Assembly: GCA_947169235.1 (NCBI GenBank)
Contig: CAMVOY010000011.1
Coordinates: forward strand, 1-48,873
Source: an uncultured Lachnospiraceae bacterium
Lineage (GTDB): Bacteria; Bacillota; Clostridia; Lachnospirales; Lachnospiraceae
DNA: 48,873 nucleotides
Direction of reading: 5' to 3'
Below, in pieces: positions 1 to 48,873 of the stretch. Below the pieces are notes generated by a model. That model did no database searches and was not told the origin of the DNA. It saw only the letters and a program-made list of their open reading frames with translations. The first letter of the stretch is position 1; each line of letters opens with the position of its first letter. The translations under genes were made by a program, and so were the position numbers.

Positions 1-719
1 TGAGCGCAGATATGAAGGGAGAGAAGGATCTTTTGACACTTCAGATCCGTGGGGACGGTCCCGGAAAGGGGCTTGTCGTGGCTGCTGACTCGATGGGTCA
101 CGTAAAGGGTTATCCGATCGAACCACTCGTGATCATACCGGCCAATGACAAAGGGAAGCTGGATGTACGCGGAGCGCTCGGTGCAGGTACGCTTGGTGTG
201 GTTTTTGACAGCGGATACGGAGAGCCGTATTCAAGTCAGATAGAATTGGTTTCAGGGGAGATCGCAGAGGATATCACATATTATTATGCTACATCCGAAC
301 AGACTCCGTCTTCCGTAGCACTCGGCGTCCTCATGAATAAAGACAATACCGTCGCCCAGGCAGGCGGTTATCTGATCCAGCTTCTGCCCGGAGTGGAGGA
401 TGCCGTCATTGATGATCTCGAGAAACGCCTGAAAGACACTCCGTCAGTTACGACTCTTTTAGCATCAGGCGAAGCTCCCGAGGATATAATCAGTGATATC
501 CTTAGGGACTTCTCACCGAAGTTTTCCGATGAAAAACAGGAGATATCCTTTTACTGCAACTGCTCTAAAGAGCGGGTACAAAAGGTCCTTATCAGTCTCG
601 GGAAAGATGAACTTAAAGATATGATCCGCGAGGGGAAGCCCACGGAGGTGCATTGTCATTTTTGTAACACTGATTATGTTTTTTCCGTAAAAGAACTAAT
701 GGATGTGGTAAACCACTAA
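1..719 (+). CDS. hslO: Hsp33 redox-regulated chaperone, 5' end cut off by the window
   Basis: Hsp33 is a cytoplasmic holdase chaperone that binds unfolding proteins when oxidative stress releases zinc from its C-terminal cysteines. The frame is open from base 3, and the first visible residues already match the N-terminal substrate-binding fold (QIRGDGPGKGLVVAADS), so the ATG at 12 is an internal Met and about 50 residues lie upstream. The four redox cysteines are intact near the C-terminus as a CxC (FYCNCSKERV) and a CxxC (CHFCNTDYVF). The conserved run EQTPSSVALGVLM and the glycine-rich AGGYLIQLLPG segment also fit the family. It ends 57 bases before the next gene, which has its own promoter-like sequence. 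Confidence 0.96.
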   Translation, partial: SADMKGEKDLLTLQIRGDGPGKGLVVAADSMGHVKGYPIEPLVIIPANDKGKLDVRGALGAGTLGVVFDSGYGEPYSSQIELVSGEIAEDITYYYATSEQTPSSVALGVLMNKDNTVAQAGGYLIQLLPGVEDAVIDDLEKRLKDTPSVTTLLASGEAPEDIISDILRDFSPKFSDEKQEISFYCNCSKERVQKVLISLGKDELKDMIREGKPTEVHCHFCNTDYVFSVKELMDVVNH

Positions 720-721
720 GA

Positions 722-751
722 CATATGGTATAAGGTAGTGGATACTGTAGT
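722..751 (+). promoter_or_regulatory. Extended -10 promoter, copy A of a duplicated promoter/leader
   Basis: TATAAG at 729-734 is preceded by TGG, giving an extended -10; no good -35 is visible. CTGTAGT follows ten bases later (745-751). The stretch from 722 is clearly similar to 3522-3575 upstream of the amidase gene, including the AGGTGTGCA just before the ATG. Confidence 0.55.
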
Positions 752-776
752 TGGTAAATCATTATGGAGGTGTGCA

Positions 777-1217
777 ATGAAAGAAAAAAGCTTCTATGGA
801 AGAGAGCAGGCTACGGTGCCTGCTATCACGGATGAATATCCCGGTATAGACAATCCTGTCACTTTATATGAAAGATTGAAACACATATGGTGTGAGTACA
901 CCTGCGCGCCCAGACTCCGTGAGGAATGGAGCGAGGAAAACATCACACTCGGACAGTGCTCGATAACTGCTTTTTTAGTGCAGGATATATTCGGCGGAAA
1001 GGTCTATGGTGTTTTACGTCCGGGCGGAAACTATCACTGCTATAACGATGTTGATGGTCATGTATTTGACCTTACCAGTGAGCAGTTCGGCGACGAGGTT
1101 CTCTCATATGAGGATAACCCGGAACAGTTTCGTGAGGTGCATTTTCAAAAGCTCGAAAAAAAAGAGCGGTATGAGTATTTGTGCAAAGAATTAAAAAAAG
1201 GTGGAATACCCTCTTAG
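777..1217 (+). CDS. YunG-like uncharacterised protein
   Basis: A 146-aa protein of unknown function resembling the Bacillus YunG family. The core is LGQCSITAFLVQDIFGG followed by a His-Cys-Tyr and a VFDLTSEQF segment. The ordered Cys (LGQC), His (YHCY) and Asp (VFDLT) recall papain/transglutaminase-like folds, but catalysis is only a guess. I chose the ATG at 777 because GGAGG lies at 766-770. A GTG at 738 would extend the frame by 13 residues, but it falls inside the promoter/leader sequence and has no ribosome site. The C-terminus is lysine-rich. It is single-copy here, between hslO and an HD-GYP gene, with no functional link evident. Confidence 0.75.
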   Translation: MKEKSFYGREQATVPAITDEYPGIDNPVTLYERLKHIWCEYTCAPRLREEWSEENITLGQCSITAFLVQDIFGGKVYGVLRPGGNYHCYNDVDGHVFDLTSEQFGDEVLSYEDNPEQFREVHFQKLEKKERYEYLCKELKKGGIPS

Positions 1218-1220
1218 ATT

Positions 1221-1241
1221 ATGATACAATAAAGTCTGTAT
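1221..1241 (+). promoter_or_regulatory. Possible extended -10 promoter for the HD-GYP gene
   Basis: TACAAT at 1225-1230 is preceded by TGA, an extended -10 arrangement, about 50 bases ahead of the chosen start. The -35 region is not convincing. Confidence 0.4.
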
Positions 1242-1279
1242 GACTTTAAATGATCGTAAAATGTTACGAAGGGGAAAGA

Positions 1280-3487
1280 ATGTTTAAAAAACTATCCGAA
1301 ACTTGGAACGACCTGAATCGGTCAATATACACCGGAAAAAGGTTGAAGGCAAATCTCAGAGCACTGACGATCGTCAGCTTGTTTACCGCGATACTGGGAT
1401 TTATACTTATCGTCTTGGATTTGATCGTAAAGGAATACGAGATGATCCTGCCCTCAGCCATAACTTTTCTGGCCGGAGTTATCTGTGCAATATTATCAGG
1501 GGTGCTCAAGCGCAGAAACCTTGCAATACTGGTACCGACGGCTTTTTGTTTCATTGCGTTTTCTTATTACGCCATTACCGGAGCTGCAGCAGGTACTGCC
1601 ATCCTCTGGTCTCTGTTATTGCCTATCGGAATGGGATATTTTGTCAGTGTTAAATACAGTATCTATCTGTCCGCATACTATATAATTCTATATTCGGTTT
1701 TGTTTTACAGCCCACTTCGTGAGTATGTAAAACCCTATTATTCAGATGGCCTTATGGCAAGATTTCCAATACTTTTTGCCAGTATGGCTATTTTTACCTC
1801 GATCGCGATGATACAGTATCACAGAAGTATCCTTTTTGAGATCGAGTACACTTTCAGATTGAATGAAGAGGTTAAAAAACAAACGGCTGTTGCCAAGGAG
1901 AGAGCTGAAAAGATAGAACAGATGTCTTTCCAGACCATTCAGACTCTGGCATATGCGATAGATGCCAAAGACCCATATACAAAAGCGCATTCGACGCGCG
2001 TGAGTTCATACTCCGTAAAGATCGCAGAAGCTTTGGGTTGGGATGAAGAAAGAGTTAATAATCTCAGGTATGCAGCATTGTTGCATGATATAGGAAAAAT
2101 AGGAGTTCCGGACTCTATCCTAAACAATCCGAAACGACTTCCGGAGGTTGAATACGAGATAATCAAATCCCATACGACCATGGGTGAGGAAATACTAAAG
2201 GGCAGAAGCAGTATTCCTGCTGCCGCAGATGTTGCACTCAGTCATCATGAACGTTATGACGGAACCGGTTATCCGAACGGCCTCAAGGGGAAAGAGATCT
2301 CTGAGGAGGCGAGGATAGTCGCGATAGCTGATGCTTTTGATGCAATGAATTCTGATCGTATATATCGTAAGGCATATAAAAATGATCATATAAGTCACGA
2401 GCTTATTAAGGAACGTGGGCGCCAGTTTGATCCTCATTTTGTGGATGTATTTATCAGGCTTTGGGACAGCGGTCAGCTCAATGATATCATGAGAGAGGAT
2501 AGCGCGGGAACGGATGAACCGACTGAGGTATCATCGGCACTTTTGCAGGAGGTTATGGAGTCGTTTGCTGCGCAAAATGCGGCTGATGAGATCGATGTCG
2601 CGACCGGTATTATGAGTCGAAATGCCGGTGAAAGTGCGATCGCTCATGAAATGAAAGAGAACGAAGGATGTTTTGTATTCTTCGATCTAGATAATCTGAA
2701 AAGGATAAACGATATAAACGGTCATGAGGCAGGCGATAGGGTTCTCCATATGGTTGGTGATACTCTCCTTGAGAATCAGAAAGGGAATATGTGCTGCAGA
2801 CTGGGCGGTGACGAGTTTATTCTTTTCATGAAGAATATATCAAAAGAAAATGCGGCATCTCAGATAGAAATAATACTTAGTGAATTTGAAAAAAAGAAAG
2901 AAGGCGATTCAACTGTTTCCATTGGTTCTCTGTCTGCCGGAGCCGTCATGTGTACGCCTGATGATGATTATGAAACGATATACAATAAAGCTGATAAGGC
3001 GCTGTACAGTATCAAACAAAACGGAAAAGACGGTTATGTTTTTTATACTGATGAACTCGAGGATTTCAGCAGTGAACGGGTGGATGTAAACAAGATGGTT
3101 TCTGCCATTGAAAACAGTGGAAGCTACAGAGGCGCTCTTGATGTTGAGTACAGAGAGTTTACCAAGCTGTATGAGTTTGTCGGAAAGATGGAAAAGCGAT
3201 TCGATCAGCAGTTCAGGCTTATCATGATCTCTCTTGATCCGGCACCGGGTGAAGAACTTCATGAGGAGGAGCTTGACCGGGCTATGTATTATATGGAACG
3301 GTCGATCCTGCAGGCTATCCGGGATGTTGATATTTTTACCAGGTACAATCGCCAACAGGTGCTGGTCATCCTTCTGGGAACGGATGAGTCAGGCGTAAAG
3401 AGCGCTGTCGATCGTATATTCCGTGGATTCTTTAAAATGAATGGAAGCGGCAGATTCTCACCATCTTATACGGTGGTTGAGAAGTGA
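1280..3487 (+). CDS. Membrane HD-GYP / GGDEF cyclic-di-GMP signalling protein
   Basis: A 735-aa membrane protein predicted to make and/or break cyclic di-GMP. About six hydrophobic segments fill residues 20-185, then a short coiled linker. The HD-GYP phosphodiesterase domain (about 215-385) has its full motif set: TKAHSTRV, LLHDIGKIGVPD, HHERYDGTGYPNG and AIADAFDAM. A GGDEF domain (about 440-590) keeps FFDLDNLKRIND and RLGGDEF, with no RxxD inhibitory site just upstream. The last 130 residues look like a second, degenerate GGDEF (TRYNRQQVLVILLG) without the signature. I chose ATG 1280 because AAGGGGAAAGA precedes it; ATG 1250 lacks a ribosome site. Whether both activities operate cannot be told from sequence. 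Confidence 0.93.
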   Translation: MFKKLSETWNDLNRSIYTGKRLKANLRALTIVSLFTAILGFILIVLDLIVKEYEMILPSAITFLAGVICAILSGVLKRRNLAILVPTAFCFIAFSYYAITGAAAGTAILWSLLLPIGMGYFVSVKYSIYLSAYYIILYSVLFYSPLREYVKPYYSDGLMARFPILFASMAIFTSIAMIQYHRSILFEIEYTFRLNEEVKKQTAVAKERAEKIEQMSFQTIQTLAYAIDAKDPYTKAHSTRVSSYSVKIAEALGWDEERVNNLRYAALLHDIGKIGVPDSILNNPKRLPEVEYEIIKSHTTMGEEILKGRSSIPAAADVALSHHERYDGTGYPNGLKGKEISEEARIVAIADAFDAMNSDRIYRKAYKNDHISHELIKERGRQFDPHFVDVFIRLWDSGQLNDIMREDSAGTDEPTEVSSALLQEVMESFAAQNAADEIDVATGIMSRNAGESAIAHEMKENEGCFVFFDLDNLKRINDINGHEAGDRVLHMVGDTLLENQKGNMCCRLGGDEFILFMKNISKENAASQIEIILSEFEKKKEGDSTVSIGSLSAGAVMCTPDDDYETIYNKADKALYSIKQNGKDGYVFYTDELEDFSSERVDVNKMVSAIENSGSYRGALDVEYREFTKLYEFVGKMEKRFDQQFRLIMISLDPAPGEELHEEELDRAMYYMERSILQAIRDVDIFTRYNRQQVLVILLGTDESGVKSAVDRIFRGFFKMNGSGRFSPSYTVVEK

Positions 3488-3521
3488 TGAAGAGGTATAA
3501 AAGTTGTGGCATAATACCGGA

Positions 3522-3575
3522 TCATATGGTATAATGTAACAGATTCTGTGGTTGGCTTTTCTTGTGCAGGTGTGC
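3522..3575 (+). promoter_or_regulatory. Extended -10 promoter and leader of the amidase operon, copy B
   Basis: TGG-TATAAT (-10 at 3530-3535) forms a strong extended -10. CTGTGGT follows at 3546-3552, ten bases downstream. A TTGTGG at 3504-3509 would be a -35 with a spacer of 20, too long to be convincing. It is near-identical over the first ~37 bases to the sequence at 722 ahead of the YunG-like gene. Confidence 0.6.
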
Positions 3576-3620
3576 ATGAAAAACTTTATGCCGGATAATA
3601 GGAGTAAAGACTATGAATAG
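3576..3620 (+). other. Possible 14-codon leader ORF overlapping the amidase start
   Basis: ATG at 3576 follows AGGTG and opens a 14-codon frame (MKNFMPDNRSKDYE) that stops at TAG 3618-3620, overlapping the amidase ATG at 3613 in another frame. The ribosome site is only about 4 bases from the ATG. In promoter copy A the same AGGTGTGCA directly serves the YunG-like gene, so this frame could be a relic of that leader or a coupling device. Confidence 0.25.
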
Positions 3621-4512
3621 TACTTACAGAAAAGAGTTGATACGATCGATCTGTTCACTCACACTCGCTATGTCTTTGGTGGGTACAAGCATGGGAAATG
3701 CGGACATAGCAAGAGCTGATACAGTAAAGACTACATACGTAAAGACCAAAGTAAAGCTTAAATCCAAGTGGAAATACGCAAAGAATTCAAAGATAAAAAG
3801 CGGGAAAGCCATACTCTATACCGTCACCTCATCAAATGCCAAAAACATAACGGTATGTATAAATGCCGGTCACGGAACAAAGGGAGGCGAGAGTGTGAAG
3901 ACTCTGTGCCATCCGGATGGCAGCCCGAAGATCATCAGCGGCAGCACCAAGGCAGGAGCGATCTATGCTGTTGCCGTAGCCGGCGGGATGAGCTTTAAGA
4001 ACGGAACGAGCGAGTACGCAGCTACACTCAAGGTGGCAAAGAAAGCAAGAAAGCTTCTTTTGGATAAGGGATACAATGTTCTTATGATCCGCGAGAAGAG
4101 CGACGTCCAGCTTGATAATATTGCTCGTACTTTGATCGCAAATCATTACGCTGACTGTCATATAGCGATCCACTACGACGATGATGGTTTGTCGTACGAC
4201 AAGGGATGCTTTTTCTGCAGCATTCCAAACAGTAAAAGCTACAAGAACATGGAGCCAGTCAAATCTCATTGGAAGGAGCATATGAAGCTCGGTAAAAAGG
4301 CAGTTGCCGGACTTGTTAAGGCCGGTATTAAAAAGATGGGAAATGGAACACTGGCTATGGATCTGACGCAGACATCATACAGTACTGTTCCGTCGATAGA
4401 TCTCGAGGTCGGAAATCAGTGCTCAGATCTTTCATCTAAAACAATAAAAAAAGTAGCAAAAGGAATTTGCTATGGAGTAGATAAATTCTTCAAGGCTTAT
4501 CCGGTCCACTGA
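3613..4512 (+). CDS. Secreted N-acetylmuramoyl-L-alanine amidase (Amidase_3)
   Basis: Cleaves the amide bond between muramic acid and the stem peptide of peptidoglycan, outside the membrane. The 299-aa product starts with a signal peptide (charged start, hydrophobic SLTLAMSLVGTS, small residues near 30-37). The zinc hydrolase domain covers about 78-299. Likely ligands and catalytic residues are His87 (INAGHGTKGG), Glu134 (TSEYAAT), His187 (IAIHYDDD) and Glu265 (SIDLEVG). No cell-wall binding repeats are attached; residues 37-75 are a lysine-rich linker. AGGAG at 3600-3604 sets the start. The STAS-kinase gene follows 29 bases later with no promoter visible, so cotranscription is likely. The substrate-facing loop is larger than in minimal family members. 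Confidence 0.88.
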   Translation: MNSTYRKELIRSICSLTLAMSLVGTSMGNADIARADTVKTTYVKTKVKLKSKWKYAKNSKIKSGKAILYTVTSSNAKNITVCINAGHGTKGGESVKTLCHPDGSPKIISGSTKAGAIYAVAVAGGMSFKNGTSEYAATLKVAKKARKLLLDKGYNVLMIREKSDVQLDNIARTLIANHYADCHIAIHYDDDGLSYDKGCFFCSIPNSKSYKNMEPVKSHWKEHMKLGKKAVAGLVKAGIKKMGNGTLAMDLTQTSYSTVPSIDLEVGNQCSDLSSKTIKKVAKGICYGVDKFFKAYPVH

Positions 4513-4541
4513 TATATAATAAAAAAAGAGGAGAGAAGCAA

Positions 4542-5729
4542 ATGAAAACAGAAAAAAATGAAAATGTTATAACCATTTATCTCGAGGGAAGGATTGACTC
4601 CACAAACGCACCCGATATTGACAATGAGATCATGGATACCCTGTCGCAGAACGAGGGGGCGGTTCCCGTGTTTGACGCATCGGGCCTTGAGTATATCTCG
4701 AGTGCCGGACTCCGCGTGCTGATGAAGGTCAGAAAGACATTGGAACAGCCGGTCGATGTAGTAGAAGTTTCATCAGAGATTAATGACATTTTCGAGACCA
4801 CAGGTTTTACAGATCTTCTGAATGTGAAAAAGAAGCTGAAGGAGATATCTGTCGATGGCCTTGAGCTGATCGGAGCAGGCGGTTATGGAAGTGTGTACAG
4901 GATAGATGATGAGACGATCGTTAAGGTTTATCATGAAGGTGTGTCGAGAGACTTTGTTGAGAGTGAGAAGGAGTCTTCTAAGGATGCATTTAAGTTCGGA
5001 ATACCGACTGCCATTTCCTTTAACACTGTTAAAGTTGGAAGTCAGTACGGTGTGATCTACGAGCTTTTTAATGCAAAGACTATGGCGCAGCTGATAACTG
5101 ATGATCCGTCGAGACTGCAGGAGCTCGGTGTAAAGATGGCGCTGAAACTGAAGGAACTCCATCAGATCGAAGTGCCGGCTGACAAGGGTTTCGCTGATCG
5201 AAAGGATATCCTAAGGGACTTTATTTCTCAGCTCGCAGGAGTGCTTACCGCGGATGAGATCGGAAAGATGAATGCCCTGCTCGATAGCATACCGGACAGA
5301 AATACATTTTTACATGGTGATTATAATTCAAAAAATATCATGCTCCAGGATGATGAGATTCTTTTGATCGATCTTGGTGATGCTGCGTACGGACATCCGA
5401 TATTTGATGTCGCTATGCTGATGCTTGCTTACGTCGTTCTTCCGAACAGTCAGGTACTTGATGAAAAATCACGTCGCCATCTGCTCGGCTTTGACCCTGA
5501 GCTCGCTCCGAAAATGTGGGGTACTATGTGTGGAACGTATTTCGGCGTGCAGTCACCTGAGGAGATTGAAGCCATAACAAAACAGATAATGCCTCTTGTG
5601 TTTTTCTACGTTGCTTTCCAGGGATTTACTACCGGAAGGGCAACGCCTGAGGTCACCGCGCAGCATATCATCAGAGAGAAGCTGATGCCTCTTCTGGATG
5701 CAGGCGTACAGTTGAAGCTTGATTTTTGA
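4542..5729 (+). CDS. STAS domain fused to an APH-like kinase
   Basis: A cytoplasmic two-domain protein of 395 aa. Residues 1-100 are a STAS (anti-sigma-factor-antagonist) domain with GLEYISSAGLRVLMK; the adjacent serines 53-54 match the phosphorylated site of SpoIIAA-type proteins. Residues 105-395 form a kinase of the aminoglycoside/choline phosphotransferase type: glycine loop GAGGYGSVYR near 111, lysine in IVKVYH, catalytic HGDYNSKNIM at 258, and metal-binding LIDLGDAAYG at 277. All key residues are present, so it should be active. The substrate is unknown; it might phosphorylate its own STAS domain, a partner, or a small molecule. The phosphatase gene starts 14 bases after its stop, suggesting opposing activities. 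Confidence 0.87.
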   Translation: MKTEKNENVITIYLEGRIDSTNAPDIDNEIMDTLSQNEGAVPVFDASGLEYISSAGLRVLMKVRKTLEQPVDVVEVSSEINDIFETTGFTDLLNVKKKLKEISVDGLELIGAGGYGSVYRIDDETIVKVYHEGVSRDFVESEKESSKDAFKFGIPTAISFNTVKVGSQYGVIYELFNAKTMAQLITDDPSRLQELGVKMALKLKELHQIEVPADKGFADRKDILRDFISQLAGVLTADEIGKMNALLDSIPDRNTFLHGDYNSKNIMLQDDEILLIDLGDAAYGHPIFDVAMLMLAYVVLPNSQVLDEKSRRHLLGFDPELAPKMWGTMCGTYFGVQSPEEIEAITKQIMPLVFFYVAFQGFTTGRATPEVTAQHIIREKLMPLLDAGVQLKLDF

Positions 5730-5743
5730 GTGTGAGGTAGTCT

Positions 5744-6562
5744 ATGGAGCAGAGTATAAATCTAAGCAGTGTCGGGAATGCCCGTGAGTTAGGTGGTCTC
5801 GAGGTTGCAGGACAAGTGATAAAAAAGGGTTGCCTTTTGCGCACTGCAGCGCTCTCGGAATTATCGAAGGAAGATTCGGTTATACTTGAAAAAGAGTACC
5901 ATGTGTTCGCTATAGTGGATCTTCGCATGAGCTTAGAGAGACATGTTACGCCCGATCCTGTTATCCCCGGAGCGAAGAATCTGTTTCTGCCCGTGATGGA
6001 GGGGGAGGATTACGACGATTTTGATGAGGAGACTGCAAGAATGCTCACAGATCCGAATGCGGATCGTTTCGAGTTGATCAAAAAGTCTTATGATATGGGA
6101 ATGATGGGGGATGACCTCTATGTGGATTTCCTTTTTTCTGATAGAGGAAAGGCGGCCTACGGAGCATTTTTCAAATGTCTTTTAGAATTACCGGAGGGTC
6201 GCTCAGTCCTGTGGCACTGTACGGACGGAAAAGATCGTACAGGGGTCGCGTCTATGCTGATACTTACAGCGTTAGGTGCGGATAGAGAAACGATCTTAAA
6301 GGACTATATGTTGACGAATAAATACAATGAAAAGAAGCTCAAGATGGCTGAAGCCAGCCTCAAGCATGCGCCTATACCTGATGATCTGAAAGAGCTTGCG
6401 TTGTTCGGCGCAGGTGCTGTGATCGAGAGGTATATGACGAACGCTATGGATGCCATGACTGAGCGATGCGGCTCGCCTATGGAGTACCTGTCGACAGAGC
6501 TTGGTGTCGGTGTTGACGAAATAGAAAAGCTACGTAATAAGTTTCTTTCTACCCATGGCTGA
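5744..6562 (+). CDS. Cys-based protein phosphatase of the Tyr/Ser phosphatase-3 type
   Basis: A 272-aa cytoplasmic phosphatase of the Y_phosphatase3 / dual-specificity class. It opens with the family motif NARELGGLEVAG and LLRTAALSEL, and its active-site loop is HCTDGKDRTG with nucleophile Cys159 and phosphate-binding Arg165. A general-acid Asp is probably in the DLRMSLERHVTPDP region or the loop near VDFL. No signal peptide is seen. It is the last gene of the operon starting with the amidase, and its pairing with the STAS-kinase suggests it reverses that kinase's phosphorylation; related enzymes also act on phosphoinositides, so the substrate is open. GAGGTAG ahead of the ATG serves as ribosome site. 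A 6-bp hairpin straddles its stop codon (6559-6577). Confidence 0.88.
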   Translation: MEQSINLSSVGNARELGGLEVAGQVIKKGCLLRTAALSELSKEDSVILEKEYHVFAIVDLRMSLERHVTPDPVIPGAKNLFLPVMEGEDYDDFDEETARMLTDPNADRFELIKKSYDMGMMGDDLYVDFLFSDRGKAAYGAFFKCLLELPEGRSVLWHCTDGKDRTGVASMLILTALGADRETILKDYMLTNKYNEKKLKMAEASLKHAPIPDDLKELALFGAGAVIERYMTNAMDAMTERCGSPMEYLSTELGVGVDEIEKLRNKFLSTHG

Positions 6563-6668
6563 CTAAGCACAAGTCAGTGTAAACGAAGAGGGGGTTGCGA
6601 AGCTCGGAGATATCAAGGACCTTGCTAACTCATAATAAAACATTTTCATAAATGGTGGTTGATCTAAA

Positions 6669-6699
6669 GAAAAAAGCCCTGTGAGCCGGGGCTTTTTTC
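6669..6699 (+). terminator. Rho-independent terminator after the phosphatase operon
   Basis: A perfect 11-bp stem (GAAAAAAGCCC with GGGCTTTTTTC) and a 9-base loop, with the U-tract inside the 3' arm. It sits 107 bases after the phosphatase stop and only 4 bases before the next promoter. Because the A-run mirrors the T-run, it could work in both directions. Bases 6578-6668 hold nothing I can identify. Confidence 0.9.
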
Positions 6700-6703
6700 T
6701 TGC

Positions 6704-6732
6704 TTGACAAACAGCGTAAAACTGTCTACAAT
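6704..6732 (+). promoter_or_regulatory. Promoter of the LRR-VWA-MoxR-TIR operon
   Basis: TTGACA (6704-6709), a 17-base spacer, then TACAAT (6727-6732): a near-consensus vegetative promoter. It lies inside the 5' end of the longest open frame, which shows that the frame's upstream TTG codon is not the real start. Confidence 0.85.
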
Positions 6733-6772
6733 CGATGTTGCAAAGGATGTTTTGAAAGAATATGGTGGAGCT

Positions 6773-7672
6773 ATGAGGTTTGAGTACAGAGAAGTATCAG
6801 ACGGCATATCTATAGATGCTGTTTACGGGGATATCGGTGAGGTCGTAATCCCCGATATGATAGACGGAAAACCTGTCAGGGAGATATCAGCCTACGCTTT
6901 TTCCGGTAAGGATATTAATCCTGATGATGGTGACGGGATAGAGTTCAGACTTGCAGGAGATGTGCTTAAGTCCGTCACGCTTCCTGATACCCTGGAAAAA
7001 ATAGGCGAACTGTGTTTTTATCAGTGCTATGATCTGAAGTCAATATCACTTCCGAATACCGCTATAGAGATCGGAAGTGATGCTTTTATGAACTGCAAAA
7101 AGCTTGATACTCTTTTTATACGGGGAAGTGTAAAAGAACCGTCTTCTTTGAGACAGATCCTGCTCCAGAGGACATCTGCCACGGATGTGTGGTTTGATGA
7201 TGCTGCGATTCATTTTTCTGAGTACTCTGAAAAGTATGACCTTATCGGACCTGCACATATATTTGAGTTAAATATAGAGGGAGAAGGGTTTAGAGCCAGG
7301 AAGTGTTTTGACGGTGATGTGTTTGATGTAGGGATGTATGATACCGTTTTTGAAAAAGCGAAGGATACTGAGGATGAAAAGACACTTTGCAAGACGGCGG
7401 CGCTTAGGCTGTCAAGGCCTGCAGGGCTTACCGATGAGATAAAAGAAAGCTATCTGGATTATCTTTTATCTCATATGGATGTCTATCTGGATGATGTGAT
7501 AAAGCATAGGGATCTGTCGCTGATAGAGGGACTCGGAAGAGAAGGTTTTTTATCTGATGAAACAGTAGCTATTGCACTGAAAAAGATGACCGCCGCAAGG
7601 TGGACGGAAGGTGTAGCGAAACTTCTTGCGTGGAAGAGTGAGTGGGGTAAATGTAATCTCTGCGTGATGTAA
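6773..7672 (+). CDS. BspA-like leucine-rich-repeat protein
   Basis: A 299-aa protein without signal peptide or membrane segment, so probably cytoplasmic. Residues about 10-115 hold BspA/LRR_5-type repeats (VVIPDMIDGKPVREISAYAF, LKSVTLPDTLEKIGELCF, LKSISLPNTAIEIGSDAF). The last ~110 residues are helical, with short repeated units resembling ankyrin-like C-terminal regions (YLDYLLSH, LIEGLGREGFLSDE, VAKLLAWK). ATG 6773 is chosen because GGTGGAG lies 4-10 bases upstream and the promoter overlaps the longer frame. It is first in an operon with a VWA-like protein, a MoxR ATPase and a TIR protein; LRRs usually bind ligands, so a recognition or adaptor role is inferred. Codons are richer in AGA/AGG than in the ribosomal-type genes here. 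Confidence 0.8.
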   Translation: MRFEYREVSDGISIDAVYGDIGEVVIPDMIDGKPVREISAYAFSGKDINPDDGDGIEFRLAGDVLKSVTLPDTLEKIGELCFYQCYDLKSISLPNTAIEIGSDAFMNCKKLDTLFIRGSVKEPSSLRQILLQRTSATDVWFDDAAIHFSEYSEKYDLIGPAHIFELNIEGEGFRARKCFDGDVFDVGMYDTVFEKAKDTEDEKTLCKTAALRLSRPAGLTDEIKESYLDYLLSHMDVYLDDVIKHRDLSLIEGLGREGFLSDETVAIALKKMTAARWTEGVAKLLAWKSEWGKCNLCVM

Positions 7673-7707
7673 ATATGCATCTATGTAGTATAGGCTGATG
7701 GAGAAAT

Positions 7708-9018
7708 ATGAGTAAAGTTTTATATGAAAACTCACACACGGTGTGGGAGGAAAAAACTGCTGAAAAGGCTATACAAGTTGTCGCCGATGACCTGCTGAAA
7801 GAGTTCAGGTTTTTAAGCGGTGCTCTTTTTGCGTTTGAATATAAACCGGATGTAAGACTTATTTCAGCTGCTACTGACGGAGAAAAATACTACTATAACA
7901 GTGGTAAAATACTTAAACTCTTTGAAGATAATTATAACTATTTTTTAAGAGCATATCTTCACAGTGTTTTGCACTGCCTTTTTATGCATCCATGGCTGAA
8001 AGGAAACAGGGATAAAAGGCTGTGGGATATCGCTTGTGATATCGCTGTGGAACACACCATAGATATGATGAATAAAGATGCTCTGAAAAGACCTGTTAGT
8101 TTGATAAGAAAAAAGATATATGATGAGTTTGTATCAGAAGGAAGAACCGTCGCTGCGGTACCTGTTTACAGATATCTCAGGGCGCTTTCATCAGAGCAGA
8201 TAGAGGGAATAGAAAAGGAGTTTTTTACCGATGACCACGTGTTCTGGCCGAAGGAAGAAAAGCTTTCCGAAGAGCAGATTGCGCTGAAGAATAAATGGCA
8301 GGATATAGGAAAGAATACAGAAAGAAAAAAGAAACAGTCAGGTGATCCAGATGAAGATGCAGATGTATCTATGTCAAAGCAGATCAGAGCTGCCAAGAGT
8401 AGGCGAAGCTATCGGAAGTTTTTAAAGGATTTCATGGTCATGAGGGAGGAATTAAAAACAGATCCTGATGAGTTTGATCTCGGTCTTTATATGTACGGTC
8501 TGAAACTGTATAAAAACATGCCACTCATCGAGCCTTTAGAAACAAAGGAAGAAAAGAGAGTCAGGGATTTTGTTGTAGTTGTAGATACCAGTTACTCGAC
8601 AAGCGGAGAGCTTGTAAAAGGATTCTTAAATGAGACCTTTAAACTGCTTACCGAGGATGATTCGTTTTTCAGAGAGGGAAGAGTTCATGTGATCCAGGCT
8701 GATGATAAGGTCAGGTCTGATAAGGTGATAAAAAGAGTAGATGAGATAGACAGTATGTTTGAAGATTTTGAGATAAGAGGAGGAGGAAATACGGACTTCA
8801 GACCGGCATTTCAATATGTGGATGAGCTTGTAGAGGATGGAGCTTTTGAAGACCTGTGCGGGCTTTTGTACTTTACGGACGGCCGAGGGATATATCCTAA
8901 AAAACAGCCCCGATATAAGACTGCATTTTTATATTTGGAGCCGTATGATAAAGAGCAGGTTCCGCCGTGGGCGATACAGCTGATGCTGGATGATGAAGAG
9001 TTCAGATTTTGGAGGTGA
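7708..9018 (+). CDS. DUF2201 protein: metallopeptidase-like domain plus VWA-like domain
   Basis: 436 aa, no signal peptide. The N-terminal half resembles the putative metallopeptidase domain of DUF2201 proteins, with AYLHSVLHCLFMHPWL near residues 82-97 and DIACDIAVEHTIDMM after it; His-rich spacing suggests metal binding, but a canonical HExxH is absent. A charged linker (about 190-235) leads to a VWA-like C-terminal domain with VVVVDTSYSTSGE (a MIDAS-like DxSxS variant, DTSYS) and GGGNTDFRP. Proteins of this family are typically encoded with a MoxR-type ATPase, exactly as here: the ATPase gene starts 3 bases after this stop, and its ribosome site GGAGG lies inside this gene. Role inferred: ATPase partner that binds or processes a client. 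Confidence 0.85.
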   Translation: MSKVLYENSHTVWEEKTAEKAIQVVADDLLKEFRFLSGALFAFEYKPDVRLISAATDGEKYYYNSGKILKLFEDNYNYFLRAYLHSVLHCLFMHPWLKGNRDKRLWDIACDIAVEHTIDMMNKDALKRPVSLIRKKIYDEFVSEGRTVAAVPVYRYLRALSSEQIEGIEKEFFTDDHVFWPKEEKLSEEQIALKNKWQDIGKNTERKKKQSGDPDEDADVSMSKQIRAAKSRRSYRKFLKDFMVMREELKTDPDEFDLGLYMYGLKLYKNMPLIEPLETKEEKRVRDFVVVVDTSYSTSGELVKGFLNETFKLLTEDDSFFREGRVHVIQADDKVRSDKVIKRVDEIDSMFEDFEIRGGGNTDFRPAFQYVDELVEDGAFEDLCGLLYFTDGRGIYPKKQPRYKTAFLYLEPYDKEQVPPWAIQLMLDDEEFRFWR

Positions 9019-9021
9019 AAA

Positions 9022-10257
9022 ATGAATATAAAAGAAGCAAAAACAGAGGTAATTAATACCGTAAAAACATATCTGAAAAAAGATGCAAACAAAGAGTATG
9101 TTATTCCGTCCATACGTCAGCGTCCGCTCTTACTTATCGGCCCTCCGGGAGTCGGCAAAACTCAGATCATGGAGCAGGTTGCGACGGAGTGTGATATAGG
9201 TCTCGTCGCATATACCATCACTCATCACACGAGACAGACTGCCGTGGGTCTGCCCTTCATAAAGGAAAAAAAATATGACGGAAAAACCTACTCCGTTACC
9301 GAGTATACGATGAGTGAGATCATCGCAAGCATCTATGACCTGATGGAGGAGACCGGACACAGAGAGGGTATTCTTTTTATAGATGAGATCAACTGTGTGT
9401 CGGAAACTCTGGCGCCTACCATGTTGCAGTTTTTGCAGTGTAAAACCTTTGGAAACCAGGAGGTGCCAAAGGGTTGGATAATAGTTGCGGCGGGCAATCC
9501 TCCCGAGTATAACAAGTCAGTAAGAGAGTTTGATGTCGTTACGCTTGATCGTGTGCGCCGGATCCCTGTGGAAGCTGACTACGGAGTATGGAAGGAGTAT
9601 GCTGCCTCTGCGGGCATACATCGCGCGATCAGAGGTTATCTTGATATCCATCCGGGAGATTTTTACAGGATGGAGACTGATACCGACGGAAGACATTTCG
9701 TGACAGCCAGAGGCTGGGAGGATCTGAGCAATCTTTTGACGGTGTATCATGAGGAACATATACCTGTAACAAAGGATGTCATATATGAGTATCTGTCACA
9801 GGAGGATGTGGCAGAGGAGTTCTCCGCGTACTTGGATCTTTACTTCAAATATGAGGATGAGTATCCGATCGATGAGATACTTTCGGGAAGTGCGCCGAGT
9901 GTAATTTATGAAAGATTATTAAAGGCCGGATTTGATGAAAGGATCACTGTAGTTGAGCTTATCATCACGGCACTGTTAAACCGAGTGGGAGAGTATTTTT
10001 CAAAAAAAGATTCGGCAGGATCAGGTGATATCAAAAGCAGTGTGGCAGCGGCGCTTGAGAGTGCATTCACCTTTATTGAGGAGGCGTTTACATCCGGAAG
10101 TGAGATGGTGCTTTTTGTTACCGAGCTTTCCATATCAACGGAAGCTGTACTGTTTTTAATGGAGTCACCGAGTGAAAAATATCTGAAGTATTCAAAAGAG
10201 TACCTGACCGGGAGCAGGCGTGGGGAGCTTCTTTCCGAGATCAGATCAAATGAATAA
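9022..10257 (+). CDS. MoxR-type AAA+ ATPase
   Basis: A 411-aa AAA+ ATPase. Walker A is GPPGVGKTQ (residues 40-48), Walker B is ILFIDEINC (about 116-124), and sensor-1 is probably the Asn in IIVAAGNPPEYN, followed by the arginine-finger region DRVRRIPVE. The layout matches MoxR/CbbQ-like ATPases, which remodel a partner with the help of a VWA protein. The helical C-terminal part (250-411) is less conserved. Its start overlaps functionally with the VWA-like gene, so the two are probably made in fixed ratio. Position between the VWA and TIR genes implies that ATP hydrolysis controls assembly or activation of the neighbours; this is inference. Confidence 0.92.
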   Translation: MNIKEAKTEVINTVKTYLKKDANKEYVIPSIRQRPLLLIGPPGVGKTQIMEQVATECDIGLVAYTITHHTRQTAVGLPFIKEKKYDGKTYSVTEYTMSEIIASIYDLMEETGHREGILFIDEINCVSETLAPTMLQFLQCKTFGNQEVPKGWIIVAAGNPPEYNKSVREFDVVTLDRVRRIPVEADYGVWKEYAASAGIHRAIRGYLDIHPGDFYRMETDTDGRHFVTARGWEDLSNLLTVYHEEHIPVTKDVIYEYLSQEDVAEEFSAYLDLYFKYEDEYPIDEILSGSAPSVIYERLLKAGFDERITVVELIITALLNRVGEYFSKKDSAGSGDIKSSVAAALESAFTFIEEAFTSGSEMVLFVTELSISTEAVLFLMESPSEKYLKYSKEYLTGSRRGELLSEIRSNE

Positions 10258-10277
10258 AATATCAGTGGGTAATTGTT

Positions 10278-12719
10278 ATGGGAAATCTGAATGAAATGCA
10301 TTATGATGCATTTATAAGTTACAGGCACAACGAAAAGGACAGTTATATTGCAAAATCCATCCACAAAAGGCTGGAGACCTTTAAGCTGCCCCGCGCGCTG
10401 CGTAAAAACCTTGACTTTGATGTTAAGGGGATAACAAGAGTTTTTCGTGACGAGGAGGAGCTGCCGCTTTCTTCGGATCTTTCGGATACCATAAATAATG
10501 CCCTTCAGAACTCCGAATATCTTATCTGCATATGCACGCCCGAGTATCTGAACTCGAGCTGGTGTATGATGGAGGTCGAGTCATTTTTACGTATCAGGGA
10601 TCATTCGCATATATTGGTTGTTTTGGCTGATGGTGAGCCCGAAGATTCCTTCCCGGAGATACTTACGTTTGAGGATGTACAGATACGGGATGATGATGGG
10701 TCTGTCCGTATCGAGAGAAAAAAGATTGAGCCTTTGGCGGCTGATGTCAGAGGGCAGAATAAAAGAGAAACAGATAAAAAAATGGAAGCGGCTGTCATGC
10801 GCCTTTGTGCATCTATTATTGGGGTGAATTATGATGACCTCAGGCAGCGTCATCGCGAAGCAAAGCTAAAAAGGCTTATTGCACTTTCAACATGTATAGG
10901 TGCCTGCCTTTTGGTTTTTGGAATATTTGTTTCCGTTACTTTTTTGGAAATAAGTCGTCAGAATGATGAGATCACAAAGCAAAATACAGAGATAAATAAA
11001 CAGAATATGACGATCCGCGAGCAGTATGCTGAACTTCGGGATAAGCATGCGGCCAGTGTCGCGGAAACTGCAAATGAGCAGCTTTCAAAAGGACGTCGCA
11101 TGGATGCGATAGAGGCTCTTTATAGTGTGATGCCCGAGGATGATAAAACACCATACAATCCCAAAGCAGTTGCGACTCTTTACAAGGCTATGAACACCTA
11201 TGGGATTGAGAATAAATACGCTCCGGTAAAGACATATGATATGGATATGGAGCTTTCATCCTTTAACGTTTCGTATGATGCCCGGTATATCATGCTGGAT
11301 GACTACATGAATATCAGAATATTTGATGTGGAAAGCGGCGAAGTTATCGCTGATCATGTCAGACCTTCGGGTGAAGCAGGAGAAGAGTTCACCGGTGGTT
11401 TTTGTGGATCTTCCGGTTATATGATTGCGGATAAGAAAACTTGGAGATATTATTCATTAACGGGTGGAAAAGAAAGAACCATCGAATTGGCCGGCGATTA
11501 TTTCGTATTTAATGAGTCAAAGGATGGAAAGATCACACTGTGTTTCTGCGATGACGTGATCGTAGGTATAGATAATGAAGGGAAAATACGTTATAAGATC
11601 GATCTGGAAAAGATGTTTGGGAAACACGACATGCTGAATATATCGAGTGTTTCATTTGATAAAGGTCGGTTTGCATACATGCTAAATGATGGTGAATACA
11701 TTTACCTTATCGTGGCAGATGAAAAAGACGGAAGCATTATATATTCCGACAAAAAACACTGTGAAAATGCGGTCTCATGTACTCTTAGCGGTGAAACGAT
11801 CATATATACGACGGCCGCAAGTGTTGAAACAAAGGTTCATGCCGTCGATATCAGGAGCAAAAAACTCCTTTGGGATTCAGTCGTTTCAGAGTATGTTGAA
11901 GGGAATATTATTGTAGGTAAAAAGAAGATCTATCTGTATGGAGACAGGATCATAGTGTCTTTGAATGCTAAAGATGGAAAGGTTGTCAGTGTGTATTGTC
12001 CGGATGAAACTGTGGTAAAGGGGTGGATGGAGGATGATGGGTTTGCCTATCTGTGTAGTAACGCCAAGTTTTATATTTATAGGGACAATTCTTCTATCGA
12101 GTATACCGATACAAAGTTTGTATTTGCTCCTGAAGAAGGTCTCAGAAATGTCACGATCTCCGGGAAGAGTATGTTTTGTTGTAACGAAAGGGCAGATAAC
12201 GTGGTCAGATACTCTGTGGAGAATGCCAAGGGTTGTGAGAACATCGGAAAGGAATATGAAGGGAAGTATTCTGTCTACCAAAGAGACGAGAATGAAGATG
12301 CGGAAGATGTTGATGCTGTATTGAAAAAATCTCCGGATGTAAAAATGGCGATGGTTGACAATGTATTTTATTCGGCGGATAAAAAACTGATTGTCGCGTC
12401 TCTCAGAGACCACACGATACAGATTGTAGATGCATCAACGCTAAAACAGCTAACGGTCGTGGATGTCGGAGATCAGGGATGGATAGATGGGGTTCGTTTT
12501 TCGGAGCTTACCGGGTCATACATGATCGATTTTCCCTATGAAACTATTATTCTTGACAAGGATTATAACGTCATAAGTGAGACGTGCAGGATCGTGGATG
12601 AGGTGGATGGATCGTTTGTTATGATGAACAGCGCCTGCGATTATTACAAGCTTCCATACGTTTCATATGAAGAGTTACTTTTGAGGACCGAGCGGCTCCT
12701 AGAAAGCATCCAATCATGA
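10278..12719 (+). CDS. TIR - transmembrane - beta-propeller protein (paralogue 1)
   Basis: 813 aa. Residues 6-150 form a TIR domain: YDAFISYRHNEKD, FRDEEELPLSSDL, and SSWCMMEVESF, whose Trp95 and Glu99 align with the W-x3-E of NAD-cleaving TIRs such as SARM1. A transmembrane helix follows (about 198-222, IGACLLVFGIFVSVTF), then a Gln/Asn-rich coiled coil (ITKQNTEINKQNMTIREQ), a short helical AIEALYSVMPEDD segment, and about 500 residues of beta-propeller-like repeats (WD40/PQQ-like, e.g. IRIFDVESGEV, IQIVDASTLKQLTVVDV). With no signal peptide and one helix, the TIR should be cytoplasmic and the propeller outside. It is the last gene of the operon. The ribosome site is weak; ATG 10296 is an alternative start. 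Confidence 0.88.
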   Translation: MGNLNEMHYDAFISYRHNEKDSYIAKSIHKRLETFKLPRALRKNLDFDVKGITRVFRDEEELPLSSDLSDTINNALQNSEYLICICTPEYLNSSWCMMEVESFLRIRDHSHILVVLADGEPEDSFPEILTFEDVQIRDDDGSVRIERKKIEPLAADVRGQNKRETDKKMEAAVMRLCASIIGVNYDDLRQRHREAKLKRLIALSTCIGACLLVFGIFVSVTFLEISRQNDEITKQNTEINKQNMTIREQYAELRDKHAASVAETANEQLSKGRRMDAIEALYSVMPEDDKTPYNPKAVATLYKAMNTYGIENKYAPVKTYDMDMELSSFNVSYDARYIMLDDYMNIRIFDVESGEVIADHVRPSGEAGEEFTGGFCGSSGYMIADKKTWRYYSLTGGKERTIELAGDYFVFNESKDGKITLCFCDDVIVGIDNEGKIRYKIDLEKMFGKHDMLNISSVSFDKGRFAYMLNDGEYIYLIVADEKDGSIIYSDKKHCENAVSCTLSGETIIYTTAASVETKVHAVDIRSKKLLWDSVVSEYVEGNIIVGKKKIYLYGDRIIVSLNAKDGKVVSVYCPDETVVKGWMEDDGFAYLCSNAKFYIYRDNSSIEYTDTKFVFAPEEGLRNVTISGKSMFCCNERADNVVRYSVENAKGCENIGKEYEGKYSVYQRDENEDAEDVDAVLKKSPDVKMAMVDNVFYSADKKLIVASLRDHTIQIVDASTLKQLTVVDVGDQGWIDGVRFSELTGSYMIDFPYETIILDKDYNVISETCRIVDEVDGSFVMMNSACDYYKLPYVSYEELLLRTERLLESIQS

Positions 12720-12724
12720 AAATG

Positions 12725-12740
12725 CGGGTAAAGATACCCG
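12725..12740 (+). other. Short hairpin after TIR gene 1
   Basis: CGGGTA-AAGA-TACCCG forms a perfect 6-bp stem 5 bases after the TIR stop. No T-run follows, so it is not a standard terminator; it might protect the 3' end of the message. Confidence 0.4.
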
Positions 12741-12762
12741 AAAATACGTTATCAGCAGGCAG

Positions 12763-12791
12763 TTGACGTGGGATAAAAACTGTGGTATTAT
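12763..12791 (+). promoter_or_regulatory. Promoter of map (and probably valS onward)
   Basis: TTGACG (12763-12768), a 17-base spacer and TATTAT (12786-12791) with a TGG extension just before it. This separates the housekeeping run from the TIR operon. Confidence 0.82.
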
Positions 12792-12820
12792 GGAACGGTA
12801 TATATATTGGTGAGGGGCAT

Positions 12821-12898
12821 ATGCTCCGGAATGGTGATGATGATGAAAAAGTGGCAGCGAAATGCACCATGCTGGTGCGGGAGTGGAAAAAAGTATAA
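12821..12898 (+). other. Possible 25-codon ORF overlapping the start of map
   Basis: ATG 12821 lies 3 bases after the best ribosome-site sequence here (GAGGGG, 12812-12817) and opens a frame (MLRNGDDDEKVAAKCTMLV...) that ends at TAA 12896-12898, out of frame with map. It may be chance, since the map coding sequence itself constrains these bases. Confidence 0.2.
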
Positions 12899-13715
12899 GA
12901 TGTGCCATGAGGCTTTCGACGAAAGGATTCTTTCCTATGAAAAGAAAGGACGCATAGTCCCGGATAGGAGTCTCATCAAATCCGAAAAGGATATTGAGGG
13001 CATTAAAAAGAGTGCGGTGATCAACATGACCGTGCTCGATGAGATCGGTGAAAAGATCCATGCCGGGATGAACACACAGGAGATCGATGATATCGTGGCT
13101 ACGACCACGGCGAAGATGGGAGGTATCCCGGCTGATCTGAACTACGAGGGTTATCCGAAGAATGTCTGCACTTCGATCAATGATCAGGTGTGTCATGGTA
13201 TACCTTCAAAGGATGTGATATTGAAAGACGGTGACATAATAAATGTCGACTGTTCGACCATACTCGACGGGTATTTTTCAGATTCCTCGAGGATGTTTAT
13301 GATAGGTGATGTCGATCCCGAGTGGAAGAAACTTGTTGAGGTTACCAAGGAATGTATGGAGATCGGGATAAAAAACGTAATCCCGTGGCACTTTATGGGC
13401 GATATGGGACATGCTGTTCACCAGCATGCTCTCGATAACGGATACAACGTCGTCAAGGAGATCGGTGGACACGGATGTGGACTCGAGTTCCATGAGGACC
13501 CGTTTGTAAGCTATGTTTCAAAACCGGGGACAGAGATGCTCATGGTGCCCGGGATGGTATTCACTATCGAGCCCATGGTGAACATGGGTACGGACAAGAT
13601 CTTTATAGATGAAGACAATGGTTGGACCGTGTATACTGATGACGGATTACCGTCAGCGCAGTGGGAGGTCGAGGTACTCGTGACTGAGACTGGCTGTGAG
13701 GTGTTATGCAGCTAA
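12831..13715 (+). CDS. map: Type I methionine aminopeptidase with N-terminal SEC-C motif
   Basis: Removes the N-terminal Met from nascent proteins. The first ~20 residues hold a SEC-C zinc motif (APCWCGSGKKYKMCH), which in related bacteria is thought to help ribosome or partner binding. The pita-bread catalytic domain follows, with all five metal ligands: Asp in INVDCST, Asp in YFSDSSRM, His in GGHGCGLEF, Glu in FTIEPMVN and Glu in QWEVEVL. The start is uncertain: ATGs at 12831, 12837, 12840 and 12843 are in frame, and the best ribosome site (GAGGGG) is 13 bases from the first. All options keep the SEC-C motif. About 295 aa, normal for the SEC-C type. valS follows after 58 bases. Confidence 0.95.
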   Translation: MVMMMKKWQRNAPCWCGSGKKYKMCHEAFDERILSYEKKGRIVPDRSLIKSEKDIEGIKKSAVINMTVLDEIGEKIHAGMNTQEIDDIVATTTAKMGGIPADLNYEGYPKNVCTSINDQVCHGIPSKDVILKDGDIINVDCSTILDGYFSDSSRMFMIGDVDPEWKKLVEVTKECMEIGIKNVIPWHFMGDMGHAVHQHALDNGYNVVKEIGGHGCGLEFHEDPFVSYVSKPGTEMLMVPGMVFTIEPMVNMGTDKIFIDEDNGWTVYTDDGLPSAQWEVEVLVTETGCEVLCS

Positions 13716-13773
13716 AGTTTTCGGTAAGATAATTATATAAAACAGTAAATTTTTACATAAAAGAGGTGCAATA

Positions 13774-16425
13774 ATGCGTAAGGAACTTGAGAAAACCTAC
13801 AATCCGAAGGAGATAGAGGACAGACTCTATGAGATGTGGATGAAAAAGGGTTACTTCCATGCGGAGGTAAATGAAAACAAAAACCCATATACTATCGTGA
13901 TCCCGCCGCCGAACATCACCGGCCAGCTTCATATGGGACACGCTTTGGATAACACGCTTCAGGATATTCTTATAAGATTCAAAAGAATGCAGGGTTATGA
14001 GACTCTGTGGATGCCGGGTACGGACCATGCGTCCATCGCGACCGAGGCAAAGATCGTTGAGGCGATGAAGGAAGAGGGCCTCACGAAAGATGATATCGGA
14101 AGAGAGGCTTTTCTTGACCGAGCATGGGCCTGGAAGGAAAAGTTCGGAGGGCGTATCGTTTCACAGCTTAAAAAGATGGGCTCGTCCTGCGACTGGGAGC
14201 GCGAGCGCTTCACTATGGATGAGGGCTGCAGCCGTGCGGTGAACGAGGTATTTGTAAAGTATTATGAAAAAGGACTCATATATCGCGGTGAGCGCATCAT
14301 CAACTGGTGTCCGCACTGCCTGACTACGATCTCGGATGCTGAGGTCGAGTATGAGGATCAGAAGGGACATTTTTGGCATCTGCGCTATCCGTTTGCAGAC
14401 GGAAGCGGGGCAGTAGAGCTTGCGACCACACGTCCCGAGACACTTCTCGGTGATACGGCGGTAGCAGTAAACCCGAATGATGACAGGTATAAGGATCTCG
14501 TCGGGAAGACACTTATCCTTCCTATCGTACACAGAGAGATCCCTCTGATCGCAGACGATTATGTGGATATGGAGTTCGGTACGGGTGTCGTCAAGATCAC
14601 ACCGGCACACGACCCGAACGACTTTGAGGTGGGAAGCCGTCACGACCTTCCTATCATAAATGTCATGACTGATGATGCAAAGATCACAGATGATTATCCT
14701 GCGTATGCGGGTATGGATCGCTATGAGGCCAGAGAGGCTATCATAAAGGACCTCGAAAAGGAAGGTGCTCTGATAAAGACAGAGGATCATGACCACAACG
14801 TCGGTACCTGCTACAGATGCGGTACTACCGTGGAGCCTCGTGTATCAAAGCAGTGGTTTGTAAAGATGGAGCCGCTCGCAAAGCCGGCTATCGAGGCGGT
14901 GAAAAGGGGCGAGACAAAGTTCGTCCCGGATCATTTTGACAAGACATATTTTCACTGGCTTGAGAACATCAAAGATTGGTGTATCTCCAGACAGCTTTGG
15001 TGGGGACACCGTATCCCGGCTTATTACTGTGATGACTGCGGTGAGATGGTCGTTACGAAAAACGGTCGTCCGACCTGCCCGAAGTGCGGCAAGCCTATGT
15101 GTCAGGATCCGGATACGCTGGATACCTGGTTCTCATCTGCACTGTGGCCGTTCTCGACACTGGGGTGGCCGGAGCAGACAAAGGAGCTTAAGTATTTTTA
15201 TCCGACAAATACTCTTGTAACGGGATATGATATCATATTCTTCTGGGTTATCAGGATGATGTTCTCGGGTATCGAGCACACCGGACAGACTCCGTTCGAC
15301 ACGGTTCTCATCCACGGACTCGTGCGTGATTCGCAGGGACGAAAGATGAGTAAGAGCCTCGGAAACGGAATCGATCCTTTGGAAGTTATCGACAAGTACG
15401 GTGCTGATGCGTTGCGCCTGACACTCGTAACAGGAAACGCGCCCGGAAATGATATGCGTTTTTACTGGGAGAGAGTCGAGGCCAGCAGAAACTTTGCAAA
15501 TAAAGTATGGAATGCTTCGCGTTTCATGCTGATGAATTTCGAACAGAATGAGGGTCTGGATTATGAGTCTGTGCAAGCCGATGACCTTACTGCTTCGGAC
15601 CGCTGGATCCTTTCAAAGCTCAACAACTTAACCCGCGATGTCACTGCTCTTATGGAAAAATATGAGCTCGGTATCGCAGTGTCCAAGATATATGATTTCA
15701 TCTGGGATGAGTTCTGCGACTGGTACATCGAGATGGTCAAGCCCCGTCTCTACAGCGATACGGATACGACCAAAGCGGCAGCACTCTTCACGCTGAAGAC
15801 TGTGCTTATAGATGCACTGAAGCTTTTGCATCCGTACATGCCGTTTATCACTGAGGAAATATACCAGACTCTGCTTGATGACGATACTCAGTCCATCATG
15901 GTATCCGATTGGCCGTTGTACTCGAAACTCAGAGAGTTTGCATCAGAGGAAAGTGATGTGGAACGTATCAAGGAGGCTGTATCGGGTATACGAAACATCC
16001 GTGGCGAGATGAACGTGCCGCCTTCACGCAAGGCACACGTCATCGTGGTCAGCGAGGATGAAAGTGTAAGAGAAAACTTTGAAAAGAATAAAGTGTTCTT
16101 TGCTACACTCGGTCTCGCCAGTGAGGTGAGTATCCAGTCTGACAAATCAGGTATTGCCGATGACGCCGTATCGGTTGTGATCGAGGGTGGAACGATCTAC
16201 ATACCGTTCGCTGAGCTTGTCGATGTTGACAAGGAGATCGAGCGACTCAAAAAAGAAGAGCAGAGGCTTGCATCAGAGCTTGCCCGCTCCGAAAAGATGC
16301 TTTCGAATCCTAATTTCGTTAACAAGGCTCCGGAGGCAAAAATAGCAGAAGAACGTCAGAAGCAGGAAAAATATCAGGGTATGATGAAGCAGGTCAAAGA
16401 AAGACTGCAAAACCTGCAGAAATAA
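13774..16425 (+). CDS. valS: Valyl-tRNA synthetase
   Basis: Charges tRNA-Val. 883 aa, the normal bacterial length. The class I signatures are the HIGH-type [16 protein letters not shown] near residues 45-60 and [14 protein letters not shown] near 525. An editing domain lies between them, with [15 protein letters not shown]; cysteines in [13 protein letters not shown] and CDDCGEMV...CPKCGKP suggest a zinc site. The C-terminal coiled-coil arm ([19 protein letters not shown]) that is typical of ValRS is complete. AAGAGGTGC precedes the ATG. No T-box leader is present in the 58-base gap after map, so it is probably transcribed from the map promoter. Confidence 0.98.
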
Positions 16426-16427
16426 TA

Positions 16428-16457
16428 ACAGGGGCGTGCGTTTTGCGCAGGCCCTGT
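16428..16457 (+). other. Intercistronic hairpin after valS
   Basis: ACAGGG (16428-16433) pairs with CCCTGT (16452-16457), and an inner TGCG/CGCA stem closes a TTTTG loop. There is no T-run, and the next gene's ribosome site follows directly, so an RNA-processing or stability element is more likely than a terminator. Confidence 0.45.
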
Positions 16458-16480
16458 CAGAAGTTGAAGGAGTGATACGT

Positions 16481-16624
16481 ATGTTGAATTTTGACGAGGA
16501 ACTCGCTAAATTCGAGCCCTGCCAGGATGTAGAAAAGGTAGAGGACGTCGTTTATAACAATGACCTTCCGGATGTGACTGATATCATCCGTGAGATCATA
16601 CAGGATGCTAAGAATACACTATAA
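16481..16624 (+). CDS. Small acidic protein of unknown function (47 aa)
   Basis: A 47-aa acidic protein (MLNFDEELAKFEPCQDVEKV...) with a single Cys and no membrane segment. I do not recognise a family. ATG 16481 follows AAGGAG (16467-16472) at an ideal 8-base spacing; the frame is open further upstream, but that part lies in the hairpin. It sits between valS and a zinc-ribbon/TPR protein whose gene starts 18 bases after its stop. The strong ribosome site supports a real gene. Confidence 0.7.
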   Translation: MLNFDEELAKFEPCQDVEKVEDVVYNNDLPDVTDIIREIIQDAKNTL

Positions 16625-16642
16625 TTTGGAGGAAGAGACATT

Positions 16643-18109
16643 ATGAAATGTCCCGTATGCGGTGCCAAGGTAGCAGACAATGTCTATCAGTGCAGCTTCT
16701 GCGGATCTGACCTGTCTGTCATCCAATATTTGAAGCGTGTTTCGGGCACCTACTACAATATAGGACTGGAGAGAGCGAGAGTCCGCGATCTGACGGGATC
16801 CGTGGCCGCGCTAAGGAAGAGTCTGCGCTTTTATAAGGAAAACAAGGACGCGAGAAACCTTTTGGGACTCGTGTATTACGAGATGGGTGAGATCACGGCA
16901 GCGCTCAGTGAATGGGTGCTCAGCAAATACCTTACTCCCGAGAAAAACAGCGCTGATTACTATATAGATACACTTCAGAAAAACACTGTCGCAGTGGATG
17001 CGACAGATCAGACTATAAAAAAATACAATGCTGCGCTTCAGTCTGCGCAGTCAGGAAACGCTGATCTTGCGATCATACAGCTGAAAAAAGTAGTGAGTCT
17101 CAATCCGCACTTTATCAGGGCGGCTCATTTGCTTTCTCTGTTGTACATGAAAGAAAAAGAATATGCAAAGGCAGAGAAGCTTTTGCAGCGAGTGAGAAAG
17201 ATAGATACAAATAATACGACCACGCTCAGATACTTAAAAGAAATATACGAAGAGACCGGTGGCGGAGAGATCCATGACAAGACTAAAAAAGCCAAGCCCA
17301 AAAAGGATCCTCTCGAGAATGTAAAACCGGTTGGAGCGTATCGCGAGGAGAAGAGATCTCTGATGCCGTTTATGTATCTGGTGATCGGACTGGTTGTAGG
17401 TATCGCGGTAACATTCGTTCTTATCAGGCCTACTCTTATGAAGAACAGTATGGATCAGGGCAGTGAGATCGCTGATGTAAATGAAAAAATATCCGTCAAG
17501 GATACTCAGATATCTGCAATGGAAGGCGAAAAGGAAGACCTTCAGAATCAGATAAATGATCTGCAGGAAAAGATCAAAAATGCTGATACAAAGGCTCAAA
17601 AAGAATCAGAGAATTACGAAAAGCTTTTGAAGGCTGTCTCGATGTATATCGCCGGAGATAAGCTTGGTGCCATGTCTGCGGTTTCGGAATGCTCAAAGAA
17701 GGATTTTGCTCTGAAGGAAGCAAAGAGCCTGTATACTACGGTATCGACTATCACTGATCAGGAACTCACCACGCTGATCACCAGAGCGAGGGAGACCATC
17801 AACACAAGCTATGATGAGGCACTGTCTCAGCTCAAGGCTTTGAATAAGGTCGCTCCGAACAATCAAAAGATATTGTATCTGATGGGACGCTGCTATCATT
17901 ACAAGGGCGACAAGAAAAGAGCCAAGAAGTACTATGAAAAAGCTCTCGCGATCCAGTCCGGAACGGAAGATGCGGTACAGTCTCAGAGATATCTTGACGA
18001 GCTGAACGGTAAGAGTGTCGCTGAGAATACGAACGAAGCTGAGGGCAACAACGAAGGAAACAATGAAGGCGAAGACGATACCGGAGAGAATGGAGATACC
18101 GAGGAGTAA
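16643..18109 (+). CDS. Zinc-ribbon / TPR protein with one membrane helix
   Basis: 488 aa of unknown function. Residues 3-22 are a zinc ribbon (CPVCGAKVADNVYQCSFCG). TPR-like helices follow (about 35-205; e.g. DARNLLGLVYYEMGEITAAL and HFIRAAHLLSLLYMKEKEYA). A lysine-rich stretch leads to one transmembrane helix (about 239-262), a coiled coil (about 275-325, EGEKEDLQNQINDLQEKI) and a second TPR part (about 385-450, KILYLMGRCYHYKGDKKRA). The tail is Asn/Glu/Gly-rich and acidic. The N-terminal half should be cytoplasmic and the C-terminal half outside. TTGGAGGAAGAG precedes the ATG. It lies 11 bases before fliB and is probably cotranscribed with it. Similar scaffolds are common in Lachnospiraceae. 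Confidence 0.8.
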   Translation: MKCPVCGAKVADNVYQCSFCGSDLSVIQYLKRVSGTYYNIGLERARVRDLTGSVAALRKSLRFYKENKDARNLLGLVYYEMGEITAALSEWVLSKYLTPEKNSADYYIDTLQKNTVAVDATDQTIKKYNAALQSAQSGNADLAIIQLKKVVSLNPHFIRAAHLLSLLYMKEKEYAKAEKLLQRVRKIDTNNTTTLRYLKEIYEETGGGEIHDKTKKAKPKKDPLENVKPVGAYREEKRSLMPFMYLVIGLVVGIAVTFVLIRPTLMKNSMDQGSEIADVNEKISVKDTQISAMEGEKEDLQNQINDLQEKIKNADTKAQKESENYEKLLKAVSMYIAGDKLGAMSAVSECSKKDFALKEAKSLYTTVSTITDQELTTLITRARETINTSYDEALSQLKALNKVAPNNQKILYLMGRCYHYKGDKKRAKKYYEKALAIQSGTEDAVQSQRYLDELNGKSVAENTNEAEGNNEGNNEGEDDTGENGDTEE

Positions 18110-18120
18110 AGAGGCTGTAT

Positions 18121-19383
18121 ATGAAAGAAGTATTTCCAAAGTATTATGAGAGTTTCCGCTGTATAGCTGACAGGTGTGAGGACACCTGTTGCGCAGGATG
18201 GGAAATTGATATTGATGATGCAAGCTATGATGCATATATGCGCGTCGGGGGAGACCTCGGCGCGCGTTTGCGTGCATGTATAAAAACCTATGGTGAGATG
18301 GCCGGGGATGATGCGGAGTATGAGGAGGTCTATGAGCAGCATGGATTTGTGCTAACCGATGATATGAGGTGTCCTTTCCTTGATGAACATAACCTCTGCG
18401 ATCTGTACAAAGAGCTCGGTGAGGATGCCCTCTGCGAGGTATGTACAAACACTCCCAGAAACTTCTTGGAGTACAGAGTTAAGGGTGCCGGTATGATCCG
18501 TGAGATATCCATCAGTGCTAGTTGCCCGGAGGCTGCGAGACTTATCTATGCCTCGGGTGAGACCATGCGATTTGCGGAAAGAGAAGCCGATGATGAATCA
18601 GGCCTTTATGATGATGTTTCTGATGAAGAGGAAACAGAAACAGAGGAGGAACTCGGACTCTTTTTAAGGGATGTCAGAGATGAAGCGATCCGCATACTTC
18701 AGGACAGGAAACATTCATTGCATGAGAGGCTCAGACTGTTTCTCATGCACGCCGATGCGGTACAGGAGCATATCAACTGCTGGGAGGCAGGAAAAGAGGA
18801 TCTGCCTGAGAAGGTGAGTGTCGGTGAGTCCGGATACGATGCGCCTCATTGTGACAGGGAGGAAACAATCTACAGACATTTTCTGATCAGGATGGGAACT
18901 TATTCGGGGCTTGCGAGCATAGGTCCGGCTTGGGCTGAAAGGATGGAACTTTTGGCGGAGAGCTTTATAGGTGAAGCAGATGATGAAAGCACGGAAAACG
19001 ATGAGAACCCGGGAAAAAGCGGATACCGTGACACATATATCAAAACGACAGACGACTTGGATAAATATCTGACAACTAATAAAAGGGCCTGTGAATACGA
19101 GCATCTGTTGGTCTACTACGCATTTTTGCTGCTGAACAGAAGCATAGATGACTATGACTACCTGGGCAAAGCAAAGCTCGTAGTTCTCAGCTATCTTATG
19201 AACAGGGATATGGACGCCGCGGTATTTTTGAAAAAGGGTTCCATGGAGAAGACGGACCGTGAGGAGAACGCACGAATATATGCCAGAGAGGTCGAGCATG
19301 CTGAGGAGAATCTTGCAGATCTTTTTGAGGAGATTCTTTTCGAGAGGGCGTATGATAAGGATGCCCTTATAGCCATACTTTAA
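18121..19383 (+). CDS. fliB: FliB-like lysine N-methylase
   Basis: Resembles FliB, which methylates lysines of flagellin using S-adenosylmethionine. The cysteine pattern of the family is complete: RCIADRCEDTCCAGWEID at the N-terminus, RCPFLDEHNLCDLYKELG, ALCEVCTNTPRNF and SASCPEAARL (residues about 10-150), which probably hold a metal cluster or zinc. The rest is helical, with an acidic insert near residues 155-180 (DVSDEEETETEEELG). 420 aa, about family size. No flagellin gene is near, but a FliK-like gene with a sigma-D-like promoter lies 3 kb downstream. FliB-family enzymes in non-motile hosts may methylate other proteins, so the substrate is inferred. Confidence 0.87.
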   Translation: MKEVFPKYYESFRCIADRCEDTCCAGWEIDIDDASYDAYMRVGGDLGARLRACIKTYGEMAGDDAEYEEVYEQHGFVLTDDMRCPFLDEHNLCDLYKELGEDALCEVCTNTPRNFLEYRVKGAGMIREISISASCPEAARLIYASGETMRFAEREADDESGLYDDVSDEEETETEEELGLFLRDVRDEAIRILQDRKHSLHERLRLFLMHADAVQEHINCWEAGKEDLPEKVSVGESGYDAPHCDREETIYRHFLIRMGTYSGLASIGPAWAERMELLAESFIGEADDESTENDENPGKSGYRDTYIKTTDDLDKYLTTNKRACEYEHLLVYYAFLLLNRSIDDYDYLGKAKLVVLSYLMNRDMDAAVFLKKGSMEKTDREENARIYAREVEHAEENLADLFEEILFERAYDKDALIAIL

Positions 19384-19439
19384 CCAACCCTATCGTATGA
19401 TAATGATATTTTTCGTAGTCTGATTTCTTAAAGATTTTC

Positions 19440-19468
19440 TTGACAATTTCCTAATAAAAATGTAAAAT
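19440..19468 (+). promoter_or_regulatory. Promoter of rny
   Basis: TTGACA (19440-19445), a 17-base spacer and TAAAAT (19463-19468). CTGTGGT starts 8 bases later (19477). The 5' untranslated region is about 70 bases. Confidence 0.85.
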
Positions 19469-19544
19469 AATGATAACTGTGGTGCTTCGGACAAATATAG
19501 GGGACCGGACACGCAGATAACTAAATATAAGGAGGTGCACCGAC

Positions 19545-21101
19545 GTGCTACTTAATGTTGTTGTAGGTGGCGTCGCTGTGATCCTCATTGTCGTCGCATT
19601 TTTGGTTGGACGTAAGGGTGGAATGAGTTATCAGAACCGTCTGAACGATGCAAAGATTGGAAATGCTGAAGAAAAGGCAAGGGAGATCATCGATGAAGCG
19701 CTGAAGACCGCCGAAAACAAGAAACGAGAAGCCCTGCTGGAAGCTAAGGAGGAAAACCTCAAGGTCAAGAATGATCTCGATCAGGAGGTCAAGGAGCGAA
19801 GAGCAGAGATTCAGGAATACGAAAAGCGCGTACTGAGCAAGGAAGAAACACTTGACAAGAAAACGGATGCACTCGAGAAACGGGAACGCTCACAGCAGCA
19901 GCGTGAGAAGAGCTTTGAAAAGGAAAAGGAAAGAGTTGAAGAACTCCGTCAGAGCCATATGCGCGAGCTTGAGAAGATTTCCGGTCTCACCTCTGAACAA
20001 GCAAAAGAGTATTTATTAAAGCAAGTTGAAGAAGATGTAAAACATGAAACCGCGGTAATGATCAAAGACATGGAGCGTCAGGCGAAGGAGGAAGCGGACA
20101 AAAAGGCGAAAGAATACATCGTCTCCGCGATCCAGCGCTGCGCTGCAGATCATGTATCGGAAACTTCCATTTCTGTTGTGCCTCTGCCGGGCGATGAGAT
20201 GAAGGGAAGGATCATCGGTCGAGAGGGACGCAATATCAGAACCCTCGAGAATCTGACCGGTATCGACCTTATCATAGATGATACGCCTGAGGCAGTTATC
20301 CTGTCGGGCTTTGATCCGGTGAGGAGAGAGGTTGCCAGGATCGCTTTGGAGAAGCTGATCATCGATGGACGAATCCATCCTGCTCGTATTGAGGAGATGG
20401 TTGAAAAGGCACAGAAGGAAGTTGAGACCACCATCCGCGAGGAAGGTGAAGCAGCGACACTTGAGGTTGGCGTACACGGAATCCATCCGGAGCTCGTGCG
20501 TCTTCTGGGTCGCATGAAATACCGTACCAGCTTCGGTCAGAATGCATTGAAGCACTCGATCGAGGTAGCTCATCTATGTGGGCTTTTGGCAGCGGAGGTC
20601 GGCGCTGATGTGCGTACGGCCAAGCGTGCCGGACTTCTCCATGATATCGGTAAATCCGTCGATCAGGAGATGGAGGGAACTCACGTACAGATCGGTGCGG
20701 ATCTGTGTCGCAAGTACAAAGAGACACCGCTTATCGTAAATGCGGTTGAGGCTCACCACGGAGACGTGGAGGCTGAAAGTATGATCGCCGTACTGGTACA
20801 GGCGGCGGACGCGATCTCGGCAGCGAGACCGGGGGCGCGAAGAGAGACGATGGAGACCTATACCAACCGTCTCAAGCAGCTTGAAGATGTTGCCAACAGC
20901 TTCAAGGGTGTTGAAAAATCTTTTGCAATTCAGGCAGGTAGAGAAGTTCGAGTGATAGTGGAGCCCGATCAGGTATCTGATGACGAGATGGTCATCATGG
21001 CCAGAGAGATGTCCAAGAGAATTCAGGACGAGCTCCAGTACCCGGGAACCATCAAGGTTAATATCATCCGTGAATCAAGGGTGATAGACTACGCTAAGTA
21101 A
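19545..21101 (+). CDS. rny: Ribonuclease Y
   Basis: Membrane-anchored endoribonuclease that starts decay of many mRNAs in Firmicutes. 518 aa: an N-terminal transmembrane helix ([18 protein letters not shown]), a long charged coiled coil (about 30-190), a KH RNA-binding domain ([19 protein letters not shown]) and an HD phosphohydrolase domain with [12 protein letters not shown] and the downstream [12 protein letters not shown] 19545 is preceded by AGGAGGTG at 7-base spacing, so a GTG start is well supported. It has its own promoter and terminator, so it is monocistronic. Length and motifs are entirely ordinary. Confidence 0.97.
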
Positions 21102-21128
21102 CGCATTAGCAGAATGATACTGCATTAT

Positions 21129-21172
21129 AAAGAGCCCATAAGTATGTGCTGCATACCTAGGGGCTCTTTTTA
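21129..21172 (+). terminator. Rho-independent terminator of rny
   Basis: AAAGAGCCC (21129-21137) pairs with GGGCTCTTT (21161-21169), with an inner GTATG/CATAC stem, followed by TTTATATTT. It overlaps the last codons of the convergent acyltransferase gene; on the minus strand the stem is not followed by a T-run. Confidence 0.88.
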
Positions 21173-22248
21173 TATTTATTGCAGAGGCGTTTGGCCTGAT
21201 TTACGATCAATATTATCGGGATCTCCAAGATGATAAGTATAACAAGTATCGCCAGACAGTGAAGCGCGTATGTGGGAGAAGAAGGCCCCGGTATCCGGTG
21301 GACTATAAGCTTCCATAATGAGCGGGCGAGATCGTTAAGTAAAAACAGAGAGTTTGTGCACATTATCGTTATTGAATTGATCCCCAAGTATCTGAGGGGT
21401 CCGAGCGGGATATGTTTATAAAGCCAATCGATGATAAGTATCACCCCGAATGAACCGGTAAGAGCAGTGACATAAAACAGGATCGGATAACAACCTACGT
21501 CGGTCTGACGCGGGTGCACGGCTCCGTTAAGCCATGACAGCCACACGGTCAAAGCAGAGAAAAATACTCCGATTGCGAGTCTGACCGCATTGTCAGGGAT
21601 CCTGTTATAAAGGGTGTATGCAAGATAGCCCAAGATCATAAACCAAGCAGCGAGAAGCGAAACCGACGGGATGCGGATCGCGGATCTGAGGAGTGTGCCC
21701 ACGAAGCCTTTTCCGTACATGCCCGAATATGATGTGTTTAGAATACCGAACCCGTAAAATATAAAAGGGGTTATGATCAGATATATTATTCTGAGTATAA
21801 TGTGTGAGCGCATTATGAAAAAAAAGACAAGCTTCCCGAAGAAAAATACGGGGATGAACCACAGCGCCGCTACGCCGACCAAAGATAAGGTCTTTTTTAT
21901 CTCTTTGTAAAGGAGTTCCCATTGATCTTTGTGAGCACAGAGATTATAAACAAAACGTATAAGAAGACCTATAAAGCTGAAGCAAAAGTAAGGGATGAAT
22001 AGATGCTTGGCCAGGCTTATGGTATACCTCGCAGGTTTGTGTTTTAAAAATCCCCCGGTATGTGCGGTCAGAAAACCTGAAGCGATGAAAAACAGGGGGT
22101 TGATCATGGAAGTTATTAAGCACTCCAAAAGACTCGGTGAGCTGGTGATATGTACCAGCATGACCAGGATCATGCCGAATCCTCTCACGGCATCCATATA
22201 GTCGAGTCTGTTTGTTTCGGTGATTTCCTTTTTACGCTCTGAGATCAA
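21157..22248 (-). CDS. Acyltransferase-3 family membrane protein
   Basis: An integral membrane acyltransferase of 363 aa with about ten hydrophobic helices. It belongs to the acyltransferase-3 family, which adds O-acetyl or similar groups to surface glycans. The N-terminal signature is RLDYMDAVRGFGMILVMLVH, where the Arg/Asp and the helix-1 His are typical of the family. The TTG start at 22246-22248 is supported by AGAGG seven bases upstream and by a 17-base overlap with the FliK-like gene, giving translational coupling; Met18 is an alternative. The stop lies inside the rny terminator stem. The glycan substrate is unknown. Confidence 0.85.
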   Translation of the reverse strand: MISERKKEITETNRLDYMDAVRGFGMILVMLVHITSSPSLLECLITSMINPLFFIASGFLTAHTGGFLKHKPARYTISLAKHLFIPYFCFSFIGLLIRFVYNLCAHKDQWELLYKEIKKTLSLVGVAALWFIPVFFFGKLVFFFIMRSHIILRIIYLIITPFIFYGFGILNTSYSGMYGKGFVGTLLRSAIRIPSVSLLAAWFMILGYLAYTLYNRIPDNAVRLAIGVFFSALTVWLSWLNGAVHPRQTDVGCYPILFYVTALTGSFGVILIIDWLYKHIPLGPLRYLGINSITIMCTNSLFLLNDLARSLWKLIVHRIPGPSSPTYALHCLAILVILIILEIPIILIVNQAKRLCNKYKKSP

Positions 22249-24178
22249 ATGAATACCTCTTCATGCCTCCCACCGGAGCTTCCGATGCGAGGAAATCCTT
22301 TACTATGTCGACATCTTTTTCTTTCGGATTCATCGTACCCTGAAAAGCGAATCCCTGCTCATTTATGGCGTCTTTCAGCATCTCCATGTTTTTTGAGAAC
22401 AGAGCCTCGGTATCCTTTCTGTCTGTATAGAAGGCGGCAGTCACTGCCGTGTTCTCACGGGTGATATGTATATCGAGAGTCCCGAGGTGATCCATTTCCA
22501 GATGCAGGACTGCTTTAAGCTTGTTTGGATTCTTTCTGAGGTTTTCTTTGCGAGTCATTACATACAGATCGCCGTGGGCGTTCTGGTTTTGGAGCTTGAT
22601 CGGCAGCTGCATATATTGGAAGGTCTCATTAAGAGCTTTCATGAAATCCAGGTTTTGATTCATATCCTTGGCGGTCCCTGAGAGATCCGAAAAAAGGTCC
22701 TTTCCCAGAGTGGTCTCGGAAAAATGTTCTAATGCTACGAATTGTTGATTCATCCTATCGTAAATCTTTCTCATCGAGCCGTCTTCCTTCATTTCTTCAG
22801 GAGAGAGCGTCCAGTTCGTCATAAACTGTGACTTGATGAGAGTCTGAAAGCCTTTATCTGAAATGAGCTTACCGGATAATTCGTCTGACAACTTTGGAAA
22901 TTGTTTCTGTAATTCGCCGAGTAGCTCCCTGGTCGTAGCGGTTCCATCTGCAACAGCTTTTTTGAGATCTTCCGGTATCGGGTAGTCCTTCAAAAGATTT
23001 GAAAATGTTTCTCTTTCATCGGGCGAAAGAGAATAGCCGATCTGTTCATGGATAAACGGAGTTCTGAAATCCTCAGCCATACCTGACTGCGCTACCGCGT
23101 GACGGATAGCTCCTGCTGCGGTGTCTGTAAGATTATTAAAAAGGCTTTTCATTCGCGACAGTGCGCCGGGATCGGAAGCTTCGGAAGATTTTTCATCTGC
23201 TCCCGCTACCATGGCAGCCTCTTCGTCCGTAAGAACGGATGGGTTTTCGGAGTTCATCTCCTCGAGTCGTGATGCTATTTCGGGAGATGCGTTTGCCAGA
23301 GTCTTTATGGCATCCTGCAGTGAGAGCTGCTTCCCATCCGCATCGGTAAGAGTCATCTCCTCGCCGCTTAGCTTTAATAGCGTCTCGGTAGAAACCGGCT
23401 TTCCCTCAGCATCGAAGAAAGTAGGGATCTCGGCCTCTCCGGGAAGAGTCTTTTCGTGGATCAGGGTTGTCTCTTCCAAAGAAGGATCGGTGCTCAGTGC
23501 CAGTCTGATAAGCTCGGAGCCGACCTGCGCTGAGAGTCTGGGGACCTTCTCGCCTACAGAGCTGAGCATCTCCCCGATGGAATCAGTCAGAGAATCCATC
23601 TTATATAAAAGCTGGTGCGAACCATTTTTGTACTGTTCAAACTGTTTGACGGACTCCTCGGTCATGCTCATCCCGAGCCTGTCCATCGTGATAACGGCAT
23701 CGACACCGTTTGTCGGAAATTTCGATGTGAGTCGGATCGCATTCATGATGCTTTCCTTCGAGATGGAGCGACCGTTTTCCAATAATGACTGAACTATATC
23801 CAGATTCCTGTCGGTCTTTGGAAGCCCTGCCTCCTCGAGAGCCTGGTCGACGGTGTCATCCATGCCCAGGAGATAATTGTCGCCATATGCCTTAAGTATG
23901 ATCTTGTTGTCCTCAAGGCTTGCTACGCGGAAACCTGCCTTCTGACCTATGGAGTAGTTCGAAGCATCTTCGAGCTCGCCCGTAAAGGAAGCTCCTTCGC
24001 CGAGATCCAGAGAGATCCTGTTCCCGTGAACATCGGAAACTACACCCTTTAGCACCTGGCCCTCGCGCAGGGACAACGTGGTATTGCCCGTACGGTATGT
24101 ACGCGTACGGGTAGTCTGCGGTACGGCACCCTGGCCGCTCCCGTTATTCTGGATCATGTTGCTTCCTGCTATCGCCAT
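22232..24178 (-). CDS. FliK-like flagellar hook-length control protein
   Basis: 648 aa, no signal peptide or membrane segment. The C-terminal ~120 residues resemble the FliK hook-length control domain (LPIKLQNQNAHGDLYVMTRK, LHLEMDHLGTLDIHITREN). The N-terminal part has a short beta-rich domain (LREGQVLKGVVSDVHGNRIS) and then long, mostly helical, polar sequence, as expected of a ruler-type protein. Upstream is a GCCGATAT box typical of sigma-D (sigma-28) promoters, which supports a flagellar role. No other flagellar structural genes lie in the window. FliK itself would normally sit in the main fla/che operon, so this could be a second, specialised family member. The start is ATG 24176-24178 with GGAGAAG upstream. 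Confidence 0.7.
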   Translation of the reverse strand: MAIAGSNMIQNNGSGQGAVPQTTRTRTYRTGNTTLSLREGQVLKGVVSDVHGNRISLDLGEGASFTGELEDASNYSIGQKAGFRVASLEDNKIILKAYGDNYLLGMDDTVDQALEEAGLPKTDRNLDIVQSLLENGRSISKESIMNAIRLTSKFPTNGVDAVITMDRLGMSMTEESVKQFEQYKNGSHQLLYKMDSLTDSIGEMLSSVGEKVPRLSAQVGSELIRLALSTDPSLEETTLIHEKTLPGEAEIPTFFDAEGKPVSTETLLKLSGEEMTLTDADGKQLSLQDAIKTLANASPEIASRLEEMNSENPSVLTDEEAAMVAGADEKSSEASDPGALSRMKSLFNNLTDTAAGAIRHAVAQSGMAEDFRTPFIHEQIGYSLSPDERETFSNLLKDYPIPEDLKKAVADGTATTRELLGELQKQFPKLSDELSGKLISDKGFQTLIKSQFMTNWTLSPEEMKEDGSMRKIYDRMNQQFVALEHFSETTLGKDLFSDLSGTAKDMNQNLDFMKALNETFQYMQLPIKLQNQNAHGDLYVMTRKENLRKNPNKLKAVLHLEMDHLGTLDIHITRENTAVTAAFYTDRKDTEALFSKNMEMLKDAINEQGFAFQGTMNPKEKDVDIVKDFLASEAPVGGMKRYSFDLRA

Positions 24179-24240
24179 TTTACATGCTTCTCCGTTTCAA
24201 GGTATTTCCTACGTGAATCGTGTCATAACACTGCATATAT

Positions 24241-24269
24241 ATATCGGCATGCGATACAGTTTCATTTTA
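24241..24269 (-). promoter_or_regulatory. Sigma-D-like (flagellar) promoter for the FliK-like gene
   Basis: Read on the minus strand: TAAA (24266-24269), a 17-base spacer and GCCGATAT (24241-24248). The -10 is a perfect match to the sigma-28 class; the spacer is 1-2 bases longer than the usual 15-16. It lies 63 bases from the start codon. Confidence 0.6.
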
Positions 24270-24302
24270 TAGATGTTTTTTGATTTTGTAAAGAAAAAAG
24301 TG

Positions 24303-24331
24303 TTGACAATATGAATAAGAGGTGGTAAAGT
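24303..24331 (+). promoter_or_regulatory. Vegetative promoter of the hrcA operon
   Basis: TTGACA (24303-24308), 17-base spacer, TAAAGT (24326-24331) with a TGG extension. The CIRCE operator begins 5 bases after the -10, covering the transcription start. Confidence 0.9.
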
Positions 24332-24335
24332 ATGA

Positions 24336-24362
24336 TTAGCACTCAAGGAAAGCGAGTGCTAA
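24336..24362 (+). promoter_or_regulatory. CIRCE operator (HrcA binding site)
   Basis: A perfect inverted repeat TTAGCACTC-N9-GAGTGCTAA, the consensus operator for HrcA. It places hrcA-grpE-dnaK-dnaJ under autogenous heat-shock control. Confidence 0.98.
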
Positions 24363-24388
24363 CGAATCAAAAAAGAAAGGATTAGCGC

Positions 24389-25453
24389 ATGGAGATGGAG
24401 CTGACCGATCGCAAGAAAAAGATTCTCGAAGCGATCATCCGTACTTATATGGAAACAGGTGAACCGGTCGGATCACGTACCGTATCGAAGTTTACCGATC
24501 TGAACCTAAGCTCGGCGACGATCAGAAACGAAATGGCTGATCTCGAGGAGATGGGTTATATTCTTCAGCCGCACACATCGGCAGGGCGCATCCCTTCTGA
24601 TAAAGCATACAGGATGTACGTTGATGAGATCCTAACGACGAAGGACAAAGAAGTCAGCGAAATGCAGAACATCATGCTGAAGAGGGAGGACAAGATAGAT
24701 CTTCTCTTAAAGCAGGTGGCCAAGCTTTTGGCGCAGAATACGAATTATACCTCGATGGTCACCAAGCCGAGGTATGAGCACCGCAGGATCAAGTTCATCC
24801 AGCTGTCGCGTACCGGAGAGGATCAGATACTGGTTTTGATCGTCACGCAGAACAATCATGTGATAAACAAGTTCATCAGCACCGGTCAGGATATCGCCGA
24901 GAACGATCTCGCGCAGCTGAACTTCCTTCTGAACACCGCGCTCAACGGACTTGATGTTACGGAGATATCGATCGCGCTCGCACAGAAGATACGCGGTCAG
25001 GCGGGAGAGTACGAGGAGCTCGCGACATCGATCATCGATACGATAGCATCATCGATGACGGATGATGATTCGGAGATATACACTTCGGGAGCGACAAACA
25101 TCCTCAAGTATCCCGAGCTCACCGACAAGGATAAGATGGAGGGACTCCTTTCCACCTTTGAGGAAAAGCAGATGCTCACCGCATGGGCAAATGATGTCGG
25201 CCCGGATGAGAAGCAGGAGCATGCCATCCAGGTATATATCGGCGAGGAGTCACCGATAGAAAGCATGAAAGACTGTTCGGTGGTCACGGCCACCTATCAG
25301 ATAGAAGAGGGTGTATACGGAAAGATCGGAATTGTAGGACCAAAGAGAATGGACTATGAGAAGGTCGTCGGAACACTCGAAAACTGCATGAAGCAGTTAG
25401 ATGATATTTTTAAGAAAAATGACAAGGCACTGCCTGACAAGAGCAAAAAGTAG
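24389..25453 (+). CDS. hrcA: Heat-inducible transcription repressor HrcA
   Basis: Represses its own operon (and usually groESL) by binding CIRCE; it needs GroEL to fold, which links repression to chaperone supply. 354 aa. The N-terminal winged helix shows DRKKKILEAIIRTYMETGEP and LSSATIRNEMADLEEMGYI, both diagnostic, followed by PHTSAGRIPSDKAYR. The GAF-like middle and C-terminal regions are of normal length. The start at 24389 follows AAAGGA; Met3 is possible too. It is the first gene of the operon and the CIRCE lies 27 bases upstream. Confidence 0.97.
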   Translation: MEMELTDRKKKILEAIIRTYMETGEPVGSRTVSKFTDLNLSSATIRNEMADLEEMGYILQPHTSAGRIPSDKAYRMYVDEILTTKDKEVSEMQNIMLKREDKIDLLLKQVAKLLAQNTNYTSMVTKPRYEHRRIKFIQLSRTGEDQILVLIVTQNNHVINKFISTGQDIAENDLAQLNFLLNTALNGLDVTEISIALAQKIRGQAGEYEELATSIIDTIASSMTDDDSEIYTSGATNILKYPELTDKDKMEGLLSTFEEKQMLTAWANDVGPDEKQEHAIQVYIGEESPIESMKDCSVVTATYQIEEGVYGKIGIVGPKRMDYEKVVGTLENCMKQLDDIFKKNDKALPDKSKK

Positions 25454-25464
25454 GAGATGGAAAA

Positions 25465-26178
25465 ATGAGTAAAAAAAAGGAGCCGGATGTAATGACGGCC
25501 GAGGAACTCAAGAGAAAGGTTCAAGCAGGAGAGGACGTCACTGTGACCGATGAGGATATGACGGAAAAAGATGTCGAATCCGAAAAGGCCACTAAGAAAG
25601 GAAAAGGTGATGCCAATGGAGATGGAGTCTCAGACGATAAGCCCGGAGACCCGGATCAGACGGATGGCAGCGATGCTGATGAGTCTGGCGACGATGAAAA
25701 ATCCGAAAAAAACAAGCGGAAAAAGAAAAAAGATAAAAAAGACCCGCGCGATGAAAAAATAGCGGAACTTGAGGAGATCAGGTTAAGGCAGCTCGCAGAG
25801 TTTGAGAACTTCCGAAACCGCTCCGAGAAAGAAAAGGAAGCCCGCTTCGACATGGGTGCAAGATCGGTAGTGGAAAAGATCCTTCCGGTAGTAGATAACC
25901 TCGAACGAGGTCTCGCAGGTCTCTCGGACGAAGAAAAAGAATCGCCGTTTGCCAAAGGCATCGAGGCAGTCTACAAACAGCTGATGACATCGTTTGGCGA
26001 AATGAATGTCACGCCGATAGAGGCTGTCGGTAAGGAGTTCGATCCGAATCTTCACCAGGCAGTCATGCACGAGGAAGACGACTCGGACGACACTAATCTC
26101 ATAACCGAGGAACTCCAAAAAGGTTACATGTACAAAGACACCGTCGTAAGGTATTCAATGGTAAAGGTAAAGAACTAG
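25465..26178 (+). CDS. grpE: Nucleotide exchange factor GrpE
   Basis: Releases ADP from DnaK. 237 aa, longer than usual because of a highly charged, low-complexity N-terminus of about 90 residues (Asp/Glu/Lys/Gly-rich, e.g. DADESGDDEKSEKNKRKKKK). The family core starts at about 95: IAELEEIRLRQLAEFENFRN, the GrpE dimer helix, then VVDNLERGL and the beta-wing FDPNLHQAVMHEED with VVRYSMVKV at the end. GGAGATG precedes the ATG, 11 bases after hrcA. A stem-loop and a possible internal promoter separate it from dnaK. Confidence 0.96.
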   Translation: MSKKKEPDVMTAEELKRKVQAGEDVTVTDEDMTEKDVESEKATKKGKGDANGDGVSDDKPGDPDQTDGSDADESGDDEKSEKNKRKKKKDKKDPRDEKIAELEEIRLRQLAEFENFRNRSEKEKEARFDMGARSVVEKILPVVDNLERGLAGLSDEEKESPFAKGIEAVYKQLMTSFGEMNVTPIEAVGKEFDPNLHQAVMHEEDDSDDTNLITEELQKGYMYKDTVVRYSMVKVKN

Positions 26179-26184
26179 TTACAA

Positions 26185-26268
26185 GCGTCGATGCGGCGTT
26201 CGCAAACATTTTGAGAGCCCTTCAGAATGGGCGAGTCAAAATGTTTGTCGAACATCAGCGCGAGACGC
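26185..26268 (+). repeat. Long imperfect stem-loop between grpE and dnaK (element 1)
   Basis: A compound hairpin: GCGTC/GACGC outside, GTTCG/CGAAC next, then a perfect 12-bp stem CAAACATTTTGA (26203-26214) with TCAAAATGTTTG (26236-26247), and an inner GCCC/GGGC stem. Its size, position after a stop codon and the GCGAGTC tract in the 3' arm resemble the element at 45803-45882. There is no T-run directly after it, so it is probably an RNA-processing site or a mobile palindromic repeat rather than a terminator. Confidence 0.8.
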
Positions 26269-26273
26269 GCCAA

Positions 26274-26283
26274 TTGTTATAAT
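26274..26283 (+). promoter_or_regulatory. Possible extended -10 upstream of dnaK
   Basis: TTGT-TATAAT ends at 26283 and includes the TGn extension. No -35 is visible 17 bases upstream, where the stem-loop lies. It would give dnaK-dnaJ an extra promoter. Confidence 0.35.
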
Positions 26284-26291
26284 ATCCATAG

Positions 26292-28217
<1,926 letters not shown>

Positions 28218-28220
28218 TAA

Positions 28221-29336
28221 ATGGCGGACAAACGCGATTATTATGACGTTCTCGGTGTCGATAAAAATGCCGACGACGCTGCGTTGAAGAAAGCGTATCG
28301 TGCACTTGCAAAGAAATATCATCCGGATACCAATCCGGGCGACAAGGAAGCGGAGGCCAAATTCAAAGAGGCCTCCGAAGCCTATGCCGTCCTGAGTGAT
28401 CCTGATAAGAGAAGACAGTATGATCAGTTTGGTCATGCTGCTTTTGACGGTGCAGGCGGCGGTGGCGGATTCAGCATGAATATGGATGATATCTTCGGAA
28501 GCTTCGGAGATATCTTTGGTGATCTGTTCGGAGGGGGCTTTGGCAGGTCGTCGCGAAGATCTGCTGATCCGAACGCTCCTCAGCGCGGGGCCAATCTTCG
28601 TACTCAGGTGCGCATCTCCTTCAGTGAGGCGTGCTTTGGAACGGAAAAAGAGGTTGAGATCCCGTCAAAGACCGAGTGCAAGAAGTGCGGAGGAAACGGC
28701 TGCAAGCCGGGCACGCAGCCTGTCACATGTGGACAGTGCGGTGGATCGGGCCAGGTGGTACACACCCAGCAGTCTCTTTTTGGAATGGTACAGAATGTAT
28801 CTCCGTGTCGTGCGTGCTCCGGAACAGGAAAGATCATCCGTGACAAATGTCCGACGTGTAAAGGGTCGGGTTATATCACGAAGCATGAAAAGCTTTCCGT
28901 GACAATCCCTGCGGGTATCGATCATGGTCAGAGTGTCAGACTTCGCGGCAAGGGCGAACCCGGAAAGAACGGCGGAACCAGAGGAGATCTTCTCGTAGAA
29001 GTATATGTTGATCGTCATCCTGATTTTGAGAGACATGATATCGACATTTATTCTCTGCATCATATCAGCTTCCCGAGAGCAGCGCTCGGTGGTGAGGTGA
29101 TCATCCCTACCATCGACGGAGAGGTTGCATATAATGTTAAACCGGGAACTCAGTCGGGTACACGTATCCGCTTGCGTGGTAAGGGTGTTCCGACTCTCAG
29201 AAACAGTAATGTCAGAGGAAATCATTATGTAGATGTTATTGTGGATGTCCCGACCAGTCTTAATAAAGAGCAAAAGGCACTTCTTGAACAATTCGAGGAG
29301 ACTCTTGGTAACAGCAAAAAAGGTAAGAAAAAATAA
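28221..29336 (+). CDS. dnaJ: Co-chaperone DnaJ (Hsp40)
   Basis: Delivers clients to DnaK and stimulates its ATPase. 371 aa. J-domain with [10 protein letters not shown] (HPD motif) at residues 5-70, a Gly/Phe-rich linker ([18 protein letters not shown]), then four zinc-binding repeats: [24 protein letters not shown] and CPTCKGSG, and the C-terminal client domains. GAGAGGTG near the end of dnaK is the ribosome site. It is the last gene of the operon; only 23 bases separate its stop from the convergent minus-strand gene, and I see no terminator between them. Confidence 0.98.
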
Positions 29337-29359
29337 GATAAGTAAAAGAATAATTCAGT

Positions 29360-29947
29360 TTAGAATTCAGGCGTGTCCCAGGCTTCGGCGGATGCGCCTG
29401 TTGGCGTTTTATCATATACTTCATCATCGTCGTATTCATCATCACGTGAAGCTGAAGCGGGCACTTTATCGTAGGCTTCTTCTTCGCCATAGCCATCATC
29501 ATAGGAATCGTCGTCGAACGCTTCCAAGGATTCGGCTTCCTCGGATGATTCCGTATCCTCGGATGGATGGGTGTCCGCAGTCAGAAGTGCAGCCATCTCC
29601 TCCTCTGTGAGATCCTCACGGAGGTTACCGTCCTCATCGTAGAATCGATCTGCGATGCTTTCTTCGGAATTATCGTATTCACCATCAAAAGACTCCTCGT
29701 TCGGATCCCCTGCGAGATCATCCGCTGTGGTGTCAACGATATCGGTAAAGATGACTACCGGTTTTTCAACCCGGTACTGATAGAATTTGATGACATTCCC
29801 GCTTACGTTAGCAAGGGGGATTGATTTCGTGAGTTCGTAATTTCTCTCGTATGGGAGATTGTAGTAGAAATCGTTTGGGATACCGACGTGGGTATCGTAA
29901 GCCAGGAGCTCTTTAGAAAACAGATCCATAGCTGTCTGAGCATCCAT
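29360..29947 (-). CDS. Acidic protein of unknown function
   Basis: 195 aa, with no family recognised. Residues 1-70 look folded (MDLFSKELLAYDTHVGIPND, VIKFYQYRVEKPVVIF). The rest is very acidic and probably disordered (EDTESSEEAESLEAFDDDSY), with a repeated motif near the end: YDKVPASAS, then YDKTPTGAS. No signal peptide or membrane segment. Start codon ATG at 29945-29947 with AAGGAGGCG upstream, and a good minus-strand promoter further up, so it is likely a real, independently transcribed gene. The YDKxP repeats might be short binding motifs; this is speculation. Confidence 0.75.
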   Translation of the reverse strand: MDAQTAMDLFSKELLAYDTHVGIPNDFYYNLPYERNYELTKSIPLANVSGNVIKFYQYRVEKPVVIFTDIVDTTADDLAGDPNEESFDGEYDNSEESIADRFYDEDGNLREDLTEEEMAALLTADTHPSEDTESSEEAESLEAFDDDSYDDGYGEEEAYDKVPASASRDDEYDDDEVYDKTPTGASAEAWDTPEF

Positions 29948-29996
29948 GAGAGCGCCTCCTTAACTTCAAAAAACCCAACATCTTGTACCAAACCTC

Positions 29997-30026
29997 ATTA
30001 TAATATACAATGATATTACTTGTCAA
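29997..30026 (-). promoter_or_regulatory. Minus-strand promoter of the acidic protein gene
   Basis: On the minus strand TTGACA (30021-30026), an 18-base spacer and TATAAT (29997-30002): both boxes perfect. Confidence 0.87.
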
Positions 30027-30107
30027 GAAGTATTCCATACGGGTTCGGAAAGCGTGCCATCACGGACATGTATTCAAATGGTTTTTTGAGTAGTAATATA
30101 CTAAGCC

Positions 30108-31463
30108 TTAGTCTGTTCTCACGCTGTTAACGCACCAGTTTGCCACATCTGCCGTCACCGCAGAACTCACGGTTTGCTTCACATCGTAATCCTTCGCGCT
30201 CGGCTCCTTCGACCCCGGGAAGAGATAGTGTCCGAGTGACTTGTACTGATGGTATGCCGTATGTGCACGTCCGGTAAGCAGCGACTGCCATTTTTCAAAG
30301 AACTTTAACGGTGTTTCAAAATCCTTGTCGCCCTGCAAAAAGAGAAGCGGAATGGTGTTATTTTTTGATATAAAGTATTTTGCGTCACTCTCCGTTTTTG
30401 TTGCCTCGTCCATGTAGCTCATGTCCTCATGTTTTGTCGGTTTGGCACCGACCATTATGAGACCGCTTACCCTGCGGCTGCGCTTTTCTATGATGGCGGG
30501 CAGGTATTCGCAGGCGTCTCCCCAGGCCATGACAAATACGGCTCTTGTGTTGATCTTGTTTAAGTAGCTTGCGGAGTCTATCGCCATCCATGCGTCCTTG
30601 AGAAGGTATTCCCTAATACCGGCTTCCGCGGAGGCCGTGTCAGGATACTGGTTGGCGCGCTTGTTATAACGGATGGAGGCTATGCCGCGCAGAGCCAATC
30701 CGTGAGCCACATCCCGGAGAGGAGTGTTTCTCGCATAACCTAGAGTGCCGTCCATATCCGAATCATCCCTGTCGCTGATGAGTATGACGACGGGTGGTTT
30801 TTCTTTTTCGTCGATCACGGCCTCTCCGACAGGCAGGGTGAGTTTTGCATCCAGGACATATGGATTTCGGCCGATCTTCATATCCTGCTCTTCGTAGCGG
30901 CTTCCCTTCGTGGCGGAGGCTGCAAGGCGTGTATTATCGAACCAGATGCCCGCGAGCTTTCCGGCTTTATCATATACATAACGGATAGTGGCACCGTCGT
31001 TTCCTTCGTAGCGAAGAGTGACGGTGACTTCGGTATAATCGTCGAGCTTTTTTTCGGTAGCGCTCTCGATATCAAGATAGTTGCCAAGATCCGAGGTTAC
31101 GCTCTCGAATGAAAGACTTAGATCCTGTGCGCTCGTTTGGCTTTTCAGAAGGTCCGTGGCATCTTCCATCACTTTGTCGGCCCAGCCCTTGATGATCCGG
31201 TCGGAGTACTCGATGCTCCTTTTCTCCAGATCGGTTGAGTACACAGCTGATCCGCTCGCAGTCTCGGGTGTGAACTCCGGCTCCATGGTCGCAGCAGAGG
31301 CGGAGGCTGCCTGACCGGATGAGGACATCCCGAGTACGTCACGCTGCTCGGTGGTCGTATCGGCAGACTCGAGCTTTTTCGACTCATTCCAGGATGAAGC
31401 CATATAGTAGATCACTGCGATCGCGACAAAAAGCACGATCGTCACCAGCAAATATCGTTTCAT
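30108..31463 (-). CDS. Membrane-anchored alpha/beta-hydrolase-like protein, probably inactive
   Basis: 451 aa. A membrane anchor lies at residues 5-23 (LLVTIVLFVAIAVIYYMA), then a Ser/Thr/Ala-rich linker, a small beta domain (about 70-185, with VTLRYEGNDGATIRYVYD) and an alpha/beta-hydrolase domain (about 215-451). The hydrolase strand order is clear: PPVVILISD, LALRGIASIRYNKR, AVFVMAWGDACEYLP, IPLLFLQGDKDFETP (candidate Asp) and YKSLGHYLF (candidate His). At the nucleophile elbow, where GxSxG is expected, the sequence is AWGDA, with no Ser. It may therefore be a binding or pseudoenzyme form. The anchor orientation puts the enzyme part outside the cell. AAGGAAC is the ribosome site. Confidence 0.78.
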   Translation of the reverse strand: MKRYLLVTIVLFVAIAVIYYMASSWNESKKLESADTTTEQRDVLGMSSSGQAASASAATMEPEFTPETASGSAVYSTDLEKRSIEYSDRIIKGWADKVMEDATDLLKSQTSAQDLSLSFESVTSDLGNYLDIESATEKKLDDYTEVTVTLRYEGNDGATIRYVYDKAGKLAGIWFDNTRLAASATKGSRYEEQDMKIGRNPYVLDAKLTLPVGEAVIDEKEKPPVVILISDRDDSDMDGTLGYARNTPLRDVAHGLALRGIASIRYNKRANQYPDTASAEAGIREYLLKDAWMAIDSASYLNKINTRAVFVMAWGDACEYLPAIIEKRSRRVSGLIMVGAKPTKHEDMSYMDEATKTESDAKYFISKNNTIPLLFLQGDKDFETPLKFFEKWQSLLTGRAHTAYHQYKSLGHYLFPGSKEPSAKDYDVKQTVSSAVTADVANWCVNSVRTD

Positions 31464-31508
31464 TCAGATTAACCGTTCCTTTTTCATAACTTATCTCGTG
31501 TATTTCTT

Positions 31509-31537
31509 ATGATAAATGTTCGCCCCGCTATTGTCAA
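31509..31537 (-). promoter_or_regulatory. Minus-strand promoter of the hydrolase-like gene, overlapping the amylase promoter
   Basis: On the minus strand TTGACA (31532-31537), 17-base spacer, TATCAT (31509-31514). Its -35 box occupies almost the same bases as the -35 of the plus-strand promoter at 31531. Confidence 0.75.
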
Positions 31538-31559
31538 TATCCATATTTTCTGTTATACT
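31531..31559 (+). promoter_or_regulatory. Promoter of the GH13 gene
   Basis: TTGTCA (31531-31536), 17-base spacer, TATACT (31554-31559) with a TGT extension. It shares its -35 bases with the divergent promoter. Confidence 0.82.
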
Positions 31560-31607
31560 GTAAAAGTGCGCTCAGGCGCAGAAATCCATTATTTAGGAGG
31601 GGTGAAC

Positions 31608-32954
31608 ATGGCATGGTATGAGGAAGCCAGATTCTATCACATATACCCGTTGGGGCTTTTGGGGGCACCGCAGGAAAACGATTACGGTGAGCCGGTTTCG
31701 AGACTGAAGAAGCTCGATCCGTGGATTGATCACATGAAAAAACTCCATATCAACGCACTTTACATCGGGCCGCTTTTTCAGTCGGGGTCACACGGCTATG
31801 ATACGACTGATTACAAGACTCTTGACAGCAGACTCGGTACTAACGAGGATCTTAGGGAGTTTGTGAAAAAATGCCACGACTCCGGTATTCATGTTATACT
31901 TGACGGAGTTTTTAATCACACGGGAAGAGACTTTTTTGCATTTGCCGATATCAAGGCAAACCGCGAAAACTCGCAGTATAAGGACTGGTATCGCGGAGTA
32001 AACTTCGGCGGGAATAACGAATACAACGACGGATTCTCATATGAGAACTGGGGAGGATACAATCTTTTGGTCAAGTTAAACCAGCAGAATCCGGCGGTGA
32101 AGGACTATATTGCCGAGGTGATACGTTTCTGGGTCAGTGAGTTTGATATAGACGGACTCAGGCTTGATGCCGCAGATGTGCTTGATTTTGATTTCATGAA
32201 GCATCTCAGATATGTTGCAAACACGGTAGGAAAGGATGATTTTTACCTGATGGGTGAGGTCATCCACGGAGAGTACAACCGCTGGGTAAACGATGAGATG
32301 TTGCATTCCGTTACAAATTATCCCTTGCACAAAGCGCTGTTCTCGGGCTTCAATGATCACAACTTTTTTGAGATAGCCCACACATCCAAGAGAATATGCG
32401 ATATGGGGCTGAACAGACCAGATGGCAGACATCTTTACAATTTTTCAGACAATCATGATGTCGAGAGGATCATAAACAAGCTTAATAACAGGGCGCATTG
32501 GAAACCGGTTCATATTCTTTTGTACACCATGCCCGGTATCCCGTCGATCTACTACGGTTCGGAGTTCGGCATCGAGGGTAAAAAGGAACAGGGTTCGGAT
32601 GCGTCATTGAGACCGGCTATTAACCTTGATGATTACAGGGATGCTTACGAGAATAACGAATTCACAAAAACCATCATGGCGCTCGGGAAGGCAAGAGAGC
32701 AGGAAAAAGCACTGACATACGGCAACTACCGTGAGCTTACTCTCACTACCACGAACTATGCGTTTGAAAGAGAGCTTGATGGACGCAAGGTTATCACTAC
32801 CGTAAACAACTGTGGAGACGAGGCTCACTTTGATGTGGAGGCTCCGAACGGAACCTACAAAGGTGCGATATCCGAAGCGGAGGTTAACGTGACTGATGGT
32901 CGTCTCAGAGTGACGATCGCTGCGGATGATGGAGAAGTGTGGCTGCCGGCGTGA
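31608..32954 (+). CDS. Alpha-amylase family glycoside hydrolase (GH13)
   Basis: An intracellular GH13 enzyme of 448 aa acting on alpha-glucans or maltodextrins; exact specificity cannot be told. The four GH13 regions are present: DGVFNH, GLRLDAADV (nucleophile Asp187), MGEVIHGEY (acid/base Glu217) and FSDNHDVER (Asp284). The TIM barrel is followed by a small C-terminal beta domain (about 370-448). There is no signal peptide. The frame is open 33 codons further upstream, but ATG 31608 has AGGAGGGG at the right distance and lies after the promoter. It is monocistronic; the L,D-transpeptidase gene downstream has its own promoter. Confidence 0.93.
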   Translation: MAWYEEARFYHIYPLGLLGAPQENDYGEPVSRLKKLDPWIDHMKKLHINALYIGPLFQSGSHGYDTTDYKTLDSRLGTNEDLREFVKKCHDSGIHVILDGVFNHTGRDFFAFADIKANRENSQYKDWYRGVNFGGNNEYNDGFSYENWGGYNLLVKLNQQNPAVKDYIAEVIRFWVSEFDIDGLRLDAADVLDFDFMKHLRYVANTVGKDDFYLMGEVIHGEYNRWVNDEMLHSVTNYPLHKALFSGFNDHNFFEIAHTSKRICDMGLNRPDGRHLYNFSDNHDVERIINKLNNRAHWKPVHILLYTMPGIPSIYYGSEFGIEGKKEQGSDASLRPAINLDDYRDAYENNEFTKTIMALGKAREQEKALTYGNYRELTLTTTNYAFERELDGRKVITTVNNCGDEAHFDVEAPNGTYKGAISEAEVNVTDGRLRVTIAADDGEVWLPA

Positions 32955-32985
32955 GCAAAAGAGTGCAGATTTATAAAAAAAACCT

Positions 32986-33013
32986 TTACGTAAAGAGAAA
33001 TTTGTATTACAAT
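32986..33013 (+). promoter_or_regulatory. Promoter of the L,D-transpeptidase gene
   Basis: TTTACG (32986-32991), 16-base spacer, TACAAT (33008-33013); a second overlapping TACAAT lies at 33013-33018. Possibly the promoter of the whole run through leuS. Confidence 0.6.
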
Positions 33014-33078
33014 ACAATATACTACAGTTAACTGATAACACACTATACATAAGAAAGAAAAGAAAGGATATGATGTAA

Positions 33079-34512
33079 ATGAAGAAGATAGGAGCATTTT
33101 TGTGCCTGATGGTCATGCTGCTATTTGCCGGTATGGTCTGTCAGGGCAGTGAAGCGAAGGCGGCTTCTACCTACAAGATCAAAGTTAACAAGCAGTGTTG
33201 TACTGTTACAGTGTACAAGTACAACGCGACCAAGCAGAAGTATAAGGCCATAAAGGCTTTCATCTGCTCGCCGGGATATGCTACTCCGGTAGGAACATTC
33301 AATCTGGGAGAGAAGATCCGCTGGCATACTCTCGACGGCCCGACTTACGGACAGTATTGCTCACGTATCACGGGCAGCATCCTGTTCCATTCGGTATGGT
33401 ATTATGAGCCAAAGAAAAATACACAGTCTTACGCGCAGTATAACAAGCTGGGGACGCTCGCTTCGCACGGTTGCGTGAGACTTACCTGCGGGGATTCGAA
33501 ATGGATATATGACAATATCCCGAGCGGAACACCCGTAACGATCTATCAGTCGGCGAAGCCGGGACCGCTTGGCAAGCCCGCCGCGATAAAGGTCAAGGGA
33601 TATCAGGGATGGGATCCGACCGATCCGGACCCGGAGAATCCTTACGCAAAGAAAAATCCGAAGATCAAAGGAGTAAAGAGTCAGGAGATCAAGTACGGAT
33701 CTGCCTTCGATATCAAGAGGGGCATCACTGCGACCAATACGACAGGCTTTGATGTTACCGGCAGGATAAAGGCTGAGATCTTTTACAGAGCGAGCAAGGC
33801 GAATCCGTATGACGAGGTAAAGACTCTCGATACAAAAAAAGCCGGAACCTACAGGGTTGTCTACAGTGTTACCGATGAGATCGGACATACAAAGAAAAAG
33901 GCGGCCCTATATACTATCAAGCCGACAAAGATGATCAAAAAGATCACGCTGAACGCTACCGAAAAGACTCTCTATGTCGGAGGAAAGGCTGAGCTGAAGC
34001 AGTTTGTACTCGCAGCCAAGGCAATAAAGCCTAATGATGCTTCGATCAAAGATCTCGAGTTTACGACAGGCGGAAAGACGATAGCGACAGTAGATGCTGA
34101 CGGTACGGTACATGCAAAGAAGGCCGGTGAGGTATATATCACCGTCAGGGCACTCGATGGTTCAGGTGTATCGGCAAGATGTCATATCATAGTTGAGCAG
34201 CTCGTAAAGACCGTTTCTCTGACTGCTCCGAGCGGACAGATGAATATCGGTGAGACCATGCAGCTGACATCTGCGGTAGGTCCTGAGAATGCCAAGAATA
34301 AAGAAGTCAAATACTCATCATCCGATAAGACCATAGCTACCGTGGATCAGACAGGTCTGGTAACAGCTATAGCACCCGGAACGGTGACGATAAAGGTCAA
34401 AGCAAAGGATAAGGGTAAAAAGAGCGCGACCATCACCATACTGGTGATCGATCCAAACGCTCCGAGTCCTGTCAGTGATGGGGCCGTAAGTGTTGCGGGG
34501 CTGAGTTTTTGA
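33079..34512 (+). CDS. Secreted L,D-transpeptidase (YkuD) with two Ig-like Big_2 domains
   Basis: Forms or remodels 3-3 crosslinks in peptidoglycan outside the membrane. 477 aa. Signal peptide at residues 1-28 (KKIGAFLCLMVMLLFAGMVC...AKAAS). The YkuD domain covers about 32-155 with the motif SHGCVRLTCGD, catalytic Cys132 and His130. A linker and an Ig-like segment follow, then two bacterial Ig-like group 2 domains (about 285-375 and 378-465), each with the typical KTIATVD..G.V.A...G...I.V pattern. The C-terminus ends without an anchor. AAGAAAGGA is the ribosome site. leuS follows after 33 bases without a visible promoter. Confidence 0.93.
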   Translation: MKKIGAFLCLMVMLLFAGMVCQGSEAKAASTYKIKVNKQCCTVTVYKYNATKQKYKAIKAFICSPGYATPVGTFNLGEKIRWHTLDGPTYGQYCSRITGSILFHSVWYYEPKKNTQSYAQYNKLGTLASHGCVRLTCGDSKWIYDNIPSGTPVTIYQSAKPGPLGKPAAIKVKGYQGWDPTDPDPENPYAKKNPKIKGVKSQEIKYGSAFDIKRGITATNTTGFDVTGRIKAEIFYRASKANPYDEVKTLDTKKAGTYRVVYSVTDEIGHTKKKAALYTIKPTKMIKKITLNATEKTLYVGGKAELKQFVLAAKAIKPNDASIKDLEFTTGGKTIATVDADGTVHAKKAGEVYITVRALDGSGVSARCHIIVEQLVKTVSLTAPSGQMNIGETMQLTSAVGPENAKNKEVKYSSSDKTIATVDQTGLVTAIAPGTVTIKVKAKDKGKKSATITILVIDPNAPSPVSDGAVSVAGLSF

Positions 34513-34545
34513 AATAACAATTGAGGAAAGCAGGTACATTTAAAA

Positions 34546-36954
34546 ATGAGTGAGAGTTACAATCCTAAAACAATAGAGAAAAAATGGCAGGACATCTGGG
34601 AAAAGGAGAAGGCTTTTTCGGCGACGGATGATTATTCCAAACCGAAATACTATGCTCTCGTGGAGTTCCCTTATCCGTCGGGACAGGGACTTCATGTAGG
34701 TCATCCGCGCCCTTATACCGCGCTTGATATCGTAGCCAGGAAACGTCGTATGCAGGGCTACAATGTGCTTTACCCGATGGGTTGGGATGCGTTTGGACTT
34801 CCGACTGAAAACTATGCGATAAAGAACAAGATCCATCCGCGGGTTGTGACCGAGAACAATGTGGCACGCTTCAAGGGACAGCTTCAGGCACTCGGTTATT
34901 CCTTTGACTGGGATCGTGAAGTAAATACCACGGATCCAAAGTATTATCACTGGACACAGTGGATATTCCTTCAGCTTTTTAAGAAGGGTCTCGCATATAA
35001 ATCAGAGATGCCCATAAACTGGTGTACCTCATGTAAGTGCGGTCTTGCGAACGAGGAGGTTGTAAACGGTGTTTGTGAACGCTGTGGAAGCCCTGTTGTC
35101 CGCAAGGTAAAGAGTCAGTGGATGTTGAAGATAACCGAGTACGCTGACAAGCTTATTGATGATCTCGATGGACTTGACTATATCGAGAGAGTCAAGGTTT
35201 CACAGAAAAACTGGATCGGACGTTCTTTTGGTGCGGAGGTTGAGTTCCAGCTCAAAGGAAAAGAGGAAAAGCTTACAGTATATACAACACGTCCGGATAC
35301 GCTCTTCGGAGCGACATATATGGTCGTTTCTCCGGAGCATCCGTATCTTGATAAATACAAGGATGAGATCAAAAACTGGGATGCTGTCGTAGAGTACAGA
35401 GAGATGGCAGCGAGAAAGTCCGATTTCGAAAGGACCGAGCTTGCGAAGGACAAGACCGGTGTTTGTATTGAAGGACTGACTGCAGTCAATCCCGTAAATG
35501 ACAAGGAGATTCCGATCTGGGTTTCGGATTATGTACTTATGGGATACGGAACGGGCGCCATCATGGCGGTACCTGCACATGATACTCGTGACTGGGAGTT
35601 TGCAAAGAAGTTTGATCTTCCGATCATCGAGGTTATTGCAGGCGGAGACGTGCAGAATGAGGCGTTTACTGATGTGGCTACCGGAACGCTCGTAAACTCA
35701 GGTTTCCTCGATGGTATGAGTGTTGCTGAGGCGAAGGAAGCCATCACCAAGTGGCTTGATGAGAGAGGACTCGGACGTCCGAAGAAAAACTTCAAGCTTC
35801 GTGACTGGGTATTCTCACGTCAGCGTTACTGGGGCGAGCCAATCCCGATCGTTCATTGTGACAAATGCGGATACGTGGCTATCCCGGAGAGCGAGCTTCC
35901 GCTTACTCTGCCTGAAGTAGAGAATTATGTTCCGACGGACAATGGAGAGTCGCCGATAGCAAATTGTACAGACTGGATCAATACCACCTGTCCGTGCTGT
36001 GGAGGCCCCGCAAAAAGAGAGACCGATACCATGCCTCAGTGGGCAGGGTCATCATGGTATTTCTTAAGATATATCGACCCTAAGAATGATGAAGCCATCG
36101 CTTCTCCGGAGGCACTCAAATACTGGCTTCCCGTAGACTGGTATAATGGAGGTATGGAGCATACTACACTCCATCTGCTTTACTCACGTTTCTGGCACAA
36201 GTTCCTCTATGATGAGGGCGTGGTGCCGACACCGGAGCCGTATCAGAAACGTACCTCTCATGGTATGATCCTCGGAGAGAACGGTGAAAAGATGAGCAAG
36301 AGCCGCGGTAACGTGGTGAATCCGGATGATATCGTAAGAGATTACGGTGCAGATACACTCAGAACATATGAGATGTTTATCGGAGCGTTTGATGCAGCGG
36401 CTGCGTGGAGTGAGAACGGAGTTAAGGGCTGCCGTCGTTTCCTTGAGCGTGTTTGGAAATGTGCGGAGATGGTGACGGATGAGACGGGTATCTCATCTGA
36501 TCTTGAGACAAAGATCCACCAGACCATAAAGAAAGTAAGTTCTGACTTTGAGACTCTTAAATACAACACAGCTATAGCTGCAATGATGGAGCTTGTTAAT
36601 GAGTTCTACAAAAAAGGCAGCGTGACAAAGGATGAGTTCAAAACTCTTTTGATCCTCCTTAATCCTGTTGCTCCGCATATAACAGAGGAGCTTTGGGAGT
36701 CACTCGGTGAAAAGGATTACCTGTTCAGACAGAGCTGGCCGGAGTTCGATGATGCAAAGACAAAAGAGTCAGTGATAGAGATAGGAGTACAGGTAAACGG
36801 AAAGGTGAGAGGAACTGTTTCTCTCGCTGTGGATGCTTCTAAAGAGGAGGCTCTTGCCGCAGGTAAGGCAGCGGTTGCAGACAAGCTCGAAGGCAAGACT
36901 GTTGTTAAGGAGATATACGTACCCGGAAGGATATTGAACATTGTTGTCAAGTGA
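34546..36954 (+). CDS. leuS: Leucyl-tRNA synthetase
   Basis: Charges tRNA-Leu. 802 aa, normal for Firmicutes. The class I signatures are [19 protein letters not shown] (HIGH) near residue 45 and [16 protein letters not shown] (KMSKS) near 580. The CP1 editing domain has [14 protein letters not shown], the threonine-rich site that clears mischarged tRNA. Zinc-type cysteines occur in [21 protein letters not shown] and CPCCGG. Only 33 bases separate it from the L,D-transpeptidase gene, and no T-box leader fits in that space. The ribosome site GAGGAAAG is a little distant from the ATG. Confidence 0.98.
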
Positions 36955-37003
36955 TCCTGTGGGGCAGATCTCTGAATGAAATACAAGTCACTGCGAGTGG
37001 TAT

Positions 37004-38206
37004 ATGAGTAGAGTATTAAGGATATTTGCCATAGCTTTTTACAGACTGATGAATGTACTGTTCCCCGTCAAGGGGAACAGACTAGTCTTTTCAAGTAGTG
37101 TGGGCAAAAGCTACTCGGGTAACCCGAGAGCGATCTATGAGTATTTGGTGAGTCAGCGATACGATGAGATATGGGAATGCATATGGTTCTATGAAAAAGA
37201 ACCGTTTGATATTCCCGGGAATGTAAGACAGGTAAGGTATCGCTCTCTCGCCTATTTACGTTTTATGGCCACGGCAAAACTGTGGGTCTTCGACTCGAGG
37301 CAGCCTGCCTTTTTGAGAAGAAGACCGGGTACGCATTACATACAGACCTGGCATGGGACGCCGTTAAAGAAACTTGCGCTCGACCTTGATGATGTATTTA
37401 TGTCAGGCGGACTGGATATTGACACATACAAAAAACACTTTAGAGACAATGCGCACACCTGGGATTACCTGATCTCGCAGAATGAGTTTTCGACCGAGAC
37501 ATTCAAAAGATGCTTTGATTTTAAAGGACGGATGCTCGAGTATGGCTATCCCAGAAATGATGTTTTATTCGAGAAAAATAAGCCGGAATATATCGAAGAG
37601 ATAAAAAACGATCTTGGTATTCCGAAAGGGAAAAAGGTGATGCTTTATGCGCCTACATGGCGTGATGATGAGTTCACAGGAGATCAGAAATACAGCTTCA
37701 GACCGAATATGGATTTTGATCTGATGAGGGAAGCTTTTTCTGATGAATGGGTGATGATAGTAAAGTATCATTATCTGATATGGGATGCTATAGATTGGAC
37801 ACCTTACAGGGGGTTTATTATAAACGTTGATCAGTCAAAGGATATAGCGGAATTATATCTGATAGCAGATGCGCTTATAACTGATTATTCATCAGTTATG
37901 TTTGACTATAGTCTGCTTCAGAAACCGATGTTTTTCTTTGCTTATGATCTGGAAAAATACGAGAAAAAATTACGTGGATTTTACTTTGATTATGAAGGGC
38001 AGATGCCCGGTCCTATCGCAAAAACAACCGATGAGTTGATAACGGTAATTAAGGATTATGATCCGGGAAAATACACGTTAAAATATAATGCTTTCAGAGA
38101 GAAATATAACACCTTTGATGATGGCTGCGCATGCAAGCATATCTTCTCTCTGATGAAAAAAATGGTATCAACGGACAAACAGACAATACTGGGGATAAAC
38201 AGGTGA
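37004..38206 (+). CDS. CDP-glycerol:polymer glycerophosphotransferase
   Basis: A 400-aa enzyme of the teichoic-acid TagB/TagF family, which moves glycerol phosphate (or a related polyol phosphate) from CDP-glycerol onto a growing surface polymer at the inner face of the membrane. Diagnostic motifs: THYIQTWHGTPLKKLALD, ENAHTWDYLISQNEFS-type sequence, YGYPRNDVLF, MLYAPTWRDDEF and LITDYSSVMFDYSLL. The amphipathic N-terminus probably binds the membrane. No other teichoic acid genes are adjacent, so the polymer is unknown. It starts 49 bases after leuS with a weak ribosome site, and the GH3 gene follows 15 bases after its stop. Confidence 0.92.
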   Translation: MSRVLRIFAIAFYRLMNVLFPVKGNRLVFSSSVGKSYSGNPRAIYEYLVSQRYDEIWECIWFYEKEPFDIPGNVRQVRYRSLAYLRFMATAKLWVFDSRQPAFLRRRPGTHYIQTWHGTPLKKLALDLDDVFMSGGLDIDTYKKHFRDNAHTWDYLISQNEFSTETFKRCFDFKGRMLEYGYPRNDVLFEKNKPEYIEEIKNDLGIPKGKKVMLYAPTWRDDEFTGDQKYSFRPNMDFDLMREAFSDEWVMIVKYHYLIWDAIDWTPYRGFIINVDQSKDIAELYLIADALITDYSSVMFDYSLLQKPMFFFAYDLEKYEKKLRGFYFDYEGQMPGPIAKTTDELITVIKDYDPGKYTLKYNAFREKYNTFDDGCACKHIFSLMKKMVSTDKQTILGINR

Positions 38207-38221
38207 AAAAGGAGGAAGAAA

Positions 38222-40462
38222 ATGGGAAAGTATACTTCACTTAGAGATCAGCTTACTATTGAGGAAAAGGCGGCATTGATCCACGCCTCGACATTTTTCA
38301 ATTCGGGATGTGTAGAGAGACTTGGCATACCCGGACTGAAGATGAATGACGGACCGAATGGTGTTCGTCAGGAGTTCGAGCCGGACAGCTGGAGACCGAT
38401 CGGAGACACAGCAGATCTGGTTACATGGATGCCTTCCAATACATGCCTTGCATCTACATGGAGCAGGGAGCTCGCCGAGAAGTTCGGTGAGGTGCTCGGC
38501 GAGGAAGCAAGAGGACGAGGAAAGGATGTTATCCTCGCACCCGGTATCAATATCAAACGTACTCCTCTTTGCGGAAGAAATTTTGAGTACATGAGCGAGG
38601 ATCCCGTCCATGCCGGAGAGATCGCTGTACCTCTTATTAAGGGAATACAGAAAAATGATGTGGCTGCTTGTGTAAAACATTTTGCGTTAAATAACCAGGA
38701 GCTCGAAAGACTTTTGGTAGAGGCCAAGGTTGATGAAAAAACTCTCCAGGAGCTTTATCTGCCTGCATTCAAGAAAGCATGTTTGGAGGGTGACAGCTAC
38801 TCGATCATGGGAGCATACAACCGCGCAAACGGAGAATACTGCTGCAATAACAAGCATCTGCTCGTGGATATCCTTCGTGATATGTGGAACTATCAGGGCG
38901 TGGTCGTATCCGATTGGGGCGGCGTCCAGGAGACAGAGGCTACCATCGACCACGGCGTGGATATCGAGATGAGTATATTTGATGCGTTCGATGACTATTT
39001 CCTCGCAAATCCGGTTATAAAACTCGTAAAAGAGGGCAAGGTTTCCGAGGAAAAACTGAATGAACGCGTAGATCGTATATTGGCACTTTTGGAGAAGCTG
39101 CACGTCGGAGAGCCTGAGCACAAACAGGGATCTCTTAATACAAAAGAGCATCAGGATGCCATCGAGGAGGTTGCAGAGGAGGGTATCGTCCTTCTGAAAA
39201 ATGACAGAAACCACCTCCCGATATCACCTGTACGCGAGGATGGTACATATAAAAAGGTCCTCGTTGTAGGCGACAATGCCACCAGGAACAACGGACTCGG
39301 AGGAGGTTCGTCAGAGATCAAGATGCTCTACGCCATCACTCCGATGCTGGGTCTCAATATGACAAGAGGAGGAGATGTTTCGTACAAATGGCTTCCGGGC
39401 TATTATCTTGACAACGAGGACGAACTCTCCATCAATGATGAGTGGCAGGCATCGAGTCTCGAGACACAGGAACAGGTTAAGTCGGGAGAAAAGGAAGGCA
39501 GCTATGCCGATCTTGTAAAAGAAATGGTAATGTTTGCGCCCGAGGAGACGAGGGATGAGGATGCTATTAAAAAGGATTATGAAGAGAGGATCCTTCCGCA
39601 TCGCGAGGCTTACAAAAAAGCAGTGCTCGATGCGATACCTGATTACGATGAGGTTATTTTTATAGGCGGTCTGAACCACTCATTCGATGTGGAGGGATAT
39701 GACAAGAAGTCAATCACTCTTCCGTATGCGCAGGACGAGCTTATCGAGGCCATGGCTGATGCCGCCGGAGACAAGCTGACCGTTGTTATCATGTGTGGCT
39801 CTGCTGTGGAGATGCCGTGGATCGACAAGGTTCATTCTCTCCTTCAGCTCTCGTATGCCGGTCAGAACGGAGGCCTTGCACTCGCACGTACTCTCTACGG
39901 AGACGTGAATCCGTCAGGAAAGCTTCCGGAAACCTATCCGATAAAGCTCGCCGATACTCCTACGGAAAAATATAATTCATATCCCGGAGAGATCGGTCCC
40001 GAGGGACATCGAGTATGCGAGTACACCGAGAAACTCATGGTGGGCTATCGTTATTATGAGACAGAAAAAGTTGATGTACTCTTCCCGTTTGGTTATGGAT
40101 TGAGTTACACATCTTTTGTTATTGAGAATTGTTCAAACACTATCACGGGGGCACTTGGAAGCGGTCTTTCGATAGAGGTTACGGGAAATCTGAGAAACAC
40201 CGGAGACAGGGACGGAAAGGAAGTCATCCAGCTTTATGTGGGACTGCCTGAGTCAGATCAGCCGGTGAAACTTCTGAAGGACTTTATAAAGGTTGAAGCA
40301 AAGCAGGATAGCTCTACACCGTTTAGTATGTCTATAGATGAGTCGGATCTTATGACCTATGATACGGAAACGAACTCGTTCAGTGCCAAGCCCGGAACAT
40401 ACCACATCTACATGGGGACATCGGTTAGAGATATCGTTTATGAAGTAGAGGTGGAATTGTGA
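38222..40462 (+). CDS. Beta-glucosidase-type glycoside hydrolase family 3 enzyme
   Basis: A cytoplasmic GH3 enzyme of 746 aa that releases terminal sugars from beta-glucosides or similar substrates. The N-terminal TIM barrel has [39 protein letters not shown]-type sequence and [11 protein letters not shown], with nucleophile Asp231. The alpha/beta sandwich domain follows ([31 protein letters not shown]), then a fibronectin-III-like C-terminal domain ([18 protein letters not shown]). No signal peptide. An insertion near residues 400-470 is rich in charged residues. AGGAGGAAG precedes the ATG. The TGA stop overlaps the GTG start of the TIR gene, so the two are probably translationally coupled. 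Confidence 0.95.
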   Translation: [746 protein letters not shown]

Positions 40463-43281
40463 AATACAATGCTTTTATCTCCTACAAGCATGCGCCCGAG
40501 GACAACAAGGTAGCGGACGCTATACACAAAGGACTGGAGCGTTTCCACATACCCGGCAAGATCAGAAAAAAGACCGGGGTAAAGAAGATAAACAGGATCT
40601 TTCGTGATAAGGCAGAATTGCCTATCACGAATGATCTTAGTGATAATATTTCTTATGCACTCGAAAACTCGGATTATCTTATCGTGCTCTGCTCTACAAA
40701 TACGAAGGAGTCTGCATGGGTTCCGAGAGAGATCGAGGCATTCTTACAGAATCACACGAAGCGGGATATTTTTACTGTTTTGGTAAACGGAGAGCCGCGC
40801 GATGTTATCCCGGAGATCCTCCAGTATGAGGAGAGGGTCGTTACTGCTGAGGATGGCAGTTCTCAGACTGTCCGTATCCCTATCGAGCCGCTTTCGTGTG
40901 ACTATCGTATGTCATTCAGAAAGGCTAAAAAAGTTGAGCTCCCCAGACTTGCGAGTGGGCTTATTGGCTGTGCTTATGATGATATCATGAATCGTCACAG
41001 ACAGTACAGATTGAAGGTGCTTGCGGGTGTTTTTTCAATTGCGTTCGCAGTGGTTTTGGGCTTCGCGGGCTACATGTTCTACAGCAGAAATCAGATTCAT
41101 GAGAATTACCTGGAATCCCTGAAAAACCAATCAAAATATCTTGCAAATGAATCAGAGAATCTTTTTGAAAAAGAGCAAAGAATAACAGCCCTTCAGCTCG
41201 CTTTGGAGGCACTTCCAAAGGATGATGACGATGACAGACCGATAACATCAGAGGCGGTAAAAGCACTGACGGATGCCACTCTTGCGTACGAGGGAAATGA
41301 CGGCGTTAATATTCGCGCGGCGTGGAACTATGAGATGCCCAATATGGTGAATGATTTTAAGGTAAGCAGCGACGGAAAAACAGTTGCTTTACTTGATCTC
41401 GGAAACGTTGTGGGAGTGTGGAATACAGAGACGCATGAAAGAAAAATATATATAACTGATGCGACGGAAAAAGTGAGAGGAATAGCTTTTGCCGATGATG
41501 CTTCCTTTATCGTATGGATGCAAGAAACGATGCGTTGTTATGATACCGGAAGTGGTGAGAAGCGCTGGGAGGTAACGCTCGAGGGGGATACTTTCAAAGA
41601 CGGTTCGACCCCGGCATTTCTGGATGATTTTTTTTACATCTATACCGAACATGGCAAACTGGTGAAGTATGACACATTATCCGGAGAGAAAAAGGATGAG
41701 TTTTCCATTAGTGAAAAACCCGGATGTGAGGACATGTCCCTGCTTGAAAGTAAGCTGTCCCCGGACAGATCAATGATATTATTCAGGGGATTAAAAGGGT
41801 TTGATGAATATGCCTACGGAGTGCTCGATATAGCGTCCGGCGAGGTAAAGGTTTCAAATGTTTTTTCGGAGATGATAAAGGATATCGAGTGGGTTGATAA
41901 CGGTACTTTTATGGTCGCGAGTACAAAGATAGATAATTCCGCAAGTATGTCTTATGGTGACATGGAAATAATATCCACCGATCACAATAAAATAAGGTGT
42001 ATAAATATCCCGAATCTTTTGGAGAAATGGAATGCTGATTTTAGCTGTAACGGAGTGAAAATAAACAGTGATTTTGTTTGCCTCGGTAAGGATACAGTAG
42101 GTTATTATTCGGGTAATGTTTTCTCGTTATATGACGTTAAAACAGGTGAGGTAAAATACAATAATAATGTCAATTCTTCCATACTTGATGTCAGTGACAG
42201 AGATAGCGACGGGACACCTTTATATATCACAGAGGACGGCTCTTATTCGCACCCGGCTTTGACTGTGGATAAGGATGCTGCATACAGAACGAAATACTTT
42301 ACCGACGAGCTTCGTCAGGTCACTGTGAACCGTGGTGTATATGCCAGAAAAAGAAATGCAAAAGAGGTTATTTATTACAGTGCAGGAATGTATGATAAGG
42401 ATTGGAAAGCTCTGTCGGAAAACAGCTATCTTCCGGACGGCTCACAGTACACGGTTATCGGATCGTATGGGGACCGGATATATGTGGAAAATGCAGATCA
42501 TATCGAGTCAGCGGAGCTTTCGGGTGACGAATTAAAATCATCTGAGGCATTACAATTAGAAGGCGATACCAATGAAAACTTCGCGATGCAGAACGGCATA
42601 CTCTGTTACACCGGGAAAAATGAGAACAATGATGATATCCTCGTGGCGTACGATGTGGAATCGGGCAAAAAAAATGAGAGGATTTTATCGCTGCCTGAGG
42701 ACCGGATGACATCGAGAATTGTAAGTGCAGCGACAGACGGCACATCTGATGGATTGTATGCTCTTTCAGACGGGAACGAGATCATCGTCTATGATAACAA
42801 CGGAGAGGAAAAAACACGTTTATCATGCCATGAAATGACACCGCTCGGTATGATGATCATGGATGAAGAGCTGATGGTGTTATATGACGACGGAGGCCTG
42901 TATCGTTATTCGCTGGATAATGGCGAATTTGTAAGTAAGACTGATGTTACTGCCTTCCGTCTTAATGCGGCTGACAGAGCTTCCTTTAACCTTGATAAGG
43001 ATAGTGGACTTTTGTTCATACAGATTGGCAGGATCACTGATATGATCGATATGGACAGCTTTACCCAGACGGCTTACATATTCAACAGTATCGGTTACCT
43101 AAAGGGACGAGACATCTTTGTCACGCTTTCAAAAGAATCCGACAAAACGAAGGTCGGTTACTACAGAAGGTATACGGTCGACGAGTTGATCGCCAAGGCT
43201 CACGATATTCTTCAAAATGTAACACTGTCAGAGGCTACGAAATCCAGATATGGATTGGATACAAATCGGGACATGCAGTAG
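40459..43281 (+). CDS. TIR - transmembrane - beta-propeller protein (paralogue 2)
   Basis: 940 aa, the same architecture as the protein at 10278. TIR domain at residues 1-140: YNAFISYKHAPEDN, FRDKAELPITNDL, and SAWVPREIEAF, with Trp87 and Glu91 matching the W-x3-E of NADase TIRs. A transmembrane helix lies at about 186-207 (VFSIAFAVVLGFAGYMFY), followed by a helical segment (ITALQLALEALPKDD) shared with paralogue 1 and about 650 residues of propeller-type repeats (VVGVWNTETHE, FSLYDVKTGEV, ILVAYDVESGK). The GTG start overlaps the GH3 stop as GTGA, with GAGGTGG just upstream. The propeller is expected outside and the TIR inside. Function unknown; an immunity or envelope-sensing role is inferred. 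Confidence 0.87.
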   Translation: MKYNAFISYKHAPEDNKVADAIHKGLERFHIPGKIRKKTGVKKINRIFRDKAELPITNDLSDNISYALENSDYLIVLCSTNTKESAWVPREIEAFLQNHTKRDIFTVLVNGEPRDVIPEILQYEERVVTAEDGSSQTVRIPIEPLSCDYRMSFRKAKKVELPRLASGLIGCAYDDIMNRHRQYRLKVLAGVFSIAFAVVLGFAGYMFYSRNQIHENYLESLKNQSKYLANESENLFEKEQRITALQLALEALPKDDDDDRPITSEAVKALTDATLAYEGNDGVNIRAAWNYEMPNMVNDFKVSSDGKTVALLDLGNVVGVWNTETHERKIYITDATEKVRGIAFADDASFIVWMQETMRCYDTGSGEKRWEVTLEGDTFKDGSTPAFLDDFFYIYTEHGKLVKYDTLSGEKKDEFSISEKPGCEDMSLLESKLSPDRSMILFRGLKGFDEYAYGVLDIASGEVKVSNVFSEMIKDIEWVDNGTFMVASTKIDNSASMSYGDMEIISTDHNKIRCINIPNLLEKWNADFSCNGVKINSDFVCLGKDTVGYYSGNVFSLYDVKTGEVKYNNNVNSSILDVSDRDSDGTPLYITEDGSYSHPALTVDKDAAYRTKYFTDELRQVTVNRGVYARKRNAKEVIYYSAGMYDKDWKALSENSYLPDGSQYTVIGSYGDRIYVENADHIESAELSGDELKSSEALQLEGDTNENFAMQNGILCYTGKNENNDDILVAYDVESGKKNERILSLPEDRMTSRIVSAATDGTSDGLYALSDGNEIIVYDNNGEEKTRLSCHEMTPLGMMIMDEELMVLYDDGGLYRYSLDNGEFVSKTDVTAFRLNAADRASFNLDKDSGLLFIQIGRITDMIDMDSFTQTAYIFNSIGYLKGRDIFVTLSKESDKTKVGYYRRYTVDELIAKAHDILQNVTLSEATKSRYGLDTNRDMQ

Positions 43282-43307
43282 CGTGGTTGCGTTGATGTTT
43301 TTTACAC

Positions 43308-43336
43308 TTGATTCTCGGGGGATTTTCGTGTATAAT
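43308..43336 (+). promoter_or_regulatory. Promoter of the SprA-like gene
   Basis: TTGATT (43308-43313), 17-base spacer, perfect TATAAT (43331-43336). Confidence 0.82.
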
Positions 43337-43371
43337 TAGGATAAGTATAAGTCTGTGAGGGGGTGATCGTT

Positions 43372-44022
43372 ATGGGAATTGGTCCGGTTAGCGGAATCGG
43401 GGGTCTTTTTCCTATGTATTCAGCGATGCCCGTATCCCCTGTCAGCGGTGTGGGAGCAGCGTCACCGCAGTCTGATGGAGTGGCTCAGGCGGTCGCAGGT
43501 GTAGGCAGTGCGACCGGAGTTCAGAAGCCGGGAAGCATCGATACCACGGGGCACAGGATCGGGAACGACGGAAAGCCTGAGCCTACCAAACAGGACAAGC
43601 GTGTAGGCAAGGCAGAGTGCGAGACCTGCAAAAACCGCAAATACGTCGATGGTTCCAATGAGGGAGATGTCTCATTTAAGGCACCGGCACATATCGATCC
43701 CAGCGCAGCGCCTGCCAGGGTTATGGGCCATGAGATGGAGCATGTGGCCAATGCCAGACAGGAGGATGCCAAGGAAAACAAAGAGCTTGTAAGTGTTTCG
43801 GTGACGCTTCATACTTCGGTTTGTCCGGAGTGTGGCAGAGTGTACGTGTCAGGTGGTGAGACGAATACGACCATGAGGACGACAAGCGGAGATGGTCACA
43901 AGAATGACGCAGCCAAGCAGATGATGAACGGTTACAAGGGCGTGCAGAATCCATACGAAAGAGAGATGAACAAGCAGCTCGCGATGCATGGAGCAGGACT
44001 CAATTTTTCGATGGGTGCTTGA
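43372..44022 (+). CDS. SprA-related putative metalloprotease
   Basis: 216 aa. The middle matches the SprA-related family: CETCKNRKYVDGSNEGDVSFK, then an HExxH zinc motif in VMGHEMEHVANA, and a second cysteine pair (SVCPECGRVYVSGG). The N-terminus is Gly/Ser/Pro-rich and probably flexible (GIGPVSGIGGLFPMYSAMPV); no signal peptide is obvious. The start is ATG 43372, with GAGGGGGTGAT directly before it; a GTG three codons earlier sits inside that ribosome site. Proteolysis is inferred from HExxH only, and no third ligand is assigned. It has its own promoter and a hairpin after it. Confidence 0.78.
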   Translation: MGIGPVSGIGGLFPMYSAMPVSPVSGVGAASPQSDGVAQAVAGVGSATGVQKPGSIDTTGHRIGNDGKPEPTKQDKRVGKAECETCKNRKYVDGSNEGDVSFKAPAHIDPSAAPARVMGHEMEHVANARQEDAKENKELVSVSVTLHTSVCPECGRVYVSGGETNTTMRTTSGDGHKNDAAKQMMNGYKGVQNPYEREMNKQLAMHGAGLNFSMGA

Positions 44023-44042
44023 CATTTTTTCAGATAATACTC

Positions 44043-44077
44043 ACCGGCTGTTCAGATATATGGACAGCCGGTTAATT
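44043..44077 (+). terminator. Probable weak terminator after the SprA-like gene
   Basis: ACCGGCTGT (44043-44051) pairs with ACAGCCGGT (44064-44072), 9 bp, followed by TAATTTAT rather than a clean T-run. It lies 20 bases after the stop. Confidence 0.6.
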
Positions 44078-44106
44078 TATGAAAAAGAGATGAAAGAGGA
44101 AAGAAA

Positions 44107-44583
44107 ATGCCGGTAGAGTTTGATGTACAGATGGATGCAAAGAGTTTGAGCGGATTTGTGCTTTATCACAATTATATGAGGCCGGGAGGTGTGATCGGTC
44201 TGGTTCTGAGCGTAGTTGCGATCGCGTCGCTCATCATCAGATGGAGCGACTGGACAAGTGTGCAGAGATGCCTTTTGATCGCACTTGCGCTTCTTTTTCT
44301 GGTGTTCCAGCCGCTGATGCTTTTGAAAAAAGCAAACGATCAGCTTAATTCCGATGCTTTCAAAAATCCCATGAGATACTTCTTTGATAAGGACGGCTTT
44401 ACGATATCTCAGGGGGACAAATCGGAGAGCTATGCTTATGTGGACATCAGAAAACCGGTATTCCATAAAAAAGTCATGTACCTGTATATGACAACGGTGT
44501 CTGCGCTGATCATACCGAAGAGCAGATGCGAGAGTGATTACGATACGATAAAAGAAATGGTTAAGTCCGGGCGTGCGCGCTGA
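44107..44583 (+). CDS. YcxB-like membrane protein
   Basis: 158 aa of unknown function, resembling YcxB-type proteins. Two adjacent membrane helices lie at about 28-46 (VIGLVLSVVAIASLII) and 55-75 (CLLIALALLFLVFQPLML), followed by a cytoplasmic beta-rich domain with FFDKDGFTISQGDKSESYAYVDI and the ending SALIIPKSRCESDYDTIKEMV, which is the usual conserved end of the family. AGAGGAAAG precedes the ATG. It is upstream of tsaE with an 79-base gap that holds no clear promoter. Confidence 0.75.
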   Translation: MPVEFDVQMDAKSLSGFVLYHNYMRPGGVIGLVLSVVAIASLIIRWSDWTSVQRCLLIALALLFLVFQPLMLLKKANDQLNSDAFKNPMRYFFDKDGFTISQGDKSESYAYVDIRKPVFHKKVMYLYMTTVSALIIPKSRCESDYDTIKEMVKSGRAR

Positions 44584-44662
44584 TCGTATTATCTTTGACG
44601 GTGAATAAGATCGCGGCTTATGATGCGGCATGTGAAAAGAGCGGATCAGGTAGGAGAAACAA

Positions 44663-45088
44663 ATGTCTGAACAGGTATTCGAAAGCAGGAGTGAAGCGGA
44701 GACCTTTGCTCTGGGACAGAGGATAGGCGTGATGGCTGCGAGCGGGGATATTTTTCTGCTTGACGGTGATCTCGGTGTCGGAAAGACTGTCTTTGCAAAG
44801 GGCGTGGCAGATGGGCTCGGTATCGACGAGCCGGTCGTCAGCCCTACATTTACGATAGTGCATGAGTACGAGGGCAGGCTCCCGCTTTATCACTTTGATG
44901 TATACAGGATCGCCGATCCGAACGAGATGTATGAGATCGGGTTTGACGAGTATCTGTATGGTGAGGGCGTATGCCTGATCGAATGGCCGTCTCAGATCGA
45001 TGAGATCCTACCGGAGGAAGCGGTAAGGATCACTATAGAAAAGGATCTGTCCAAGGGGATGGATTACAGGAGGATCACGATAGGATGA
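44663..45088 (+). CDS. tsaE: tRNA t6A-modification ATPase TsaE
   Basis: ATPase that resets the TsaB-TsaD complex in making N6-threonylcarbamoyladenosine at position 37 of ANN-reading tRNAs. 141 aa. Walker A GDLGVGKTVFAKG near residues 34-46, then SPTFTIVHEYEG and the Walker B-like YHFDVYRI, with LIEWPSQI near the end: all family landmarks. GTAGGAG precedes the ATG. The last bases overlap the tsaB start by 4 bases (ATGA), so the two are translationally coupled. Confidence 0.97.
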   Translation: MSEQVFESRSEAETFALGQRIGVMAASGDIFLLDGDLGVGKTVFAKGVADGLGIDEPVVSPTFTIVHEYEGRLPLYHFDVYRIADPNEMYEIGFDEYLYGEGVCLIEWPSQIDEILPEEAVRITIEKDLSKGMDYRRITIG

Positions 45089-45795
45089 AGCTTTTGGCCA
45101 TAGACAGCAGCGGACTTGTGGCGAGTGTCGCACTGCTGGATGATGATATTCTTGTCGGTGAGTATGCGATACACAACAAAAAAACGCATTCGCAGACATT
45201 GCTCCCGATGATAGCGGATATGCTTGAGATGGCAGAGATCGATAAAAATGAACTCGATGCGATAGCAGTTTCGGCAGGACCGGGGTCGTTTACGGGACTT
45301 CGTATCGGTGCCGCGACGGCTAAAGGTCTTGCGCAGGGACTCGATATACCGATAGTCCCGGTGTCGTCATTGGAAGGCCTGGCATATAACCTTCAGGGCG
45401 CAACCGATCCGGTGTGCCCCATCATGGATGCCAGAAGGGGACAGGTCTACTCGGGTATGTATGATGTTGGCTCAACACTTCCCGTAGCTCTTTATGAGGA
45501 CGGCGCCCGTCCGATCGAGGAAGTGATAGAGCAGGTAAAGACGATCGGAAAACCGGTCACCTTCGTCGGCGACGGTGTCCCGGTGTTTAAGGACCGTCTG
45601 ATTGACGCACTCGGATTGATTAGTGATGACGGTTCGGTTACGTTCGGTAATGATGCTGTGAGATATCAGAGGGCATCATCAGTTGCTATGCTTGGTAAAC
45701 TATATCTCGCCGACGGCAGAGAAGTCGCAGCCCATGAGTTCGTTCCCAGATATCTTCGAGCCACCCAGGCTGAGAGGGAGCGTAAGAATAAGTAA
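45085..45795 (+). CDS. tsaB: tRNA t6A-modification protein TsaB
   Basis: Non-catalytic ASKHA-fold partner of TsaD in t6A synthesis. 236 aa. N-terminus LLAIDSSGLVASVALL, then HSQTLLPMIADMLE, the motif VSAGPGSFTGLRIGAATAKG and MDARRGQVYSGMYD, all typical of TsaB. ATG 45085 overlaps the tsaE stop. rimI, which often follows tsaB in Firmicutes, is absent; instead a long stem-loop and then rnz follow. Confidence 0.97.
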   Translation: MKLLAIDSSGLVASVALLDDDILVGEYAIHNKKTHSQTLLPMIADMLEMAEIDKNELDAIAVSAGPGSFTGLRIGAATAKGLAQGLDIPIVPVSSLEGLAYNLQGATDPVCPIMDARRGQVYSGMYDVGSTLPVALYEDGARPIEEVIEQVKTIGKPVTFVGDGVPVFKDRLIDALGLISDDGSVTFGNDAVRYQRASSVAMLGKLYLADGREVAAHEFVPRYLRATQAERERKNK

Positions 45796-45802
45796 GACCA
45801 CA

Positions 45803-45882
45803 GCGCCTGGCGGCAGGAGTTTTCTCACAGTGAGTCGGCGTAGCCGCGAGTCGTGAGAAAACCTCCGACCGCGTCCAGGCGC
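45803..45882 (+). repeat. Long imperfect stem-loop after tsaB (element 2)
   Basis: GCGCCTGG (45803-45810) pairs with CCAGGCGC (45875-45882); GTTTTCTCAC (45819-45828) pairs with GTGAGAAAAC (45853-45862), with GGAG/CTCC extending that stem around a bulge; the apex is CGGC-GTA-GCCG. No T-run follows. The design and the GCGAGTC tract in the 3' arm recall the element between grpE and dnaK. Confidence 0.82.
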
Positions 45883-45944
45883 GTCGATATATGGCCGAGC
45901 GAGAAAGAAAAGCTCACATAGCGTTCGAGCACGGATGGTAAAAC

Positions 45945-45974
45945 TTGACTATACGCTTGATTTTGTGATATAAT
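45945..45974 (+). promoter_or_regulatory. Promoter of rnz
   Basis: TTGACT (45945-45950), 18-base spacer, TATAAT (45969-45974); the start codon is 38 bases downstream. Confidence 0.85.
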
Positions 45975-46011
45975 AATATGAATTGTTGTGACTTTGAGGA
46001 GGAACGGATAA

Positions 46012-46935
46012 ATGCTTGATGTGTGTTTGCTGGGGACGAGCGGAATGATGCCCTTACCCAGACGCGCTCTGACAGCATTGATGACCCGCTTTAACGGCAG
46101 TTCGCTCCTCATAGACTGCGGTGAAGGGACACAGATCACGATCCGTGCGAAGGGCTGGAGCCTTCACGATGTAGACATCATGTGCATAACACATGTTCAT
46201 GGAGATCACGTCGGAGGTATACCCGGACTTCTGTTGTCGATGGCAAACTCGGAACGTGAGGATCCGCTTCTCATAGTAGGCCCGAAGGGAGTTAAGAAGG
46301 TGGTTGATTCGCTCAGGATCATCGCACCGGGGTTGCCCTTTGATATTCACTACAGAGAGTTAAGCGAGGATTTTGAGACCATAGAGGGTCCGGGATATGT
46401 GGTGGAGGCATTCCGCCTGAGACATACCGTGACCTGCTACGGATATTCACAGATCATAAAAAGAGCGGGAAAGTTCGATCCCGACAGAGCAAAAAAGCTT
46501 GACATACCGCTTCCTGCATGGTCCAGACTTCAAAAGGGTGAGACCGTGGAGATAGATGGTAGGACATTCACACCCGACATGGTTTTGGGCAGTGAGCGAA
46601 AAGGTCTGAAAGTGACGTATTGCACGGACACCAGACCGATACCTTCTATTGCCGAGCATGCAAAGGGTGCAGATATATTTATCTGTGAAGGGATGTACGG
46701 CGAGGAAGGAAACGAAGAAAAAGCAAAAGAAAAAAAGCATATGACCTTCGATGAAGCAGCGATGCTTGCGGCAGATGCAAAGGTAGGAGAGTTATGGCTC
46801 ACGCACTACTCACCATCGCTGATCAGACCAAAGGATCATGTTGAGAGGGTTCGGAGTATTTTTCCGAATACATTTGCCGGTAAAGACAGAAAAACAAAGA
46901 CCTTAACGTTTGAGGATGAGGATACACAGGAATAA
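46012..46935 (+). CDS. rnz: Ribonuclease Z
   Basis: Endonuclease that trims the 3' end of tRNA precursors. 307 aa, metallo-beta-lactamase fold. The zinc motif is THVHGDHVGG with His61, His63, Asp65 and His66; the later ligands are His in RLRHTVTCYGY, Asp in YCTDTRPI and His in LTHYSPSL. The flexible-arm region is present (PLPAWSRLQKGETVE), as is KKHMTFDEAAMLA. GAGGAACG precedes the ATG. It has its own promoter and splits the tsaB-tsaD gene pair. Confidence 0.96.
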   Translation: MLDVCLLGTSGMMPLPRRALTALMTRFNGSSLLIDCGEGTQITIRAKGWSLHDVDIMCITHVHGDHVGGIPGLLLSMANSEREDPLLIVGPKGVKKVVDSLRIIAPGLPFDIHYRELSEDFETIEGPGYVVEAFRLRHTVTCYGYSQIIKRAGKFDPDRAKKLDIPLPAWSRLQKGETVEIDGRTFTPDMVLGSERKGLKVTYCTDTRPIPSIAEHAKGADIFICEGMYGEEGNEEKAKEKKHMTFDEAAMLAADAKVGELWLTHYSPSLIRPKDHVERVRSIFPNTFAGKDRKTKTLTFEDEDTQE

Positions 46936-46980
46936 GGATTTTCCTGTTTGACAGATAAGAAAACTTTTGGGGGAAAAAGC

Positions 46981-47637
46981 ATGGCAGCACTTCCGTCAAA
47001 ACCGAATACGAAGATGAGCAAGTCGGTGGAGTTCGTCGCTAAAAAGCGCCGTTCTATCGTTACTTTTTCATTTGTCATCTGTCTGGTTGCGGTGGCTGCG
47101 ATCGGAGGATACTACCAGGTCATGAAACGTCAGAAGATGCAGTCCGAGGTGAAGACGCCGACGACTGAGCTTGAAAAGCTGATCGCGAAAGACCTGGATA
47201 TCGGTTATCCTGAGACTCCGACAGAGGTTATGAAGCTCTGGGGAAGGCTTAACCAGTGCATCTACAACGCAAAGGTAAGTGATGAGGAGTTCAAATCACT
47301 CGCTCTCCAGCTCAGAAAGATGTACAGTTCCGACCTCCTGGATCAGAACCCTGAGGAGCAGCATTTAAAGAAGCTTGCGGATGAGGTTGAGCAGTTCAAG
47401 GATGACAAAAAGAAGATAGTCAGTTACTCGGCGGAGACCGGATCTGCGGTGCAGTACAAGACGATAAATGACAGAGAATGCGCGTACATAAAGATATCAT
47501 ATTTCATGAATACCGGTGGAAGATCGTACGCGAAAACATTCCAGGATTTCATTCTCGTAAAACAGAACGAGAGATGGAAGATACTTGGATTTAAAAATGG
47601 CAAGCAGGAGGACGCGTCGAAGGAAGAAGCGACGTGA
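46981..47637 (+). CDS. Membrane-anchored protein of unknown function
   Basis: 218 aa. A short basic N-terminus (MAALPSKPNTKMSKSVEFVA) is followed by one transmembrane helix at about 25-45 (IVTFSFVICLVAVAAIGGYY) and an extracytoplasmic domain with helices (LIAKDLDIGYPETPTEVMKL) and a beta-rich end (ECAYIKISYFMNTGG, FILVKQNERWKILGFKNG). I recognise the type from Lachnospiraceae but cannot name a function. ATG 46981 has GGGGGA upstream; a TTG at 46948 has none. It starts 45 bases after rnz and ends before a terminator, so rnz and this gene form one unit. Confidence 0.78.
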   Translation: MAALPSKPNTKMSKSVEFVAKKRRSIVTFSFVICLVAVAAIGGYYQVMKRQKMQSEVKTPTTELEKLIAKDLDIGYPETPTEVMKLWGRLNQCIYNAKVSDEEFKSLALQLRKMYSSDLLDQNPEEQHLKKLADEVEQFKDDKKKIVSYSAETGSAVQYKTINDRECAYIKISYFMNTGGRSYAKTFQDFILVKQNERWKILGFKNGKQEDASKEEAT

Positions 47638-47651
47638 TCCGATGAATGATC

Positions 47652-47693
47652 ACAGCCGGCATCAGCTTGGAAGCGAGCGTGGCGGCTGTTTTT
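47652..47693 (+). terminator. Rho-independent terminator of the rnz operon
   Basis: ACAGCCG (47652-47658) pairs with CGGCTGT (47683-47689), an inner AGCTT/AAGC stem is possible, and TTTTT follows at once. Confidence 0.82.
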
Positions 47694-47736
47694 ATGAGTT
47701 GGACTACGGATATTTGTGCTCGACTTGGAGGGTTTT

Positions 47737-48744
47737 ATGGAATTACTGGCGATAGAGAGCTCGTGTGATGAGACTGCGGCAGCGGTGGTACGTGACGGCA
47801 GAGAGGTGCTGTCAAACATCATCGCGTCACAGATCGAGACACACAAGCTGTATGGAGGCGTGGTGCCTGAGATCGCATCGAGGAAGCATACAGAGGTAAT
47901 AAATCAGGTTATAGATGAGGCTTTGTCTAAGGCTGACAGGAGTCTGTCCGATATGGACGCTATCTGTGTGACTTACGGGCCGGGGCTCGTGGGTGCGCTG
48001 TTGGTAGGTGTAGGAGTGGCTAAGGCACTCGCATATGCCACGGACAAGCCATTGGTCGGAGTTCATCATATAGAGGGGCATATCGCAGCGAATTATATAG
48101 CGCATCCGGATCTCGAGCCTCCGTTTCTGTGTCTGGTGGCATCCGGAGGACACTCGCATCTGGTCATCGTAAAGGATTACGGCGAGTACGAGGTGCTTGG
48201 TCGTACGCGTGATGATGCCGCGGGAGAAGCCTTTGACAAGGTTGCAAGGGCTATAGGCCTGGGGTATCCCGGTGGCCCGAAAATAGATAAGCTTGCCCGT
48301 GAGGGAAACCCTCAAGCCATCGAGTTTCCGAGAGCTTCAATCGAGGATGCACCTTATGATTTTTCGTTCAGCGGGGTGAAGTCGGCAGTGCTAAACTACC
48401 TGAATTCCTGTGAGATGAAAGGTGAAGAGGTAAACCGTGCTGATGTCGCAGCTTCTTTCCAGGAGGCGGTGACGGATGTGCTCACCGATCACACCATGCA
48501 GGCGGCTATGGATCATGGTATCCACAGGATCGCGCTCGCCGGTGGAGTTGCATGCAACTCATATCTCAGAGATAAGATGAGTGCGGCCTGTGAGACCAGG
48601 GGATATCGCTTTTTCATGCCTCCGCCGATCCTGTGTACGGATAATGCAGCCATGATCGGAAGCGCAGGCTACTACGAATTTATGAAGGGTGTTCGCCATG
48701 GATTGGACCTGAATGCAGTCCCGGCTCTCGCTCTCGGAAAATAA
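47737..48744 (+). CDS. tsaD: tRNA t6A-modification transferase TsaD
   Basis: Transfers the threonylcarbamoyl group to A37 of ANN-reading tRNAs. 335 aa, a normal length. N-terminus [19 protein letters not shown], metal-binding [11 protein letters not shown], then [11 protein letters not shown], and the late [15 protein letters not shown] and [17 protein letters not shown], all diagnostic. ATG 47737 is chosen because TTGGAGGG lies before it; an upstream GTG in the same frame lacks a ribosome site. The gene follows a terminator with no clear promoter in the 43-base gap, so its promoter is not identified. Confidence 0.98.
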
Positions 48745-48757
48745 ACCGAAAAATGTC

Positions 48758-48787
48758 TTGACAGACAGTATATAAAAATGGTATAAT
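48758..48787 (+). promoter_or_regulatory. Promoter of the tRNA-Ser gene
   Basis: TTGACA (48758-48763), 18-base spacer, TATAAT (48782-48787), with CTGTGGT eight bases after it (48796-48802). Confidence 0.88.
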
Positions 48788-48820
48788 CATCGTTGCTGTG
48801 GTCAAGTTCAGCGTTTTTTT

Positions 48821-48873
48821 GGAGAGGTATCGAAGTGGTCATAACGAGGCGGTCTTGAAAACCGTTTGTCCGC
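48821..48873 (+). tRNA. tRNA-Ser (anticodon UGA), 3' part beyond the window
   Basis: The acceptor 5' strand is GGAGAGG, the D-arm has the GTGG of serine tRNAs, and the anticodon loop is CTTGAAA closed by GCGGT/ACCGT, giving anticodon TGA. It reads UCN codons. The window ends within the long variable arm; the T-arm and 3' acceptor strand are missing. Seven T residues directly precede the gene. Confidence 0.88.

What the first reader, a model, noticed from the sequence alone, without database searches (positions are those of the whole stretch)
6669..12719. Self-contained LRR / DUF2201-VWA / MoxR ATPase / TIR-TM-propeller operon
Seen: a terminator, then a near-consensus promoter, then four same-strand genes with gaps of 35, 3 and 20 bases, then a new promoter for map. 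Known: MoxR-type ATPases work with VWA partners, and MoxR/VWA pairs with varied extra modules have been proposed by comparative genomics as conflict systems; TIR domains are common effectors in such systems. Inference: the LRR protein senses, the ATPase/VWA pair switches, and the membrane TIR protein is effector or receptor. I know of no described system with exactly this set. The AGA/AGG-rich codon use differs from flanking housekeeping genes.
Basis: partly seen in the sequence, partly recalled or inferred. Interest (0 to 1): 0.8.

Follow-up and report, generated by a model that had tools for sequence, protein, structure and literature searches.

The report
LRR-adaptor MoxR/VWA machine; TIR gene optional
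Three of the four genes look like a conserved, apparently undescribed ATP-driven protein-remodelling machine found in about half of the sampled relatives, while the fourth gene, the TIR gene that made it look like a defence system, is a separable neighbour that the closest relative lacks.

Summary
The four genes are there, tightly packed on one strand. Comparison with relatives splits the proposed system in two.

The LRR, DUF2201-VWA and MoxR-type ATPase genes are a real module. The ATPase is found in 160 of 299 genomes of the window's family. An LRR-family gene lies beside it in 73 of 81 loci, and beside the VWA in 72 of 80 named loci fetched by the VWA family alone. One relative fuses the whole LRR protein to the VWA protein; three fuse only its C-terminal domain.

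The TIR gene is separable both ways. G594, the closest relative, has LRR-VWA-ATPase-map without it. G600 has TIR-map with no ATPase gene before it.

Best reading: an LRR-guided MoxR/VWA remodelling chaperone. The VWA partner keeps a His3/Asp/Glu set but lacks the catalytic Glu of HExxH in 78 of 79 members. The LRR repeats are under purifying selection. ATPases lacking a C-terminal insert go with LRR proteins lacking a C-terminal tail, with two fused exceptions. Client and function are unknown. New variant of a known kind.

The parts
6570..6635 (+). Remnant: last 21 codons and stop of a Big_2 gene, left by a deletion of about 13.3 kb relative to relative G594
   Evidence: Same letters and register as the end of the 630-aa ORF L136:14461-16353 (Big_2 8.6e-10); flanks meet at window 6569/6570
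6670..6698 (+). Terminator-like hairpin with T run (of the deleted upstream gene)
   Evidence: Sequence; present with one base less in G594 downstream of the intact Big_2 gene
6704..6732 (+). Promoter-like site TTGACA-17-TACAAT
   Evidence: Consensus scan, 11 of 12; not tested
6773..7672 (+). LRR protein, 299 aa: BspA-type repeats (residues 1-144), linker, C-terminal helical domain (about 186-294); proposed client adaptor
7708..9018 (+). DUF2201_N + VWA protein, 436 aa
   Evidence: Pfam above gathering scores; MIDAS residues D293, S295, S297, T362, D391 in 80 of 80
7960..7989 (+). HSVLHCLFMH: three conserved His of a zincin-like site, with the catalytic Glu position (residue 86) substituted
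   Evidence: H85 and H89 in 79 of 79 rows without a gap, H94 in 78; Glu at 86 in 1 of 79
9022..10257 (+). MoxR-type AAA+ ATPase, 411 aa (short class: lacks about 90 residues, helical by look of the sequence, after the AAA core)
   Evidence: AAA 6.5e-9, AAA_5 2.5e-8; G40, G45, K46, T47, D121, E122, N159, R177, R230 in 81 of 81; length classes
10278..12719 (+). Separable neighbour: TIR - one TM (about residues 200-218) - C-terminal part with weak propeller-type scores, 813 aa
   Evidence: TIR_2 4e-13, PQQ_2 9.7e-4 below cut-off; SxWCxxE motif and one hydrophobic segment; absent from this site in G594; before map without the ATPase in G600
12763..12791 (+). Promoter-like site of map (TG before the -10)
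   Evidence: Consensus scan; same letters in G594 right after the ATPase gene

Best explanation
The locus is a three-gene protein-remodelling machine plus an unrelated, optional TIR receptor-like gene that sits at the map site. Proposed working of the machine: the MoxR-type ATPase forms an AAA+ ring; the VWA protein rides on it as co-chaperone; the LRR protein is the client adaptor, its repeats binding the client and its C-terminal helical domain holding it to the VWA/ATPase core. ATP hydrolysis moves the VWA protein and so strains or opens the client, as proposed for NorQD. The N-terminal DUF2201 domain of the VWA protein keeps a metal-site-like His3/Asp/Glu set without the peptidase Glu, so it would bind or present a metal or peptide, not cut.

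Shown here by sequence: the three-gene association, fusions, conserved sites, purifying selection, separability of TIR. Inferred: ring formation, adaptor role, docking of the LRR tail on the ATPase insert, metal binding, absence of proteolysis. Unknown: the client.
For: Prevalence: 160 of 299 family genomes have the ATPase at E<=1e-20, 158 of them below 1e-100; 25 of 39 genus genomes have the VWA. Association: LRR-family gene in 73 of 81 ATPase loci, plus one found with a C-domain profile; 17 of 19 genus loci and 72 of 80 named loci fetched by VWA. Both orders LRR-VWA-AAA and VWA-AAA-LRR occur. Fusions: L146 carries LRR_5 + DUF2201_N-like + DUF2201 in one 771-aa chain (DUF2201_N there below its cut-off); L073, L078, L102 fuse only the C-terminal domain to the VWA; L106, L110, L112 have a 113-165 aa protein of that domain alone. 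LRR, VWA and AAA distances agree (r 0.79-0.83, none of 999 permutations as high, 79 loci). LRR repeats: dN/dS 0.03-0.10 in the four of seven pairs with finite dS. Insert-tail covariation: tail in 0 of 9 short-class loci and 124 of 134 others. ATPase and MIDAS residues checked are invariant.
Against: No biochemical data and no client. Distance agreement is also expected from shared vertical descent alone. In L078 and L102 the ATPase is long (508-510 aa) although the helical domain is fused and has no free tail, against a simple tail-insert docking model. The covariation rests on few events (window clade; L034, with L207 alike), and the tail pattern was defined after seeing the data. Seven of 81 loci show no LRR-family gene, two of them at contig edges. 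dS is above 1 in several pairs, so dN/dS is rough. The structures of the VWA and ATPase proteins were not predicted, so the metal site and the insert are judged from sequence only. Neither the window VWA nor its family profile finds a solved relative at E<=1.
Confidence: 0.6

Rival explanations
1. Four-gene conflict/defence system: LRR senses, MoxR/VWA switches, membrane TIR is the effector.
For: All four genes are co-directional with short gaps. The glutamate of SxWCxxE is kept in all 10 TIR proteins aligned, the window's two included. The same four-gene order is in a congener, L138, TIR 85% identical. MoxR/vWA conflict systems with TIR modules are described (PMC7159879, passages).
Against: TIR beside the module in only 1 of 81, 1 of 19 and 1 of 80 loci, the last two very likely one contig. 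G594 has the trio at the map site without TIR and its TIR homologue on another contig; G600 has TIR before map with no ATPase match in the 1.4 kb upstream. In all five other congeners with a TIR homologue it is on another contig than the VWA gene, and none of their five TIR loci (flanks up to 1.5 kb) shows an ATPase match. No PADLOC system.
Confidence: 0.05
2. Three-gene (TIR-less) conflict module: the trio itself senses or restrains phage or other invaders, the LRR being the sensor.
For: General precedent of MoxR/vWA conflict systems (PMC7159879). Patchy within the genus, 25 of 39. Distant relatives of the VWA protein occur in Bacillus phage G and other phage records.
Against: No effector domain found by Pfam in the three window proteins. 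LRR repeats conserved between close species. Congeners L150, L151 and L153-L155 keep the trio beside genes of similar size and order. No plasmid of 72,556 holds a match over 80% of the VWA.
Confidence: 0.17
3. Metallochaperone: the trio inserts a metal into one enzyme, as NorQD does for NO reductase, with the DUF2201 site carrying the metal and the LRR recognising the enzyme.
For: NorQD is needed for metal insertion (PMC13036017). His3/Asp/Glu retained while the catalytic Glu is lost.
Against: No neighbour gene recurs at a fixed place that could be the client; metal binding not tested.
Confidence: 0.2

Closest known systems
NorQ/NorD (MoxR AAA+ with VWA partner; PMC13036017, abstract and passages read)
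   Same: AAA+ ATPase plus MIDAS-bearing VWA partner; remodelling proposed to pass through the VWA protein, whose C-terminus and finger contact the ring.
   Different: No DUF2201 domain or LRR adaptor is mentioned in the passages seen; our VWA profile matches no solved chain at E<=1.
RavA/ViaA of E. coli (PMC6987120, passages read)
   Same: MoxR ATPase with a helical region and a partner-binding domain beyond the AAA module; VWA partner (listing).
   Different: Here the region after the core carries a helical-looking insert or lacks it; an LRR-family gene is a usual third member. LARA was not tested for.
MoxR-vWA ternary conflict systems of Kaur et al. 2020 (PMC7159879; abstract, sections 8 and 22 and passages read)
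   Same: MoxR + vWA + third component as the plan; weak bpMoxR score (3.7e-5, 23.3 bits, below the cut-off of 27).
   Different: No vWA C-terminal propeller, P-loop GPPGVGKT instead of the GXXXTAKS often seen there, third component an LRR protein; 'DUF2201' and 'leucine-rich' occur 0 times in that text, 'LRR' once.
Other DUF2201/AAA pairs
   Same: DUF2201-type VWA protein; AAA gene beside it in 6 of 7 outgroup loci.
   Different: Five of seven outgroup proteins keep HExxH; the trio family has the Glu in 1 of 79. No LRR-family neighbour in the short flanks held for these seven.
BspA/TpLRR-type LRR proteins (6mlx, 4oju, 4gt6)
   Different: Several of the matched solved proteins are named cell-surface proteins; this one shows no signal peptide by eye and has a C-terminal helical domain for which three stand-alone copies match no Pfam family.

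Membership tests
MoxR-clade AAA+ ATPase working with a VWA partner | Walker A/B, sensor and arginine residues of a ring AAA+ (roles recalled) | tested here: met
   Invariant in 81 of 81; Pfam AAA_5 2.5e-8
MoxR-clade AAA+ ATPase working with a VWA partner | Helix-2 insert hairpin | tested here: inconclusive
   An insert-like stretch lies at about residues 68-100 by eye; no ATPase model could be run
MoxR-clade AAA+ ATPase working with a VWA partner | Adjacent VWA gene with intact MIDAS | tested here: met
   VWA gene in 80 of 81 loci; MIDAS residues in 80 of 80
MoxR-vWA-beta-propeller ternary conflict system | vWA component with C-terminal beta-propeller | tested here: not met
   The VWA domain reaches residue 427 of 436; definition from PMC7159879 section 22
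MoxR-vWA-beta-propeller ternary conflict system | MoxR P-loop often GXXXTAKS ('often' in the source) | tested here: not met
   GPPGVGKT in the window; G40, G45, K46, T47 in 81 of 81
DUF2201 (VWA-like) family with DUF2201_N metallopeptidase-like domain | Pfam gathering scores | tested here: met
   38.3 bits against 26.4; 33.8 against 23.2
Active zincin-type metallopeptidase | HExxH catalytic motif | tested here: not met
   HSVLH in the window; Glu in 1 of 79
Thoeris | ThsB-type TIR with ThsA partner (recalled) | tested here: not met
   ThsB_TIR 19.0 bits, below the cut-off of 21.2; no ThsA among matches of the four proteins
RavA/ViaA | LARA domain binding LdcI | not tested
   Only a look at the sequence after the AAA core

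The most novel reading that the evidence does not exclude
A so far undescribed three-part MoxR/VWA machine in which an LRR protein is a dedicated client receptor: a helical adaptor domain that exists alone, carries LRR repeats, or is fused to the VWA protein, docking through a C-terminal Phi-x-Leu tail on a helical insert of the ATPase. A dead-peptidase domain with a conserved metal site passes ATPase force to one conserved client in many Lachnospiraceae and related Clostridia.
Probability: 0.3. Interest if true: 0.72.

Novelty: new variant of a known kind. Interest (0 to 1): 0.5.

Why it matters
About half of the sampled family would carry an AAA+ machine kept by purifying selection, with no function or client that my paper searches turned up; named loci include Anaerobutyricum hallii, Coprococcus comes, Faecalibacterium and Gemmiger. 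The adaptor logic (helical domain alone, with LRR, or fused) makes client hunting direct: pull down with the LRR protein. It also warns that a TIR gene beside a MoxR/VWA pair need not make a defence system: here the two come apart in both directions.

Tried and rejected
TIR as part of the module: rejected by the census, by G594 and by G600. TIR detection was a search seeded with the two TIRs of the window at E below 1e-4, so very different TIRs could be missed. In G599 and G600 the contig ends near the trio, so there adjacency is judged from the TIR side only (no ATPase match in the 1.4 kb before TIR).

Neighbourhood as a clue: the two largest neighbour clusters (14 and 12 of 81 loci, scattered positions; one begins like an ABC-transporter ATPase, the other holds the window's 1250-3487 gene) show no fixed place; nothing else recurs in more than 6. 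Phage and plasmid records: 14 phage records match, of which 8 were listed: six short unannotated faecal contigs of 4-15 kb that may be bacterial DNA (my inference) and distant Bacillus phage G twice; 4 plasmids, none covering 80%.

Range: of 299 genomes across the phylum 6 have the VWA at E<=1e-10, three of them of the window's own family including the window; one outside the family is a clear trio with LRR (L116). In a sample of 96 genomes of the order, trio-type VWAs also occur outside the family (L164-L166, L170, L172, all of family f137; LRR in three of these short loci). So it is not limited to one family.

Diversifying-sensor idea for the LRR: not supported; dN/dS is far below 1 in the four of seven pairs that gave a value, and the C-terminal domain, not the repeats, changes faster (dS saturated in the other three).

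A first measure of the ATPase insert failed for 69 of 147 rows and was replaced by the length from RG[WF]ED to the end (143 of 180 loci used; dropped: 18 without free LRR-family ORF, 6 incomplete, 5 without AAA, 4 duplicates, 3 without motif, 1 with unknown residues). In the tree the label 'short' (11 rows) wrongly includes L044, cut by a contig end, and leaves out L143.

Papers: an LRR/DUF2201-VWA/MoxR module was not seen in the titles and abstract starts listed (open-access library only); 'DUF2201' or 'COG3864' occurs in 4 papers, seen as listing only.
Full report
OBSERVATION. The four ORFs, strands and gaps are as described, and Pfam supports each domain name, the propeller only by weak scores. 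The LRR gene more likely starts at ATG 6773 than at the TTG at 6704, which lies in the promoter-like site. The codon-use remark is true of LRR and VWA only.

WHO BELONGS TO WHOM. The ATPase protein was searched in 299 genomes of the window's family: 160 have a match at E<=1e-20, all but two of them below 1e-100. I fetched 80 of these loci, about half from the top of the list and half from lower down, which with the window makes 81. An LRR-family gene lies within 6.5 kb in 73 of 81 and a VWA gene in 80 of 81; a C-domain profile added one LRR-family partner. In 19 further genus loci the LRR-family partner is found in 17, and in 80 named loci fetched by the VWA family in 72. The family and named sets overlap to an unknown extent and are not added. 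Fusion proteins join the LRR protein (L146), or only its C-terminal domain (L073, L078, L102), to the VWA protein, and three loci have the C-terminal domain as a small protein of its own. So the constant third part is the helical domain, with the repeats as a usual but optional head. Outside the family it is rare in the phylum sample but present.

THE TIR GENE. Seven of 39 genus genomes have a TIR homologue at E<=1e-60; only the window and G612 have it on the contig of the VWA gene. Two relatives separate the parts. In G594 (LRR 99%, VWA 94%, ATPase 88% protein identity) the ATPase gene runs straight into the map promoter: 2.5 kb of the window (10233-12758) correspond to 50 bases there. In G600 a TIR gene (43% identical) lies before map (95% identical) with no ATPase match in the 1.4 kb upstream, and the VWA gene is on another contig. 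So TIR goes with the map site, not with the trio. The TIR protein has one hydrophobic segment at about residue 200, with positive residues before it, so the C-terminal part would lie outside (inference); the glutamate in SxWCxxE is kept in all 10 proteins aligned (its NADase role is recalled). It has two paralogues in the same genome.

HISTORY OF THE LOCUS. Window and G594 DNA is 97% identical from 3739 to 6569 and 98.5-100% from 6691 to about 8490, inside the VWA gene, then drops to 72-87%; the ATPase part is closer to G612 (82-92%). This looks like a recombination tract with a breakpoint in the VWA gene. At 6569/6570 about 13.3 kb of G594 are missing and the tail of its last gene remains at 6570-6635.

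KNOWN KINDS. In NorQD the VWA partner contacts the ring by a finger and by its C-terminus, and the motor is proposed to twist the partner to let metal into the client (PMC13036017, abstract and passages). Kaur et al. describe MoxR-vWA ternary conflict systems; their beta-propeller group strictly has a propeller on the vWA protein (PMC7159879 section 22), not met here. The trio works like a MoxR/VWA chaperone; by the features tested it is not a member of that beta-propeller group, and the other groups of that paper were not tested one by one.

VERDICT. Module of three: strong. Chaperone with LRR adaptor: more likely than not. Defence: possible but unsupported. Client: unknown.

Noticed in passing
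window 40459-43281 and G000 contig C29:5607-6596: Two more TIR proteins with one TM segment in the same genome, 35-36% identical to the one at 10278 over their N-terminal parts; a paralogous family of membrane TIR proteins.
   Followed up: partly
window 3739-8490: Tract almost identical (97-100%) to a congener whose DNA further on is only about 88% identical (map, valS): recent inter-species recombination covering amidase, STAS-APH kinase, tyrosine phosphatase, LRR and half of VWA.
   Followed up: yes
L136/L137 (G594), between the phosphatase and LRR genes: About 13.3 kb present in G594 and missing in the window: ABC-transporter genes, a response-regulator protein, a Big_2 protein and others.
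   Followed up: partly
L158 (G600), 1423-3924 and 4465-5415: A TIR gene directly before map without the trio, so the map upstream site seems to hold TIR genes independently.
   Followed up: partly
L073:170-3676: 1168-aa open frame that starts like an M20-type peptidase (by eye) and runs into the helical domain, DUF2201 and VWA; a real fusion or a merged frame.
   Followed up: no
window 4542-5729: STAS domain fused to an APH-family phosphotransferase-like kinase, next to a Y_phosphatase3 protein.
   Followed up: no
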